Shown one piece after another: positions 1 to 64,000 of a stretch of 64,000 nt of DNA. A model generated the notes under the pieces. That model made no database searches, had not been told where the DNA came from, and saw only the letters and a list, made by a program, of their open reading frames with translations. Each line of letters begins with the position of its first letter. Position 1 is the stretch's first letter. The DNA is from Arenibacter sp. ARW7G5Y1 (lineage in GTDB: Bacteria; Bacteroidota; Bacteroidia; Flavobacteriales; Flavobacteriaceae), in assembly GCF_003201775.1 (NCBI RefSeq), contig NZ_QJJZ01000010.1:129899-193898 (forward strand), written 5' to 3'. The translations under genes and the position numbers were made by a program.

Positions 1-917
1 TCGGCACTAAAAACGAAATCGGAAATATCCCTGGGCACATCTTTTGGGGAAGCAACCAACGATTTCCCCTCGCGTATCCCAAACAGCAGCCCCCCTCCTT
101 CAGGTCGGGCATAGGCCTGGGCGTCCGGTAACAGGACCATGGGCGAATTTGCGGGAAATATATCGGCCCGTTCCGTTATCCAATACTGACTTCGTACCGG
201 GGCCATGGGAAGTCCCACCCCCATTTCCTTCGCGAGCAAGGGCGCCCAAACACCCGCTGCATCCACAACGGTTTCTGCCATTATTACAGCTTCCGAAGTC
301 TTTACCCCTTTTACTGTTCCCCCATCATGAATAAGTCCAATGACTTCAACACCCAAACGAATTTTAGCCCCTCTATTTTTGGCACACCTGGCAAAGAAAG
401 TCCCCAACATATAGGGATCACAATAGGCCTCATTGGGAACAAATCCAATTTTCAAAGCCTCGTCCACCTTCAGCCAAGGGGTTTTATTTTGGGCCTCCTC
501 TTTGGTTAGATAGTAGGCTTCCTGGTTGTATTCCTTGGCGATTTCCATAAGTTTCGCCAAATCCCTCACCTTGGCCTCACTGGCTGCCACATGCATCATA
601 CCTACCTCCTTAAAGTCCAATGTCTCCCCCAACTCTACTTCCATATCTTTGGCTACCTTAAAGGTCTCTATGGTAAGCGGAATATAGGCACGCTTGGAAC
701 GCACCATGGTCATTAAGGCAGCTGCCCTACTGGTTGCCGCATTATTCAATTCATTGCGCTCCAAGAGCACTACTTGTTTTTCTGGATTATTTTTGGTGTA
801 ATAATAGGCAATGGCACAACCGAATATCCCTCCTCCAATTATCACTAAATCGAACTTTTCAACGGACCTACCCTTCATTAAACTTCTGTATTTCAAATAA
901 TTATCTAAAGCCATCAT
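1..917 (-). CDS. FAD-dependent oxidoreductase, DAO family (3' end outside window)
   Basis: About 305 residues are visible from the double ATG at 917/914 and the frame is open to the left edge, so the C-terminus is missing. The N-terminus carries a Rossmann dinucleotide motif (VIIGGGIFGCAIAYYY, about residues 23-38) followed by an acidic end of strand 2 (VVLLER), the hallmark of D-amino-acid-oxidase/sarcosine-oxidase/glycine-oxidase flavoproteins. A second FAD-contact region reads VVDAAGVWAPLLA. No signal peptide is seen, so it is probably cytoplasmic. It lies 43 bp downstream of the lipoprotein phosphodiesterase gene, at the 3' end of the phosphonate cluster. Inference: it may oxidise an amino or N-methylated phosphonate such as N-methyl-2-AEP to phosphonoacetaldehyde, feeding PhnY. 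A generic amine or amino-acid oxidase cannot be excluded. The family call is firm; the substrate is a guess. Confidence 0.85.
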   Translation of the reverse strand, partial: MMALDNYLKYRSLMKGRSVEKFDLVIIGGGIFGCAIAYYYTKNNPEKQVVLLERNELNNAATSRAAALMTMVRSKRAYIPLTIETFKVAKDMEVELGETLDFKEVGMMHVAASEAKVRDLAKLMEIAKEYNQEAYYLTKEEAQNKTPWLKVDEALKIGFVPNEAYCDPYMLGTFFARCAKNRGAKIRLGVEVIGLIHDGGTVKGVKTSEAVIMAETVVDAAGVWAPLLAKEMGVGLPMAPVRSQYWITERADIFPANSPMVLLPDAQAYARPEGGGLLFGIREGKSLVASPKDVPRDISDFVFSA

Positions 918-960
918 AAGGCACCCTGCCTTAAAAGATTAGAATGTGCATTTGTATTCC

Positions 961-1905
961 CTATGGTTCCTGGGTTTCGAAAATGGACATGGGCACTTCC
1001 CCGGTCCATGAAAGCGGAACATTGCCACAACCAAAAAGATAAGCTATGGTAGTGGCCGTATTAACGGAATTATTGGGTTCCTTTAAAGATTGTCCTTTTT
1101 TTATTCCAGGTCCCGTTATGGCCCAAGGCACTTCCAATTCTTGCGGGGTGATTCCCCCATGACCTTTTTCGGGCACTCCTCCGTGATCCGTAAAAAACAT
1201 AAAATGTGTATCCTCGTATAGTCCTTCTTCCTTTAGTCTATTTATAAACTCTCCAATTTGCACATCCACTTCTTCAATGGAAGTAATATATTCCGGGGAC
1301 ATCCAACCATGATTATGGCCCGCATGATCTGTATGCACGGAGTAAAGAAAAACCATGGTAGGGTCCGACTTGTTATTGACGATAAAATCGAATGCCTTTC
1401 CATAATTATTTTGATATTCATCATTCTCCTCAAAACTTAATTCATCTATATAGCGCGGGTTGAACGAATTGATCAATTCGGCCCAATTGTAAAAGAAAGC
1501 TGTCTTTACATCTGGAACTCCTTCCTTCAAAATTTTGAAAATAGAAGGATAATACCCCTCCTCATCGGTCTCTATGGCCGGCAGGGTCACTTTCTGCAAT
1601 TCCCAACTGTTACTCAATACTCCATGTTGTTCAGGGCCGCTTCCAGTAAGATGGGAAGTCCAATTGGGCAGGGTCACCGAAGGCATCACATTTCTGGTGG
1701 TCAAGGACAGCACCCCATCTGCCATAAGCGCATCCAAATTTGGGTGTTTTGCCGTTTTATAGCCATCCACACTTATACCGTCCAGGCCTATGGCGACAAC
1801 ACGCTTCGTCTGAACCCTATTTTCCGGGGCTTTTTTGGCCGTATCACAACTGCCCAATAACCAAATTAAACTCCAATAAACGATCAAATTCCGTTTCCTA
1901 ATCAT
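961..1905 (-). CDS. Lipoprotein phosphodiesterase/phosphatase of the alkaline phosphatase superfamily (NPP-like)
   Basis: This 314-residue protein starts with a lipoprotein signal (LLGSC, Cys20), so it is probably anchored in the outer membrane or periplasm. The metal-centre motifs of the nucleotide pyrophosphatase/phosphodiesterase branch are visible: Asp42 in GLDG, nucleophile Thr78 in PSVTLPNWTSHLTG, Asp193 and His197 in HTDHAGHNHG, Asp240-His241 in TDHGG, and His249. The Thr nucleophile followed by a PN pair resembles NPPs and phosphonoacetate hydrolase rather than Ser-type alkaline phosphatases. It is shorter than most NPPs and lacks extra domains. It sits 71 bp after an MFS gene in the phosphonate cluster. 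Inference: it releases a phosphonate or phosphate-containing headgroup from an ester (for example a phosphonolipid) before uptake. It could equally be an unrelated phosphodiesterase. Confidence 0.85.
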   Translation of the reverse strand: MIRKRNLIVYWSLIWLLGSCDTAKKAPENRVQTKRVVAIGLDGISVDGYKTAKHPNLDALMADGVLSLTTRNVMPSVTLPNWTSHLTGSGPEQHGVLSNSWELQKVTLPAIETDEEGYYPSIFKILKEGVPDVKTAFFYNWAELINSFNPRYIDELSFEENDEYQNNYGKAFDFIVNNKSDPTMVFLYSVHTDHAGHNHGWMSPEYITSIEEVDVQIGEFINRLKEEGLYEDTHFMFFTDHGGVPEKGHGGITPQELEVPWAITGPGIKKGQSLKEPNNSVNTATTIAYLFGCGNVPLSWTGEVPMSIFETQEP

Positions 1906-1976
1906 ATTTTATAGTATTTAATTTAAGTTGATAATTATACATTGCTACACGGATATAGGCGGTTACAATTTTAATA

Positions 1977-3221
1977 TCAGCGCCTCACAAATAAGATTAT
2001 CAGAGCACTAAAAAAACACATTACCGCAGTTACCACAAAAACTATGTTTTGCTCTCCGGTAACATCTATCATATATCCTATAAAGGGCTCACCGGCCCCT
2101 GCAAAGGCATAGGCAAAAGTGTTCATAACCCCTACACCTGTTCCCGACCTTTTAATTCCCAACAAATCCGGACTCAGGGGCCAATAACAGGATTGTGGGC
2201 CATATACTAAAAAACCGGCCGAAAACATCAGCACCAAGCCCCCAAGTAAATTATCTTTCGGCACCAGATAAACCATTAAAATGACCAGACCTGCCAACCC
2301 CATTGATAGCGCTATAGGTTTGGATCTATTGGAATTAAAGACCCTATCCGATAATTGTCCAAAAAAAATAGTCCCCAAGGCCATCCCCACTGGAAGGGCC
2401 AACGCAATCCACAAATTGGTGTTTTCATTTAATTTTGTGCCCAAATAATAAAGAGGTACCCAGACCAGAAGCCCGTATCTTGCCATATTTTGAAAACCGA
2501 TAGAGATACATGCCAATATGAATTTGTTGTTGCAAAGAACCTTTTGGTAACGTTCCAAAGAACTTTCATTTTCTTTGGGCAAAACCAGTGGCATGTCATC
2601 CTCCACGGGTTTAAAACCAGCATCTTCCGGTTTATCGCGAACCACGAAATAAAAAACACCACAGCCCAAAAGAAGTAACAATACCGGTAATCTAAAAAGC
2701 CACCGCCAATCCACTTCATACGTGTCCAACATTATTATGGACAACAAATAAATGAGTACCGAGGAGCAACCAGCTGCAAACACATAAAAACCAAAAGCTT
2801 TTCCTCTTTCCTTCCCTCCCCACCAATTAGCTACCATGCGGCTCCCTGGAGCCCAGCCCAATGATTGTGAAAAACCATTCAAGGCCCAGAATACTACGAT
2901 CATCCAATAGGCAGTTGCAAAACTTGTGGCCCAGTTCATTAGTACTGAAAGTAAGCCCCCTATCACCATCATCCGGCGTGCACCAAACTTATCGGCCAAA
3001 TTACCGTTAATAAATTGTCCTATTCCATAAGCCCAAAGCATGGCGGCACCGGCCCAGCCAATATATTGTTTTGCCACATTGAATTCTAGGGATATACCCT
3101 GGATTGCCCACCCGAAATTCTGTCTACCGGTATAGTAAAATAGGTAGCAGAACATAACTGCAAATAACATTTTCCATTGGTACCTTCGGAAATTTTGATT
3201 TGTATTTTCTATGGGATTCAT
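1977..3221 (-). CDS. MFS transporter, organophosphate:phosphate antiporter (GlpT/UhpT)-like, copy 2
   Basis: This 414-residue inner-membrane protein has about twelve hydrophobic helices. The N-terminal part has the family-typical YYTGRQNFGWA segment after helix 1 and the loop 2-3 motif GNLADKFGARR. Organophosphate:phosphate antiporters commonly have such a Tyr/Gly-Arg-x-Asn segment; GlpT and UhpT move organophosphates against phosphate. The ATG abuts the stop of the upstream zinc dehydrogenase (no intervening base), so the two are translationally coupled. It is only moderately similar to the other MFS gene of the cluster (4471-5733), so the pair looks like old paralogues with different substrates. 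Inference: import of 2-AEP or another phosphonate, or exchange with phosphate released by the hydrolase. The exact substrate cannot be read from sequence. Confidence 0.85.
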   Translation of the reverse strand: MNPIENTNQNFRRYQWKMLFAVMFCYLFYYTGRQNFGWAIQGISLEFNVAKQYIGWAGAAMLWAYGIGQFINGNLADKFGARRMMVIGGLLSVLMNWATSFATAYWMIVVFWALNGFSQSLGWAPGSRMVANWWGGKERGKAFGFYVFAAGCSSVLIYLLSIIMLDTYEVDWRWLFRLPVLLLLLGCGVFYFVVRDKPEDAGFKPVEDDMPLVLPKENESSLERYQKVLCNNKFILACISIGFQNMARYGLLVWVPLYYLGTKLNENTNLWIALALPVGMALGTIFFGQLSDRVFNSNRSKPIALSMGLAGLVILMVYLVPKDNLLGGLVLMFSAGFLVYGPQSCYWPLSPDLLGIKRSGTGVGVMNTFAYAFAGAGEPFIGYMIDVTGEQNIVFVVTAVMCFFSALIILFVRR

Positions 3222-4301
3222 TTATGCTTTTGGTTTTACCGAGACCCTAAACCAACGTTGTTTTTTTGCCTCTAATACGGCCTCCTCTATACTTTCTAAG
3301 TCAAAGGGCGGACTCACAAGTTCATCAAAAGGGAAGTTCCTATGATTTCGTTCCAAAAAGTGAATAGCTTCTTCCAAATGCCATGGTGCATAATTGTGAA
3401 TACCCTTTACGGCGAGACATTTTCTAATAATTTGTTCGGCCGTGACCTTCAATTCGGAATCCGGATGTACCAAGCCTACCAGGATGTATTGCCCACCTGG
3501 TCTTAATAGACTTATTCCCTGGGGAATCAATTCCTTAACTCCGGCAACCTCAAAAATGGCGTCCGCCCCATCTCCAAGCCTGTCCAATAAAAATGACGTC
3601 GCCTTATGCATATCCCGTCCATCCACAGGGTGGGCTCCAAATTTTCCTATTATTTCAAATCGATTCAAATTGATATCCAAACAATATATCTCGTCAACGC
3701 CCTTTTCCTTTAGAAGTGCACAGGCATAGACCCCTAATAGCCCCCCACCCTGCACTACTACTTTTTTAGGCATATTTTTTAATTGGGACACGGCATTTAC
3801 CATTGTTGCAAGAGCGCAATTGGCAGGCGCGGCCATAGGGTTATCGACGACCTCCGGAACCTTCACCAAATGTGTACCCCGTCTAATATGGATGATGTTG
3901 GAATAACAGCCATTTAAGCCACTACCCTTGTTAATGGATGCGTGGCCATACTTAAAAAGTTCATGGCATTTTTCGGGGAGTCCATAATCGGTACATGCAG
4001 CACATTTCCCGCAACTATCTGCAATGGACCATGTTACCCGATCTCCTACGGCAAACCCAGGGCGGTCTTTAATTTCAACAATTTCCCCAACTGCCTCATG
4101 ACCTAGTATACAGGGAACATCTTCCCTTCTTTTTCCTTCAATGGTATGCAGGTCGGATCCACAAATGGTAGCCAAAACAATTTTCACCAAAGCTTCGCCC
4201 TCGTTCAACTCAATTGCCAGTTGTTTTTGTTCAAAGCCAAAAGGTTTCCCCGTTCCGTGAAAAACTTGAAATTTGGAATTAAAAAGTTTAGCCTTTAACA
4301 T
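3222..4301 (-). CDS. Zinc-dependent alcohol dehydrogenase of the phosphonate-cluster-associated type
   Basis: This is a medium-chain dehydrogenase/reductase of 359 residues from the ATG at 4301 (MLKAKLF). A GTG at 4322 would add seven residues, but the ATG fits the family better. Catalytic zinc ligands lie in TICGSDLHT and GHEAVGEI; the structural zinc site is a Cys cluster CGKCAACTDYGLPEKC; the NAD(P)-binding turn is VVQGGGLLGVYA. It is embedded between two organophosphate-type MFS genes and followed without gap by the second. A family of MDR alcohol dehydrogenases is recurrently found in phosphonate gene sets (the TIGRFAM 'HpnZ_proposed' idea), and this protein fits in context and architecture. 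Inference: oxidation of a hydroxy- or aminoalkylphosphonate. A general sugar-alcohol dehydrogenase is the main alternative. Confidence 0.82.
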   Translation of the reverse strand: MLKAKLFNSKFQVFHGTGKPFGFEQKQLAIELNEGEALVKIVLATICGSDLHTIEGKRREDVPCILGHEAVGEIVEIKDRPGFAVGDRVTWSIADSCGKCAACTDYGLPEKCHELFKYGHASINKGSGLNGCYSNIIHIRRGTHLVKVPEVVDNPMAAPANCALATMVNAVSQLKNMPKKVVVQGGGLLGVYACALLKEKGVDEIYCLDINLNRFEIIGKFGAHPVDGRDMHKATSFLLDRLGDGADAIFEVAGVKELIPQGISLLRPGGQYILVGLVHPDSELKVTAEQIIRKCLAVKGIHNYAPWHLEEAIHFLERNHRNFPFDELVSPPFDLESIEEAVLEAKKQRWFRVSVKPKA

Positions 4302-4470
4302 AATAAGAAACAAATTTGACACCTAAAAATAGGAACCTTTGGTGTCCTTCAAGTACTAAATAATTACCTATACATTAACATTGGGTGCCATAAGCGCTGG
4401 CAATAAATAAAACCGCATTATCAATATTACCTACTGATTCCCAAAATATTGAAACGTAGCATATCCGTAT

Positions 4471-5733
4471 CTAATCCGAACTTTGCTGATTCCACTTTAA
4501 AGCTGCCAATCCCCCACCAATGAACGACATGATAACAAAAAAGTAGAATAGACTGTTCCAACCGTAATATTCATTGATGGCTACCACAATAAAACCGGAG
4601 AACATCTGTCCCACAGACCCCATTCCATTGATGATACCAGCAGCCATTGCAGCACCCTTGGTACCCCCAACATCCATAGAACCAGCCGTACAGATCAGGG
4701 AATCCGGTCCGTAGGTCGCTATCCCTATTAGGGCAATACTGATAACGGTCGCTATTTTCCCATAAGGAACCATATACGGATGGGCAAGGCAGGCAAGCCC
4801 TAAGCCAATCATCATAAGGGATACGGTACTAAACCTATTGGAGTTAAAAATTTTATCCGAACTATAGCCTGCTAAAATAACCCCAAAAAAACCAATCAAT
4901 TCGTATACCGAAGACATATAACCAGCATCGCTGACCCCATATTGCAAGGCTTTTTCCAAATAAACGGGCAACCAAAAAAGAAAGGCATATCTGGTCATCT
5001 TTAGGATCATATAGCAACTGGAATATATCCAGAGGGAACTATTCCTTAACAACACGCCCAAAATCTTCAGTTTCTCTACCTTGGCCCCCCCTTCAAATTC
5101 GTACTTATTTTCAACTATTTTGGGTAGGCCAACATCCTCTGGGTTGTTTCTGGTAAACAAAAGGTATAAAAAGGCAATAACAAAGAGTATCAGGGAAGGG
5201 AAAATAAACCCCCTTTTCCAACCCAGTTCCGAAAGGAACTCCATATCAAAAGCCGCATAGGTGGCAAAGATAGTAGCCAGAAAGCCCCCTGTAACATAGC
5301 ATGTAGACCACCAGGACATTACTATACCACGCTCGGTCCGCCTGAACCAAGGGGTCATATTCTTTATCAAACCACTCCAGCCAGTAGATTGTCCATAGCC
5401 ATTAAGCGCTATAAGAAAAACAATTACCCCTGCAGAAAATGTCATGCCAAGAAACAAGTTACCAATGGCGGCTAGAAACAATCCAACCGTGACCACTTTC
5501 CTAGGCCCAAATGTATCGGACAGGTATCCATTAACAAATTGCCCAATGGTGTATATTAAACTGTAAACAAAAATAATAGAAGCATAGTCCGAGTTGTCCA
5601 GCCCCAAATCCTGTTCCATGGAACTCCAGGTAACCGATAAATTTTTCCTGCCAAAATAAAACCCCGCATAGGCGAGCCAAGTAAGAACAAATATTCTTTT
5701 CCTCCAATATTTCTGATCTGTGGTTAAACTCAT
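4471..5733 (-). CDS. MFS transporter, organophosphate:phosphate antiporter (GlpT/UhpT)-like, copy 1
   Basis: This 420-residue polytopic membrane protein has about twelve helices. The family segment FYFGRKNLSVTW follows helix 1, and the loop motif is GYLSDTFGPRK. It lies 208 bp downstream of the phnW stop; a small hairpin (5805-5835) in that gap suggests partial termination or processing. Downstream is the zinc dehydrogenase (169 bp). No phosphonate ABC transporter (PhnCDE or PhnSTUV type) is visible, so this and its paralogue are the only uptake candidates in the cluster. Substrate assignment to 2-AEP or a related organophosphonate is from context only. Confidence 0.85.
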   Translation of the reverse strand: MSLTTDQKYWRKRIFVLTWLAYAGFYFGRKNLSVTWSSMEQDLGLDNSDYASIIFVYSLIYTIGQFVNGYLSDTFGPRKVVTVGLFLAAIGNLFLGMTFSAGVIVFLIALNGYGQSTGWSGLIKNMTPWFRRTERGIVMSWWSTCYVTGGFLATIFATYAAFDMEFLSELGWKRGFIFPSLILFVIAFLYLLFTRNNPEDVGLPKIVENKYEFEGGAKVEKLKILGVLLRNSSLWIYSSCYMILKMTRYAFLFWLPVYLEKALQYGVSDAGYMSSVYELIGFFGVILAGYSSDKIFNSNRFSTVSLMMIGLGLACLAHPYMVPYGKIATVISIALIGIATYGPDSLICTAGSMDVGGTKGAAMAAGIINGMGSVGQMFSGFIVVAINEYYGWNSLFYFFVIMSFIGGGLAALKWNQQSSD

Positions 5734-5804
5734 GGTTGGTTGTGGTTCTTTAATTCAACTTAAAATTCAGAAAACTATGTCTAAAAAATTATATAGTTGA
5801 TATA

Positions 5805-5835
5805 TACCACCTATGTCTTAAAACAGTTGGTGGTA
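5805..5835 (-). terminator. Small hairpin between phnW and the first MFS gene
   Basis: Arms TACCACC (5805-5811) and GGTGGTA (5829-5835) form a perfect 7-bp stem with a 17-nt loop. On the minus strand the following bases are AT-rich but there is no clean U-run, so it is more likely a weak attenuator or mRNA-processing/stability element than a strong terminator. Confidence 0.35.
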
Positions 5836-5941
5836 CTTAAATTACAGCATGTGACAGTTATTCTATTGTTAATATACTCAGATCAAATAACAAATAGCAG
5901 CTATGCATATTAATGCAAAGACTACCAATTATTACAAATCA

Positions 5942-7051
5942 TTATTCCAAAAAACCTATTTGAATAAGATATTCCTCCAATACTTTTAGAAAGTCCTCCA
6001 TATCCCTATAATCTATCTGCCCTATATTGGATATCCTAAAGGTATCATAATTATTCACCTTACCCGGATATATGGTAAACCCTCTTTCGAAGAAAAAATC
6101 GTGCATCTCATCAAAATCATATCTATCATTCTTAGGTTCAATGATGGAAGTTATTATTTTGGAGTGGTGTTCCCGGTCTATCAAATATTCCAATCCCATT
6201 TTACCTATTCCGCTGAGGAGAGTTTCCCAAGATTTGGCATATCTGGCATAACGTTTTTCAATAGTTTCCTCCTTGGTTTCCAAAATGGCCTGTTTTAAGG
6301 CATAAAAGGTTTGTACAGGAGGGGTAAATCGTGTTTGGTGGGTCTTTTCAAAATAGGCATACTGCGCATATAAATTTAAATACAGGTTCCTCATGGGAAT
6401 GAACTCTGTTGCCAACAGGGCTTTTTTATTGCATATAGCAAAGCCAATTCCTGCCATTCCCTGTATATTCTTATTGGAGCTAGCTGCCAAATAATCAATG
6501 TTCATAGCTTTCATGTCTACCGGAATAGCAGCAAAACCACTCATGGAATCCACTATAAAACCAATACCGTAATTGGCGCATAATTTCCCAACAGCTGTAA
6601 TGTCATTCAAGAGTCCTGTTGTGGTCTCATGATGTATCATAGCCAAATGTGTCAATCCCTTTTCAGCCTTAACAACCTCCTCCAGCGCCTTTAAATCTAT
6701 AGGGACTATGGATGAAGATTCAAAAACAACCATATCCATCTTATATATTTTGGCAATCTGGCACATACGTTTGCCATAGGCTCCATTATCTATTATAAGA
6801 ATACGGCCATTGTCCGGGACTACGGAACTCAATATGGCCTCAACCGTGGCCGTTCCGGAACCTCCGAACAAAACAGTGGCATAATCCTTTGGATCTCCCA
6901 CAAATTTGGTTATCTCAGTAGCACAGTATTCCATAAGATCCCCAAACTCCTTTTCCCTTGGACAAATATCGGTAACTACCTGGGCCAATTTTACGGAATC
7001 GGTGGTAGTTGCCGGACCAGGATTGAGCAACACATTTCTTTTTATTTGCAT
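5942..7051 (-). CDS. phnW: 2-aminoethylphosphonate--pyruvate transaminase
   Basis: PhnW is a cytoplasmic PLP enzyme that transfers the amino group of 2-AEP to pyruvate, giving phosphonoacetaldehyde and alanine. The protein has 369 residues, the usual family length. It opens with the typical LLNPGPATTTDSV segment and has GGSGTATVEA for phosphate anchoring, Asp168 in IVDSMSGFAA for the PLP ring nitrogen and Lys194 in SSNKNIQG, the Schiff-base lysine at the position known from characterised PhnW. It follows phnY by 61 bp. With PhnY and PhnA beside it, and no PhnX (phosphonatase) in the window, the product is expected to be oxidised rather than hydrolysed directly. Confidence 0.94.
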   Translation of the reverse strand: MQIKRNVLLNPGPATTTDSVKLAQVVTDICPREKEFGDLMEYCATEITKFVGDPKDYATVLFGGSGTATVEAILSSVVPDNGRILIIDNGAYGKRMCQIAKIYKMDMVVFESSSIVPIDLKALEEVVKAEKGLTHLAMIHHETTTGLLNDITAVGKLCANYGIGFIVDSMSGFAAIPVDMKAMNIDYLAASSNKNIQGMAGIGFAICNKKALLATEFIPMRNLYLNLYAQYAYFEKTHQTRFTPPVQTFYALKQAILETKEETIEKRYARYAKSWETLLSGIGKMGLEYLIDREHHSKIITSIIEPKNDRYDFDEMHDFFFERGFTIYPGKVNNYDTFRISNIGQIDYRDMEDFLKVLEEYLIQIGFLE

Positions 7052-7112
7052 TTGGTATTTTTCTATTAAAATATTAGAGTTACTTCAATTGATTTAAATT
7101 TAGGATACCTCC

Positions 7113-8540
7113 TTAGGCAATGTCCCATGGCAGGGAATAGGTCTTGACATAGGTATATCCTTTCATGGTCTCAATAACACCTTCCTTATACCCCAAGCCG
7201 GAATCCTTCACACCTCCAAAGGGTGTCCATTCCAAGCGGTAACTCGGTGCCTCGTTTACATTTACGGTACCTGTATCCAATTCGGTAATAACCCTTTGAA
7301 TGGAAGGCCAATGATTGCTCACCACACCGCCGGAAAGGCCATAAGGCGTATCATTGGCAATGTCTATGGCCTCATCCAAAGTTTTGAACCTAATTATAGG
7401 TGCTACGGGCCCGAAGGTCTCCTTGGCCACTACTTCGTGGGCATTCTGTACATGGTCCAAAACCGTTGGGGCATAAAGGGCACCATCGCGTTTATGACCG
7501 GCCAATAGCACTGCTCCATTATCAATGGCATTCTGGACTCTAAATTCCATCTCCTTGGCGGATTCTTCGGTAATAACCGTCCCCATATCATTTTCGGCAT
7601 CATAGGGGTCCCCGTATTTCAAGGCCTTGACCCTGGCCGTTAATTTAGCGGCATAAGCATCCGCTATGCTTTCGTGAACCAAGATCCTTCTAATAGCGGT
7701 ACAACGCTGAGCCGAATTTTTAAAGGTTCCGGACATGGTCACTTCCACTGCCTCTTCTATGTCGGCATCTTCCAGAACCAATAAGGCGGAACTACCTCCC
7801 AGCTCCAAAACCAATTTTTTATACCCCGCCTTGGAGGCAATAATTTTTCCTACCCTACTACCACCGGTAAAGGAAACCATGGTTATTTCCGGATGTATGG
7901 TCATCATTTCCGCTGTTGCCTGCACGTCTGCTCCATTGATGACATTCAACATATTGGGTGGCAGGCCACAGTCTAAGGCCAATTGTGCAAAATAATAGGC
8001 AGATAGAGGGGTTTTTTCAGACGGTTTCAAGACCACCGTATTGTTGGTGGCGATGGCCGGAGCAATTTTATGCACCACCTGGTTCATAGGATGGTTAAAA
8101 GGCGTTATACAACTAATAAGCCCCAGGGGAACACGCGTGGTATAGATCCTTCTTGGTTTGCCATTTTTGGAAACATCACAGGGAAATACCTGGGAGTCAT
8201 CATCCAAAGCCTTCATGGCCGAAAATCGCAGTACATCGGAAACCCTACTGGCTTCATAACGTGTATCCTTTAAACAAAGTCCGGTCTCATCGGTAATCAT
8301 TTTACTCACCTCATCGACCCGTTCCTCCAATGCATTTGCAATCTTGTTCAGTATGTCGTACCGTTCATAACGGGTAAGGTTAATTTTGGTATTCTTCGTA
8401 TCCGTCAATACCTTGTCCAAGGTTTTTGTATCCAAGGACGCCACCCTACCAACCTGCTTTTTGGTGTATGGATTATAAATATCTATCCATTCGCCACTTG
8501 TAACCTGTTTTCCATTGATTATACTTCCAAATTCGATCAT
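7113..8540 (-). CDS. phnY: Phosphonoacetaldehyde dehydrogenase
   Basis: This 475-residue NAD(P)-dependent aldehyde dehydrogenase oxidises phosphonoacetaldehyde to phosphonoacetate. ALDH landmarks are general base Glu246 in LVLELGGSSA, nucleophile Cys280 in FKNSAQRCTAIRRIL, the cofactor segment VVLKPSEKTPLSA and the glycine-rich FTGGSRVG turn. The sequence around Cys280 is close to characterised PhnY enzymes rather than to betaine-aldehyde or succinate-semialdehyde dehydrogenases. Eighteen bp separate it from the upstream phnA, and phnW follows, so the three form one operon. Two other ALDH-pathway genes occur at 50062-51447, but those lack this context. Confidence 0.92.
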   Translation of the reverse strand: MIEFGSIINGKQVTSGEWIDIYNPYTKKQVGRVASLDTKTLDKVLTDTKNTKINLTRYERYDILNKIANALEERVDEVSKMITDETGLCLKDTRYEASRVSDVLRFSAMKALDDDSQVFPCDVSKNGKPRRIYTTRVPLGLISCITPFNHPMNQVVHKIAPAIATNNTVVLKPSEKTPLSAYYFAQLALDCGLPPNMLNVINGADVQATAEMMTIHPEITMVSFTGGSRVGKIIASKAGYKKLVLELGGSSALLVLEDADIEEAVEVTMSGTFKNSAQRCTAIRRILVHESIADAYAAKLTARVKALKYGDPYDAENDMGTVITEESAKEMEFRVQNAIDNGAVLLAGHKRDGALYAPTVLDHVQNAHEVVAKETFGPVAPIIRFKTLDEAIDIANDTPYGLSGGVVSNHWPSIQRVITELDTGTVNVNEAPSYRLEWTPFGGVKDSGLGYKEGVIETMKGYTYVKTYSLPWDIA

Positions 8541-8558
8541 AGTTGTGTTTTAAATAGT

Positions 8559-9776
8559 TTAGTTGGAGAATCCATTGCTCAAGAAGTGGAACAAATCGAA
8601 GTTCCTACTAGTACCTGATGCCAATTTATCACTGTATTCCGCGTTCAGTTTTTTATTGAATATCATGGGCACTACTTGACAGTGCTCTCCTCCATGTGAA
8701 CGCAGACCTTCCTTCACCTTATCCAATTCATGCCAATCCGGGGTCCTACCAATGGTAGTGGCCGAATCTGCCAATACCACCAAATCCCCGATTCTATCAC
8801 CTGGAAGTTCATATTCCTCAACGGCCTGGGCGTTGGTAAGTACCTTTTCTATTCCGTCCAAGGAAAGCAAATAGTCCTTGGCCGCTTGTAATTGGGATTT
8901 ATCCTCCAAATACAGCGTACCATAACCTCCTAGGGCCCCGTGGTGCACTACATAAGGATCCGTGATGGGCAGGATTACCCTTGATCTTATATCTTGGGCA
9001 TCCAAAAGCTGTTCTATAAACTGCACCTTTGGACTGCCATCCGGATTGGTCTTGGCCTGCATACCATGATCGGCGGTTACCCCGATAATGGCACCCAACT
9101 TGTCCAATTCCCCCAACCAAAGATCTATTTTGGATAAGAAATCGTTCGCATCCGCACTTCCTGGAGCATATTTATGTTGCACAAAATCGGTTGTTGTCAA
9201 ATACATCACATCAAAATGTTCCCGTTTCAAAAGTTTGGCCCCAGCTTCAATGCAATAAACCGAAATATAGGGATCATAGATACCTGGTCTTTCCTTGCCC
9301 ATCAATCCTTGCTCCACGTTTTCAATACCGTTTTCCTCCAAAGTGGCCTGATTGGCAAATTCTGCCGAAAAGCAGATACCCTCCAAATTGTGGGCCAGCA
9401 TTTTTCGCAACTTATCCTTGGCTGTAACCACGGCCACCTTTCTTCCGTTTTTACTTAACTCTGATAAAATAGTGGGAACCTTTAGATACTTTGGGTCGTT
9501 CATCATTACCTCTTCCTGAAGTTCGGTATCCCAATAAAAATTGCCACAAATTCCGTTCACCTTTGGAGTAACCCCAGTAACGATGGCCATATTGTTCGGA
9601 TTTGTAAAGGATGGTATCACACTTTTTACCATTCCCATAGAACCTTCCTTTATAAACCTTTGTAAATTGGGCATTACCTCCTTGGCTGCTTCATAATAAG
9701 GATAAGATGTTCCATCCATACATATTCCAATAATGGTCTGCTTTTGCTCAGGGTAATTTCTGTCGTTAATCTTCAT
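8559..9776 (-). CDS. phnA: Phosphonoacetate hydrolase
   Basis: This 405-residue zinc hydrolase of the alkaline phosphatase superfamily splits the C-P bond of phosphonoacetate to acetate and phosphate. Visible metal and catalytic residues are Asp21 in GICMDG, nucleophile Thr58 in IPSFTNPNNMAIVTG, Asp197 and His201 in TTTDFVQHKYAPG, Asp236-His237 in TADHGM, and the C-terminal His cluster RSHGGEHC. The length and the TNPNN nucleophile motif match PhnA rather than general NPPs. It has no signal peptide, so it is cytoplasmic. It is the first gene of the cluster, with a 318-bp upstream gap containing its presumed promoter. Note that this is the hydrolase also called PhnA, not the unrelated zinc-ribbon protein of the same name. 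Confidence 0.93.
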   Translation of the reverse strand: MKINDRNYPEQKQTIIGICMDGTSYPYYEAAKEVMPNLQRFIKEGSMGMVKSVIPSFTNPNNMAIVTGVTPKVNGICGNFYWDTELQEEVMMNDPKYLKVPTILSELSKNGRKVAVVTAKDKLRKMLAHNLEGICFSAEFANQATLEENGIENVEQGLMGKERPGIYDPYISVYCIEAGAKLLKREHFDVMYLTTTDFVQHKYAPGSADANDFLSKIDLWLGELDKLGAIIGVTADHGMQAKTNPDGSPKVQFIEQLLDAQDIRSRVILPITDPYVVHHGALGGYGTLYLEDKSQLQAAKDYLLSLDGIEKVLTNAQAVEEYELPGDRIGDLVVLADSATTIGRTPDWHELDKVKEGLRSHGGEHCQVVPMIFNKKLNAEYSDKLASGTSRNFDLFHFLSNGFSN

Positions 9777-9804
9777 GTCTTAAAATATCTTTGAGTTTCT
9801 CACT

Positions 9805-9828
9805 AATTTTGCACTAAAGTACAAAATT
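9805..9828. promoter_or_regulatory. Inverted repeat upstream of phnA, possible operator
   Basis: AATTTTG (9805-9811) and CAAAATT (9822-9828) form a perfect 7-bp inverted repeat with a 10-bp spacer, beginning 29 bp upstream of the phnA start. Position fits an operator or promoter element of the phosphonate operon; base composition (AT-rich) makes chance plausible. The rest of 9777-10094 holds no gene, only this element and the terminator at 10038-10069. Confidence 0.3.
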
Positions 9829-10037
9829 TTTACTAATAGGATAATTTTAGTTACAAAAAATGAATGTCATTTTGCCAAGTACAGGAGGAGTATAATTATG
9901 AAACAAAAATCAGCCTAATATCCTTGGAATTATTCGATCTAAGATTATTTTATTGTTAGCTAAACACTAAATTCTTTAAATCAACAATCCGATCTTTCAT
10001 TAAAAGAAGGATGGTCCTGGACCAATTAGACATAAAA

Positions 10038-10069
10038 AAATCCCTATTTCATTTTGGAAATAAGGATTT
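10038..10069 (-). terminator. Intrinsic terminator of the TRAP operon
   Basis: Arms AAATCCCTATTTC and GAAATAAGGATTT (one mismatch, 6-nt loop) are followed on the minus strand by seven U residues. It lies 26 bp past the dctM stop and separates the uronate operon from the phosphonate operon. Confidence 0.75.
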
Positions 10070-10094
10070 GAAAAATTCAAAATACCGTTAAACC

Positions 10095-11405
10095 TTAGTC
10101 GATCAACCCAAAAACCCTTGGCAACCATAAAGAGAGCTCCGGCACATAGGTCAGGATCAATAATACGGCGGTCATTGCCGCCAATAAGGGCAATAAGGGC
10201 TTGATCACTTTTGTGACCGGAACTTTGGCAACACCGCTACCAACAAACAGGAGCGTCCCTACGGGAGGGGTACATACGCCTATACATAAGTTGAGAACGA
10301 TTACCATTCCAAACTGTACAGGGTGCATCCCCAATGCCATAACCACAGGCAAAAATATAGGGGTGAAAATTAATACTGCCGGGGTCATATCCATAAAGGT
10401 ACCCACAACCAGAAGGGTAATATTTATAAACAATAGTACCAACAAGGGATTCTTAACAGATTCCAGAAGGAAGCCCGTAAGCGATTGCGGAATGGATTCA
10501 AAAGAGAACAACCAGGACATGGCCATGGAGGTAGAAATCAAGAACATAACAATAGCGGTTGTTTTGGCACTGCGGAGAAGGATTGGCCTGAAATCGGCAA
10601 ACTTCAGCTCCTTATTCACAAATCCGAGCAAAACAGCATACACCACGGCAATGGCCGCCGCTTCGGTGGCGGTAAAAATTCCTGCCACAATTCCACCAAC
10701 TACAATAACCAACAAGGTTAAACTCAAAATGGCATTCTTAAAATCATGGAACAACTTTTTAAAACTTACCCTTTCTTCCTTGGGCAATCCCTTTTTTCTA
10801 GCATAAAAATAGACCATTAACATAATGGCAAGGCCTACCAAAATACCAGGTATATATCCTGCAATAAAGAGGGCAGCCACCGATGCCGTGCCTCCACTGG
10901 CCAGGGCGAAAATTATTAATACGTTACTGGGCGGTATCAATAGACCGGTGGTTGAGGAACTAATGTTTACGGCAGCACTAAATTCCCTAGGGTAACCATC
11001 ATTAGCCATTTTTTCCGTAAGTGTACTTCCAATGGCCGATGCTGCTGCAATGGCGGAACCTGAAATGGCCCCGAACAACATAGCGGAGATTATATTAACA
11101 TAGGCCAGGCCCCCGGGCAAACTGCCAATAAGTGATTTGGCAAAATCTATCAAGCGGTTTGCAATACCACCACGGTTCATTATTTCCCCGGCCAATATAA
11201 AGAAGGGAATGGCCAATAAGGCAAAATTATCTATACCTGTCGTCATTCTTTGACTTACCGTAGTGGTAGCAGGCATATACGCTATATTGATCAGAAGGGT
11301 AATCGTTGTAGAGATACCAATAGCATAAGCAACAGGCACCCCATAGGCCAACAAGCCCATAAAACTAATAAACAATACTAGGATACTTATGGTTTCAATA
11401 CTCAT
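10095..11405 (-). CDS. dctM: TRAP transporter large permease subunit DctM
   Basis: This 436-residue inner-membrane protein is the sodium-coupled transport channel of a TRAP carrier. It has about a dozen hydrophobic helices, with DctM-typical segments such as AIPFFILAGEIMNRGG, GAISGSAIAAASAIG and CIGVCTPPVGTLLF. Its start overlaps the small-permease gene by 11 bp and it is the last gene of the operon. With DctP and DctQ it forms a complete tripartite importer. The position directly after uxuA and an SDR suggests a hexuronate such as glucuronate or galacturonate as substrate; several DctP proteins of uronate loci are known to bind these acids. Confidence 0.93.
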   Translation of the reverse strand: MSIETISILVLFISFMGLLAYGVPVAYAIGISTTITLLINIAYMPATTTVSQRMTTGIDNFALLAIPFFILAGEIMNRGGIANRLIDFAKSLIGSLPGGLAYVNIISAMLFGAISGSAIAAASAIGSTLTEKMANDGYPREFSAAVNISSSTTGLLIPPSNVLIIFALASGGTASVAALFIAGYIPGILVGLAIMLMVYFYARKKGLPKEERVSFKKLFHDFKNAILSLTLLVIVVGGIVAGIFTATEAAAIAVVYAVLLGFVNKELKFADFRPILLRSAKTTAIVMFLISTSMAMSWLFSFESIPQSLTGFLLESVKNPLLVLLFINITLLVVGTFMDMTPAVLIFTPIFLPVVMALGMHPVQFGMVIVLNLCIGVCTPPVGTLLFVGSGVAKVPVTKVIKPLLPLLAAMTAVLLILTYVPELSLWLPRVFGLID

Positions 11406-11883
11406 TGTTATTGGCGTTAAAGGTTATTTTAATGTGATAAACGGAAAAGAAAATGATTATTAGGCCACAAATAGGTACTATAGCGTAAACATAGCCAAGC
11501 GGCACCAATAATGCAGGGGACAACTGGCCCAACTTTAAGGTGGTATATACCAAATTACCTCCACCAATAACCATAATGACCAAGGCAAAAATAGCCATCA
11601 CAACCTGAATTATCCTATGTCTCCTTTTTTGTTTGTCTGCCGGAAGTTTGGACAATAAAAAGTCCATGGACAGATGTCCTTCCTTTTGTCCATTGATATA
11701 GGCAGCACCCAAAACCGTTAACCAGATCAATGAAAACCTGGCAAACTCCTCCGTGAACGAGCTTGACTGTCCCACCACATATCGGGAAACCACCTGCCAA
11801 ACCACATCGAGCACCAATAAACTAAAAATTAGAACCAGCAACCCTTCTATGGCCTTATTCAATATTCTGTACGTCGTATGCAT
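11395..11883 (-). CDS. dctQ: TRAP transporter small permease subunit DctQ
   Basis: This 162-residue membrane protein has four hydrophobic helices, the DctQ layout. The segment FTEEFARFSLIWLTVLGAAY matches the conserved first half of the family. The start overlaps the dctP stop (ATG shares a base with TAA) and its end overlaps dctM by 11 bp, consistent with coupled translation of the three subunits. In a TRAP system DctQ joins the periplasmic binding protein to the large channel subunit. Confidence 0.9.
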   Translation of the reverse strand: MHTTYRILNKAIEGLLVLIFSLLVLDVVWQVVSRYVVGQSSSFTEEFARFSLIWLTVLGAAYINGQKEGHLSMDFLLSKLPADKQKRRHRIIQVVMAIFALVIMVIGGGNLVYTTLKLGQLSPALLVPLGYVYAIVPICGLIIIFFSVYHIKITFNANNNEY

Positions 11884-12884
11884 TATTGATTGTTAATTTG
11901 GTCGATTATTTTTTTCATTTTTGGATCCTCCATCAACTCCTCTAAAATAGATTTGGTTTTTTCTACGAAGGGACTTTTATCTGGATGATAGATTTGTACA
12001 TTGGCCTTTTCCAAAATTTCCATGCCTTCCTCTACGGTTTCCTGCCAATATATTTTTTGTTTTTTTACGCTGTCATCTGCCGCATCTTGTAACCAACCCT
12101 TTTCTATATCGCTCAAAGTATCCCAAAACTTGGTGCCTACTACCACAACATCCGGAACCATACTGTGCTGATCTAGGGTATAAAATTTACAGACTTCGTA
12201 GTGATTGGAGGTTACAAATGAAGGAACATTGTTCTCCGCACCATCTACCACTCGTTGCTGTAATGCGGTATAAAGCTCACCATAGGCCATAGGGGTAGCA
12301 GAGCCACCTAGGCCGTTTACCATGTTCACGGCCATTTGGTCGTTCATTACCCTAATCTTCTTGCCCTTTAAATCCTCCGGAGTCTTAATAAATCCATCCA
12401 AGGTATAGAAACTTCTACTTCCCGCATCATAAAAACAGAGGCCACGGAGCAAATATTCGCTGCCCCCTTCCAATAGTTCCTTGCCTATAGGTCCTTCCAA
12501 TACCCTGAACATATGATCGCTGTCCTTAAATAAATAAGGAACACCCAAAACCCTATATTCCGGAGAAAAGCTGGACATAGAGGCGGCACTTACCTTGGTC
12601 ATGGCAACACTACCTATCTGCAATAATTCCAAGACCTCCCTTTCCGTACCCAACTGTCCATCGGGAAATATCTTGATCTGCAACTTTCCACCCGATTTTT
12701 CCTGTAGAGCCTCTTGCATGGCCAATATACCCTTATGGACCGGATGGGTTATTGGCAGGGAATGGGCAAAGAACAAGGTCTTGTGGTCTGTAATATCCGA
12801 GCAAGAATAAAAGCTTAAACATGCCAAGACACCAATCGTAATAATTAATTTTCCCAAAAGGGGTTTATAAACCTGCATATACAT
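11883..12884 (-). CDS. dctP: TRAP transporter solute-binding protein DctP
   Basis: This 333-residue periplasmic binding protein has a hydrophobic N-terminus ending in a lipobox-like YSC (SFYSCSD), so it is probably membrane-tethered. Family features are ASMSSFSPEYRVLGVPYLF, the carboxylate-binding arginine in GKKIRVMNDQ, and TALQQRVVDGAENN. The conserved Arg salt-bridges the acid group of the ligand in this family. The gene begins 13 bp after a perfect 14-bp palindrome (12898-12911), so the TRAP genes may be separately controlled within the larger operon. Ligand inferred from context: a hexuronate. Confidence 0.9.
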   Translation of the reverse strand: MYMQVYKPLLGKLIITIGVLACLSFYSCSDITDHKTLFFAHSLPITHPVHKGILAMQEALQEKSGGKLQIKIFPDGQLGTEREVLELLQIGSVAMTKVSAASMSSFSPEYRVLGVPYLFKDSDHMFRVLEGPIGKELLEGGSEYLLRGLCFYDAGSRSFYTLDGFIKTPEDLKGKKIRVMNDQMAVNMVNGLGGSATPMAYGELYTALQQRVVDGAENNVPSFVTSNHYEVCKFYTLDQHSMVPDVVVVGTKFWDTLSDIEKGWLQDAADDSVKKQKIYWQETVEEGMEILEKANVQIYHPDKSPFVEKTKSILEELMEDPKMKKIIDQINNQ

Positions 12885-12897
12885 TTTTTTACTTGGT

Positions 12898-12911
12898 CGT
12901 TAACGTTAACG
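12898..12911. promoter_or_regulatory. Perfect 14-bp palindrome upstream of dctP, LacI/GntR-type operator candidate
   Basis: CGTTAACGTTAACG is a perfect palindrome with a central CG, 13 bp before the dctP start codon. LacI-family operators typically have a central CG between inverted half-sites. Bound protein would cover the ribosome-binding region and block TRAP expression. Confidence 0.5.
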
Positions 12912-13050
12912 CTATTTATCTTTAGATTTGATTTCCAAAGCTTAAAAATACTCTATTTTTTAAATTTTACAACAACTCGGCACAATATTAGCAATTTACC
13001 TGCGTCTTCATCAACAATTACATCCATATTTTACAAATTTACCAATCTAG

Positions 13051-14244
13051 TTAGAGCAGCATTTCCCTAATACCCTTTTCCAGGCCATAGAGTTCGGACA
13101 TCCCAATAGCCCTTCCAATTAGTGAATACCCTGAGTAAAATTCGTCTTTCCTTTTTTTGTCATCCAACAAAACGTGTCCGTGATCTGGCCTAATAGGAAT
13201 GGCCACCTCTCCAACACCACTTTCATGTCTCCTCCACTGCTCTTTAACAATCTCCAGCATTAGCTTGGGCATAGGTATGGATCCATCCAAATGGGCAGCT
13301 TCGTAAAATTTACCGTCGTCTTCCCTTGAAACATTTCTTAAATGTAAAAAATGAATATGTGGCCCAAAATCCCTTATAATTTTAAGAAGGTCGTTGGAGC
13401 TTACCGCACCCAAAGACCCCGAACAGAACGTTAATCCATTACTTGGCGATGGAATGCAATCCAGAATATATTTTAAATCCCCATAGGTGGAGGCAATACG
13501 GGGAATACCAAAAACAGGGAATGGCGGATCATCCGGATGCAGTGCCATTTTTAGACCCAGCTTTTCGGCCTCTGGAACGACCGCTTTTAAAAAATAAGCC
13601 AAATTTTCCCTGAGCACGGGCTTTTCTATCCTACTTACCTCCTCCAAAGTGGACCTGAAATCCGAAAGGGGAATGGCCTCTTTAGAACCCGGCATACCAG
13701 CCAAGACGGCACTTTTTAACCGCTCCCGCCCATGCTTATCCAGGGTATTGTAATAGTGTTTGGCCTTTTCAATCATTGCCTCTCCATAGACTTCTGCCGC
13801 CCTCTCCCTTTCTAGGATGAACAAATCAAAAGCGGCAATGGCAACAGGGTCGTATAACAAACTAATGGCCCCGGTGGGAAGCTCAAAATTTAAATTGGTA
13901 CGGGTCCAATCTATCAACTGCATAAAATTATAGCAGACCACCTTAATGTTGTTTTCTGCCAAATTCTTAAGGGTCTGAATATAATTTTGGATATAGACAT
14001 CCCTTTCCGGCATACCGTATTTGATAGCCTTGTGTATATTGACACTTTCTACCACGGACCATTCCAAGCCATTGGCCTCAATTTCCCGTTGGACCCCCCT
14101 TATAACTTCAGAGGACCAAACTTCACCAATAGGCACAGCGTGGCATGCCGTAACAACACCCTCCACCCCTAGTTCCTTTATATCTCCTAAGGACACTCCA
14201 AAGTTAGGCCCGAACCACCTAAGCGTTCTCTTTAAATGTTTCAA
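13051..14244 (-). CDS. uxuA: Mannonate dehydratase
   Basis: UxuA removes water from D-mannonate to give 2-keto-3-deoxygluconate, the last common step of glucuronate breakdown. The protein has 397 residues, close to the E. coli enzyme. Typical segments are LRWFGPNFGVSL at the N-terminus, MALHPDDPPFPVFGIPRIAS, HFLHLRNV and PIRPDHGHVLLDD, which hold the metal ligands. No in-frame ATG occurs before the conserved N-terminus; the frame is closed upstream at 14257-14259, so the start is the TTG at 14244. It lies between the SDR gene and the TRAP genes, and with UxaC (26996-28402) supplies the glucuronate branch. Confidence 0.93.
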   Translation of the reverse strand: MKHLKRTLRWFGPNFGVSLGDIKELGVEGVVTACHAVPIGEVWSSEVIRGVQREIEANGLEWSVVESVNIHKAIKYGMPERDVYIQNYIQTLKNLAENNIKVVCYNFMQLIDWTRTNLNFELPTGAISLLYDPVAIAAFDLFILERERAAEVYGEAMIEKAKHYYNTLDKHGRERLKSAVLAGMPGSKEAIPLSDFRSTLEEVSRIEKPVLRENLAYFLKAVVPEAEKLGLKMALHPDDPPFPVFGIPRIASTYGDLKYILDCIPSPSNGLTFCSGSLGAVSSNDLLKIIRDFGPHIHFLHLRNVSREDDGKFYEAAHLDGSIPMPKLMLEIVKEQWRRHESGVGEVAIPIRPDHGHVLLDDKKRKDEFYSGYSLIGRAIGMSELYGLEKGIREMLL

Positions 14245-14463
14245 TAATAAGCGATATTAATAAGTTATTACTTGGTAATGATGTGGACTAACCTAAAGTG
14301 ATTGGATTACCCTTAACATAACAACCATAATTCTCACAGCAATTCCCCCACATGTCCATATTACCCCTTAACCTCTTTAGGGAATCTTATGACAAACTCT
14401 CTGACCAGGCCAATTTTATCAGCCGTTGAAGTATTATATTGTAATGCTATGAAATTTCAAAAA

Positions 14464-15282
14464 TTATACCCCAGAGAAGGAACTAAAACCTCCGTCAATA
14501 TCATAAATGGTGCCTGTAACAAAAGATGAAGCGTCACTCAAGAGATAATGTACCATTCCGTTAAGTTCAGAGGCATCTCCAAAACGACCCATAGGTGTAT
14601 TGGTAATAATTTTCTCTCCCCTATCCGTGAAGGATCCGTCTTCATTGGTCAAAAGTCTTCTATTCTGATTTCCAATGAAAAACCCAGGTGCAATGGCATT
14701 CACTCTTATCTTATCACTAAATTTTGAGGCCAGCTCATGGGCCATCCACTTGGTGAAAATATCCACTCCCGCCTTGGCCATGGAATAGCCCAACACTCGT
14801 GAAATGGTTTGTTTGGCTGCCATGGAAGATATATTTACTATAGATCCAAAGCCTTGCTTTGCCATAATTTCACTTAAAACTATGGTTGGAATTACGGTCC
14901 CGAACAAATTTATATCCACCACTTTTTGAGTATCTCCAAGCTCAATATCGTAAATGGTCTGATCTGGTTTTAATGTAGCCCCGGGAATGTTTCCTCCTGC
15001 CAGATTTACCAGCCCGTCCAACCGCTTAAACTTGGTGATTATAGTGTTCTTCAACTCGGTCAATTGCCTTTCATCCATCACATCCAGAACGAACAAATGG
15101 GCACTATTGGCTGTAATAGCATTTAACTCTTTGCATTTCTCCTCCAACTTATCCAAAGATCTGCCCAATAACAACACCTTGGCCCCATTTTCCACAAGAT
15201 ACTCGGCAATGGAACCTCCCAAGGTTCCGGTTGCACCAGATAAGGCATATATTTTATTTTCTATCGAAAAAAGTTTACTCAT
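14464..15282 (-). CDS. SDR-family oxidoreductase, probable D-mannonate (fructuronate) oxidoreductase
   Basis: This 272-residue classical short-chain dehydrogenase starts at the ATG at 15282. The NAD(P)-binding motif is SGATGTLGGSIAEYL, NNAG-like LAGGN follows, and the catalytic set is Ser in VNISSMAA with Tyr-x3-Lys in YSMAKAGVD. It matches the SDR type that Bacteroidota place beside uxuA in place of the long-chain UxuB, so reduction of D-fructuronate to D-mannonate is the likely role. The gene is 218 bp upstream of uxuA on the same strand. A gluconate 5-dehydrogenase-like activity is the main alternative. Confidence 0.82.
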   Translation of the reverse strand: MSKLFSIENKIYALSGATGTLGGSIAEYLVENGAKVLLLGRSLDKLEEKCKELNAITANSAHLFVLDVMDERQLTELKNTIITKFKRLDGLVNLAGGNIPGATLKPDQTIYDIELGDTQKVVDINLFGTVIPTIVLSEIMAKQGFGSIVNISSMAAKQTISRVLGYSMAKAGVDIFTKWMAHELASKFSDKIRVNAIAPGFFIGNQNRRLLTNEDGSFTDRGEKIITNTPMGRFGDASELNGMVHYLLSDASSFVTGTIYDIDGGFSSFSGV

Positions 15283-15450
15283 CAATTTAAATTTTATTAT
15301 TCTACTTCAGCTAGACCCAAAGATAATACAAGGAAACAATAATGGACATAATAAAAAGGATTTGCCCTAAACCGACAATCGCAGAGGTTAGCACTGATTA
15401 AAAAATCCGCATTAGTATAACCATAAAATGAAGCCAAATACACTTTGGTC

Positions 15451-16827
15451 TTAATTTTTAGCCATTTTATAGCCTTCAATGGTGGTGTAATATTTGGTAA
15501 TCATATTGGGTATCTCCCAGTTTGGCAATTTACCCTCGTCCAAATACCGTAAATAATTTTGGGTCACTTGGGCAAAGTGTGCCTCATGACCAATCTTAAA
15601 CTCGTCTGGGATAATAATTTTCCAAATATTCGCTGACACTTTCTCAGCTTCGGTACCGGGAAATTTAGGGCCTATGGAGTGCTCCAGGGCATCTGTTATT
15701 AGCTTGTCAAAATTGGCCTCTCCTTTGGACTGAACATACAAGGTTGGCTTATAACTTTCTTCCTTACCCTGTTTAATAATGAGGTCGCTTTTGGTACCCC
15801 GCATTATGCTGTAATGGGTATCCCCGGTACCTTCGGGAGCCTCATAATTCCAGATTACGGAAACCTTGGCGTACTTTCCCTTAATCTTGTAAATCATTTC
15901 GCCATTGCAATACACCTTAAGTTTGTCACCATCCATATCTTTTTTAAGATAATCGGGAAAACTATCCAATCCGGTCACTCTTGTAAATTCATCCAACGTA
16001 AGCACAGTTGGCCAACGCCTGGCCTGAACCATTTCTATATCTGTACGATCTATAATCTGATCCGGAAAAAGTTCCCATTGCACCAAATCCACCAAGTGGG
16101 TGGTTACATCCACAATTCCCTCACCCTCTTCATTTACATCAAAAAACCACGCCGGTCTTACCAATGGCTGGCCAGAAACATACTTGAAAAAGTGATGAAC
16201 ACTCTCTTTAATAATAGCCGGTTCCTCAGGACTTCCTTCCAACACTTGGCCAAACACCTCCGGTAACATGGAAAACTGTCTTTGCATACCGGTAGTAACC
16301 TCAAAACGCTCTGTCATTATATCGTAGATCATCACCCCTTTTTCCTCGGCAATTTTAAAAGCTTCTTCCAGTTTCTGGAACCCTTCCGGATTAATCACCA
16401 ATGGCTTATCCGCATAAACGTTCAACCCAGCTTTTACAGCGGCCAAAATATAGTCTATCTTCTTGGAATTTTTCCCGGCCACCACCATAACGTTACCAGG
16501 TTTTTTGGCAATCATCCTTTCCAAATAATCTTCCCCAAAATAACTATTCACCTTCCAATGGGTAGGGTTTTCCGATCTTGAATTATAGGATTCTATTTTA
16601 CTTAAAAAATCGTTTACCTCTGGCCCCTCGGGCGCAAAAACGTAAATGGTGGAATCTACCGCATTATACATTGTTTTTTGGACCAAAGCAGCATGAAAAT
16701 GCCCTGGATCCAAAGTCATTAAACTTACTTTGTCCGGAGTACTATTGGCAATTGGATTCACTTCTTCTTTTTTTTGACCACAACTAAGAAACAATACCAA
16801 AAGAAAGGTCGATATACTATACTTCAT
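15451..16827 (-). CDS. Exported lipoprotein of the Gfo/Idh/MocA family with oxidoreductase C-terminal domain
   Basis: This 458-residue protein begins with a lipoprotein signal (LLVLFLSCGQ, Cys17), placing it in the periplasm or outer membrane. The Rossmann half has the family sequence YADKPLVINPEGF in place of EKP; the C-terminal half resembles the putative oxidoreductase C-terminal domain often found in Bacteroidota polysaccharide loci. The recognisable TERFEVTTGMQRQFSM segment follows the Rossmann part. It is the second of two adjacent exported Gfo/Idh/MocA genes. Inference: it redox-modifies a sugar or sugar acid outside the cytoplasm, perhaps with tightly bound NAD(P). Whether it is catalytic is unproven. 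Confidence 0.8.
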   Translation of the reverse strand: MKYSISTFLLVLFLSCGQKKEEVNPIANSTPDKVSLMTLDPGHFHAALVQKTMYNAVDSTIYVFAPEGPEVNDFLSKIESYNSRSENPTHWKVNSYFGEDYLERMIAKKPGNVMVVAGKNSKKIDYILAAVKAGLNVYADKPLVINPEGFQKLEEAFKIAEEKGVMIYDIMTERFEVTTGMQRQFSMLPEVFGQVLEGSPEEPAIIKESVHHFFKYVSGQPLVRPAWFFDVNEEGEGIVDVTTHLVDLVQWELFPDQIIDRTDIEMVQARRWPTVLTLDEFTRVTGLDSFPDYLKKDMDGDKLKVYCNGEMIYKIKGKYAKVSVIWNYEAPEGTGDTHYSIMRGTKSDLIIKQGKEESYKPTLYVQSKGEANFDKLITDALEHSIGPKFPGTEAEKVSANIWKIIIPDEFKIGHEAHFAQVTQNYLRYLDEGKLPNWEIPNMITKYYTTIEGYKMAKN

Positions 16828-16928
16828 TTATTGGTTTTTTTGCGAATAATGACAAACCCCTCCTTAGTTCAAATTATTATGACCAAAAGAGGGATTATTT
16901 TTTCATTATTCAATATACAACATGTTTA

Positions 16929-18305
16929 TTATATCTTAACATAGTCCGTACCATAAGGCTTTCTCTGTACCCTGTGCAACATAGCGTTGGCCTCATCGTC
17001 ATTGATAAACATCTCCTTCTCGTTGTCCCATTCCAATTTTCTATCAAATTGCATGGCAATGTCACTGATCAAACAAGTTACACAGGCCTTGTGTCCTTTT
17101 TCAATAGGTGAAATAGGTGCCTTACGTGTTTTAATGCAGTCCAACCAATTCCCGTGCTGATCATCTATCTTCTCCAAATGGGTCTCGTTCTCACCGATAA
17201 CCGATTCCAAAATCTTGGGATCGGAAGCATTTAGGGCTTTACTACTCTTTTCTTGATCTACAGGGTCGGAAGCCGAAGCCGTATAAGCACCTCGGGATAC
17301 AAAGATCCAACCATCGGTACCTTCATAACGTATTCCGTTGGTATAACCACCACTGGTATAGACCGTAATTCCATTGTCGTATTCGTGTTTCACAAAGAAA
17401 TCCCCATGTACATTCCACAGACCCGATTTAGGGAATTCCGCCAAAGCCTCTACTGATTTTGGCCCTGATAGTTCCGTGTCCATTCCCCATGCCGCTGAAT
17501 CATAATGGTGTTGTCCCCAACCTGTGATCATCCCTGCACCGTAGCTTCTTAAGCGAAGCCAACCCGGCCTGCTATAACCCTGTTGCGGGTGCACACCAAT
17601 TTCGGTATAAGGCACCTCTGGGGTCGACCCCAACCACATATCAAAATTTAAATTTTTAGGTACCGGCATGGCAGGTGCTTCCGGTCCTGCAGGATCTCCG
17701 GGAAGTCCGACCTTAACCGTATGTATTTTTCCTATGCGGCCATTTCTGACCAGCTCGGCAGCCACCCGAAATTGGGGCATGGCTCTTTGCTGTGTTCCAA
17801 CTTGAAGTATAACACCCGTTTTTTGTACGGCCTCACGCAACTGTTGTCCTTCCCTCACGGTTAAGGATGTAGGTTTTTGCAGATAAATATCCTTTCCTGC
17901 CAATGCTGCCTCCATTGCAGGCTGGGAGTGCCAATGGTCGGGTGTACTGATAACCACAGCATCTATATCCTTATTGAGTAACATTTCCCTATAGTCATCG
18001 TAGATTTTGGTATCCATGTATTTTTCCTTCCCCGTTTTCTCCTTGTAGAACTTATCTACCAAAACCTTGGCATCGGCAGCCCTATTGGAATCCAGATCAC
18101 ATACGGCGATGTAACGGGATTGGTCAAATCTGATGGTATCGCGAATATCATGGTCACGGGCAATTCGACCACAACCAATTTGCCCTATATTAATCTTATT
18201 GCTCGGTGCGTTCTTTCCAAATACACTTGCTGGAACTATAGTTGGAAAGCCAACTACGGCCGCAGTGGTCAATAAGGAGTTATTAATGAATTTTCTTCTT
18301 TGCAT
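16929..18305 (-). CDS. Exported Gfo/Idh/MocA-family oxidoreductase
   Basis: This 458-residue protein carries a twin-arginine-like leader (MQRRKFINNSLLTTAAVVGFPTI...), so it is probably exported folded with bound cofactor. The Rossmann motif IGQIGCGRIARDHD and the family loop YLQKPTSLTV (EKP is changed to QKP) are present, then VQVGTQQR-type and HYDSAAWGMDTE segments. Several such Tat-exported Gfo/Idh/MocA proteins act on glycosides, including glycosidase-like oxidation/elimination chemistry. It precedes the lipoprotein paralogue by 101 bp and follows the PmoA-family gene. Inference: oxidative attack on the saccharide imported by the neighbouring SusCD. Confidence 0.87.
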   Translation of the reverse strand: MQRRKFINNSLLTTAAVVGFPTIVPASVFGKNAPSNKINIGQIGCGRIARDHDIRDTIRFDQSRYIAVCDLDSNRAADAKVLVDKFYKEKTGKEKYMDTKIYDDYREMLLNKDIDAVVISTPDHWHSQPAMEAALAGKDIYLQKPTSLTVREGQQLREAVQKTGVILQVGTQQRAMPQFRVAAELVRNGRIGKIHTVKVGLPGDPAGPEAPAMPVPKNLNFDMWLGSTPEVPYTEIGVHPQQGYSRPGWLRLRSYGAGMITGWGQHHYDSAAWGMDTELSGPKSVEALAEFPKSGLWNVHGDFFVKHEYDNGITVYTSGGYTNGIRYEGTDGWIFVSRGAYTASASDPVDQEKSSKALNASDPKILESVIGENETHLEKIDDQHGNWLDCIKTRKAPISPIEKGHKACVTCLISDIAMQFDRKLEWDNEKEMFINDDEANAMLHRVQRKPYGTDYVKI

Positions 18306-18375
18306 TTTTTTTGATTTTAATTTAATTCACAAATTATTTGGTTAAAAACTTGGGTGTTTTCCCCTGTTCCCATAT

Positions 18376-19602
18376 TTAATTCTTAACAATTTTGGGCATC
18401 TCCGCAAAACTCTTCCAATAGGATTCCGCTTCCTCAGCTGTAAGTTTACCATCAAAAACCACCATCCTATATTTTAATCGATAGTCCTTATTGGGCTCTA
18501 TTTTCCATTCCTCGTGACGAATAGGACAGAATTCAAAAAACATATCCCCCCTGCCCCCATTTCCATCAATAGGCCATATACGCATTGGCTCTGGGTGGGA
18601 CCTATTTTCCGGATAACTTAAAAACAGTACACCATTGGTTCCCTTGCCGTTGGAGGATTCCCCAGTGACCATACACCAGCGGGCGTTGGTGCCATCTGCG
18701 GTGAGACGATCGTTGCCTTCCGAGGTAAGCACTGTACAATTATCCTTATGCCAACGCTCGGTAAACCTCATCCCTAACCCCCCTCCATAGCGATAGGCTT
18801 CAAAAAGAATACCATTCTCCAAAGGGGAAGTAAAACTAGTAGTGTAATCTACCATATACCTATCCGGGCGATCCAAGTCCCACACCTTCACGTCCAAATC
18901 TTCGTTCAAGGCTATTCGATTATCCTCGGTAGCTTGTAGGTTAATATGTTCTTGACGGGCATTGAAGCCCCCATATACATCTCCGGAATAAGTATCATTA
19001 AAAGCCTTAAAAAGTACGGTACCTTGGCGCTCCACCAAATTCCAGAAGTCCACCCTCTCCCCTTCAATCCGGGTATGTGTCCAAGGACCCCATATGCCAT
19101 AATGATGGTAATGATCAGGAGGTTGAATACGGCTTAGCGTATCTCCCGATGGAGTAAGCATAGGATGGAGGTATCCGGATTTCCGAAAGATGGAATCCAC
19201 ACCTTCTGGAGGGTAGGTCATTCCATACCTATAGGTGAGCAAGGGAACGGAACCCTTTGACAATTGGAGGTTTCCATTTCTTTTATCCACATTAACCCCT
19301 TCTATACCATGGCCCTTAGCCTCTTCCTTTACTATTTCATAAGAACTGGTATTGTTAGGCGTATGAACAAACCATAGTCTTTTCCGATCATTATCAATCT
19401 GAAAAGGTATCTGTTTACCATTATTCATCAATACCAAATTACTTTGGCCGTCCATTCCTCCCAACCCCAAAGTATCCATTTTTAAAGATACTGGGGAGGC
19501 TTGTAAAATGCCATCCTTCTCCGCTATTCTAAACCTATATGATTCATTGTGGTTACATGACTGTATCAGCAATAAAACATAAACAAGAAATACATACTTC
19601 AT
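18376..19602 (-). CDS. PmoA-family (DUF6807) lipoprotein
   Basis: This 408-residue protein has a lipoprotein signal (LLLIQSCNHNE, Cys16). The region GYLHPMLTPSGD, PPDHYHHYGIWGPWTH and the later GGGLGMRFTERW and DNGNGGRGDMFFEF-like segments match the family annotated as 'PmoA-related'; despite the name it is not part of a methane monooxygenase. Its molecular role is not established. The family is common in Bacteroidota and Planctomycetota loci with Gfo/Idh/MocA and ThuA proteins, as here. It lies 56 bp after susD in the same operon. Confidence 0.8.
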   Translation of the reverse strand: MKYVFLVYVLLLIQSCNHNESYRFRIAEKDGILQASPVSLKMDTLGLGGMDGQSNLVLMNNGKQIPFQIDNDRKRLWFVHTPNNTSSYEIVKEEAKGHGIEGVNVDKRNGNLQLSKGSVPLLTYRYGMTYPPEGVDSIFRKSGYLHPMLTPSGDTLSRIQPPDHYHHYGIWGPWTHTRIEGERVDFWNLVERQGTVLFKAFNDTYSGDVYGGFNARQEHINLQATEDNRIALNEDLDVKVWDLDRPDRYMVDYTTSFTSPLENGILFEAYRYGGGLGMRFTERWHKDNCTVLTSEGNDRLTADGTNARWCMVTGESSNGKGTNGVLFLSYPENRSHPEPMRIWPIDGNGGRGDMFFEFCPIRHEEWKIEPNKDYRLKYRMVVFDGKLTAEEAESYWKSFAEMPKIVKN

Positions 19603-19658
19603 TTAAAACAGGTTTAAAGGATGGAATTTACAAAAAACAAATTAACTCACTACAACTA

Positions 19659-21509
19659 TTATTCTTCAGGTATGGTCGTCAGTGGCGGGATATTATTTTC
19701 CGCCCCTGGATAACCTTCGTTTTGATTTATCACTCCCTGTGTATTGGCATTGATTGCCGAAGCGGGGATGGGCCATAGCACATGATAGGGACTCATGGTA
19801 TATTCATCTCCGTGAATGGTTTTAACCCCCTTATTGTAAAAATCGGTCACTTCCATGATACGATCATACCAAAAATTATCGGTAGAGAAGTTATCCAAAC
19901 TATAGGTCTTACCATTATAGGCAGCTTTGCCAGTCTTGGCAAAAATATAAGCGATACGTGTCAGTTCGGTTTTTCTTCCCTCCTCGTAGTACAGTTCCCT
20001 TGCCCGCTCATCCAAGATATAGGCAATATCCACATCTGCCGCAGTAATTTCATCGGCCTCGGCCCTTCTTCTTACCACATTGATATCTTCTGCCGCTGCG
20101 CCTAAATTTCCTTTCCAGAAATAGGCCTCGGCCCTTAGCAAATAAGTTTCAGCCACCCTATACACATACCAATCGCCATGACCACCGGACGGTTTCACAT
20201 TTAAGGGATCTGGAACGAAAAATTTGTAATGTGGAAAGCCGTACCAATTCCTTATGGTATCTGAACAAAGTGGGGTTCCATTTGGTAAATAAAGCTCCAA
20301 ATTCTTTCCGTAATATGAGTTTCCTGAACTTTGTAGGCTAGGTGCATTGTACACTAAATCTTCCATATCGTACCAATTTCCCAGCTTATGACGTTGATCG
20401 TTATTAGCGTTTTTCCAAATCTCCTTGGTACTATAATGAGTACCCCTATTTCTGCCAATACCCCTACCTATTGCAGTGACCTGATCGATATCTATTCCCG
20501 GGGCATCGGACATTCCATTCTGGCCATCAGGAGTATTGATAAAACGCCACCAAAGTGGAACGGCTTGCCTTTGTATACTGGTACCGCCTGAATAATCTCC
20601 ATTGTCCTCATACCCCAATCTATCTATAACCACCAATATTCCCTCGGTATTACCGGAAATACTTTTGTTTTCCACTCGGTGCAGATCCCAGGTCACATCC
20701 TTTTCTGGGTTATCGGCATCAATACCAAACCTGTCCGTTGTTAGGGTGTGGGTTCCGCCATTGATTATTTGTGATGAAGAGGCTATTGCTTCATCAAAAT
20801 CGCCCAAGGCAAGATTAACTTTTGTCAACAGATGCAAGACTGCATCCTTATTGATATCGCCATTGTTGGCCACTGCATTCACCATAGGCACTGCCATATT
20901 GAGGTCCTCCTGCATTTTTCTGAGGATCGTCTCCCTTGCTGTAGTAACAAAATCCAAGCGTGCCGAGGTGATCTCCTCCAATATTAAGGGAACATCCCCA
21001 AATTGCTGGGTCAACCTATAATACCTGTAGGCCCTATGAAACAGAGCACGTCCCATAATATCATTTTTCTGAGCATCACTCTCAAAGGTGGCATCATTCA
21101 ATCTACCAATTACGGTATTGGCATATTTTATGCCTTTATAGAATTCTTCCCAAAACCAACCAATCCTATTGGCATCAGCACTATTGAGCCTAGCATCGGG
21201 CAAGATCAGCAAGTTTAAATCCTGGGCAGGACCTGATTTGTCCGTAGTTCCTTCTACCGAGACCTCGGAAAAGATATTTTCCGTAATCATGGGGGCGCCA
21301 TCTCCGTAAAACTCAGCCCTTAAATTTCTCATTGCCTGTGACAAAAGACTATTGAGCCCTTCTGGCGTATCCAAGGCATTACTGGGCGTAAAGAACGATT
21401 GCGGATCTGCATCCAAGAATTCTTCCTCACAACCCGTAAAGGCCAAAGACAGAATTAGGATAAAGCTAAAAAAGGCTTTTCTATAATTATATATAATTTT
21501 TCTCATCAT
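19659..21509 (-). CDS. SusD/RagB-family surface glycan-binding lipoprotein
   Basis: This 616-residue protein has a lipobox (LAFTGCEEEFLD, Cys27) followed by the SusD-typical start ...FLDADPQSFFTPSNALDT. Helical TPR-like content (RALFHRAYRYYRLTQQFGDVPLI) and the C-terminal DERARELYYEEGRKTEL segment are classic RagB/SusD features. It sits at the cell surface as the lid of the SusC channel and binds the oligosaccharide before import. The gene starts 13 bp after its SusC partner, which carries an in-frame stop (see 21523-24663), so the pair's function in this isolate depends on that stop. Confidence 0.93.
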   Translation of the reverse strand: MMRKIIYNYRKAFFSFILILSLAFTGCEEEFLDADPQSFFTPSNALDTPEGLNSLLSQAMRNLRAEFYGDGAPMITENIFSEVSVEGTTDKSGPAQDLNLLILPDARLNSADANRIGWFWEEFYKGIKYANTVIGRLNDATFESDAQKNDIMGRALFHRAYRYYRLTQQFGDVPLILEEITSARLDFVTTARETILRKMQEDLNMAVPMVNAVANNGDINKDAVLHLLTKVNLALGDFDEAIASSSQIINGGTHTLTTDRFGIDADNPEKDVTWDLHRVENKSISGNTEGILVVIDRLGYEDNGDYSGGTSIQRQAVPLWWRFINTPDGQNGMSDAPGIDIDQVTAIGRGIGRNRGTHYSTKEIWKNANNDQRHKLGNWYDMEDLVYNAPSLQSSGNSYYGKNLELYLPNGTPLCSDTIRNWYGFPHYKFFVPDPLNVKPSGGHGDWYVYRVAETYLLRAEAYFWKGNLGAAAEDINVVRRRAEADEITAADVDIAYILDERARELYYEEGRKTELTRIAYIFAKTGKAAYNGKTYSLDNFSTDNFWYDRIMEVTDFYNKGVKTIHGDEYTMSPYHVLWPIPASAINANTQGVINQNEGYPGAENNIPPLTTIPEE

Positions 21510-21522
21510 TATTATTTTTTTA

Positions 21523-24500
21523 TTAAAGACTTAAATCGATTCCAAAGGTGAAAAACCTAGGTGTTGGCAAACTTGCATCGGTATCAAAATCACCATCATC
21601 ACCTAATATCCTACCTTCTATATTGGTAGGCTCCGGGTCATAAAAGTCCCAATGAGGTGCATAAACCGCCACATTTCTAACATTGGCATACAACCTAAGA
21701 CTTTGCAAAGACAACTTTTCAAGAAGGGGCTTTGGAAATCTATAAGCCAATGTAATATTACTCAACCTAATAAACGAAGCATCACGCCAAATGGTAAAGC
21801 TTGAACTTCCGTCACTTGAAAACAATCTGGCATAATCATTTATAGGATTGTCAGGTGTCCAATAGGGTGTTTGGATGGAGTTGGTCCTATCTATAAAACC
21901 GTTTCTGTTTTTGGCTTCATTAAATACCCTTTTTTGACCCCAATTGGAATAGACCTCAAAAGAAAAATCAAAATTCTTTAGCATCGTGAACCTATTGGAC
22001 ATGGCCCAACTAAACCTAGGTGATCTATGTCCCTGAAAAACATTGTCCTCCACGGTAAAGTCCCCACTATTATCCACATCCCTAATTTTCCAATCCCCGG
22101 GAAAAACACCGTATTCGGCAGCTTCAGCAGCCTCATTTGTCTGCCAAATCCCTATGGCTTCCTGGCCCCAGATAACGTCGGTGGCCTGACCTATAAAACG
22201 CTGATTGGTAATGTCATCCAATTCGTTCCCATTTTCATCAAGATCGCCATATAACTTCCTGATTTTATTTCTGTTCAAAGAGAAATTAAAATTGGTATTC
22301 CACTGAAAATTTTCCCTATTGATGTTTTGGGTAGCCAAGGTGAATTCCAGACCTTTATTTTCAATTTCCCCCAAATTGGTGGTTACATTGTTGAAACCTA
22401 TAATATTCGGCAATTGTCTGGTTACAATTAAATCGTTGGTAATATTTTGGTAAGCCTCAATAGACCCCTCAACCACTCCGTTGGCCAGACTGAAGTCCAA
22501 CCCTAAATTGGTAGCCTTGGTACGCTCCCACCTAAGCGCATTGTTTTCTTGGGTTCCATTGTCAAAAGTAGGCACGGTAATAACATTACCCCCGGCATCC
22601 ACATTCAAATATTTGTTCGCATTAAGCTTGGACAATGCAGTAAACCTTCCAATATCCCTGTTCCCATTTTCCCCATAGGACAATCTAAGCTTAAGGAAAT
22701 CAATAAATTCCGAATTAAAAAAAGATTCGTTGGAAATGGTCCAAGCCCCTGCTATGGAAGGAAAATATGCCCGTTTATTATTGGCCCCAAAAGCAGAGTA
22801 ACCATCCCTACGCATGGTCATCGTTAAAAGATAACGGGAGTCATAATTATAATTCAATCGCGTCATCATGGCATCCCCTGTACTGGTCACATCTTCACTC
22901 TCGGCGATCTGAACCGTTCCCAATTCCAAGGCACTGTAACCCAGGGCATCACTAGGCTCAAAGGTATTGGCCCTGGCACGGGTTTCATAACTTTGAAACT
23001 TCTCACCATACACCAAAAACATTAAATTAAAGGAGTGTTTGTCCACTGTCTTGTCCCAGCGTAAAATGTTATCCAACTGCCATTCATTGATCTTGGTCAC
23101 TTTCCTTTCCGCCGAGCCCACTACGTTTTGTGGACTGGCCGCTAAGGCATGGTTATAATATTCCTGAAATTCCAAGCGATTGGTATACCCTATTTCATAG
23201 GAGAAACCCAGAGGCAACTTAAGCTTGGCATACACCCTGGAGTTAAAGGTATGGTCCAAATCTATACGGTCGTTAAATTTTTGAGCCAAAAATGCGTTAA
23301 CGGCCCCTGCCCCATTGTCGTCCTGAGGACTTAAGCGAATATTTCCCTCATCATCAAATTCGGAACCCCAGGGGGAAGATCTTTCTATCTGACCCCGGTC
23401 GGCTGCAATAAAACCTTCATTACGTTTGGCAAATTGGGTATTCATTCCAACGGTCAACCAATCGGTAATTTTAGCATCCAAATTTAATCGAGATCGCAAG
23501 GCTTCGAATTTCTCTCCATCAAAAATGCCTTCATTGGAGGTTCTGCCAATGGACCAATAATAATTTAATCCCCCCTTACGTCCGGAGATACTGGTATTGA
23601 TATCGTTACGAAATCCGGTCTGCATTATCCTATCATACCAATTGATACTATTTCCTGCCAAGTAATTTTCGATTTACACATCCTGGAACCCAATTCTATT
23701 TAACCAGGCCCTGGTTGGGTCACCGGCAGATCCATCATAGGCCAACCATTGATCCAAGGTTACACCGGACGGCAAGTTATTGGGATCGTCATACCTACCT
23801 GGATTGTCAATAGTGTTTTGCGGGTTGATACTTTTAAATACATCGGTTCTCCAGTCTACATACCCCTGGGCATCGTATGGCCGCTCCTTATAAGCATCTG
23901 TTGCCATACCCACACTGGTGTTGATATTAATGGTAGGCTTATCACTTGTACCTCGTTTTGTGGTGACCAAAATAACACCACTTGCCCCCCTTGCCCCGTA
24001 AACAGCGGCAGAACTGGCATCCTTCATAACATCAAGTTTATCTATATCTGAGGGCGCAATATCTGAAAGGTCCCCATTATAGATCATTCCGTCCACTACT
24101 ATTAATGGACTAGAACCGGCACTAAGACTGTTGTTTCCTCGAATTCGGATTTGACTGGTACCTTTGGGGGAGGCGGAAAGCCCAATACTAAGGCCGGCCA
24201 CATTCCCTCTCAATACATCGGTCACCGAATTGGTAGATTGGTCCGAAAGAGCGGCGGCATCAACTTGGGATATAGCCCCGGTTAAATCCTTCTTTTTCAC
24301 CGCCCCATACCCCACCAATACCACCTCATCCAAGGTAGAAGCAGTAGATTGCATAGTAACATTGATTTGGGCGCTACCATTAACAGGTATTTGCTGTTCC
24401 TCGAAACCAATATAACTAATCGTTAATATGGCATTTTGGCTGGCCACCTCAAAACTAAAGTTGCCATCAAAATCGGACACTACCCCATTGGTAGTCCCTT

Positions 24501-24663
24501 TTTCAACAATTGACGCTCCTGGTAGCGGAACGCCAAACTCATCCACAACGGTCCCCGAAACGGTGAAACCATCTTGCCCATAAACGGACATTGAAAATAA
24601 TGTACAGAGAAGCGTTAAAAGTAATAACGCCCTGCACCTAACTTTTTTTAATGAATTTCTCAT
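21523..24663 (-). pseudogene. SusC/RagA TonB-dependent receptor interrupted by one in-frame stop codon
   Basis: Two open frames, 23674-24663 (329 residues) and a downstream piece (to 21523), lie in the same frame and are separated only by TAA at 23674-23676 and four sense codons. Read through the stop, they give a protein of about 1046 residues, normal for SusC: signal peptide, carboxypeptidase-like domain (SGTVVDEFGVPLPGASI), TonB plug (VLVGYGAVKKKDLTG ... VYGARGASGVILVTTKRG) and beta-barrel ending in FGIDLSL. The context NRIGFQDV-stop-IENYLAGN fits GAA (Glu) changed to TAA by one substitution. All surrounding sequence is conserved and no other lesion is seen, so the mutation is recent, or a sequencing error, or the codon is read through. 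Confidence 0.85.
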
Positions 24664-24751
24664 ACATAAATGTTTAAAGTTGGTTAGTTATTGAATTTTA
24701 ACCATGACCGGAAAACCCAATCATGGTTGCATTTTGAACAAATCTATATAA

Positions 24752-24770
24752 TTGCAACTTATTACGCAAC
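24752..24770. promoter_or_regulatory. Candidate LacI operator in front of the susC-led operon
   Basis: TTGC (24752-24755) and GCAA (24766-24769) form an imperfect inverted repeat, and the right side TTACGCAAC (24762-24770) recurs exactly at 24920-24928 beside lacI. It lies about 90 bp upstream of the susC start. Further TTGCA copies flank it (24727, 24774). Confidence 0.4.
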
Positions 24771-24907
24771 CGATTGCACTAATAAATTGATGTTTTATAA
24801 CCAAATAATTATTTTTTGTTTAATAAATCATATAATTAATATGTAATTCCACATTATTTATAACTACCATTCATTTATACTTTAATAATAAAATTTTATT
24901 TGTAATA

Positions 24908-24930
24908 TTGTTGCATAGTTTACGCAACAA
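24908..24930. promoter_or_regulatory. Candidate autoregulatory operator of the LacI gene
   Basis: TTGTTGC (24908-24914) and GCAACAA (24924-24930) are perfect 7-bp inverted arms around a 9-bp spacer, ending 8 bp before the LacI-type regulator's ATG. Position and symmetry fit autoregulation by the adjacent gene. Confidence 0.5.
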
Positions 24931-24938
24931 CAATTAAT

Positions 24939-25952
24939 ATGGACAAAAGAATTACAATTTACGATTTGGCAAAAACCTTGGGTGTTTCTGCCGGAACCGT
25001 AAGCAGGAGTCTGAACGACCATCCGTCCATAAGTCAAAAAACCAAGGATCGCGTAATCTTTATGGCAAATGAACTGGGCTACAAAACCAATAAATTTGCT
25101 GTAAACCTTAGCAAACAGAAATCCAATACCATAGGTGTTATTGTCCCTAAGCTCAATTCCATTTTTATGTCCACTGTTTTGGCGGGGATAGAAAAAGTGG
25201 CCAATGAAGCCGGTTACAACCTGATTATTAGCCAGTCTTTGGAGTCTATGGAAAAAGAAAAATTAAATGCAAAAACACTTTACGATAGTGGAGTTGATGC
25301 CCTTTTGGTATCCTTGGCCTATGACACTACGGACTTTGTACACTTTGCAAATTATATTAAAAACAAAATACCGCTGATATTTATTGACAGGGTTCACAAT
25401 TTACCAAATTGTTCCACTATTATAATCGATAACAAATCAGCTGGATTTGAGGCTACAGAACATTTGATAGCACAGGGCTGCAAAAATCTGCTACATATTA
25501 GTGGCAATCTAAAGCGTAATGTTTACTCCGAGCGACTGAAAGGATTTCAGGAAGCGCTGGCCAAACACAATTTAAAATTTAAAGATGCCAATTTACTGGA
25601 ATCCGATCTTGCCCCCAGCAGTGTTAAAGAAGTTATTGCGCACATCAAGAGTGTTGACATTCCCATTGATGGATTGTTTGTAGCCAACGACACCTTTGCC
25701 GCCCATTGTATTAAGGAACTAAAAAAAGAGAAATACAATATCCCCAGTGATATAAAAATTATTGGATTTAATAATGACCCTATCTCGGAACTGGTCACGC
25801 CTGCCCTAAGCACTATTAATTATCCAGGATACGAATTAGGTGTTTTGGCGGGACAAAGTGTTATTAGCCATTTAAATGGGGGTATAGACTTACATCCCGC
25901 AAATTCAATTACCCTAAGACATAAATTGATTATAAGAGAATCTACACTTTAA
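24939..25952 (+). CDS. LacI-family transcriptional regulator
   Basis: This 337-residue regulator has an N-terminal HTH (ITIYDLAKTLGVSAGTVSRS, residues 6-25) with hinge helix and a periplasmic-binding-protein-like sensor domain starting at NTIGVIVPKLNSIFMS. It is divergent from the SusC-led operon with a 275-bp shared gap that holds two related inverted repeats (24752-24770 and 24908-24930). Twelve bp separate it from the following thuA-like gene, so they are co-transcribed. Inference: it senses a sugar acid or its derivative and represses the operon and itself. The effector is unknown. Confidence 0.93.
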   Translation: MDKRITIYDLAKTLGVSAGTVSRSLNDHPSISQKTKDRVIFMANELGYKTNKFAVNLSKQKSNTIGVIVPKLNSIFMSTVLAGIEKVANEAGYNLIISQSLESMEKEKLNAKTLYDSGVDALLVSLAYDTTDFVHFANYIKNKIPLIFIDRVHNLPNCSTIIIDNKSAGFEATEHLIAQGCKNLLHISGNLKRNVYSERLKGFQEALAKHNLKFKDANLLESDLAPSSVKEVIAHIKSVDIPIDGLFVANDTFAAHCIKELKKEKYNIPSDIKIIGFNNDPISELVTPALSTINYPGYELGVLAGQSVISHLNGGIDLHPANSITLRHKLIIRESTL

Positions 25953-25964
25953 CAAATATCTACA

Positions 25965-26882
25965 ATGAACAAAACAATTTACAGCTGGCTTACCTTCCTT
26001 TTTGTTGGAACAGTTTTCGCCCAAGGATTAGAAGAATTTCCCATTACAGAACAATGGCTTTCCAAAATTGAATCCCTTGCTCCTTCTGCACCTAGAATTC
26101 CTGCAGAAACGAAAAAAATATTGGTTTTTTCACAGCACACGGGATTCTATCATTGGACCATTCCCCACAACGACGAAATGCTGAAAATTCTGGGTAGAAA
26201 ATCTGGGGCCTTTGAGGTCATCATTGCACACGACATAGACAGTTTTGACAAAAAGAATTTAAAGCAATACGATGCCGTAATCTTGAACAACTCCAATCCG
26301 GCCGGACCTAAACGGGACTTGTTCTGGGACCTACTAAAGAAGAACACTACCTTGAACGACAATACCATAGCCAAGATGGCGGCCGAATATGAAAAGAATT
26401 TGATGGATTATGTTGCAAAGGGCGGAGGTCTAATGATTCTGCACGGTGCAATCACCGTACAAAACAATTCCAAGGAATTCAGTAGGTTGGTAGGTGGAAG
26501 CTTTGACTACCACCCCAAACAACAGGAAATGCATTTAAAGGAGGTGAACCCAAACCACCCCATGGTACAGGCCTTTAAAGGAAAGGGCTTTACCCACGTG
26601 GATGAACCCTATTTCTTTAACAATGCCTATTCCGATTATAATTTTAGACCCTTACTGTACATTGAAGCTGATAAATTGGAAGGTGTTAAAAAAGAAGTTA
26701 CGGACAATACCATCTACGTTTCTTGGATAAAGCGGCACGGTAAAGGAAGGGTGTTTTACAGCTCTCCTTCCCATAACGCCCAAAGCATGAATCATCCGGA
26801 ATTGCTTCAATTCTTTTTGGATGGTATGCAATACGTTGTGGGCGACTTAAAATGTGATGATAGCCCTATAGGAAAACCATGA
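25965..26882 (+). CDS. ThuA-domain protein, exported
   Basis: This 305-residue protein has a signal peptide (to about FVGTVFAQG). The ThuA fold belongs to the glutamine-amidotransferase-like superfamily without the usual catalytic Cys; typical segments here are ILVFSQHTGFYHWTIPHND, GGGLMILHGAITVQ, HPMVQAFKG, HVDEPYFF and KRHGKGRVFYSSPSHNAQS. ThuA proteins were named from trehalose utilisation and are tied to 3-keto-glycoside pathways. It follows the LacI gene by 12 bp. A role in periplasmic handling of an oxidised sugar fits the neighbouring exported Gfo/Idh/MocA and PmoA-family proteins, but this is inference. Confidence 0.85.
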   Translation: MNKTIYSWLTFLFVGTVFAQGLEEFPITEQWLSKIESLAPSAPRIPAETKKILVFSQHTGFYHWTIPHNDEMLKILGRKSGAFEVIIAHDIDSFDKKNLKQYDAVILNNSNPAGPKRDLFWDLLKKNTTLNDNTIAKMAAEYEKNLMDYVAKGGGLMILHGAITVQNNSKEFSRLVGGSFDYHPKQQEMHLKEVNPNHPMVQAFKGKGFTHVDEPYFFNNAYSDYNFRPLLYIEADKLEGVKKEVTDNTIYVSWIKRHGKGRVFYSSPSHNAQSMNHPELLQFFLDGMQYVVGDLKCDDSPIGKP

Positions 26883-26915
26883 TCCAACATCCTATCAAGA
26901 TTATGTCATCCCAAA

Positions 26916-26948
26916 AAAAATGCGCATCCCAAAGAGATGCGCATTTTT
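26916..26948. terminator. Bidirectional intrinsic terminator
   Basis: A perfect 13-bp stem (AAAAATGCGCATC at 26916-26928 with GATGCGCATTTTT at 26936-26948, 7-nt loop) has U-runs on both strands. It ends the convergent lacI-thuA and cytochrome-uxaC transcripts. Confidence 0.9.
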
Positions 26949-26995
26949 AATTTTATTCTAGAAATAACAACCATGAACAACCAATTTAAAGAGTG

Positions 26996-28402
26996 CTATT
27001 TATTAAAATCAAAAAAGTTTTTAGCGTTATAATAGGATATATCGGAGACAATTTTCCCCAGTAATCTTTCATCATTGGGCAACTCCCCGTTTACCACGTC
27101 ATTCCCTATAAGGTTGCATAATATCCTTCTAAAGTATTCGTGTCTCGGAAACGACAAAAAGCTCCTGGAGTCGGTCAGCATCCCTACAAAGCAACTTAAA
27201 AGCCCCATATTGGATAGCGCATTCATTTGTTTTTCCATACCGTCTTTCTGATCCAAAAACCACCAACCGGAGCCAAACTGCACCTTCCCCTTAACACTGC
27301 CATCGTTAAAATTCCCTACCATGGTAGCTATTACTTCATTATCGGAGGGATTAAGATTGTAGATTATGGTCTTGGCCAATTGATCTGTTCCATCCAATTC
27401 GTTCAAGAAGCCGCTCAATGCACGAGCCTGCGAAAAATCACCTATGGAATCGAAGCCCGTATCTGGACCCAATTTGGACAATAACCTTTTATTATTGTCC
27501 CGAATGGCCCCTATGTGGAATTGTTGCACCCACCCTTTTTTATGATAACTCTTCCCCAAGAACAACAGCACCTGTGCCTTAAAATATTGCACTTCTTCCA
27601 TAGAAAGTGATTTGCCGTCCATAACTTTTTTAAAGAGACCTTCCACATCATAAGTACCTTCTTCGAAATAATACAATTGTTCCAATCCATGATCGGCCAG
27701 CCTACCTCCCTGTTCATGGAAATAGTCGATACGATTTTCCAAAGCAGCCAACAAATCCTTGTAAGCCCTAATATGGATATTGGAAGCTTCGCCCAATTTT
27801 TCCAAATAGGCTACATAAGTACTCCCCTGTTCTATGGCAAATGTCTTATCTGGACGGAAAGTTGGAAAAACTTTTGGAGATAACCCTTTCTGTTTAATGC
27901 TTTTATGAAATTGAAGGGAATCTATGGATTCGTCGGTAGTACAAAGCGACTCCACCTTTTGTTGTTGCAACAACCCTAGGGTGTGATGGGAGTTTTGCTG
28001 CAGTATTGATGAAGTGCGCTCATATATTTCCTCCGCATTATCCGGCCCCAACAATTCCTGTATACCAAAGTAACGCTGAAGTTCCATATGGGTCCAATGG
28101 TACAAAGGGTTTCTTACTGTATAGGGCACTGTCTCCGCCCATTTAAGAAACTTTTCCTTATCCGTAGCATTTCCGGTTATATAATGTTCATTTATTCCAA
28201 AAGCACGCATGGCACGCCATTTATAATGATCCCCGGCCAACCAGGCTTGACTTATATTTTCAAAAACCCGGTTCCCATCAATTTCTTGGGGCGGCAGGTG
28301 ATTGTGATAGTCAATTATAGGCAACTCTTTGGCATAATTGTGATATAAGGTTTTGGCAAAGTCGCTTTGCAATAGGAAATCATCATTTATAAAAGTCTTC
28401 AT
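26996..28402 (-). CDS. uxaC: Glucuronate (uronate) isomerase
   Basis: UxaC interconverts D-glucuronate and D-fructuronate (and galacturonate/tagaturonate). From the ATG at 28402 (MKTFINDDFLLQ) it has 468 residues, normal for the family; an upstream in-frame ATG at 28471 would add 23 residues that do not resemble family members. Amidohydrolase-like motifs are IDYHNHLPPQEI, FRPDKTF, FHIGAIRDNNKRLL, GPDTGFDSIGD and the closing SFPRHEYFRRILCN. It lies 71 bp after the haem protein gene. With the SDR and UxuA in region B it completes the isomerase pathway to 2-keto-3-deoxygluconate. Confidence 0.94.
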   Translation of the reverse strand: MKTFINDDFLLQSDFAKTLYHNYAKELPIIDYHNHLPPQEIDGNRVFENISQAWLAGDHYKWRAMRAFGINEHYITGNATDKEKFLKWAETVPYTVRNPLYHWTHMELQRYFGIQELLGPDNAEEIYERTSSILQQNSHHTLGLLQQQKVESLCTTDESIDSLQFHKSIKQKGLSPKVFPTFRPDKTFAIEQGSTYVAYLEKLGEASNIHIRAYKDLLAALENRIDYFHEQGGRLADHGLEQLYYFEEGTYDVEGLFKKVMDGKSLSMEEVQYFKAQVLLFLGKSYHKKGWVQQFHIGAIRDNNKRLLSKLGPDTGFDSIGDFSQARALSGFLNELDGTDQLAKTIIYNLNPSDNEVIATMVGNFNDGSVKGKVQFGSGWWFLDQKDGMEKQMNALSNMGLLSCFVGMLTDSRSFLSFPRHEYFRRILCNLIGNDVVNGELPNDERLLGKIVSDISYYNAKNFFDFNK

Positions 28403-28473
28403 CTTACTAACGAATTTAATTTTAATACTTAAACTACCTACTTTGTCATTGAATGCGGACCAGCGGTCCAAGC

Positions 28474-30708
28474 TTATTTCCCAACCTGCTCAAACAATTC
28501 CTTTTCGGTATATTCCATACCGTCTTTAGGCGTTACATTCCTTAATTCTTTTATTTTTTCCGGTTTCAAACCTTTTGGATGAACTGAAAATGCATTGGTC
28601 ACATAGGATATTATATCCGATATATCCTTGTCGGAAAGATTCTTGTTATACTTAAGGCCTGGCATTTGATGGTTCTCATCATATACTTCCCCCTTAATAT
28701 TCAGAGGCCCCTTTAGGCCATGGAGAATAATGAGCCCCAATTGTTCCAAATGCGTAGAAATATATTCCGAGCCTACCAAAGGTGGTGCCAATCCTCGGAT
28801 ACCTTCTCCACTGGACGAATGACATGAGGCACATATTTGACGGAACAGAATAGCTCCATTGGTCCTAGAATCCGCTCTTGCAATTTTTGTTGAATAAATA
28901 TAATTCGGCTTATCATTGCCCTTCCTTTCCACACTCTCATATGTTAGCCTGGCAAGGTCCGAATCCTTAAGGTCTTCCTGTTGTCCCAGTTGGGTGCCAA
29001 GAGTTGAAAGAACATCTTCCGATCCGCTGACAATGGCCTCCTGGTAAATTTTATTGTCACTGTATTTATTGGCCAAATCGTACATTAAGGGAAAAAAGAC
29101 TGCTTCATCGTATTTGGCCCAAATTCCCAATGTAGTTGACAGGTACAGATCCAGCATGGGCTCATCCCTGTACATCACCCCTTTAAAGAGTTCCTTGGCC
29201 TTGGACACATTATTTTTAGATGCAAAATCCTCCATTAAAACAATAGCATGGGACGATGCTTCCGGGCTTCCATTTTGGACGATGTTGAATAAGAAATCGA
29301 AGGACAGGGCATTGAGTCCCTTCAACACATAAAGGGCGTGTAATTGCGCCAAAGGACTTTCATTGTCCAAAGCCATTTCCTTTAATGCCGGCAGGTTTTC
29401 CTGATTATTTTTCTGAATCAAATACTGCTGGGCCCTATCACGCACCCATCCATTGGGATCCTTCAAGGATGCGACCAATTGGGCCCCTGACAAAGTCTCC
29501 AGATCAGGAATGCTCCTCGCTGATTTGTCTTTGCTTCGAATCCTCAAGATCCTACCATAGTCCAGTATGGTATCCAATTTCTTCTGTGCCGATAATTTTT
29601 TCAAATACGGGCTCAAAAATGCATAATGTTGTATTACACCGCGATGCATATCCACAACATACATATTCCCATCGGGCCCTGTTGCCAAGTTCACCGGACG
29701 GAACCCTTCATCCGTAGAGGCCAAAAACTCCTTGCCCTGCCAAGCTTGCTTGGCCTCAACCCGATCTCCATAAAAAGACAGGACATTTCTTTTGATCAAA
29801 TTGACTTCCGGAACACATACAAAAACATTCTGATCGTAATCCTCAGGAAACATCCCGCCCCTATATACCAATGGACCACAGGCAGCAGTAACATTCACCA
29901 ATAAACTATCCTGGTTTAAAACCCCTTCTTCATATCCCCGGTTTACAGAGGCCGCATGAAGTGGATAAACACGTTGATCCTTGGTCAATGCCTCATCCAC
30001 CCCTTTTTGGGGAATAAAATACTTGTTCCTGATCAATCTATTGGGCAAAATATGATCGCCCAATAATTGAGTGGAATTATTGTTGTAATAAAGCCTTCCG
30101 AAATTATCATGGGAAATTCCCCACTGCCCTCTTTGGGTAGTAGGTTCCTTTTTCCACACGCCATTCTTACGCTGATATCTAAAATTGGATTTGGCATTAT
30201 AGATCCAGTTATCCATATTCATCATTAATCCATTGGGCTGATGTTCAGGATTACCTACGGTAGCGTAAAGCGAATCTACAAGTACCCGGTTAACCGGTTT
30301 ATCATTCTCAATTTCCACAAACCACAAGTTAGGGGATTCCGCATACAAAAGCCCCCCATACACCAAAGCCAAAGCTCTAGGCATCACCAAACTATCCAAA
30401 AAGGTTTTGGCGTGGTCCATAATTCCATCTTCATCAATATCCTCAAGAATTTTAATGGATCCACTTGGCAAATCTTCCCCATCCCCTTCCAAATTGAGCA
30501 TAAATCCAGTCATTTCAGCGACCCAAATCCGTCCCTTGGAATCGAAATCTATTGCGACAGGTGCTGTTAAAAGGGGTTCGGACGCCACCAGTTCCAGTTC
30601 AAAACCTTCTTCCAACCTATAATCCTCAAAGGAAATCCGAGGTTCCTGGAAGGAAGGTTTACATGCAATAACAATAAGCGAAAGGAAAAAACAAAATGAT
30701 AATCTCAT
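28474..30708 (-). CDS. Dehydrogenase-like lipoprotein with beta-propeller, HEAT-like region and cytochrome c domain
   Basis: This 744-residue protein has a lipobox (SLIVIACKP, Cys16). The first about 380 residues look like a sugar-dehydrogenase beta-propeller of the 'membrane-bound dehydrogenase' type (APVAIDFDSKGRIWVAEMTG ... VNLATGPDGNMYVVDMHRG); HEAT-like repeats follow (LKDPNGWVRDRAQQYLI). The C-terminal class I cytochrome c domain has CASCH near residue 626 and a probable Met ligand in HQMPGL. It can pass electrons from a sugar or sugar alcohol to the respiratory chain. It precedes uxaC, so an oxidised sugar of the uronate locus is a plausible substrate. Catalytic activity of the propeller in this family is largely unproven. 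Confidence 0.85.
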   Translation of the reverse strand: MRLSFCFFLSLIVIACKPSFQEPRISFEDYRLEEGFELELVASEPLLTAPVAIDFDSKGRIWVAEMTGFMLNLEGDGEDLPSGSIKILEDIDEDGIMDHAKTFLDSLVMPRALALVYGGLLYAESPNLWFVEIENDKPVNRVLVDSLYATVGNPEHQPNGLMMNMDNWIYNAKSNFRYQRKNGVWKKEPTTQRGQWGISHDNFGRLYYNNNSTQLLGDHILPNRLIRNKYFIPQKGVDEALTKDQRVYPLHAASVNRGYEEGVLNQDSLLVNVTAACGPLVYRGGMFPEDYDQNVFVCVPEVNLIKRNVLSFYGDRVEAKQAWQGKEFLASTDEGFRPVNLATGPDGNMYVVDMHRGVIQHYAFLSPYLKKLSAQKKLDTILDYGRILRIRSKDKSARSIPDLETLSGAQLVASLKDPNGWVRDRAQQYLIQKNNQENLPALKEMALDNESPLAQLHALYVLKGLNALSFDFLFNIVQNGSPEASSHAIVLMEDFASKNNVSKAKELFKGVMYRDEPMLDLYLSTTLGIWAKYDEAVFFPLMYDLANKYSDNKIYQEAIVSGSEDVLSTLGTQLGQQEDLKDSDLARLTYESVERKGNDKPNYIYSTKIARADSRTNGAILFRQICASCHSSSGEGIRGLAPPLVGSEYISTHLEQLGLIILHGLKGPLNIKGEVYDENHQMPGLKYNKNLSDKDISDIISYVTNAFSVHPKGLKPEKIKELRNVTPKDGMEYTEKELFEQVGK

Positions 30709-30951
30709 TAATATTGGTAGTTTGTATTCTGAAAGTCTGACAAGGGCACTAAATTAATACAGAGGCTTTTAAAATACTAATGGATTAATATATATTTGGC
30801 AAAAAACAGACCATCAGCACAATACGTTATATTTTTGGAGAGTTTTACAGTTATTGCACCATAGAAACCACGACTAAAGTCATCGGCATACAAAGTATGC
30901 CTTGCCTCTTGAATGTGCAGTGGATTTTGAGGTTGGAAGGCATGCCTCCCC

Positions 30952-31347
30952 CTAGCCTTCAATTTCTTGGGCCAGTTCCCTAATTTTGACATCCGTCAAA
31001 GGTTTAGCTATAAAACCATTGACCGCGTTATATTTACTGGCGCGTTCCATATCCCTGGAATCTACAGATGAACTTAAAATATAGATTTTAACGTCTTTTT
31101 TCCCGGACAATTTACCAAACTCTTCCAAAAACTCCCAGCCGTCCATAATGGGCATATTCAAATCCAAGAGAATAACCTCCGGCAACCCTTGTTCCGATTC
31201 TATTAGGGGGATTATTAGGTCCAGAGCTTCTTTTCCGTTTTGACAGATAAGAAAATCAGAGGCAAAATCATTATTCCTTAAAAGAATTTTAGAGCCAAAA
31301 ATAAATATGGGATCATCATCAATTATGCAAATCGTATTAGTCGTCAT
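30952..31347 (-). CDS. Single-domain response regulator (CheY/Rcp1-like)
   Basis: This 131-residue receiver domain has no output domain. The acidic pair is in CIIDDDP, the phospho-acceptor Asp in ILLDLNMPIMDGWEF, the switch Thr/Ser in ILSSSVD and the Lys in IAKPLT. It lies 196 bp downstream of the multi-PAS kinase on the same strand and is the likely partner. Such stand-alone receivers usually relay to another kinase, phosphotransfer protein or motility/adaptation target. Between this gene and the haem protein gene (30709-30951) there is no further gene. Confidence 0.92.
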   Translation of the reverse strand: MTTNTICIIDDDPIFIFGSKILLRNNDFASDFLICQNGKEALDLIIPLIESEQGLPEVILLDLNMPIMDGWEFLEEFGKLSGKKDVKIYILSSSVDSRDMERASKYNAVNGFIAKPLTDVKIRELAQEIEG

Positions 31348-31543
31348 TCCAGTGTCTATGGTTTATTAATGCTCTTAAAAAACCCAAATCTTCTTACTCT
31401 ATAGAATTGGTTAACTACTAATATAATTGATTTTTATCAATTTATTACCTTTAATTGATGTTAACAAATTGGCATCTGTTAAATATTACGACTTTCATGT
31501 TTTGACAAAATCACAATTACAGAACAACAAAATGGATTACATC

Positions 31544-34500
31544 TTACAAAACAATTCTAAAATATGTTGTGAATTTTGTACCCTGGTTTAATGTGCTTTC
31601 CACTTCGATCCACCCCCCCATGGCTTCGATTTGATTCTTACTGATAAAAAGTCCGATACCCCGTGCTTCAGGGTGATTGTGAAATGTTTTGTACATCCCA
31701 AAAAGCTTGGAGCCATGTCTGTCGAGATCGATTCCAAGTCCGTTATCCTCAAAACTTAAAAAAGCATATTCCCCCTTTCTTCCACTGGTTATGTTCAACT
31801 CCGGCAATCGTTCGGGAGATTGATACTTGATAGCGTTTGTAATAAGGTTTAGAATAATACTTTCCAAATAGGCATGCACCGCCAATACATTGATATTGGC
31901 ATCTACCGCCAAATGTATTGTAGCACCGTTTTTCTTGACCAACGGACCAACTATCTTCATGGCATTCTGCACCCTTTTTAGTAAATTTTGGGAAGTTAAG
32001 GTAGAACTCACTTTTGAATTTATCTCCACAATCTCGCTTAGCTGGTGGATAGTTTCGTTCATATTATCCGAGACCAGTTTAATTTTGCGATAATATTCAT
32101 TTTCAACTATTCTGGGATCCTCTTGCAAGACAAGGTCCAAAAGCATCGTAATATTGCTTGTGTGCGATCTTAAGTTATGGGAAACAATATGGGCAAAGTT
32201 GATTAGACGATTGTTGTGCTCCGTCAAATTCTCGGTCAACTGCTTCTTATCGGAGATATCCTGGATTTGGGCCACGAAATGTATGAGTTCGCCCTTGTCA
32301 TTCTTTACGGCCGCTACGGCCTCATAAATCCAAATATAGCTTCCGTTCCTATGCCTACAGCGCTTCTCAGCTCTAAATCCACTCTGTGTAGCAATGGTAC
32401 TTTCAAACAATTGCCTAGCTCCTTCCAAATCCTCCGGGTGCACAAAATCCAGCACCGTTTTTTCAAGAATCTCCTTTTCCCCATAACCCAATATTTCACA
32501 GATTTTTGGATTGGCCTTTCGCAATCTACCATTCAAATCTATGACAAGCATACCTATGGCGGCATGTTCAAAAGTTTGTCTTAATTCCTCTTCTTTTAGT
32601 GCCAAATCCCTAGTCATCCTAGTGGATTCGTCAATATCTTGGAAAAAACCGTATAGCCTAACACATTTTCCATTGACCACCTCCGGGATGCCAATGGTCC
32701 TTGACCAAAAAACCTTATTGGTTTTGGTAACTACTTTCAGCTCACGATCAAAACCCTTGCCTTTATCCATGGCCGACCTTAAAGCCTCAATGATGATTTC
32801 GCGATGTTCCCCTTCCTGAAAAAATGAATAGACCTCCTCCAGTGTAGGAACATAATCTTCTGGAACCCCTACCATCTTTTTTATGGTCGGACTCCAGTAA
32901 ACGGTATTATCCCCTAAATGGAGCTCCCAGATTCCGATCCGCACCGTTTCATTGATGCGCTGCATAATTTCGGCATTATGCGCCAATAACAATTCGTTTT
33001 GTTTGCGTTCGGTTATATCTTGAATTTGGGATACGAAATGAATTACCTCCCCCTGATCGTTGTGTATTGCGGACATAGATATGTTTGCCCATATTACCGA
33101 TCCATTTTTGTGAAAAAACCTATGTTCCAGTCTTATAAACTTATGTATGCCGTGGAACAGTTCCTCAATATATTCCCTATTAATCTTTAAGTCGTCCGGA
33201 TGGGCAATGTTCACTAGGTCCATTTCCTGCAATTCAGGCTCATCGTACCCAAAGATTTGACAGAAACTCTTGTTCGCCCTTAATAATTTATTTTCATTAT
33301 TTATCAAGGCCATGCCTATGGCCGAATGATTAAAGGTTTGCCTAAATTGCTCTTCCCTAAATCTAATTTCCAATTGGACCTTTTTAATTTCATCAATGTC
33401 CTGTATAAGTCCATACAGTTTTGCACTCTCATTGTCCCTGTGCTCGGAGACCCCAATTACCCTTACCCATTTTAGGTGTCCGTCTACAGTTTTTAATTGT
33501 AACTGTTCATCAAATTCCATAGGCTCTTTTAGAGCCTTATCCACTATTAACTTAATACGCTGCCTATGAACACCTTCCGAATAAAAATTCAATCCTTTTT
33601 CCCATGTTGGTGCATATTCCCCTGTTACGCCGTGAATTTGTTTGGCAACCTTACTCCAAAATACAGTACCTTCCTCCTGATCAATCTCCCAATAGCCAAT
33701 TTTTGCCGTTTCACTGGAGCGTTCAAAAAGGTTCTTATATTTTTCCACCAACAGCTCATTGGACTTCCTATAGGTAACGTCATAATGTATGCCGGAAATT
33801 ATTTCTGGTCGTCCCTCGGCATCTACTTTTGTAATTTCGCCACGACTAAGTATCCAGACCCAGTTACCATCTTTATGGCGCATTCTAAATATTTGCTCTT
33901 TGGTCTTTTTCCCGTCTATATGTGCCTTTAGGGTATCTACAAGAATCCCAATATCTTCTTGATGCACAAGGTTCAAAAAACGATCATGGGTAAAAGGTTC
34001 CAGCTCTGCCAAGGTATAGCCTATCATCTCTGCCCAGCGTTCATTGTAAATCACCATCCCGGTCTTCAGGTTGCTCTCCCATATTCCTACATTGGCACCC
34101 TTGATCACATTTTTATAATAGGTCTTTTTGGCATTTATATTGATTTCGGTCTGCTTATATTTTTCAATGCTGAGCGCCACCCCTAAAAGGCCGTTGCCAT
34201 TCCGGGAATCCTCGGACACCGACCTACCCCTAAGATTGAACCATAAGGAATGCCCTTCTACGTGATTCAGTCTTACATCAATGTTGAATGGGGATTTGCC
34301 TTTTTTGGCTATATGGATTTTATAGGCATTTTGAAAAATCTCCAAGTCGTCGCCATGTATCAATGACAAAAAATCGACTGAAATAGCGTCCTCATCCAAC
34401 TGTGGGGAATAGCCAAGGAATTGGGCCAGTTTATTATTTACAGCACCATCTTCCGGATTTTTCACATCCCAACGCCATAGACCATCAACACAGCTCTGCT

Positions 34501-34582
34501 CCACAAAATTGACAAAATCACCTTCCCTCTGCAAAAGATCTCTAAAATCAATTTGCATAGTAGTATTATAGTTTTTAGGCAT
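31544..34582 (-). CDS. Soluble sensor histidine kinase with six PAS domains
   Basis: The protein has 1012 residues, no signal peptide and no transmembrane helix, so it is cytoplasmic. Six PAS/PAC units are recognisable, starting near residues 30, 155, 290, 415, 545 and 670; units 3-4 and 5-6 look like a duplicated pair (RQTFNHSAIGM versus RQTFEHAAIGM, IGYWEIDQEEGTVFW versus IGIWELHLGDNTVYW). A coiled linker leads to the phospho-acceptor His in FAHIVSHNLRSH (near 797), then HATPase boxes NLITNAIKY (near 914), FEDNGLGIDLDRHG and GIGLFISKNQIEAMGG. The ATG at 34582 is used; an internal ATG at 34558 is possible. The next gene downstream is a lone receiver. Ligand unknown; no haem or flavin-binding signature was spotted. 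Confidence 0.9.
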   Translation of the reverse strand: MPKNYNTTMQIDFRDLLQREGDFVNFVEQSCVDGLWRWDVKNPEDGAVNNKLAQFLGYSPQLDEDAISVDFLSLIHGDDLEIFQNAYKIHIAKKGKSPFNIDVRLNHVEGHSLWFNLRGRSVSEDSRNGNGLLGVALSIEKYKQTEININAKKTYYKNVIKGANVGIWESNLKTGMVIYNERWAEMIGYTLAELEPFTHDRFLNLVHQEDIGILVDTLKAHIDGKKTKEQIFRMRHKDGNWVWILSRGEITKVDAEGRPEIISGIHYDVTYRKSNELLVEKYKNLFERSSETAKIGYWEIDQEEGTVFWSKVAKQIHGVTGEYAPTWEKGLNFYSEGVHRQRIKLIVDKALKEPMEFDEQLQLKTVDGHLKWVRVIGVSEHRDNESAKLYGLIQDIDEIKKVQLEIRFREEQFRQTFNHSAIGMALINNENKLLRANKSFCQIFGYDEPELQEMDLVNIAHPDDLKINREYIEELFHGIHKFIRLEHRFFHKNGSVIWANISMSAIHNDQGEVIHFVSQIQDITERKQNELLLAHNAEIMQRINETVRIGIWELHLGDNTVYWSPTIKKMVGVPEDYVPTLEEVYSFFQEGEHREIIIEALRSAMDKGKGFDRELKVVTKTNKVFWSRTIGIPEVVNGKCVRLYGFFQDIDESTRMTRDLALKEEELRQTFEHAAIGMLVIDLNGRLRKANPKICEILGYGEKEILEKTVLDFVHPEDLEGARQLFESTIATQSGFRAEKRCRHRNGSYIWIYEAVAAVKNDKGELIHFVAQIQDISDKKQLTENLTEHNNRLINFAHIVSHNLRSHTSNITMLLDLVLQEDPRIVENEYYRKIKLVSDNMNETIHQLSEIVEINSKVSSTLTSQNLLKRVQNAMKIVGPLVKKNGATIHLAVDANINVLAVHAYLESIILNLITNAIKYQSPERLPELNITSGRKGEYAFLSFEDNGLGIDLDRHGSKLFGMYKTFHNHPEARGIGLFISKNQIEAMGGWIEVESTLNQGTKFTTYFRIVL

Positions 34583-35088
34583 AAAACTTCCTTAAAATAA
34601 ATAAATAAACTTCCCTATACGTTCTCCCCACGCCAAAATTATATTAAAATCATGGCACTGTAGACAAACCAATTTATTTCATTAATGCCTGTACTAGACC
34701 AATATGGTCCAAGCACACACTTAGTACCTTAATTCAATTGCAACTAAAAAGGAGAGGGGGGTACCTTGTAGTCGTAAAATATTCCCTAAAAATTGACCTG
34801 AAACTTTGCAGACGCAACTATTTCAGTATCAAATATAAACAAAGATATGCTTACGGCTTACAACATGTAGTGGATTCCTAGTTAAATAGCGTCCTTTCTA
34901 TGTAATCCTTGTAGGGAAAAACAATAAACCACGAGTAAGGAAGTACATTTTAAACTCCCTATACAAACGTTTTTAAGGGTTGAACCATTTTCAAAATCAA
35001 AGAAGGGTCAAGAAATAAAGTGGGCACCAATCAAAGATAGTACAATACCATTGTTCTTGACCCCAGACCTATCAATAGATCCAATATA
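34583..35088. other. Intergenic stretch between kinase and PEP carboxylase
   Basis: No credible gene is seen in these 506 bp. The left part should hold the kinase promoter. The right part holds a 10-bp perfect inverted repeat, GGGTCAAGAA (35005-35014) and TTCTTGACCC (35054-35063), with a 39-nt spacer, just after the PEP carboxylase stop. It may be an RNA stem but lacks an adjacent U-run. Confidence 0.5.
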
Positions 35089-37635
35089 TTAGGCAGAATT
35101 TCTACTTGCGTTTATATTACCGTACAATGACCTAATTACTATTTTCTCATACAACTCTTTATATTCTGTGTCCTTACTCATTTGTTGAAGGGCAAATTGC
35201 TGGATTACCAATAGCGGCAATACTATATTTTCCCTAATTTTAACCGATTCCCTTGAAACCGACTCTTTCTCCATCAAAATTTTGGAATCCGATATAAGCA
35301 ACAACATTTCTTTGGACAGAAGATATTCCTCGTAAAGAATGTTCCAAAATTCACCATATTCCTTGTCATCTTTCATGTAGCTGGTCAATTCAAAATAACA
35401 CTTGGCCAAAGACATCATACTATTGAGCATCAGGGCCTTAAACAGCGGCACTTCTTTGAACAACTTTTTCAGTTCCTCCAATCTTCCTTGGTCTTTTAAA
35501 ATCTTAATAGCCGTTCCAATCCCAAAGTAGCCCGGAACATTTTGTTTAAGCTGACTCCATGAGCCTACAAATGAAATGGCCCTCAAATCCGTGAGTTCCA
35601 GTTTTTTCTTATGGCCTCTTTTACCTGGCCTACTCCCAATATTTGCCTTTTGGTAGTATTTTAAAGTACTCTTGTTTTCCAAATAAGCAATAAACTTGTC
35701 ATGATTCTTTAAAGCATCGTACTTCTCAAAACTTAGATCCGACAACGATTCCAATAATTGTCTTGATTCTTTGGAAATAACATTTTCCTTTCCAAACAAA
35801 TTATTGGAAAGACCTGCCGTCAACAATTGTTCGGAATTATGGATAAACTGCTCCTTAGTGCCGTAGGTACTGGTTATAGTCTGCCCTTGAATGGTCAGTT
35901 GAATTTCATTATTGGCAATATCCTTTGTCTGTGCGGCATAAAATCTATGGGTTTTTCCCCCTCCACGGGCCGGAGGTCCACCACGTCCGTCAAAAAATAT
36001 AGCCTTTATATTGTTCCGATCGCATACGGCAGATAATTTTTCCTTGGTTTTGAAAATTTCCCAATTTGCTTTCACATATCCACCGTCCTTGGTACCATCT
36101 GAAAAGCCGAGCATAATAGTTTGCTTATCATGGCGCTGGGCCAAATGTTTTTTATAAGCGGGAAGGTTGAACAATTCTGTCATTGTATTTTCGGAACTTT
36201 CCATGCCTTTCATGGTTTCGAACAGGGGAATAATATCAAAGGTTATCTTATCCGATTCCCAACCACACCATCTAAAGAGTCCATACACAAAAAGTACGGA
36301 AAAAATATTCTCGGAATTACTAATAACATATCGGTTACAACCCTCTTCGCCATTTTTCTCCTGAATCCCCCTTAATTGTAGAATATTTTGGATGGTTTCC
36401 TTAACGATATCCTCGTCATAATTCTGTACTTGTAGATCTATATCCTTATGGATTAAAATATCTATCAATTCCTGCTTATCCAATTCCCCAATATTCTCCG
36501 AAATTAATCCGTTCGCCTTTAGGATAGCCTCTACCACCTGGGTGTGAACACTATGGTCTTGCCTAATATCCAAGGTGGCAAAATGTGTCCTGAAGATCTT
36601 AACCTTATCTATAAGATGATCCAAATCCTTTAGATAGAGCTTATGGTATTTACCAATTAGCACCGACCTTATCTCAAGAAGGGGTTCAATAATTTCATCA
36701 TAGCGCATAACCGTATTGGCATCGAACATAGTGTTGTACAAGCGCCCCCTTAAATTGGAAATCACGTCCTGTAGATCCCTAAAGGTCAGTTTTTGTTGTA
36801 AGTTTTTTACATCGTGATAATAACATTTCATTAGGGTAATTCGCAACTCATCGGCTACGTCTTTGGTAATACTGGAGGTTACAAAAGGATTCCCATCCCT
36901 ATCCCCTCCTGGCCAAAATCCCAATTTCATGATATTGTGATTGTTGAAATCCATGTCGCCAATATTATCCTTGATATAAGCATAAAGCTCCCCAACAGCA
37001 TCATAATATACATTTCTTAGAATATAAATTATGTTTTTTGCCTCATCCAAGGGTGTTGGCTTTTTGGCATTGATCAAGGAGGTGAGACCCAATTGTTGTA
37101 GCACCAGATCAATATCATTGATTTTGTTCTCCAAAATAAGGTTCCTTAAATTTCCTATGATATCCAGGACGGCCGGAGTATAAAACTGGGTAGGGTGGGC
37201 CGTTAAAACGATTCGGGCACTAAAGGTCGACAGTTTTTCCGATATCTGGTCCCAACTTTTATTCTTGTCCACCAATTGAAAATAATCACCAATAGTAAGG
37301 GAACTACTGTGCTTCTGGAGCTGTGGAAAAGCAGCGTCCTCAACGCTATCATACAATACTACCTGTCTTTCAACATACTGAATAATCCTGAACATAAAAT
37401 CTATCCTGTCCTTTTCCGAATCAATATTGGCATAGTTCTGAAAAAAGGCATCCAAAATTTCTTGGGGATTTTTCCCGGATTTCAATCCCGTTTCGGCCTG
37501 ATGCAGCAATAATGGTATTAGCATTCCTACATTTTCAATATTTCGATAGGGCAAATTAAGAAACAGGCTATTATAAATATTGAACTTGTTCTGTACCGAT
37601 TTTTTAAACTCGTCTAATCTCTCTGATTGAAGCAT
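35089..37635 (-). CDS. ppc: Phosphoenolpyruvate carboxylase
   Basis: PEP carboxylase adds bicarbonate to PEP to form oxaloacetate, refilling the TCA cycle. The protein has 848 residues, the short form found in Flavobacteriia. Catalytic landmarks: His in VLTAHPTQFY, GGDRDGNPFVTS, the substrate loop MLGFSDGTKDGGY, the glycine loop FFDGRGGPPARGGGK and Arg in NIGSRPGKRGHKK. Two differences from the E. coli type stand out: FHGRGG is FDGRGG, and the C-terminus is NASRNSA rather than QNTG; to my knowledge both are seen in Bacteroidota relatives, so activity is still expected. It is monocistronic. Confidence 0.93.
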   Translation of the reverse strand: MLQSERLDEFKKSVQNKFNIYNSLFLNLPYRNIENVGMLIPLLLHQAETGLKSGKNPQEILDAFFQNYANIDSEKDRIDFMFRIIQYVERQVVLYDSVEDAAFPQLQKHSSSLTIGDYFQLVDKNKSWDQISEKLSTFSARIVLTAHPTQFYTPAVLDIIGNLRNLILENKINDIDLVLQQLGLTSLINAKKPTPLDEAKNIIYILRNVYYDAVGELYAYIKDNIGDMDFNNHNIMKLGFWPGGDRDGNPFVTSSITKDVADELRITLMKCYYHDVKNLQQKLTFRDLQDVISNLRGRLYNTMFDANTVMRYDEIIEPLLEIRSVLIGKYHKLYLKDLDHLIDKVKIFRTHFATLDIRQDHSVHTQVVEAILKANGLISENIGELDKQELIDILIHKDIDLQVQNYDEDIVKETIQNILQLRGIQEKNGEEGCNRYVISNSENIFSVLFVYGLFRWCGWESDKITFDIIPLFETMKGMESSENTMTELFNLPAYKKHLAQRHDKQTIMLGFSDGTKDGGYVKANWEIFKTKEKLSAVCDRNNIKAIFFDGRGGPPARGGGKTHRFYAAQTKDIANNEIQLTIQGQTITSTYGTKEQFIHNSEQLLTAGLSNNLFGKENVISKESRQLLESLSDLSFEKYDALKNHDKFIAYLENKSTLKYYQKANIGSRPGKRGHKKKLELTDLRAISFVGSWSQLKQNVPGYFGIGTAIKILKDQGRLEELKKLFKEVPLFKALMLNSMMSLAKCYFELTSYMKDDKEYGEFWNILYEEYLLSKEMLLLISDSKILMEKESVSRESVKIRENIVLPLLVIQQFALQQMSKDTEYKELYEKIVIRSLYGNINASRNSA

Positions 37636-37878
37636 ACATCTTTAATTACATTCTACATAATCATCGTTCCAATATTATGGGAACATGAATTTCAAGCAAT
37701 AAATATCGGCATATTTTTAGATTTGAAGGTGGAATAATGTGCCAAACATCAAAATTTAATGGGGACACCTCATAATCAATAGACTTGACAACAATAATTT
37801 TAAACACGGAATGTAAGGAGGTACATTTACATTGTAATCATTAAAAGTAATTTTTTCATTTTCATATAGTGTTCTCGT

Positions 37879-37911
37879 AAAAGAGCTTTGTCTTACCGGC
37901 AAGGCTCTTTT
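37879..37911 (+). terminator. Orphan hairpin with U-run, possible small-RNA terminator
   Basis: Arms AAAAGAGCTTTG (37879-37890) and CAAGGCTCTTTT (37900-37911) pair with one mismatch around a 9-nt loop and are followed by TTAG on the plus strand. No plus-strand gene ends here, so it may close a short non-coding transcript or insulate the two divergent genes. Confidence 0.4.
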
Positions 37912-38021
37912 TAGTTTGGCCCTATGGAAAACCCAACATATTAAAACGGAAGGCATACAAAAAGATTTCTGCTCCTTACCTCCCCAATACTTCCTGCCTC
38001 GTGCCAATAAAATGGCAAGCA

Positions 38022-38057
38022 ATGCAAACCTTTGCACAATTAACACAAACCTATCTT
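38022..38057 (+). promoter_or_regulatory. Operator plus promoter of the TPR-AraC regulator, shared with GH92
   Basis: ATGCAAACCTTTGCACAA (38022-38039) contains the inverted repeat TGCAAA-CC-TTTGCA. Its TTTG (38031-38034) is followed 17 bp later by TATCTTAA (38052-38059), close to the Bacteroidota -33/-7 pattern TTTG and TAnnTTTG. The same 18 bases with the same spacing to CCTATCTT recur at 45560-45595. Confidence 0.65.
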
Positions 38058-38249
38058 AATATTTACATTATATTTAAATATCTATTCATATATTTAACAA
38101 TACTATATTGCATATGATCAAGGGCCCCAATCTATTATAGGCTATGTAGGCACCACTCTTGAGGTGGTCTCCACAAATAAGACAAATTTGTAATCAGGGT
38201 CTCCCAAAATCAAAATCCCCAAAGGCAATTGGTATAAAAAAAACAAACC

Positions 38250-40157
38250 ATGAATAACTTAACCAAAACCTCATTCCCGATTATTTTCTTTTTATTATTC
38301 AATCCCTTAAACGCAAAAGAAACCTCAAAAGATTCTGTAGACTTTTATTTAAATGCAGTTCATAATCTTGTGCACAATAAGAATGACTTCAAGGAAAATT
38401 TTTTGGATATTGAATTTTTACTCGACAAAAATAAGAATGCCCAAGGTAAAGAAAAGGTGCTGACCTTATTAAATCTATTCACCGTCTACATCTATAAATC
38501 CGCCGAACTGGCCAACACTTATAACGAAAAGGCCATGTTGCTTTCGGAGAAATTGGCATTTAAGGAAGGAACTCTCAAGGCAAACTATAACAGGGCCTAT
38601 TTTTTGTTCGTCCTCGGTGATTTTGAGGAGTCCATGAAAAAGGTCCTTGAGGTTCAGAAAGTAGTTGGTCCTAGCGCCTACCCCGAGATTTACGCCGATA
38701 TTTCAACCTTAAAATCATACATCCATTCAGAAAGGGGGGAGTATGACAAGGCTTTGGAAACCGGTCTAAGACTTTTGGATAGTGCAGAAAAAAGCAAAAA
38801 CGACTATCTTTTAATGAAGGCCAATTCCGCATTATCCCATTATTATTTAAGAATTGAGAACTATTCCAAATCCCTTAGTTACTGCCTAGAAGGCCTACAC
38901 TACATACTTAAACTTAAAAAAACGCAATATATATACCCGAAAATAGATGAAATTGCCCGCATGACGGCAAAATTGAACGATCCCAAGGGGGCCCTTAAAA
39001 TTTATGCCTTTTTTCTGGAAATAGAAAAACAACTGCCCCCCGCAGGTAGCTATATATTGGCATCGGTACATAGCAATATGGCCAATATTTATATGTCCGT
39101 TGGAGAACACGAAAAGGCATTGACACACATTTCCAAAGCCTTGGAAATTAATTTCGAAAATAATTATCTTTTTAGGATACCAAGGGCACTTACCGTACAG
39201 GCCGAATTGTATTTGCAGATCAAGGACACTGCACAAGCCATATCCAATTATGAAAAAAGCATTGAAGCTGCAGAAAACATTGATGCTTTTGATGTTGTAA
39301 AGCGAAATAGTTATGTTTTGGGCCAACTATATGAGAAAACCCACCAACTTTCCAAGTCGGACGATTATAAATCCTTGTACAAAGCCATAAACGATTCATT
39401 GTTCACCAATGAAAAGGAGCAAAAAATCATTATTCTGGAGACCAAAAGAAAAATAAAGGAGGTTTTGCAGAATAAAAAAATACTGGAATTGGAAAACAAA
39501 GCCCAAAAAGCAAAATTCAGGGCCATTATCATGGTTCTCGCATTACTATTCATTATCAGTACTATTTCCTTGTATTCCTATCTGAAGGTAAGGAAGAAAA
39601 ACAGGCTGCTCTTGCTAAGAACGATCGATCTGGCAGAAATTCAGCTAAGGATGAGCGAAAAGATCAATGGATTTCAACATATGGAAACCCAATGGTCCAT
39701 TGAAAGAAAAAGCGCCGATATCCCTAAAACACAGCCTAGATTGGATAAGGATATCAAGAATATTATTTTGACCAAATTGGAAAAACTGGAAAAGGAAAAC
39801 TTTTTCTTGGACCCGAATTGTAATTTACACCAACTTTCCGAACAACTAAAAACCAACCCCAAATACCTTTCCCAAGTTATAAATCAGGAAAAAAAATCCA
39901 ATTTCAACAATTACATCAACGAATTAAGAATAAACTACTTACTCCCCCTACTACTGAAGAATATAGAATTCAGGAACAGCAAATTAAGTTACATAGCCTT
40001 TTCCCTGGGTTACAACAATCTAAACACCTTTAATGCGGCTTTTAAAAAGAGATTGGGCATTCTTCCGTCCAACTTTATAAATGAACTTAATAACGCCTTT
40101 GAAGTTAAAAGCAAATCTCCAGCGCTACCTTCCTATAAACTAAAAAAGATTGGATAG
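38250..40157 (+). CDS. TPR-containing membrane regulator with AraC-type DNA-binding domain
   Basis: The 635-residue protein starts with a signal peptide (FPIIFFLLFNPLNA). Residues about 60-400 form tetratricopeptide-like helical pairs (for example ASVHSNMANIYMSVGEHEKALTHISKALEIN). A coiled stretch leads to one transmembrane helix at about 424-445, and the C-terminus (about 525-625) is an AraC HTH (LHQLSEQLKTNPKYLSQVINQ ... LSYIAFSLGYNNLNTFNAAFKKR). A periplasmic sensor thus directly joins a cytoplasmic DNA-binding domain. It lies convergent to the SusD/SusC genes of the mannoside PUL. Its own promoter element recurs in front of the GH92 gene, so it probably controls the PUL and itself. Confidence 0.9.
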   Translation: MNNLTKTSFPIIFFLLFNPLNAKETSKDSVDFYLNAVHNLVHNKNDFKENFLDIEFLLDKNKNAQGKEKVLTLLNLFTVYIYKSAELANTYNEKAMLLSEKLAFKEGTLKANYNRAYFLFVLGDFEESMKKVLEVQKVVGPSAYPEIYADISTLKSYIHSERGEYDKALETGLRLLDSAEKSKNDYLLMKANSALSHYYLRIENYSKSLSYCLEGLHYILKLKKTQYIYPKIDEIARMTAKLNDPKGALKIYAFFLEIEKQLPPAGSYILASVHSNMANIYMSVGEHEKALTHISKALEINFENNYLFRIPRALTVQAELYLQIKDTAQAISNYEKSIEAAENIDAFDVVKRNSYVLGQLYEKTHQLSKSDDYKSLYKAINDSLFTNEKEQKIIILETKRKIKEVLQNKKILELENKAQKAKFRAIIMVLALLFIISTISLYSYLKVRKKNRLLLLRTIDLAEIQLRMSEKINGFQHMETQWSIERKSADIPKTQPRLDKDIKNIILTKLEKLEKENFFLDPNCNLHQLSEQLKTNPKYLSQVINQEKKSNFNNYINELRINYLLPLLLKNIEFRNSKLSYIAFSLGYNNLNTFNAAFKKRLGILPSNFINELNNAFEVKSKSPALPSYKLKKIG

Positions 40158-40394
40158 AACTCCATTATTTCAGTTTTAACCTTTCTTATTGCTTTTATCA
40201 CCCTTCATTGCCAAAGCTACTGCCCTCCACTAACAGTCCCCTAGGATAGGAACCGGTAACGCAATATAATCGTTATAAACACTCCTGGGAGATCCAAATA
40301 AACAGACTGTCAAAATTATTTCCATTACCATAAAGGATCTCTGGGGATAAGGCTTAACAGTCCTAATATAACCAACCCAAAACGCGCAAAAACA

Positions 40395-40427
40395 AAAAGG
40401 CAGCACCCACAACGGGTACTGCCTTTT
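40395..40427. terminator. Bidirectional terminator between the regulator and susD
   Basis: AAAAGGCAGCACCC (40395-40408) and GGGTACTGCCTTTT (40414-40427) pair with one mismatch around a 5-nt loop, with A/U tracts on both sides. The remainder of 40158-40502 shows no gene. Confidence 0.85.
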
Positions 40428-40502
40428 AAAATTACTAAACTAATTAACTCAAACAAAAATTTTAATCCATATAAACAAAGGATTTAATCCTTTAAAAGGT
40501 TA

Positions 40503-42044
40503 TTAATTATAACCGGGATTTTGAGGTGTTAAATTTGGATTGTTGATCATTTCCTGTTCCGGAAGAGGAAACAACAAATGTTTCTCTTGCAGTGCCTGGT
40601 CCGAACTAAGGTTAACATGTCCTACAAAATCATCAAATGTCCCTGTTTCGCTATTCAGGACTTTTCTTAGGCGCACCATGTCGAACCAAGTAATCTGTTC
40701 GTAGCACAGCTCATGCCACCTTTCCTTCCATACCGCCTCCCTCAAGGAAGCTTGGGTAAAGGCTCCTAGTAAAGGAGTTGTCAACTCTGCACGATCCCTT
40801 ATCCTGGTCAGGGCATCAACTGCGTCTTGATTTGGACCCGTGGCCTCATTGGCCGCTTCGGCATAGATCAATAATACCTCAGCAAAGCGAATAATAGGCA
40901 TGTTCAAATTGTCCTTGGCAGTCCCTGGAACGCCAAATGTACCATTGGCAATAACATTAAAGTGCTTAAAAACATAAGGTGCACCTAAATCAAATAGGTC
41001 ACCACTACCATTGGTATAATAGCTGCTATAGAACCAACCTTCACGGTCTACCGCCCTAAGATCACCGGCCTCATAAGAGTTATAAAACTCGATTTCAGGT
41101 ACAGTACTACCCGTTCCAGATGGCCCCCTATAGGTTACAGGTTGGAAATTGGGAAACATATTGCCCATAGGGTTTCCTGCTACTTCATCATTGTATTGCA
41201 GGCTAAAGACATGTTCTACCATATTGCCCAAAGTTTCATCGTGTACTTCCGCGTAGGTATCAAATAGGTCCAAGGGTCCTGCATTATCTATAACCTCTTT
41301 GGCCTTACTGGCCGCATCGGCATAGCGTGCCGTTTCGTTAAGTGGATGTCCGGCCATGGTAAGATATACCTTTGCCAACAAGGACTTAACCGCAGCCTGG
41401 GAAACCCTACCACTCTCATCCGTCCAGGACAGGCCTGCACTTTCTGCAGCCACTAGATCAGCTACGATCTGGTCGTATACCGCCTTTTGAGGACTACGGG
41501 TAGGATTAAAGTCTTCTGAAGTGGCACTCTGTGGCAAAGTAATCAGAGGAACATCGCCCCATAACCTAACGGCGTAAAAATAGCCCCAAGCCCTAAAAAA
41601 TCGTGCCTCTCCCAAAACTTTGTTTTTCTGGGCCTCATCCATTTCTATGTTAGGCACATTTTCAAGTACCAAATTGGCATTGGCGATAAGTTTGTAAACT
41701 CCTCGCCACCAATTCCTGACATGCAAAGTATTTGCATCGTAGGATAGGGAATATAGGTTGTTCAAATCCGAATTCTGGGCGGTTTGGGTGGTAGAAGTAC
41801 CTGTTGGGGCTTCCAACAATTGCCAGTTGGAGGAAAAAATCCCAGCACCATCACCTACAAACCTAGCATCCGCATAAACGGCCGCAATTGCCGATTCCGC
41901 ATGTTTGGCCGTGGTGTAAAAACTGTCCGGAGTTAGATTTGATGGATCGGATTCATCCAAAAAATCGGAACAACCCACTGTTGTCAGCAACATTAGCGAA
42001 CAGAGGTAAAACTTTCCAATGTGTTTAGTTATATCAAATTTCAT
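40503..42044 (-). CDS. SusD/RagB-family lipoprotein of the GH92 PUL
   Basis: This 513-residue protein has a lipobox (LLTTVGCSDFLDE, Cys25) and the SusD-typical start SDFLDESDPSNLTPDSFYT. Other family segments are ARFFRAWGYFYAVRLWGDVPLI, MPIIRFAEVLLIYAEAANE and the C-terminal AVWKERWHELCYEQITWFDMVR (Trp-rich). It is the surface binding partner of the SusC that precedes it by 25 bp. With a divergent GH92 alpha-mannosidase, the ligand is probably a mannose-rich glycan such as yeast mannan or N-glycan fragments. Confidence 0.95.
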   Translation of the reverse strand: MKFDITKHIGKFYLCSLMLLTTVGCSDFLDESDPSNLTPDSFYTTAKHAESAIAAVYADARFVGDGAGIFSSNWQLLEAPTGTSTTQTAQNSDLNNLYSLSYDANTLHVRNWWRGVYKLIANANLVLENVPNIEMDEAQKNKVLGEARFFRAWGYFYAVRLWGDVPLITLPQSATSEDFNPTRSPQKAVYDQIVADLVAAESAGLSWTDESGRVSQAAVKSLLAKVYLTMAGHPLNETARYADAASKAKEVIDNAGPLDLFDTYAEVHDETLGNMVEHVFSLQYNDEVAGNPMGNMFPNFQPVTYRGPSGTGSTVPEIEFYNSYEAGDLRAVDREGWFYSSYYTNGSGDLFDLGAPYVFKHFNVIANGTFGVPGTAKDNLNMPIIRFAEVLLIYAEAANEATGPNQDAVDALTRIRDRAELTTPLLGAFTQASLREAVWKERWHELCYEQITWFDMVRLRKVLNSETGTFDDFVGHVNLSSDQALQEKHLLFPLPEQEMINNPNLTPQNPGYN

Positions 42045-42069
42045 AATATCTTATTTTAAATTTTGTTAA

Positions 42070-45000
42070 TTACAGACCAACTTGCAGACCAATTACAAAG
42101 GTTGTCGATTTTGGATATTCATGCCACTTCATTCCCTGGGAGAAGACATTGTTGCCCTCACCACCACGAATAGGGGTTACCTCGGGATCTCCAAGTAGTT
42201 CATCATTTACCAATAAAAAGAAATTTTGTGCCGAAGCGTACAATCTCAATTTATTCAAATGCATACGCTCAACCAAGTTTTGATCAAAAGTATATCCTAA
42301 CATAATGTTTCTACCACGTACAAAGGAACCATCCTTTACCCAATGCGAATCCACGTTGGTTACATAACCGGCACGTGTATCCCTAACCTGGGCTATCATG
42401 GTATCTTGATTATCTGGGGTCCATGCATCCAAAACTGTGGTATAGCTATTGGCAAGAGCCTGTCTGTCCTCACTGGAATGCAAGTTCATATCCATTACAT
42501 CATTACCCCAGGAATATTGCAGTTCCAAGGTGAAATCCAAGTTCTTATAGGAAACATAGTTGGTTAGCGTTCCCCATGCAGTTGGGTATCCGTTTCCTAT
42601 AATGGACCTATCCTCATCGTTAATTATATAATCTCCATTAAAATCCTTGTATTTTATATCTCCGGGTAAAATGGTTAGTCCGTTTCTATAACTTACAAAT
42701 TTAGCGGCTTCAGCGGCCTCATCCGTACCCCAAGTTCCTAAACGGGTAAGTCCCCAGAAGGCGCCTACAGGTTCACCAACTCTAATAATACTGGTTTCGT
42801 TGGTTATCCCTGGTCCACCTACACCAAAAATATCCGAGGGTGTGGCCAAGGAAAGCACTTTGTTCCTGTTCATAGAAATATTGAAGCTAGTATTCCAGGT
42901 TACGTCCGGGGTCATAATATTCTTTGTAGATAACCCAAATTCAAAACCTTTGTTCTGCATGGATCCCACATTTCTTCTTATGGTTGCATAACCACTGGAT
43001 TGTGGAACAGGGGCATCCAAGAGCATATCGGTGGTTTTCCTGTAGTAATAATCCGCTTCCAGGCTAATTCTATTGTCAAATAGACCCAATTCCAGTCCAA
43101 CATCGTATTGCGCAGTCTTCTCCCATTTCAAATCAGGGTTCGCCAGACGATTTAAGCCTGTACCACCAACACGACTATCGCTCCATATGGCAGCATAATT
43201 GGAACTCAAGAGGGATAAGGAGGAATAGGGTGGTATTTCGGAGTTTCCTGTAACCCCATAACTTGTTCTAAGTTTAAGGTTGGAAATCAGCGAATTGTCT
43301 ACCAAAAAATCCTCGTCCGAAATCCTCCAGGCAATAGCTGCCGAGGGGAAGAAGGAAAACTTGTTATTGTCACCAAATTTAGATGAACCATCGGCCCTAC
43401 CTGTTACCGTAAACAGATACTTTCCATAGAGGTTGTAATTCAAACGTCCAAAATAGGAGTTAAGGGCTTCCCTGTCTGCAAAGGACTGTACCGCAATATT
43501 GTCCGATCCTGCACCTAAGTTATTATATTTAAAGAAATCGGTAGGAAAATTTCTAGAATCTGCGTTGACATAGAACTGGTTGGACTGTTGCCATGATACT
43601 CCCAATAAAGCGGTCAATGAATTGTTTTCATTAATCTCCTTATTATAGGTCAAGTAGTTTTCAATAGACCAAAAAGTTTGTTTTTCATTACTCGCCTGAG
43701 CTCTAGCAACCGCATTATTATCCAAGACACTGTTGCGGAATTCATTGTTCTCCTGGGTAAGGATATTGGCACCGATTACAGTCCTCATTTCCAATTCCTT
43801 GGTTAAATTAAGATTGGTATAAAAACTTCCGGCCGTAGTCTGGGTATTTAAAATGTACTCGTTATTCTCTAACCAGTTCACCGAATTTCGGGTACCTTCA
43901 GCATAGGGATAATCCCTGTTATTGGCATATAGACCTTCCAATGGCCCCCCAGTATGTTTAGGACCAGGATAAAAAGGATAATCCTCTACCATTCTACGTG
44001 GCACCTGATCATTGGTATCTGCCAAATTCTCTGTCTGATTGTTATAACTCAAGGATCCCCCAATCTTTAGCCAGGTCTTAATCTGATCATCAATGGAAAA
44101 TCTTCCGGAATAACGTTTTAAGTAGGTATTCTTAAGAAGACCCTGATCATCCCTAATACCAAGGGAGATGGCATATGTGGTTCTTTCATTACCGCCTGAA
44201 AAACCCAACTGATGGTTTTGCGACAACTTATGCTGCACCACTTCTTTGGACCAATCGGTATCATAAATTGCATTGCCCTCGCTATCGAACAAATAGGCAA
44301 CATTGGGATTGGCTCTTTTAAGTCTTGGCTCATATTGGGCATAATTTCCGGCTGCCCAACCAGCAGGATCAAATTTTTGGGTGTTTTCCCAAGAAAGTTG
44401 TTCTATCATGGCATACTGCTCGGAATTTAAAACCTTAGCCCTGTTGGGGCCAAATTGGTTTACGCTATACTCTACATCATAGGTAACCCTTCCCTGTCCG
44501 GCACGACCTCTTTTAGTGGTTACCAAAATAACTCCGTTAGCACCACGGGCTCCATATATGGCAGTGGAAGAAGCATCTTTCAACACCTCGATGGATACCA
44601 CATCGTTAGGGTTTAAATAATCTATGGCCGAACTAAAATTAGCCTGGTTACCTTGAGGCAACTGAACCCCATCTATAACATATAAGGGGTTGTTGGAAGA
44701 GTTAATAGAACTAAAGCCCCTTACCCGAATGTTGGATTTACCTCCTGGCCGACCCGAGTTGGTATTTACCTGTACCCCGGCAATCTTACCTGATAAGGCC
44801 TGATTTAAGGATGTGGCAGGACGTTCTTGAAGTTGATCGGCATCTACTTGACCTACTGCACCGGTAAGATCCGATTTTCGCTGGCTACCATAACCAATTA
44901 ATACCACTTCTTCCAATTCGCTGGCATCTTCCTCCATAACAGCGTTAATTATAGATTTGCCTCCCACAGGTATTTCCATGGTCTTGAAACCTATATAACT

Positions 45001-45216
45001 GAAAACTAAAGTGGCATTACTACTTACATCGTCCAAGGAGTAATTACCGTCAAAATCCGTTTGGGTTCCATTGGTAGTACCTTTTACCAATACATTTGCC
45101 CCAGGCAAGGGTCCGGATGCATCCGAAACACTTCCTGTCACCGTTTGTGCCCCCACCAGTCCGAAACATAAAAATGCTCCTACTAGCAATAGGCATTTAC
45201 CTAGTGTAATCTTCAT
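42070..45216 (-). CDS. SusC/RagA-family TonB-dependent receptor of the GH92 PUL
   Basis: This 1048-residue outer-membrane importer has a signal peptide (LLLVGAFLCFGLVGAQ), a carboxypeptidase-like domain (TGSVSDASGPLPGANVLVKG), a TonB-box/plug region (VVLIGYGSQRKSDLTGAVG, IYGARGANGVILVTTKRG) and a beta-barrel ending VIGLQVGL. No STN domain, so it is not coupled to an ECF sigma/FecR pair; control is more likely through the TPR-AraC regulator. The 5' leader holds a perfect palindrome with U-run (45337-45370), which could terminate early transcription. Confidence 0.95.
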   Translation of the reverse strand: MKITLGKCLLLVGAFLCFGLVGAQTVTGSVSDASGPLPGANVLVKGTTNGTQTDFDGNYSLDDVSSNATLVFSYIGFKTMEIPVGGKSIINAVMEEDASELEEVVLIGYGSQRKSDLTGAVGQVDADQLQERPATSLNQALSGKIAGVQVNTNSGRPGGKSNIRVRGFSSINSSNNPLYVIDGVQLPQGNQANFSSAIDYLNPNDVVSIEVLKDASSTAIYGARGANGVILVTTKRGRAGQGRVTYDVEYSVNQFGPNRAKVLNSEQYAMIEQLSWENTQKFDPAGWAAGNYAQYEPRLKRANPNVAYLFDSEGNAIYDTDWSKEVVQHKLSQNHQLGFSGGNERTTYAISLGIRDDQGLLKNTYLKRYSGRFSIDDQIKTWLKIGGSLSYNNQTENLADTNDQVPRRMVEDYPFYPGPKHTGGPLEGLYANNRDYPYAEGTRNSVNWLENNEYILNTQTTAGSFYTNLNLTKELEMRTVIGANILTQENNEFRNSVLDNNAVARAQASNEKQTFWSIENYLTYNKEINENNSLTALLGVSWQQSNQFYVNADSRNFPTDFFKYNNLGAGSDNIAVQSFADREALNSYFGRLNYNLYGKYLFTVTGRADGSSKFGDNNKFSFFPSAAIAWRISDEDFLVDNSLISNLKLRTSYGVTGNSEIPPYSSLSLLSSNYAAIWSDSRVGGTGLNRLANPDLKWEKTAQYDVGLELGLFDNRISLEADYYYRKTTDMLLDAPVPQSSGYATIRRNVGSMQNKGFEFGLSTKNIMTPDVTWNTSFNISMNRNKVLSLATPSDIFGVGGPGITNETSIIRVGEPVGAFWGLTRLGTWGTDEAAEAAKFVSYRNGLTILPGDIKYKDFNGDYIINDEDRSIIGNGYPTAWGTLTNYVSYKNLDFTLELQYSWGNDVMDMNLHSSEDRQALANSYTTVLDAWTPDNQDTMIAQVRDTRAGYVTNVDSHWVKDGSFVRGRNIMLGYTFDQNLVERMHLNKLRLYASAQNFFLLVNDELLGDPEVTPIRGGEGNNVFSQGMKWHEYPKSTTFVIGLQVGL

Positions 45217-45336
45217 AAATAATTTATTTTAGTTAGTTAATTGTTTTTAACTGCATATCCAGCCTAGTTATAAGCTTAAAACATACATTCGTTAAATATA
45301 TCTTAAGGAAAATGGAATGTTGCGGATTACGAAAAA

Positions 45337-45370
45337 AAGAACTCTAAAATTCATGAATTTTAGAGTTCTT
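45337..45370 (-). terminator. Perfect 34-bp palindrome with U-run in the susC leader
   Basis: The left arm AAGAACTCTAAAATTCA is followed directly by its exact reverse complement. Read on the minus strand the hairpin is followed by a run of seven U, giving a terminator-like element about 120 bp before the susC start codon. In an RNA the central bases would form a short loop. Confidence 0.65.
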
Positions 45371-45559
45371 CCCTGAAATTTATCAAGTATTCCTAATCCT
45401 GACCCATATCTCCATGGTCAAGGTCATCTAAATAAAACAACTGATTACGGCTATAAAAGCGGGTACTTCCCATTTCCCATGCCCCTACTTCATTTTATGC
45501 CCCATCCTTCTCATCCATTCTTGAAACAATCAAAAACGACCGCAACAGGTTCAACAAGT

Positions 45560-45595
45560 ATGCAAACCTTTGCACAACAAATATTTCCCTATCTT
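45560..45595 (+). promoter_or_regulatory. Operator plus promoter of the GH92 gene
   Basis: ATGCAAACCTTTGCACAA (45560-45577) is identical to the element at 38022-38039, and CCTATCTT (45588-45595) lies at the identical distance. TTTG (45569-45572) and TATCTTTC (45590-45597) approximate the Bacteroidota promoter. The operator-like repeat overlaps the -33 box. Confidence 0.65.
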
Positions 45596-45686
45596 TCCCA
45601 TTATCAATAATTTATTGTTTTTTTGATTAGCACCCACATATGAATATTAACGATAACCCATAGGTTTAAGCTTATTTATCTTTTGC

Positions 45687-47948
45687 ATGAAAACGAGTAA
45701 AGAATTCCTGTACACAGTTACAACGATATTATTTTGGATGACGTTCTTACCGGCCCAAAACAAAATGGAAGTTGATTATGTTAATCCACTAATAGGAACC
45801 CCATCAGCTGGTTTTATGGAAGGTAGGGATGGCGGTGGCACCATGCCCTGTGTAGGAACCCCTTTTGCCATGACGAATTTTGTGGCCCAGACACGGGAAA
45901 ATAAGATCAGCGAAATGCCCTATGTCTATGAAGACAATACCATACAAGGATTTATGGCCACTCACCAGCCAACGGTTTGGATGGGCGATTATGGCTACGT
46001 ATCCGTAATGCCACAAGTTGGGAAATTAAAGCTACTTCCCAAAGACCGGGCCATGCCCTTTAGCCATAAGGATGAACTATCCAAACCCAATTATTACAGC
46101 GTTTCCATGGGGGATAAGGGGCAAAAAATTAAAGGGGAAATAGCGGCTGCATCCCGCTGCGGCATTTTTCAATTCACCTTTCCCAAGTCCGATGAATCCC
46201 ATATCGTTATCCAGGGCATTAATATTACCGAGAACAAAAAGGCGTTTCACGGCTATATCCAAATAGATGAAAACAAAAGGGAAATTACCGGTTACAACCC
46301 GGAACGGATGTCTTCCCATTTGGGCCCTGAACTCAAAAATTTTAAGGGATATTTCATAATTCAATTTGACAAATCCTTCGAGCGATACGGAACTTGGAAT
46401 TCATTTAGGACGGAGCCCGATATTACAGAAATGGGCAAAGAGCAGACCGGTGCCAGAATGGGCGGTTACATAAGTTTTAAAACGGAGAAAAATGAAAAGG
46501 TAAAAGTTAAAATTGCCACTTCCTTTATAAGCCTGGAACAGGCCCGAGAAAACCTATCCAAGGAAATACCGGATTGGGACTTTAATAAAGTAGTGGAAAA
46601 TACCCGGGATATTTGGCAAGAAAATTTATCCAGAATTCAGGTAAACGGAGCAACGGAAGATCAAAAAAGTATTTTCTACACTGCCTTGTTCCACACCATG
46701 TTGTTTCCCAGGGAGTTTTCAGAATACGGACGCTATTACAGTCCGTTCGACGACAAGGTCCATGAAGGGGTTTCGTATAACGACTACTCCCTCTGGGATA
46801 CTTTTAGGGCCCTGCATCCGCTTCTACATTTTACAAATCCCGAACGGGTAAGCCCCATGATACAATCCTTATTACAAATGTACCAAGAGGGAGGATGGCT
46901 TCCAAAATGGCCTAATCCCACTTATACCAACATCATGACCGGGACCCATGCAGACGCTGTAATTGCAGATGCCTATATAAAGGGCTTTAGGGATTACGAC
47001 CTTGATCTGGCATATGAAGCCGTCAGAAAAAATGCCATGCACCCACCCTATAGGGACACGGAAAAGCCTTGGGGAGATCGGGATGAAGGTACTTTATATG
47101 AAGCAAGGGGCGGACTCACCTATTACCACTCCCTGGGATATGTTGCGGCAGATAAAACGCGGGAATCCGTAACACGGACCATTGAATTTGGCATAGATGA
47201 TTACAGCATTGCCCAAATGGCAATGGATATGGGTAAAACGGAAGATTATGAGCGATTAATGGGGTGGAGCAAAAACTACAAAAACCTTTATAATAAAGAG
47301 ACTGGCTTTCTAAATGCGCGACTATATAATGGCGATTGGGACAAAAACGTACAGGAAGGTTTTACCGAAGGGGGCCGATGGACTTATTTATTTGGTGCTA
47401 TGCACGATATTGAAGGAAGTATTGAACTCTTTGGGGGAAAGGAGAAATATGCCGCTAAATTAAATGAAAATTTTGATGGACTACATTACCGTCATGATAA
47501 TGAGCCGGGGCATCATTACGCCTACTTGTTCAATTATGCAGGGCAGCCATGGAAGACCCAGGAGCTTATCCGCAAGCATACCTCAACCATCAATTATAGA
47601 AATCACCCTCTAGGGATCAACGGTAATGATGATTGTGGGCAAATGTCAGCCTGGTATGTTTTTGGAGTTATGGGATTTTATCCGGTTACTCCCGGAACGG
47701 AAATATTTGCCATTGGGGCACCTCAATTTCCAGAATTCAAGCTTAGCCTACAAAAGAACGGAGAACCAAAATCTTTTAGGATCATAGCAAAAAACCTGTC
47801 CGAGGAGAATATGTACATTCAATCATTAAAATTGGATGGAAAGGTATTGGATGAACCCTTTATTACCTATACCCAAATAATGAATGGCGATGTCCTTGAA
47901 TTTGAAATGGGAAAAAGCCCCAATACCACTGCCTTCAAAAACAATTAG
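45687..47948 (+). CDS. GH92 alpha-mannosidase, exported
   Basis: This 753-residue protein has a signal peptide (LFWMTFLPAQ). GH92 enzymes are calcium-dependent exo-alpha-mannosidases acting on N-glycans and mannans. Visible family blocks: VDYVNPLIGT at the start, YNDYSLWDTFRALHPL, GGWLPKWPNPTYTNIMTGTHAD, GHHYAYLFNYAGQPWKTQ and GNDDCGQMSAWYVFGVMGFY (near residue 645, holding the catalytic acids). The length is normal. No lipobox, so it is probably periplasmic, trimming imported oligosaccharides. It is divergent from susC and shares its operator with the TPR-AraC regulator. Confidence 0.95.
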   Translation: MKTSKEFLYTVTTILFWMTFLPAQNKMEVDYVNPLIGTPSAGFMEGRDGGGTMPCVGTPFAMTNFVAQTRENKISEMPYVYEDNTIQGFMATHQPTVWMGDYGYVSVMPQVGKLKLLPKDRAMPFSHKDELSKPNYYSVSMGDKGQKIKGEIAAASRCGIFQFTFPKSDESHIVIQGINITENKKAFHGYIQIDENKREITGYNPERMSSHLGPELKNFKGYFIIQFDKSFERYGTWNSFRTEPDITEMGKEQTGARMGGYISFKTEKNEKVKVKIATSFISLEQARENLSKEIPDWDFNKVVENTRDIWQENLSRIQVNGATEDQKSIFYTALFHTMLFPREFSEYGRYYSPFDDKVHEGVSYNDYSLWDTFRALHPLLHFTNPERVSPMIQSLLQMYQEGGWLPKWPNPTYTNIMTGTHADAVIADAYIKGFRDYDLDLAYEAVRKNAMHPPYRDTEKPWGDRDEGTLYEARGGLTYYHSLGYVAADKTRESVTRTIEFGIDDYSIAQMAMDMGKTEDYERLMGWSKNYKNLYNKETGFLNARLYNGDWDKNVQEGFTEGGRWTYLFGAMHDIEGSIELFGGKEKYAAKLNENFDGLHYRHDNEPGHHYAYLFNYAGQPWKTQELIRKHTSTINYRNHPLGINGNDDCGQMSAWYVFGVMGFYPVTPGTEIFAIGAPQFPEFKLSLQKNGEPKSFRIIAKNLSEENMYIQSLKLDGKVLDEPFITYTQIMNGDVLEFEMGKSPNTTAFKNN

Positions 47949-47999
47949 AATGGAGTGAAGTTAATTTGGGACCTTCTGAATGATTCCAAAATAGAATAA

Positions 48000-48030
48000 A
48001 CGGATGGATGAATTATTAAAATCCATCCGT
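48000..48030. terminator. Terminator between GH92 and the amidotransferase gene
   Basis: ACGGATGGAT (48000-48009) pairs perfectly with ATCCATCCGT (48021-48030) around an 11-nt loop. On the minus strand it is followed by a U-rich stretch, fitting termination of the ethanolamine-type operon; the plus strand has no U-run but the hairpin also closes the GH92 transcript. Confidence 0.7.
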
Positions 48031-48045
48031 GTATAAAGATTCTTA

Positions 48046-48846
48046 CTATTGTTTTCCTGCTATCAACTTTAACCAAGCCATTATTTCTTGGGTATGGAGT
48101 TGGTAATCGCTAATTTCGGGAGGAATTCCTTTCTGCTCCCTCAAGGATAAACAGAATTCCTGCACCTCCTCCAAAGAATTAAAAGCGTCACTTTTGACTA
48201 ATTTTTCGGCCAAAAATGAACCGATCAAAGCCATATCCGAGCTACTAAATTCAGGGTGGTACTGCACCCCAAAAAACGATCCTTTTTTATAATCAAATGT
48301 CATTGCCTGTACCTTGGAGTGGGCATTACCGGCCAAAATAAGGGCGTTTTCGGGCACTTTTGTTACTTCATCAAAGTGGATACACAGGGCTGAATACGTC
48401 CCCTTACGGTGGGAAGTCAACGGGTTTTGCCTTCCCAATGGTGTGAGGTCAATTGGCTTGGAAATACCAAACTCCAAACCGTTCTTACTTAACGCCACTT
48501 TGCCGCCAGCCACAACCGTGGCAACCTGCATCCCCCAACAACTACCATAAAACGGTACACCACTCTTAAAAACCTCCTCGGCAAAATTTAATTGTTGTTC
48601 AACATCAGGACTCTCATCCAAGACACTAAGGGAACTGCCTGTCCACAATACCCCATCATATTTTTTTATTTGTCCAGCTGTTGGCAATTCACTAGCCACA
48701 TCCGCCGGAAAGGCAAAATCTGTCTGCGCCTTTGGAACCAACCCCCCCAACATTTCTTGGAACATAAGATGATAAGGCTTTATTCCAAAAGCTCCCCTTT
48801 CCAGGCGTGTTTGTTCTTTATTGCCTTCTACTATTAATAATCTCAC
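48046..48846 (-). CDS. Class I glutamine amidotransferase-like hydrolase
   Basis: This 266-residue stand-alone class I amidotransferase has nucleophile Cys103 in GSCWGMQVA and the His-Glu pair in GVQYHPEFSS. It starts with GTG at 48846, 2 bp after the stop of the iron alcohol dehydrogenase, so it is translationally coupled. It has no synthetase domain fused or nearby except the glutamine-synthetase-like ligase of the same operon. Inference: it hydrolyses a gamma-glutamyl amide formed by that ligase, releasing glutamate and the product amine, as PuuD does for gamma-Glu-GABA; it is closer in sequence type to GMP-synthase-like GATases than to PuuD, so substrate is a prediction. Confidence 0.82.
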   Translation of the reverse strand: MRLLIVEGNKEQTRLERGAFGIKPYHLMFQEMLGGLVPKAQTDFAFPADVASELPTAGQIKKYDGVLWTGSSLSVLDESPDVEQQLNFAEEVFKSGVPFYGSCWGMQVATVVAGGKVALSKNGLEFGISKPIDLTPLGRQNPLTSHRKGTYSALCIHFDEVTKVPENALILAGNAHSKVQAMTFDYKKGSFFGVQYHPEFSSSDMALIGSFLAEKLVKSDAFNSLEEVQEFCLSLREQKGIPPEISDYQLHTQEIMAWLKLIAGKQ

Positions 48847-48848
48847 GC

Positions 48849-50021
48849 TTACAGTCCATTTAAATCTCCAGAGACAGCAGCCCTAAAAAGCTGCTCCAAA
48901 TCTTTTGCGTTAACCGGTTTTGCATTGGAAGGTGTTGATGGATCTTTAAAGGCCATTTCCCCAATTTCCTTGGCATTATCAGTATCAATATCAATTTCCT
49001 TTAATGTATGTGGAATATTCAATTCTTTTCGCAGAGCGATTATATAATCGATAATAGCATCGGTACCCGACTTTTCCAGTCCGAGAACTTTGCTTAAATG
49101 CACCATTTTATCCTCAATTGCCGTCTTATTCTGTTTTAAGGCATAGGGCAATATTATGGCATTGAGCAAACCGTGTTGTTTATTGTAAATGGCTCCCAAT
49201 TGATGGGCCACGGAATGCACCGAGCCCAATCCCTTTTGAAAGGCGGTTGCCCCCATAGAGGCCGCAACCAGCATTTGTCCCCGGGCCTCCAAGTTTTTTC
49301 CGTCTTTTACCGCCATTGGCAAATATTTGGCTATAATACGAATAGCTTCAATAGCTATCCCTTCGGCCATTGGATGATATCCAGGAGCACAATAAGCCTC
49401 AATAGCATGTACCATGGCATCCACTCCCGTCCAAGCGGTGATATGAGGAGGTAAACCCAAAGTCAATTCAGGATCGGATATCACAATTGCTGGTAACATC
49501 TTAGGGTGAAAAATAATTTTCTTGGTATGCAATTTTTCATCCAAAATCACCGATGCCCTACCTACTTCAGATCCAGTACCTGCCGTAGTAGGGACCGCAA
49601 TTATGGGTGCAATTCCGTCTAGGTCGGCATAACTCCAATTATCGCCCACATCTTCAAAATCCCAAAGCGATCTGGTCTGTCCGGACATAAATGCGATTGT
49701 CTTGGCCGCATCAATAGCGGAACCACCTCCAAAGGCTATAACCCCATCATGCTTATTTTTTTTAAAATGGGCCACGCCATCTACCACATTTTTTTCTGTA
49801 GGGTTTCCTTGTACATCACTGTATACCGTGAAATTTAGTCCGTCTGTTTTTAAAATGTTTACGGTATTTTCAACAATGTCCAATTTTACCAAGCCCTCGT
49901 CTGTAACAAATAAGGGGTTCTTTATTCCCAATTTTTTACATGCCTGTGAAATTTCATTTATTCTACCATTTCCAAACCAAATGGTGGTAGGATAATTCCA
50001 ATTTGTATTTGCTAACTGCAT
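48849..50021 (-). CDS. Iron-containing alcohol dehydrogenase
   Basis: This 390-residue group III alcohol dehydrogenase has the cofactor motif AFGGGSAIDAAKTIAF, the loop PTTAGTGSEVGRAS and metal-binding histidines in DAMVHAIEAYCAPGYHP and GSVHSVAHQLGAIYNKQHG. It is cytoplasmic and NAD(P)-dependent by family. In the operon it lies between the aldehyde dehydrogenase (40 bp upstream) and the amidotransferase (2 bp downstream). Inference: it oxidises the hydroxyl of a glutamylated amino alcohol (gamma-glutamylethanolamide) to the aldehyde, which the ALDH would take to the acid. Other short alcohols are possible. Confidence 0.9.
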   Translation of the reverse strand: MQLANTNWNYPTTIWFGNGRINEISQACKKLGIKNPLFVTDEGLVKLDIVENTVNILKTDGLNFTVYSDVQGNPTEKNVVDGVAHFKKNKHDGVIAFGGGSAIDAAKTIAFMSGQTRSLWDFEDVGDNWSYADLDGIAPIIAVPTTAGTGSEVGRASVILDEKLHTKKIIFHPKMLPAIVISDPELTLGLPPHITAWTGVDAMVHAIEAYCAPGYHPMAEGIAIEAIRIIAKYLPMAVKDGKNLEARGQMLVAASMGATAFQKGLGSVHSVAHQLGAIYNKQHGLLNAIILPYALKQNKTAIEDKMVHLSKVLGLEKSGTDAIIDYIIALRKELNIPHTLKEIDIDTDNAKEIGEMAFKDPSTPSNAKPVNAKDLEQLFRAAVSGDLNGL

Positions 50022-50061
50022 TAATTCTTATTTTTTAAATTCAATAAATTGATCTATAGTT

Positions 50062-51447
50062 TTATTTGCCTTTTCGAAAATTAAACGACTTCACCCGTGT
50101 TACATGGTCGTAGCCAATTCTCGAGAGGGTAACGCCCTTGCCCGAATTTTTTACCCCTGTCCATGCCAGAGCCGGATCCAAATAATCGCAGCGGTTCATG
50201 AACACGGTTCCGGTTTCAATTCTCCTTCCCAAATCAATGGCCCTATCCATGTCCTTGCCCCATATGGAAGCGGTTAGTCCGTATTGGGAATCGTTCATAA
50301 GCCTCAAGGCTTCCTCATCGTTCTTTACTTTCATTATTCCAACTACAGGTCCAAAACTCTCCTCGCTCATTACATCCATACTATGATCCACATTGACCAA
50401 CACATGCGGAGATAAATACGGGGTATCTTTTTTGGAAGCTGCGAATAGGGATTCCGACACCAAAGACTTGGCCCCCTTGCCCAATGCCTGCTCTATTTGC
50501 TTTCTTACGTAATTGGCGGCATCAGTCTTCACCATGGGTCCCAAATTGGTCCCCGTATCCAAAGGATTTCCCAATTTGTATTGCTTTGTTAAGGCTACAA
50601 ATCCATCAATAAACTTATCGTACAAAGCCTCATGGACATAAATTCTTTCTATACCACAACAGGATTGACCACTATTAAAGAACGCCCCATCCACCAAATT
50701 TTCCACACTATTCTCCAAATTGGCATCGGCCATTACATAGGCAGGATCCTTCCCTCCCAGTTCCAGTCCACAGGGAATAAATTTATTGGTCAAAGAATTT
50801 TGAACGGCTATTCCTCCTTGTACCGATCCCGTAAAGTACACACCGTCTATCCGGCTATCGGCAATTAATTGGGCCGTATTTTTATGGTTTAAGTGGAGTA
50901 TTTGAAAAACGCCCTTCGGAAGTCCGGCCTTGGCAGCTGCCTTCGCGTATCGCTCCGCCACCAGAGGCGTTTGAAAGGAATGCTTTAAAACAACCACGTT
51001 TCCTGCCATTAAAGCGGGAACAATAGCATTTACAGAGGTCAGGAAGGGATAGTTCCAAGGACTCAGCACACTCACTACGCCAACGGGAACACGTTCTACC
51101 CACCTTTTATCCGGATTGGCACTATCCTCTACTTTATAGTCGGTTAAAGCCTCTTCGGCTACACCGATCATATAATGGGCACGGTCTGCAAACCCTTTTA
51201 TCTCGCCTGGGGATTGACCCAAAGGCCTACCCATTTGCCAGGTAATTTCGAGGGCTATGTCATTTATATCATGGACAATGGCTTCTACGAATGATGTAAT
51301 ATACTTTGCTCGTTCTGCAATAGTTAAATCGGACCACGCTGAAAAAGCACTTTGGGCCTTGCTTAAGGCCTGCTCAATATCCTTGGGGCCATGTTCTTCG
51401 GCTGTATAATAAATAGTGCCGTCTATAGGTGATATGGTATTTATCAT
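50062..51447 (-). CDS. NAD(P)-dependent aldehyde dehydrogenase
   Basis: This 461-residue ALDH has the general base in GLELGGKDPAYV, nucleophile Cys in FFNSGQSCCGIERIYVH and the cofactor sequence VVVLKHSFQTPLVA. It starts 3 bp after the glutamine-synthetase-like gene, so the two are tightly coupled. It resembles PuuC/succinate-semialdehyde-type enzymes of polyamine breakdown. Inference: it oxidises the aldehyde made by the iron alcohol dehydrogenase, giving gamma-glutamylglycine if the substrate is ethanolamine. Confidence 0.9.
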   Translation of the reverse strand: MINTISPIDGTIYYTAEEHGPKDIEQALSKAQSAFSAWSDLTIAERAKYITSFVEAIVHDINDIALEITWQMGRPLGQSPGEIKGFADRAHYMIGVAEEALTDYKVEDSANPDKRWVERVPVGVVSVLSPWNYPFLTSVNAIVPALMAGNVVVLKHSFQTPLVAERYAKAAAKAGLPKGVFQILHLNHKNTAQLIADSRIDGVYFTGSVQGGIAVQNSLTNKFIPCGLELGGKDPAYVMADANLENSVENLVDGAFFNSGQSCCGIERIYVHEALYDKFIDGFVALTKQYKLGNPLDTGTNLGPMVKTDAANYVRKQIEQALGKGAKSLVSESLFAASKKDTPYLSPHVLVNVDHSMDVMSEESFGPVVGIMKVKNDEEALRLMNDSQYGLTASIWGKDMDRAIDLGRRIETGTVFMNRCDYLDPALAWTGVKNSGKGVTLSRIGYDHVTRVKSFNFRKGK

Positions 51448-51450
51448 TTC

Positions 51451-52827
51451 TTATATTATTTCAAAATAGCGTTGTAATTGCCAGTCTGTTATGGCTCCAA
51501 GTTGTTGTTGATCCTCCCATAGTCGCGTATAGGCATAATGATCCACAAATATATCACCAAACAAGTCTCGTGCAATTTTTGAATTCTTAAATTTCTCGGC
51601 AGCATGGGATAAGGTCCTGGGCAACTGAAGTTCCTGGGAAAAATCTACATCATAGGCATTGCCGGCCACAGCTTTGGTGGGTTCAATTTTATTCTCTATA
51701 CCCCATAATCCAGAGCCAATAGCGGCTGCAAGGGCCAAATAGGGATTAATATCGGCTGCCGAAACCCTGTATTCCACCCTTTGTGATTTTTCCGATCCCG
51801 GGATGGCCCTAAGTGCACAGGTTCTATTGTCCATGCCCCATGAGGCTGCCGTAGGGGCCCAAAAACCTGGAATGAGTCTTGTATAACTATTACAAGTAGA
51901 AGCAACCATGGCCAGTAATTCGGGCATTAATTTTTGTTGCCCTCCTAGAAACCACCGCATAACGTCTGACATTCCATGCTCCTTGCCTTTGTCGTAAAAA
52001 GCCGAAGAACCATCCTTATTTTGTAATGAAATATGGATATGTCCGGATTGTCCTGGATAACTGGAAGACCATTTGGCCATAAATGAGGCCATTAGACTAC
52101 GCTGCTGGGCCCATACCTTTACAAAGTTTTTAAACAAAGCTCCATTATCGGCAGCCCTTAATGCCTCGGAATACTCAAGGGCCCCTTCGAGCACTCCGGC
52201 CCCGGTTTCGGTATGCAAACCTTCCAAAGGCATTCCCATTTCTTGGGAAAGCTCCATTATTTCGTGATAAAAACTGGCATGGGTAGAGCTTCGCAATATG
52301 GAATATCCAAAATTACCCGGCGTCATAGGTTCCAAATTATGATAGTTCTTATCGCGAATAGATTTAGGCGTTTCATTGAATAGAAAAAATTCGAATTCAA
52401 AAGATGCACTTGCCTTGTAGCCAATATTCCCCAATCTATCCAATGTTTTGCGCAGAATAGATCTGGGACAAACACTGGAAGCGCTACTCTCGGAAAAATC
52501 AACTAAAAATATTACGGATTTATAGTCTTCCGTAGGCAACATTCTCATACTTGAAGCATCTATAGTAGCGTTGGCATCCGTAAAACCATCTGCCCAACCC
52601 GTAAAGGAATCGTTCTTATATAAAACATCGTTGGAATCCCAACCAAAAATAACACTGCAAAATCCGAATCCCTTATCGAGGGCGGATAGGAATTTTTTGG
52701 AATTCACATATTTCCCTCGGAGCACCCCATCAACGTCGACCACGGCCAGCTTTATATTTTCAATTTGATGTTCGTTAATATAACTTCTGACCGATTCAGG
52801 TGTAATTTTAGAATCTTCCTTTTTCAT
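51451..52827 (-). CDS. Glutamine synthetase family gamma-glutamyl amide ligase (PuuA/GlnA4-like)
   Basis: This 458-residue protein has the GS fold: N-terminal IKLAVVDVDGVLRGKYV, catalytic EFEFFLFN, ATP segment SGHIHISLQNKDG, FWAPTAASWGMDNRTCALRAI and RVEYRVSAADINPYLALAAA. The N-terminal beta-grasp shows VDVDGVLRGK, typical of GS-III-like and PuuA-type ligases rather than of GlnA. Gene neighbours (permease, ALDH, alcohol dehydrogenase, amidotransferase) match catabolic glutamylation of an amine, not ammonia assimilation. Relatives are PuuA (gamma-glutamylputrescine) and Streptomyces GlnA4 (gamma-glutamylethanolamide). Given the ethanolamine-type permease, ethanolamine is the favoured substrate; other small amines remain possible. 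Confidence 0.87.
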   Translation of the reverse strand: MKKEDSKITPESVRSYINEHQIENIKLAVVDVDGVLRGKYVNSKKFLSALDKGFGFCSVIFGWDSNDVLYKNDSFTGWADGFTDANATIDASSMRMLPTEDYKSVIFLVDFSESSASSVCPRSILRKTLDRLGNIGYKASASFEFEFFLFNETPKSIRDKNYHNLEPMTPGNFGYSILRSSTHASFYHEIMELSQEMGMPLEGLHTETGAGVLEGALEYSEALRAADNGALFKNFVKVWAQQRSLMASFMAKWSSSYPGQSGHIHISLQNKDGSSAFYDKGKEHGMSDVMRWFLGGQQKLMPELLAMVASTCNSYTRLIPGFWAPTAASWGMDNRTCALRAIPGSEKSQRVEYRVSAADINPYLALAAAIGSGLWGIENKIEPTKAVAGNAYDVDFSQELQLPRTLSHAAEKFKNSKIARDLFGDIFVDHYAYTRLWEDQQQLGAITDWQLQRYFEII

Positions 52828-53059
52828 AGGTTTATTTTATTTTTTTCAATGGGTCCTATGACAGCTACGTCATGGACAGTTTGGTTTAACTTAACTTTAT
52901 TATGGTCGATTTTTCAACTTTTGTTCCAATGTCCTGTTTCAAAATACAGCAATTTTCACATAATGGGCATGTTGACAAAACCATGTTTCAAACCCACACA
53001 TACTGACAAGGGCAGCTTCCATAAAAATATAGATTTATGCCCAGCTAAAACTATAAAAT

Positions 53060-54550
53060 CTAGTTTTTTCCCTGTGCTTTTTTAAGGTCGTGCTCCAAGG
53101 CAAATTCTTCCTCTGGGGAGAGGATTAATCGGTGTCTCCCTTTAAGTCCAAAGTATAACAACCCTATTAACAAATAGCCCATAGAAATAAAAACTGCAGT
53201 TCTATAGGATTGGTCCTGTAACTGAAAATATATAATTACACTGGCCAGAAAAATGGTGACCCAGGCACCTGGCTTCCCAAAAGGACTAACATAGGGCCTT
53301 TCCAGATCGGGTTTATGTTTCCTCAACAATAAAAAGGAACCGCACTGTAGAATATAGGACAACATGGCGCTAAAAACAGCAATGTTCAACAAGGCCCCAC
53401 CAATAAAGACCTCACTTTGGTTTCCAGCCAAAAGTTTGGTGATCATTAAAACCGTAAAACCAATTACTGACCCCAAAATTAAAGCGGTATAAGGTGTTTT
53501 TCTTTTACTGTGCGTAAGGGACAGCAAAACAGGAAAATAACCTGCCCTTGACAAGGAATAGATTTGTCTGCCGAAGGCAAAAATAATGGTATGGAATGAT
53601 GCCAATAGACCAATGGAAGCTACCAAGGCCAAAAGCTTGGCTATATTATCCCCAAACAAAACCTTAAATCCGTCCAATAAGGGTTCTCCAGATTGCGAAA
53701 GGGCATAGGATCCCAAAGGTATTGAAGCATTTAGCCATAGGATTAAAAAAGCCGAAATGATCAAGGTAATAATCCCATAGGTGAGACCTTTGGGCATATC
53801 TTTCTTGGGATCAACGGATTCTTCAGCAGCCAAGGGCAATTGTTCAATGGCCAAGAACAGCCATACAGCAAAGGGCATCGCTTTGAGGGCTCCTTCCCAA
53901 CCCAATGGGAAAAGGGAGCCTCCCCCTCCTGGCAAATGTTCGGCAGTACCATCGGCACCAGCCTTTATATCCAACGCATAGGTAGTAAAATCGGCACTAC
54001 CAATGCTCGACACCCAAAAAATACCCAAACATCCCAATGCCAAAAAAGTAAGTGTAACGGTAAATTTAAAGGATAACTCTACTCCAACAATATTCAACAA
54101 GGTAAAGACGGTATAAAATCCGAACCACCAAAAAGGCAACAATTCCGGTGCCGTTTCAAAGATTCCCTGCATATAATTACTAAGAAAAAAAACGATTACG
54201 GCCGGGGTGAGTATAAATTCCAAATTCTCGACCAGGCCAGTAAAAAAACCGCCCCAAGGACCCATGGCCGATCTGGCAAAAGAATAGGCACCACCGGTAT
54301 GCGGCAGGGCCGGAGACATTTCTGCAACGCTCTGTGTAAGTCCAATGTACATTACGGCTACAATACAGGTAGCAACGAACATTCCTCCCCATCCCCCTGA
54401 TGCCAAGCCCAGGTTCCATCCGGAAAAATGCCCCGATATCACGGCCCCTACACCCAAAGCCCATAAGGACCAAACACCGGCATGGCGTTTAAGTTCACGG
54501 GATTCAAAATAGGATTTGTCCATTTTCTTGTACTTAACGCCTTTGCTCAT
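53060..54550 (-). CDS. APC-superfamily permease, ethanolamine-type
   Basis: This 496-residue inner-membrane protein has about twelve helices. The block ALGVGAVISGHFSGWNLGLA and AEMSPALPHTGGAYSFARSA and GPWGGFFTGLVENLEFILTPA closely follows the ethanolamine permease family (EAT) in motif spacing, more than other amino-acid permeases. It is the first gene of the degradative unit, 232 bp upstream of the GS-like ligase; no other gene lies in that gap. Inference: proton-coupled ethanolamine import feeding glutamylation. An amino-acid substrate cannot be excluded. Confidence 0.88.
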   Translation of the reverse strand: MSKGVKYKKMDKSYFESRELKRHAGVWSLWALGVGAVISGHFSGWNLGLASGGWGGMFVATCIVAVMYIGLTQSVAEMSPALPHTGGAYSFARSAMGPWGGFFTGLVENLEFILTPAVIVFFLSNYMQGIFETAPELLPFWWFGFYTVFTLLNIVGVELSFKFTVTLTFLALGCLGIFWVSSIGSADFTTYALDIKAGADGTAEHLPGGGGSLFPLGWEGALKAMPFAVWLFLAIEQLPLAAEESVDPKKDMPKGLTYGIITLIISAFLILWLNASIPLGSYALSQSGEPLLDGFKVLFGDNIAKLLALVASIGLLASFHTIIFAFGRQIYSLSRAGYFPVLLSLTHSKRKTPYTALILGSVIGFTVLMITKLLAGNQSEVFIGGALLNIAVFSAMLSYILQCGSFLLLRKHKPDLERPYVSPFGKPGAWVTIFLASVIIYFQLQDQSYRTAVFISMGYLLIGLLYFGLKGRHRLILSPEEEFALEHDLKKAQGKN

Positions 54551-54665
54551 AGCTCTTCTCTTGGTTTAGGTTTGATTATGTATTTCCAACTTAGGTAACT
54601 AATATACCATGAAATAAAAAAAATATCACCCTTTAAACTTGAAGGATTCATATTATTAATAAAAA

Positions 54666-54691
54666 GACCATGGGGAAGAATCCCCATGGTC
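54666..54691 (-). terminator. Intrinsic terminator after the STN-SusC/SusD operon
   Basis: GACCATGGGGA (54666-54676) and TCCCCATGGTC (54681-54691) form a perfect 11-bp stem with an AGAA loop. On the minus strand it is followed by UUUUU, 38 bp past the susD stop, and it separates this operon from the permease gene. Confidence 0.9.
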
Positions 54692-54728
54692 CGTAAGATT
54701 CACAGTACTTATCTTATTGATTTCACAT

Positions 54729-56309
54729 TTAATTATTACTGGCCACATCCCACCACAGTCTGGTGTTTAAGTCGTCTCCTCCCATACGGGTAACGGCCTG
54801 CTGATAATTGGCATTATTTGTTGATTTCACCGAATTGGGATACTGAAACCTTACGGGTACCTTTTTATCATTTACGGCATCCGGACCAGGTATTACTTCT
54901 GGCATTCCGGTACGCCTCCAATCGGACCAAGCTTCAAAACCTGTATAAAAGAGGGCTATCCATTTTTGTAAGGCCACTTTTTCCAGCTTTTCAGCGGCTG
55001 TACCTGTATAGGCCACTGTAGTCTGGGCAATATACGCATCCAGGTCAAAGGCTTGTAGGTCGGCAGCGATCTCGTTCCATCCACCGGCAACGATCCTATC
55101 CAAATAGTACGAAAAGGAGGCTCGGATACCATTTTCATAGTAAGTGGCGGCATCGCCAACGGTTATAAAATTTCTTTCCCTTGCCTCGGCCAGGATAAAC
55201 TGGAGCTCTGAATAGTCCATTATAATGGTTTGGGAAGCGGTTGGTGAAGCAAGTTCCACATTACAGGCCCTACAGGCCATTAGAATTCCTATTCTAGAGA
55301 TGAAGTTGGATCCCACCTCATCGGGGTTTCCAGTAGGGCTATACCCTAAGGCGGCCTCATCATCCAAGCCATTCGGCATGCCTACATAATCATCCAGATT
55401 ATCAGAATAGATCCCTTTTCCGGAATTGGAAGTGGGTTGGGCAAAAACGATAAGCCTTCTATCATTTAGGTCCTTTAGCCTGGTTTCCAAGGTAAGGCTC
55501 AACCTAACCTCATCAAAACTACCAGATCGGGTATCGTATTTGGGTTGGGGGTTATCGGAATTCCATTGCAACAGGGCGGCATCCCCATTACTTTCAAATA
55601 TGGGATAGGTTGTAGGGTCGCCCATAATCTCGGACATACCGGCTATGGCCTTGGCTTGGTCCACATCACTGATCCTCATTAAGAGACGAAGCCTTAGCGA
55701 GTTGGCAAACTTCCTCCATTTAAGTACATCCCCACCGTATAATATATCCCCTGATATATTTTGTGTACCTGTCAATGCGGTATTGGCAGCCTTCAGGTCG
55801 GCCAAAAGACCGTCGTATATTTCCTGCTGGGGCGTAAATTCGGGTGTAATATCATCATCGCTTATTCCCTTTACAGCATCCATGTAGGGAACATCCCCAT
55901 AGGAATCCGTTAAATAGGAATAAATCCATGACTTAACGATCAAGCCTACGCCGTAATAGTTTTGGCGATCCGGATTCTCTTGGGTATCACGAACAATATT
56001 CATGATATCACGCAGCCCGTCATAGGCATCGTTATAAGGATCGCTAGTTGGGGACCATTGGTAGATATCCCCAGAAGTAAATTGTAATCGTGCTCCATAT
56101 TGAACGACCGTAAAGCCTTCCTCCCATCCTTGGTTTCCCCAATTATAGGCCATCTGTCTTAAAACCCCGGGCAAAAGCAGTTCCGAGGAAGCCTGCTCCG
56201 GAAAGTTGGGATTTTGATTTATTTCTTCAAAGTCTTCCGTACAACCCATAAAAGCTGCCAAAAGAAACATCATGAAAAAACCCTTTTTTGTTATATGTAT
56301 GTTTTTCAT
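54729..56309 (-). CDS. SusD-like_2 family outer-membrane lipoprotein
   Basis: The 526-residue protein has a lipobox (LAAFMGCTEDFEE, Cys23) and the SusD-like_2 start TEDFEEINQNPNFPEQ, differing from the RagB type of the other two SusDs. Later segments SYLTDSYGDVPYMDAVKG, KWRKFANSLRLRLLMRIS and GFEAWSDWRRTGMPEV are typical. It follows its STN-type SusC by 11 bp. This subfamily is often paired with receptors under ECF-sigma/FecR control, as here, and its ligands are not always sugars (peptides and other organics are reported), so the substrate is not predicted. Confidence 0.93.
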   Translation of the reverse strand: MKNIHITKKGFFMMFLLAAFMGCTEDFEEINQNPNFPEQASSELLLPGVLRQMAYNWGNQGWEEGFTVVQYGARLQFTSGDIYQWSPTSDPYNDAYDGLRDIMNIVRDTQENPDRQNYYGVGLIVKSWIYSYLTDSYGDVPYMDAVKGISDDDITPEFTPQQEIYDGLLADLKAANTALTGTQNISGDILYGGDVLKWRKFANSLRLRLLMRISDVDQAKAIAGMSEIMGDPTTYPIFESNGDAALLQWNSDNPQPKYDTRSGSFDEVRLSLTLETRLKDLNDRRLIVFAQPTSNSGKGIYSDNLDDYVGMPNGLDDEAALGYSPTGNPDEVGSNFISRIGILMACRACNVELASPTASQTIIMDYSELQFILAEARERNFITVGDAATYYENGIRASFSYYLDRIVAGGWNEIAADLQAFDLDAYIAQTTVAYTGTAAEKLEKVALQKWIALFYTGFEAWSDWRRTGMPEVIPGPDAVNDKKVPVRFQYPNSVKSTNNANYQQAVTRMGGDDLNTRLWWDVASNN

Positions 56310-56320
56310 CTTTTATGCTA

Positions 56321-59300
56321 TTAAAAATCGATTTGTAAATTTAGCGTATATGTTCTGGTGCTGGGATAGGACATATTCTCTATACCGGGCTGCAGGGTAC
56401 CACCAGCAACCGATACCGTTTCCGGATCAAAATGGGGGTTGTCCGTCCATAGTGCCAAATTCCTGCCTGTCAAGGACAATCTTGCCTTACTGATAGGAAG
56501 CTTGTCTATAATTTTATTGGAAAGGCTATAGCCCAATGTAACCTCGCGCAATTTGGTATAGGAAGCATCGTATTTGGCCGCCTCTACATTATCCCGCTCA
56601 TAGTAACGGTTATTATAGGTTCTAACATCCACGTTTATTGTGTTGGGTGTATATACCCCTGGGGATGTCTCCAAAACCCCTTCAGCAACAATTCCTGTTT
56701 CCCTTCCTTCCAAGGTCTCTTTTAATTGCCCGGAAGTGGAACCTATGGTTTTGGTCCTGGACACTACGATTCCTCCCTGTCTAATATCGAACATAAATCC
56801 AAAATCCACGGACTTATATTTGAAGCTATTAAGTATCCCCAAGGTATAATCCGGGGCATAATCACCTTGGTACACCAAATCGTCCGTCCTAATGGGGATA
56901 CCACTGTTATTTACGATCATTTGACCATAATACTCACTGTTCTCATCTTCTACACGTTGAAATCCCCGTCCGTAAATAGCACTAATGGAGCCGCCTTCCC
57001 TAGCTTGGATAAAAACGCTGTTCCTTTCGGTAAGCGTATAATCTATACCCCCCAGATCGGTAACCTCACTCCTATTCCTTGAATAGTTGAACATGGCATT
57101 CCAACTGAAATTCTCAGTCCTAACGGGCACAACGTTCAACATGGCCTCAAAACCATAATTCCTTACTTCTCCCGCGTTGATCAACTTACTGGTATATCCA
57201 CTGGAGATATCCGTACTTATGGGTATGATCTGATTTTTGGTACGCCCATCATAATAGGTGGCATCCAAATTAAGCCTACTTTGAAACAAGCGGATATCGG
57301 CACCAATCTCATAAGATGATGTAATCTCCGGTTTCAAATTGGCATTGGGGATCAAGGAGGATTCCGTTAAAATTGGGTTATCCCCAAAAGGTGTTTCGTT
57401 GGTAAAGAAACTGGACAACTTATAGGGGTCCGTATCATTACCTACCTCGGCATAGGCCGCCCTTAATTTTGCAAAAGAGACAAAATCGGGCATTTTAAAC
57501 ATATCACTAGCTATGGCACTTAAAGTAACCGAAGGATAGAAATAGGAATTATTATCGGTAGGTAGGGTACTGGACCAATCGTTACGGCCAGTTACATCCA
57601 AAAAAAGTAAATTATCATAGGCGAACCTGGCAAAACCATAGAGACTGTTGATTCTCTTCTGTTCATTGTTGGTATATACCTCCAACGGTCTCCTCGTATT
57701 ATTAAAGGAATATACGCCAGGGTTGATCAACTGGGGGGCAACGGTCTGGGTGTACTCCTGCTTCTGACGAAATTGATTTCCACCGGCCGATATATTCAGG
57801 TTCCACTTTTCATTAAAGGTTTTATCATAAGATAATAGGAAATCTGTATTGGATTCCTCAAAGAACACATTGTCTTCCCTATAATAACCTAGAGGGAAGC
57901 GCTGGGTACTAAACGCTCTTTTTTTGGTCCTGAGATCGCGATAAAAATCCCTTCCGGTCCTTACCATTAAGTTCCAATTATCATTGATCTCGTAATTGGC
58001 ACTAATATTCCCGTATACCCTGTCCTTGTTCTGTGAATTGGTATTCTCATACACGTTGAAGAAAGGGTTGTCATGATAATTGTAATTATAGTTGAACTGT
58101 TGCAGGTCTTCCCTACCAGGCATCCAATAATCCCTCATACTGTTGGTGTTCAATTGCCTACCGTACCAAATAAAGAGATACATGATACTTTCCGTACCAT
58201 AGCTTAGGGAAGGTCTATTGTCACTGTCGGATTTTACATAATTTACATTGGTATTGATCGTTAATTTGTCGGTCAGGTTTAGACCTGTATTCAAATTAAA
58301 AGTATTTCGCCTAAGGTCTGTATTGGGTACTATGCCCTCTTGGTCCAAATTTTGGTAGGAGAACCTTATATTGCCAAGGTCCCCGGATTTGGAAATGGCT
58401 ATACTATTGGTCTTGGTGTACCCTGTATTAAAGAAGTCCATGGTATTGTCCGGCATGGACACCCATGGTGTTGGGGTAATTGGCGAATCGCTCACTAGAT
58501 AGTCCCCTCCTCTTGTTCCATCCGCCCTGGGGGAATCAAACTGTGGGATCATCAGTCCGGTATCCAACCTAGGGCCCCAACTTTCGTCAACACCATCGGC
58601 GATACCGCTTCCACTTCCATCGACAAATGCAAACTGTTGGTTGTTGCCTTGACCGTATTCGTTTTGCCAATCGGGCAATAACAAAACACTTTCCATGGTT
58701 ATACCGGAATTAACGGAAACTCCCAATTGACCTTTTTTGCTATTCCCTTTCTTGGTCGTTATAATAATGGCCCCGTTTGCCGCCCTAGCTCCGTACAAAG
58801 CCGCTGCAGCCGGTCCTTTTAGAACGTTTATGGATTCTATATTCTCTGGGTTTATTTCCGAAGCCCCATTTCCATAATCCACATCCTGTGTTCCAGAACC
58901 ACTGGACCCTACAATTTCATTGCTAATAGGAGTACCATCCACAATGAACAAAGGGGAATTCCCATTAATGTTCAGCGAGGCATCGCCCCGTATGGATACT
59001 CTGGCAGAACCTCCCAATCCGGAAGGGCTGTTGGTAATCTGTAGACCGGCCACCTTTCCAGAAATGCCATTTAAAAGATTGGGTTCCCTAGCCCCGGATA
59101 CCTGATCGCCATCGAGCTCCTGGGATGCATATCCTAGGGATTTCTTTTCCCTCTTAATGCCCAAGGCAGTTACTACCACTTCACTTAAACCCGTAGCACT
59201 CTCTTCCAAAGTAATAGAGACATTGGTCTGCCCATTTAGTGCAATTTCTTTGTTGGTAAACCCTATATAGGAAACCACTAAAGAGGCGTTTGGCCCATTT

Positions 59301-59842
59301 ACATCCAAGGAGAAATTACCGTCAAAATCGGACTGGGTACCATTGGTTGTTCCCTTTTCCAATACATTGGCTCCAGGCAAGGGACTACCATCACTGTCCA
59401 AAATAGTACCATTTACCTTAAAAGGCTGGTTCAAATCCACCTTTTTTTCTTCCTCTTTACTGGTGGAAGGGATATTTTTTTCAGGCTTGAGTACAATTTG
59501 TTTATCCAATACCTGATAGGCTATGTCCATATTGGAAAACATTCTATCACGAATTTTGGTAACCAATTCTTTATTAGCCTTCACAGAGACAATCTTTTTA
59601 TAATCCACCTCCTTATCATTATACATGAATTTGAATTCTGTAAGCGACTCAATTCTGTTCAACACACTTTCAATACTTACATTTTCGAGGTTCAAGGTAA
59701 CCTTGGCCTTTTGACCATAAGTTTCGTTTGCATGAATTTGAAAAAGCGAAACGACAAGTAACAGTGAGGTAGTAAGTTTCATTTTCAAATCATATTGTAG
59801 CCGAAAACGGGATTTCCTCCCCGGCTTGATCAGGTTTTTCAT
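56321..59842 (-). CDS. SusC-type TonB-dependent receptor with N-terminal STN domain
   Basis: From the ATG at 59842 (MKNLIKPGRKSRFR) it has 1173 residues; a GTG at 59881 would add 13. After the signal (MKLTTSLLLVVSLFQIHA) comes an STN secretin/TonB domain (VTLNLENVSIESVLNRIE), then a carboxypeptidase-like domain (VNGTILDSDGSPLPGANV), plug (VVVTALGIKREKKSLGYA; LYGARAANGAIIITTKKG) and barrel ending LNLQIDF. The STN domain talks to FecR (60015-61157): ligand binding is signalled to the periplasmic FecR, releasing the sigma factor (61221-61871) to activate the system. The conserved TonB-linked architecture and length are normal. Confidence 0.95.
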   Translation of the reverse strand: MKNLIKPGRKSRFRLQYDLKMKLTTSLLLVVSLFQIHANETYGQKAKVTLNLENVSIESVLNRIESLTEFKFMYNDKEVDYKKIVSVKANKELVTKIRDRMFSNMDIAYQVLDKQIVLKPEKNIPSTSKEEEKKVDLNQPFKVNGTILDSDGSPLPGANVLEKGTTNGTQSDFDGNFSLDVNGPNASLVVSYIGFTNKEIALNGQTNVSITLEESATGLSEVVVTALGIKREKKSLGYASQELDGDQVSGAREPNLLNGISGKVAGLQITNSPSGLGGSARVSIRGDASLNINGNSPLFIVDGTPISNEIVGSSGSGTQDVDYGNGASEINPENIESINVLKGPAAAALYGARAANGAIIITTKKGNSKKGQLGVSVNSGITMESVLLLPDWQNEYGQGNNQQFAFVDGSGSGIADGVDESWGPRLDTGLMIPQFDSPRADGTRGGDYLVSDSPITPTPWVSMPDNTMDFFNTGYTKTNSIAISKSGDLGNIRFSYQNLDQEGIVPNTDLRRNTFNLNTGLNLTDKLTINTNVNYVKSDSDNRPSLSYGTESIMYLFIWYGRQLNTNSMRDYWMPGREDLQQFNYNYNYHDNPFFNVYENTNSQNKDRVYGNISANYEINDNWNLMVRTGRDFYRDLRTKKRAFSTQRFPLGYYREDNVFFEESNTDFLLSYDKTFNEKWNLNISAGGNQFRQKQEYTQTVAPQLINPGVYSFNNTRRPLEVYTNNEQKRINSLYGFARFAYDNLLFLDVTGRNDWSSTLPTDNNSYFYPSVTLSAIASDMFKMPDFVSFAKLRAAYAEVGNDTDPYKLSSFFTNETPFGDNPILTESSLIPNANLKPEITSSYEIGADIRLFQSRLNLDATYYDGRTKNQIIPISTDISSGYTSKLINAGEVRNYGFEAMLNVVPVRTENFSWNAMFNYSRNRSEVTDLGGIDYTLTERNSVFIQAREGGSISAIYGRGFQRVEDENSEYYGQMIVNNSGIPIRTDDLVYQGDYAPDYTLGILNSFKYKSVDFGFMFDIRQGGIVVSRTKTIGSTSGQLKETLEGRETGIVAEGVLETSPGVYTPNTINVDVRTYNNRYYERDNVEAAKYDASYTKLREVTLGYSLSNKIIDKLPISKARLSLTGRNLALWTDNPHFDPETVSVAGGTLQPGIENMSYPSTRTYTLNLQIDF

Positions 59843-59887
59843 ATTTTTGTAATGTTTTACGTGGTTAATTAATTTAATCACAGCTTA

Positions 59888-59913
59888 TCGGGAAGTGTTG
59901 GCGCACTTTCCGA
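59888..59913 (+). terminator. Terminator-shaped hairpin in the STN-susC leader (plus-strand U-run)
   Basis: TCGGGAAGTG (59888-59897) and CACTTTCCGA (59904-59913) pair with one mismatch around 6 nt, and a run of nine T follows on the plus strand. No plus-strand gene reads into it, so it may stop antisense transcripts or act as a structured 5' end of the susC mRNA. Confidence 0.45.
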
Positions 59914-60014
59914 TTTTTTTTTGCCTTTACACCTTGTAGTTAAAGTGTCCGAAAAAAAATTGTGATCTGTTTAAATTTTGAAAAGTCTAATTCATTGGCA
60001 GTTGGTTTGTTTTG

Positions 60015-61157
60015 TTAGTTGATAATTATTTGTCTGTTGTTGATTTTATAATCCATTTCGTAGGTGATATTGAACGTTTTAAATACTTGATCTATAGTTT
60101 CAACATCAAAACTTGCCGTAAACAATTCTTCATTGAGTTCAAGGTTATTGTTCACTATCTCTACATTATAATGCCGCTCCAATTTTTTTACAATGTTCTT
60201 AAAGGGCACATGTCTCAAAATAATTTTTCCATTAAGCCAATCGGTGTGCATAGCTACATCCGCTTCTTCCACCAAAATTTGATTATTGTATTTGTTCCAT
60301 TCAGCTTTAAATCCAGGTTCCAATAAAGAAGCATTGGCAGAATCAAAAGTGTCCTTTTTATTATAAACTGAAACCGACCCCTCCAAAAGGGTCGTATTGA
60401 CAAATTGATCTTCCGGATAGGAGGATAAATTAAATTTTGTCCCAAGCACACGTACATTAAGCTGGTTTGTATTTACTATAAATGCATTTACCGAGTCCTT
60501 GGTAACATTAAAAAATGCTTCCCCATCCAGAAAAACCTGTCTGTTCATCGCTTTTAAAAAATGTACTGGATATTTAAGGGATGTTCCGGAGTTAAGGGTT
60601 ACCTGCGTACCATCGGAAAGCAATAAATCAAATCTTTTGCCATAAGGTACGGTGAGGGTATTATAAACCAATTCCTCTGTGAAACCACTATTGTTTTTAT
60701 AGACCAATTGGGATCCTTGCTGTGCTCCTACCAAATTTCCTTCGGAATCCACAACTTTGGCCTTACCATTTTCCGAAATAACCTCTACGGTTCCATCATC
60801 CAATTGCAAGGTAATGGCATCCTCGGAAATTATTGGGGCAGAAGTGGAATCGATAATATTGTCCTTAAAAATATAGGTTACCCCTACAAGAAGTGAAAGA
60901 ACAGCGGCGGATTTCAATATTGCCACTGGAATGCGACGTTTATTTTTGGGGCTAGGATTTTGGGTCTTGACAATACCGTGGTAGGAAGCATCCAAATCCC
61001 CATCCACATCATCCATGGTGGATGCCATATATTCGGCTTTGGCCTCAAAGTATCTTTTGGTATTTTGATCGGAAGAAACAATCCAATCCTGAACTTCCTT
61101 TTCCTCCTTTGAAGTAGCAGTACCCCTTAAGTATTTAGATATTTTTTGATCTAGCAT
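60015..61157 (-). CDS. FecR-family anti-sigma/signal-transducing protein
   Basis: This 380-residue protein has a cytoplasmic N-terminus (SKEEKEVQDWIVSSDQNTKR) that would bind the sigma factor, a transmembrane helix at about residues 79-97 (ILKSAAVLSLLVGVTYIF) and periplasmic FecR domain segments (GEAFFNVTKD, FIVNTNQLNVRVLGTKFNLS, DWLNGKIILRHVPFKNIVKKL). It lies between the sigma gene (63 bp upstream) and the STN-SusC. The layout is the standard Bacteroidota three-protein trans-envelope signalling unit. Confidence 0.94.
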   Translation of the reverse strand: MLDQKISKYLRGTATSKEEKEVQDWIVSSDQNTKRYFEAKAEYMASTMDDVDGDLDASYHGIVKTQNPSPKNKRRIPVAILKSAAVLSLLVGVTYIFKDNIIDSTSAPIISEDAITLQLDDGTVEVISENGKAKVVDSEGNLVGAQQGSQLVYKNNSGFTEELVYNTLTVPYGKRFDLLLSDGTQVTLNSGTSLKYPVHFLKAMNRQVFLDGEAFFNVTKDSVNAFIVNTNQLNVRVLGTKFNLSSYPEDQFVNTTLLEGSVSVYNKKDTFDSANASLLEPGFKAEWNKYNNQILVEEADVAMHTDWLNGKIILRHVPFKNIVKKLERHYNVEIVNNNLELNEELFTASFDVETIDQVFKTFNITYEMDYKINNRQIIIN

Positions 61158-61220
61158 CTTCCTGTGTTCTATTAAAAAGACGACTCAAAAAAGACTTACA
61201 CCTAGTGCTGGATCATAATT

Positions 61221-61871
61221 TTATTGGGAAACAGAGATAAATTCCCTTAAATGAAGCCTCATATGCCTAAGGGCACTGGCTATATGGCTATCTACCGTTT
61301 TGTGTGAAATGCCCATCTGCTCTGCTATTTCACTATGCCTTAAACCTTCTAGTCGGCTCTTTTTAAAAATATTTTTACATTTTTTCGGCAACAAATCTAT
61401 GCTCTGTACAATTTTGCTTTCCAATTCATTTTCAAGTAACAGGGAGGCAGTTTCATCCTGAATAAAATTATATTGGATTTCAGATTTTATGCGATAACTA
61501 TTATCTATATAATTCCTTTTAACCCTTTCGTGCTTCAATTGGTCCAGGCACAAATTTTTGGTCATGGTATATAAGTAACCATTAATATTGGTCACTTCGC
61601 CCAAAGATTCTTTATTTTCCCATATTTTAAGGAATACGTTCTGTACTATACTTTCGGCTTCCTGTTGGTAGAGTAGATAGCCTTTTGCAATTTGCACCAG
61701 TTTTTTATAGTAGAGTCTGAACAAGGTCTCAAAAGCATATTTCTCTCCCTTTTCCAAAAGGGAAAGAAAAAGCTCATTGTTGATATTAGGCTGGCCTTTT
61801 TTCAACTTATTTGTGGGTTTTAATATTCGGATATTCGGCTGTATCAAATTACCAATTCGGAAAGCATCCAC
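61221..61871 (-). CDS. ECF-type RNA polymerase sigma factor
   Basis: This 216-residue sigma-70 family protein has region 2 (AFETLFRLYYKKLVQIAKGYL, QNVFLKIWENKE) and region 4 (LPKKCKNIFKKSRLEGLRHSEIAEQMGISHKTVDSHIA) of the Bacteroidota ECF group. It opens the operon with FecR and STN-SusC. The start is uncertain: the open frame begins at a GTG (61871) with no in-frame ATG upstream before the stop, and the first about 30 residues look non-conserved, so initiation further in, at a TTG or other codon, is possible. Confidence 0.92.
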   Translation of the reverse strand: MDAFRIGNLIQPNIRILKPTNKLKKGQPNINNELFLSLLEKGEKYAFETLFRLYYKKLVQIAKGYLLYQQEAESIVQNVFLKIWENKESLGEVTNINGYLYTMTKNLCLDQLKHERVKRNYIDNSYRIKSEIQYNFIQDETASLLLENELESKIVQSIDLLPKKCKNIFKKSRLEGLRHSEIAEQMGISHKTVDSHIASALRHMRLHLREFISVSQ

Positions 61872-62102
61872 TTCCCATGAATTTGGCCTACCGATAGCCC
61901 TAAATTTTCCCCATCACCATCCTGGTCATTTTAAATTTATTAGGTAATGCCCTCCAGCCCGATTTTTTTTCCCAGTAGCATCCCAACCATTGATAAATAC
62001 AAATTCACCACAATTTAACAAAAAATTATAATTTAACCAAGAATCAATTTTTTTTACTCTATATATAATTATCGATTTTAGAATTTCTTAGTTTTAAAGA
62101 TA

Positions 62103-63113
62103 TTAATGGCCTATTTCTGCAATTTTTACCGGCCTATTTTCCTTTAATGATTTTATGGCCGCCAAGCCTATTTGCAGTGAACGAAGCCCATCGGTACCAT
62201 CTACGGCCATGGTCTTGCCGTTTTTTAAACTGGCTACATAACTGGCCATTTCGCATTTGTAGGCTGCCGCATACCTTTCCAGGAAGAAATGGAGGGGCAG
62301 TGATCCAACTATTCCCTGTTTGGTATACAGCCTATGTGAATCTTCATAATTGTTATCGGCCTGAGCCATTCCTTTGGAACCAAATACTTCTATTCTTTGG
62401 TCATAACCGTAGGCGGCTTCCCTGCTATTGTCTATTACGGCCATGGTACCGTCGGTATAGGTCAAGGTTACAATTGCCGTGTCTATATCCCCGGCCTCAC
62501 CTATAGCGGGATCGACCAATACAGCTCCTTTGGCATATACTTCCACTACCTCCTTGCCCACCACAAATCTGGCCATATCAAAATCGTGAATGGTCATATC
62601 CAAAAAAAGGCCTCCGGATTGTTGTATATAACTTACCGGTGGTGCACCTGGATCCCTACTTGTAATCTTTACCAAGTGGGGCTCTCCAACAGCTCCTTCT
62701 TTTACGAGCACATGAACCTTTCTAAACTCTTTATCGAACCTACGGTTAAAACCCAACATCAATTTAATATTGGTTTCTTTGACCACTTTTAAAACCTCTA
62801 CCACTCTCTTAATGGATAGATCCAAAGGTTTCTCACAAAAAACATGGATTCCCGCTTTGGCGGCCATTTCCACATAATCGGCATGGGTATCGGTTGGGGA
62901 ACAGATGACCACGGAATCGAAAGCGGCAACAGCCAATAGCGCTTCATAGGTATCGGTTATATGAGGTATGTTCTTTGCTTTTGCATATTCCCTACATTCT
63001 TCCATGGGGTCCATTACGGCTACCACTTCCACATCTTCCATCTGTAGTAAATTTTCCAAATGGATCTTTCCTATCCTGCCCAACCCTGCTACGGCGAATT
63101 TAACTTTTGTCAT
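62103..63113 (-). CDS. iolG: Inositol 2-dehydrogenase (Gfo/Idh/MocA family)
   Basis: IolG oxidises myo-inositol to 2-keto-myo-inositol with NAD. The 336-residue protein has the Rossmann motif GLGRIGKIHLENL, the family EKPLDLS at the catalytic loop (HVFCEKPLD), LGFNRRFD and FLDMTIHDFDMARFV (His-Asp-Phe near the catalytic His). No signal peptide, so cytoplasmic, unlike the two Gfo/Idh/MocA proteins of region B. It lies 43 bp downstream of the IolE-like gene, together suggesting an inositol or related sugar pathway. Other inositol or sugar dehydrogenase specificities of the family remain possible. Confidence 0.87.
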   Translation of the reverse strand: MTKVKFAVAGLGRIGKIHLENLLQMEDVEVVAVMDPMEECREYAKAKNIPHITDTYEALLAVAAFDSVVICSPTDTHADYVEMAAKAGIHVFCEKPLDLSIKRVVEVLKVVKETNIKLMLGFNRRFDKEFRKVHVLVKEGAVGEPHLVKITSRDPGAPPVSYIQQSGGLFLDMTIHDFDMARFVVGKEVVEVYAKGAVLVDPAIGEAGDIDTAIVTLTYTDGTMAVIDNSREAAYGYDQRIEVFGSKGMAQADNNYEDSHRLYTKQGIVGSLPLHFFLERYAAAYKCEMASYVASLKNGKTMAVDGTDGLRSLQIGLAAIKSLKENRPVKIAEIGH

Positions 63114-63156
63114 CGTTTTATATTTCTTAATGATAGTTTTCTCATTGTTTATTTAA

Positions 63157-64000
63157 CTAAAGCCCCAAGGATTTTATATAATCCCTATTGGCCTGCGCAC
63201 ATATCTTTGGGTTTCCCATGCCGGGTAAAATATCCTGCTCCACTACGATCCAATCGTTGTACTTCATATCTTCCAACAATTTTACAATGGATTGAAAATC
63301 CACCGCACCTTTCCCCAGTTCACAAAACACCCCACGTTTAATGGCATCAAAATAATCCCCATTGGCCTCTTGGGAAGCCTGTGCCGCATCCGGACTGTAA
63401 TCTTTAAAATGGACATGCCATATTCTATCCCCGTACTTTTTCAAGGCAGTTGCCGGATCTCCTCCGCCAAATGCATAATGCCCCATATCCAAACACAGGC
63501 CCAACAATTTCGGGTCGGTCAATGCCATAAGCTTATCAATTTCCGCGGGAGTTTCTACATAACCTGCACAATGATGGTGGAACACCGTCTTAATACCATA
63601 GGCATCCTTCACGGCCTTGGCAATCCTTTCCGCACCACCGGCATATACTTTCCACTGTTCTTCAGTGAGGCCCATCGCGGGGGTAATCCTCCCTGCATTT
63701 TTGGTGCGTTCCGGTACGGAACCATTATCATCTGCCAATACAATAAAGGAATTTTTATAACCGGCATTGAACATAAGCTCCGCCACTTTAAGAGCCGAAC
63801 TTACCCCGGCTTCATGACGGTCTGTCTTGGCCAAGGCTACGGGCACGAAGGCACCCAAAAGCTCCAAATGCCTTTTATCCAACTCTGCTTTCAAAAGACC
63901 GGGAGTAGTGGGCATATAGCCCCAATCTCCCAATTCCGTACCTATATATCCTGTTTCCTTAATTTCGTCCAGTACCTGTTCAAAACCTATCTCTTCAGAT
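63157..64000 (-). CDS. Sugar phosphate isomerase/epimerase, IolE-like (5' end outside window)
   Basis: The frame stays open to the right edge; about 280 residues are visible, with roughly the first 20 residues missing. A TTG at 63933 is an in-frame codon, not the start: upstream residues GFEQVLDEIKETGYIGTELGD are part of the TIM-barrel N-terminus. Conserved xylose-isomerase-like features are the metal-ligand region GLCLDMGHYAFGGGDP, HHHCAGYVETPAEI, WHVHFKDYSP and DWIVVEQDILPGM. IolE dehydrates 2-keto-inositol, matching the IolG neighbour; other IolE/IolI-like isomerases are alternatives. Codirectional with iolG, 43 bp gap. Confidence 0.87.
   Translation of the reverse strand, partial: SEEIGFEQVLDEIKETGYIGTELGDWGYMPTTPGLLKAELDKRHLELLGAFVPVALAKTDRHEAGVSSALKVAELMFNAGYKNSFIVLADDNGSVPERTKNAGRITPAMGLTEEQWKVYAGGAERIAKAVKDAYGIKTVFHHHCAGYVETPAEIDKLMALTDPKLLGLCLDMGHYAFGGGDPATALKKYGDRIWHVHFKDYSPDAAQASQEANGDYFDAIKRGVFCELGKGAVDFQSIVKLLEDMKYNDWIVVEQDILPGMGNPKICAQANRDYIKSLGL

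Follow-up and report, generated by a model that had tools for sequence, protein, structure and literature searches.

In the window, the 64,000-nucleotide stretch of Arenibacter sp. ARW7G5Y1 DNA that we analysed, five open reading frames lie together on the minus strand at 48046-54550 (Table 1), encoding an Eat-like permease, a glutamine synthetase (GS)-like ligase, an aldehyde dehydrogenase (ALDH), an iron-containing alcohol dehydrogenase (Fe-ADH) and a class I glutamine amidotransferase (GATase). A first-pass annotation had described this five-gene unit, and all of its ORFs were recovered in position and strand; the gaps from the ligase onward, which it put at 2-40 bp, measure 3, 40 and 2 bp. 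The GATase gene starts with GTG. No Rfam match to an RNA element was found in 47900-54800. The motif TTTG-N(17-23)-TANNTTTG, which we take to be the Bacteroidota promoter consensus, occurs 6 times where chance alone would give 4.2, and its sole coding-strand match inside the unit falls within the ligase gene, so we make no promoter claim.

Table 1. Features of the five-gene unit, with proposed functions and family matches.
Feature	Coordinates	Strand	Match
Eat-like APC permease, 496 aa; proposed ethanolamine importer	53060..54550	-	TIGR00908
232-bp gap, permease to ligase	52828..53059	-	no Rfam match
GS-like gamma-glutamyl ligase, 458 aa; proposed glutamate-ethanolamine ligase	51451..52827	-	PF00120
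Aldehyde dehydrogenase, 461 aa; proposed gamma-glutamylacetaldehyde dehydrogenase	50062..51447	-	PF00171
Iron-containing alcohol dehydrogenase, 390 aa; proposed gamma-glutamylethanolamide dehydrogenase	48849..50021	-	PF00465 + PF25137
Class I glutamine amidotransferase-like hydrolase, 266 aa; proposed gamma-glutamylglycine hydrolase	48046..48846	-	PF00117, weaker PF07722

The gene set is not a chance grouping, since the same five functions recur across loci of the family and among named relatives. Gene order, of which the first-pass annotation had proposed a survey across Bacteroidota, falls into two arrangements: A, the window type, and B, in which the genes are ordered differently, the Eat is of the EutBC type and the hydrolase is PuuD-like. 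The five functions are carried by 23 of 397 sampled genomes of the family (Flavobacteriaceae), 7 with arrangement A and 16 with B. The ligase occurs at 23 further loci of the family, all of which were opened: 6 repeat the five-gene unit in unchanged order, and 16 hold its five functions ordered differently. Arrangement B, its five functions including the EutBC-type Eat and the PuuD-like hydrolase, was seen at 23 loci in Bacteroidota. Among the named relatives, tblastn located the ligase in all 80 loci, and 10 have all five genes (3 Bacteroidota, 7 Proteobacteria). Of the named loci, 62 have at least 5 kb of downstream sequence, and at 16 of these a permease relative lies directly upstream of the ligase. 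In two proteobacterial operons, the window-type ligase, ALDH, Fe-ADH and GATase are joined at the end by an Eat that is 74-76% identical to one beside EutBC. Plasmid records with an Fe-ADH of 48% identity or more number 31, and in 28 of them a GS-like gene lies within about 4 kb.

Of the GlnA positions compared, the six for metal and the two for nucleotide are all kept in the ligase, as would be expected of a spare or assimilatory glutamine synthetase with unrelated neighbours. That explanation is highly improbable: the ammonia site is changed (Y179 to F173, E327 to W323, and D50 to K71, the last in a gappy loop and the least sure), a type III GS is encoded separately in the same genome, and the five genes recur together in both Bacteroidota and Proteobacteria. 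Four of the five glutamate positions of GlnA are also kept; the exception, the glutamate contact N264, reads P258, which counts against the proposed function. The protein is a GS-like ligase lacking the ammonia-site residues of GS, and changed ammonia-site residues are likewise reported for GlnA4 and PauA7 in section 12 of PMC6529630.

Identity of the window ligase is 31-34% to the ligases of three operons of the published, Csal_0679 type or near it, 29% to PuuA and 38% to a gene annotated ipuC. In the ligase tree it branches apart from Csal_0679 (5dm3) and the close relatives of that protein, with a warning from the program that two long branches, the Csal_0679-type group and IpuC, meet there. 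As far as tested, the window ligase appears to be a lineage of its own, and it is not close to any of the comparable ligases with reported ethanolamine activity. The first-pass assignment to the "PuuA/GlnA4 sort" was too close as far as tested, given the identities to PuuA and the Csal_0679-type ligases, the references compared.

The two dehydrogenases, in contrast, are akin to those of published-type operons. The ALDH, with its catalytic residues C263/E229 present, shares 50-51% identity with its counterparts in three operons, from Ruegeria, Paracoccus and Sinorhizobium (own-genome paralogs, 23-31%), and the Fe-ADH is 49-51% identical to the Fe-ADHs of the same operons (22% to the sole own-genome paralog found). 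The Fe-ADH has D201, H205, H269 and H283, which we take, from FucO, to be its metal ligands. The Ruegeria (L210) and Paracoccus (L211) operons have the published Phaeobacter architecture and share the ligase-ALDH-Fe-ADH order of the window (ALDH 50%, Fe-ADH 49-51%), and the Sinorhizobium operon resembles the published one with a permease in place of TRAP. Trees of both dehydrogenases with own-genome paralogs have very long outgroup branches, and it was the ALDH placement that was retested: the window-type family encloses the published type, and forcing the latter outside gives a p-AU of 0.018, with both outgroup rows still long. One outgroup row is very long in the ADH tree, which is left out of this nesting claim. 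With the dehydrogenases at 49-51% identity and the ligase at 31-34% on a separate branch, it seems that two ligase lineages work with one and the same dehydrogenase pair.

TIGR00908, the ethanolamine permease model, is the best among 18 NCBIfam models matched by the permease (349.3 bits, E 3e-104), at a score below the curated cut-off of 381.75, which leaves the permease outside the Eat equivalog. Two Eat proteins whose genes adjoin EutBC, one from Vibrio and one from Azospirillum, match it at 38% and 35% identity, respectively. The nearest plasmid relatives of the permease (49-60% identity) are annotated, where an annotation is given, as "amino acid permease", and none of the four that were opened has an annotated GS or Eut gene nearby. 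Like the score below the cut-off, this weighs against the ethanolamine reading. The GATase retains the catalytic triad C103/H197/E199. Its solved relatives are mostly GMP synthetases and include one gamma-glutamyl peptidase 1, and it is only 25% identical to a Legionella GATase, a further point against. The corresponding hydrolase in L210-L212 is an annotated amidohydrolase, unlike the PF00117 GATase of the window.

The first-pass annotation had noted no EutB in the window, which was borne out and extended to the whole genome (rated 100% complete), where a search that matches in an E. coli control gave none. EutB was likewise absent from 30 of 30 tested genomes with arrangement A or B, and EutC, used as a reference in the neighbourhood scan, was found at none of the 62 named loci. 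Together with the published-type dehydrogenases and the exchange with an EutBC-type Eat, the genome-wide absence of EutB makes the ethanolamine-to-glycine route of the first-pass annotation the best reading of the locus, and we consider it likely that this is a catabolic operon using ethanolamine via gamma-glutamylation and ending in glycine. A ligase, Fe-ADH, ALDH and gamma-glutamyl hydrolase would suit a primary amino alcohol. The Eat-like permease would import ethanolamine, whose amine the ligase would join to the gamma-carboxyl of glutamate, spending ATP, to give gamma-glutamylethanolamide; the Fe-ADH would oxidise the alcohol to the aldehyde, the ALDH would convert this to gamma-glutamylglycine, and the amidotransferase-like hydrolase would release glycine and regain glutamate. 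The glycine could then enter the glycine cleavage system, and GDC-P is encoded in the genome. We infer the substrate and all four reactions from what is observed, namely the gene set, its conservation, the catalytic residues, the kinship of the dehydrogenases and the absence of EutB.

The same chemistry might serve a different primary amino alcohol: 3-aminopropanol or 2-aminopropan-1-ol (alaninol), for example, would yield gamma-glutamyl-beta-alanine or gamma-glutamylalanine, from which the free amino acid would be released. No characterised member of the ligase lineage was found, the permease falls short of the Eat cut-off, and the ipuC-annotated gene shows that related ligases are named for other amines. 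This is nonetheless unlikely, as the dehydrogenases resemble those of published-type ethanolamine operons and an EutBC-type Eat occurs within the same operon type. No other natural amino alcohol is nearly as common as ethanolamine. Less likely still is a polyamine or diamine route in which the ligase, ALDH and hydrolase would act as in putrescine breakdown and the Fe-ADH would serve elsewhere. PuuA does belong to the ligase superfamily, and some close ligase relatives adjoin polyamine-type ABC transporters and aminotransferases. The E. coli Puu pathway shares the logic of gamma-glutamylation, oxidation of an aldehyde by an ALDH, and hydrolysis; however, it relies on a PuuA-type ligase and the amine oxidase PuuB, neither of which is among the five genes, and it has no role for the Fe-ADH found here. 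The ligase scores 203 bits against the gamma-glutamylputrescine synthetase model NF045547 (cut-off 650), and the ALDH is just 31% identical to PuuC.

The ethanolamine route itself is not a new pathway. The same four steps from ethanolamine to glycine are already printed for Streptomyces (PMC6529630), and identical enzyme roles are given for Chromohalobacter salexigens in PMC9397018. In Phaeobacter, the operon proteins are reported to be raised on phosphorylethanolamine (PMC10132767). The MED193 operon comprises RpiR, an amidohydrolase, TRAP EtoVWX, the ligase, ALDH and Fe-ADH. The window has four enzyme roles in common with the Phaeobacter MED193 and C. salexigens operons but a ligase of different lineage; compared with the Phaeobacter type, an APC permease stands where TRAP does, a class I GATase-like hydrolase replaces the annotated N-formylglutamate amidohydrolase, and no RpiR regulator is among the five genes. 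The S. coelicolor GlnA4 cluster (SCO1610-1615), as described in PMC6529630 (Fig. 2 legend, section 12 and discussion), shares a GS-like ligase without GlnA D50 and E327, an ALDH and a "glutamine amidotransferase", and other streptomycetes have a putative ethanolamine permease. A short-chain dehydrogenase is named there in contrast to the Fe-ADH of the window. The EutBC pathway shares the proposed substrate and an Eat-type permease, whereas the window route would have no lyase and so no B12 step and no acetaldehyde. What is new here is comparative evidence, by which the route seems to run with a different ligase, transporter and hydrolase.

On balance, we lean towards a joint reading in which the window-type ligase would be a second ethanolamine gamma-glutamylase lineage in a modular pathway, of which two separately assembled forms in the family would replace EutBC. 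One Fe-ADH/ALDH pair would be combined with exchangeable ligases (window type or Csal_0679 type), importers (TRAP, Eat or Eat-like APC) and gamma-glutamyl hydrolases (PF00117, PF07722 or N-formylglutamate amidohydrolase type). A ligase of different lineage beside the same dehydrogenases would offer a clear test of one substrate choice arising twice in the glutamine synthetase superfamily.

Ethanolamine from phospholipid headgroups is a marine source of nitrogen and carbon, and its use has been tracked by the TRAP gene etoX, for which about 94% of matches are alphaproteobacterial (PMC10132767). Flavobacterium is named among ethanolamine users, with no mechanism given in the passages of PMC6529630 and PMC9397018 consulted. 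If our reading is correct, flavobacteria may tap ethanolamine via a permease-fed, lyase-free route that surveys based on EutBC or EtoX would overlook.

The window-type ligase by itself was considered as a marker of the pathway and rejected. At 30 of 37 opened loci of the phylum, a related ligase (43-49% identity) is present and no ALDH, Fe-ADH, GATase, Eat or PF07722 gene was recognised within 6.5 kb. Other contexts of the ligase also weigh against the ethanolamine reading: among the 62 named loci, 15 lack the ALDH, the Fe-ADH or both, and 4 have the ligase without any partner gene. A Campylobacterales MAG locus (L072) has a ligase relative and no hydrolase in 4.3 kb, and a deep-sea MAG locus (L064) consists of permease, ligase and GATase only.

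The five genes named in the first-pass annotation were each matched by an open reading frame, separated in gene order by 232, 3, 40 and 2 bp. The top NCBIfam match of the permease, by far, is the ethanolamine permease family (349.3 bits, below the cut-off of 381.75), and none of the five proteins reached an NCBIfam cut-off among the families listed (for the aldehyde dehydrogenase, ALDH, 25 of 44). On the same strand, the upstream region holds a SusC-like gene together with an ECF sigma/FecR pair, and a GH92 gene adjoins the amidotransferase (GATase) on the opposite strand. Opened relatives have different neighbours, so the flanking genes probably do not belong to the unit. Elsewhere in the window, a 712-aa protein encoded beside a SusD gene had no Pfam match at E 0.001.

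Features of the window and of related loci (L-numbers denote opened relative loci)
Feature	Coordinates or loci	Strand	Match
Five-gene unit	48046-54550	-	
Permease	53060-54550	-	TIGR00908 (best NCBIfam match)
GS-like ligase	51451-52827	-	PF00120
ALDH	50062-51447	-	PF00171
Iron alcohol dehydrogenase (Fe-ADH)	48849-50021	-	PF00465/PF25137
Class I amidotransferase (GATase)	48046-48846	-	PF00117
SusC-like gene, ECF sigma factor, FecR-type gene	56321-61871	-	
712-aa protein beside SusD gene	21523-23661		
Conserved GS-like and two-ORF unit, Bacteroidota	L167, L171-L175, L177-L179, L181-L201; e.g. L182:6008-7902, L172:9467-11391		
Thermomicrobium roseum plasmid cluster	L206:3758-7509		
Shinella plasmid runs	L227:540-7143, L228:544-7143		

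The chemistry proposed in the first-pass annotation, leading from ethanolamine to glycine, is already known. GlnA4 of S. coelicolor produces gamma-glutamylethanolamide, and the discussion of that paper proposes the next steps, through the aldehyde and gamma-glutamylglycine to glycine and glutamate (PMC6529630). For C. salexigens, PF00120, PF00465, PF00171 and PF05013 are listed in PMC9397018. In Phaeobacter MED193 on phosphorylethanolamine, products of one operon increase, namely its ligase, its amidohydrolase, two dehydrogenases and the binding protein of the TRAP system; this binding protein has a Kd of 7.9 uM for ethanolamine, and the genes are described as closely related to ones demonstrated functional in C. 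salexigens and Agrobacterium (PMC10132767). No report of the pathway in Bacteroidota was among the literature matches listed, a search that lay outside most subscription literature. Flavobacterium is named among ethanolamine users in PMC6529630 and PMC9397018, in a passage giving no mechanism; in text searches, "Bacteroid" was absent from both papers, and "Bacteroidetes" and "Flavobacteri" from the main text of PMC10132767. The proposed pathway is probably right for this unit but is not a new route. The unit is probably a variant of the known pathway with a different ligase lineage, importer and hydrolase, and we think it likely that it uses ethanolamine, its predicted substrate, by gamma-glutamylation.

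Comparison with operons of the published type bears on this reading. Ruegeria B32 and Paracoccus denitrificans plasmid records share the operon architecture reported for Phaeobacter: RpiR, N-formylglutamate amidohydrolase, three TRAP genes, ligase, ALDH and Fe-ADH. In a Sinorhizobium meliloti record an amino acid permease replaces TRAP. The window ALDH and Fe-ADH are 49.8-51.0% and 49.1-51.2% identical to those of the three operons, far above their own-genome paralogs (23-31% and 22%), but the window ligase is only 30.6-34.3% identical to their ligases; the Sinorhizobium ligase shares 63-67% with those of Ruegeria and Paracoccus. In the ligase tree (58 rows; SH-aLRT support only, midpoint root, with a long-branch warning), these three ligases, 5dm3 and a Thermomicrobium sequence form a long branch separate from every window-related ligase. 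In the ALDH tree (47 rows), the three published-type ALDHs and that of one Mesorhizobium record (L229) form a group nested within the window-type family, adjoining ALDHs from operons with window-type ligases; constraining the window-type rows together without them gave a p-AU of 0.018, an optimistic value for a test chosen after the first tree. The simplest reading of these sequences is that the dehydrogenases were retained and the ligase was swapped, in which case both ligases should supply the same intermediate.

Linkage was also seen from the Fe-ADH. Of 1903 plasmid records matching it, the best 40 comprise 31 at least 48% identical and nine at most 42.2%. Among the 31, which include near-copies (four from P. 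denitrificans), 25 have a ligase match within ~3 kb (by coordinates; 29 of 31 checked), two opened Shinella records have the ligase ~4 kb upstream, another Shinella record has it at ~4 kb by coordinates, and a single Mesorhizobium record carries amidohydrolase-ALDH-FeADH without an annotated ligase in the vicinity. Two Shinella plasmids have an Fe-ADH at 50-51% identity to that of the window in one run with a GS-like gene and a PotD-type ABC transporter, and no ALDH or hydrolase is annotated between them.

Within the Flavobacteriaceae, the ligase (E <= 1e-100) occurs in 24 of 397 genomes; it is 85% identical in the closest named relative, Arenibacter aquaticus. All 23 other loci were opened: six have the window's order (permease, ligase, ALDH, Fe-ADH, GATase; arrangement A), 16 have Eat, ligase, Fe-ADH, PF07722 hydrolase and ALDH (arrangement B; hydrolase assigned by Pfam for two loci and by similarity for the others) and one has neither, giving seven A and 16 B with our genome. 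Fe-ADH matches (E <= 1e-60) occur in 31 of the 397 genomes, at 77-100% identity in the seven A loci, 36-42% in the 16 B loci and 36-40% in eight genomes outside the ligase-bearing 24. Across the phylum, the ligase was found in 41 of 395 genomes; 37 of the 40 other loci were opened, seven being B and 30 having no recognised partner within 6.5 kb. EutB (PF06751) was absent from all 30 tested genomes carrying either arrangement (seven A, 23 B) and from the window's whole genome (46 contigs, 5.73 Mb, rated 100% complete), with a control search positive in E. coli. That genome also encodes glycine decarboxylase and a type III GS, presumably the housekeeping enzyme; the ligase search there matched only itself.

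Among named genomes, 62 loci with at least 5 kb downstream, from the best 80 of 541 ligase relatives, carried ALDH (51), Fe-ADH (49), both (47), GATase (26), window-type permease (16), N-formylglutamate amidohydrolase-like genes (9) or EutBC-type Eat (3); four had no main partner gene and none had EutB near the ligase. The arrangement B permease is 43-48% identical to an Azospirillum Eat adjoining EutBC. In two proteobacterial loci (L078 and L129), the gene after ligase-ALDH-FeADH-GATase encodes an Eat that shares 74-76% identity with the Azospirillum protein, the strongest individual indication that ethanolamine is the substrate. Evidence on the other side comes from a deep-sea Bacteroidetes MAG (L064), which carries just permease-ligase-GATase.

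Window-type Bacteroidota ligases cluster with those of Halieaceae and Campylobacterales, within the proteobacterial set and apart from the remaining Bacteroidota ligases, which suggests transfer between phyla, in either direction. In 30 opened Bacteroidota loci, an ORF of ~340-375 aa and then one of ~280-330 aa (by length and order) come after a GS-like gene that shares 43-49% identity with the window ligase, and this is a conserved unit. The first ORF had no NCBIfam match in two scanned, nor a Pfam match in one of these; the second was a HAD-IIA phosphatase in both scanned. On the Thermomicrobium roseum plasmid, genes annotated as glucose 1-dehydrogenase and eat lie side by side with a ligase that has 49-52% identity to Csal_0679-type ligases, an arrangement resembling the Streptomyces cluster with a short-chain dehydrogenase.
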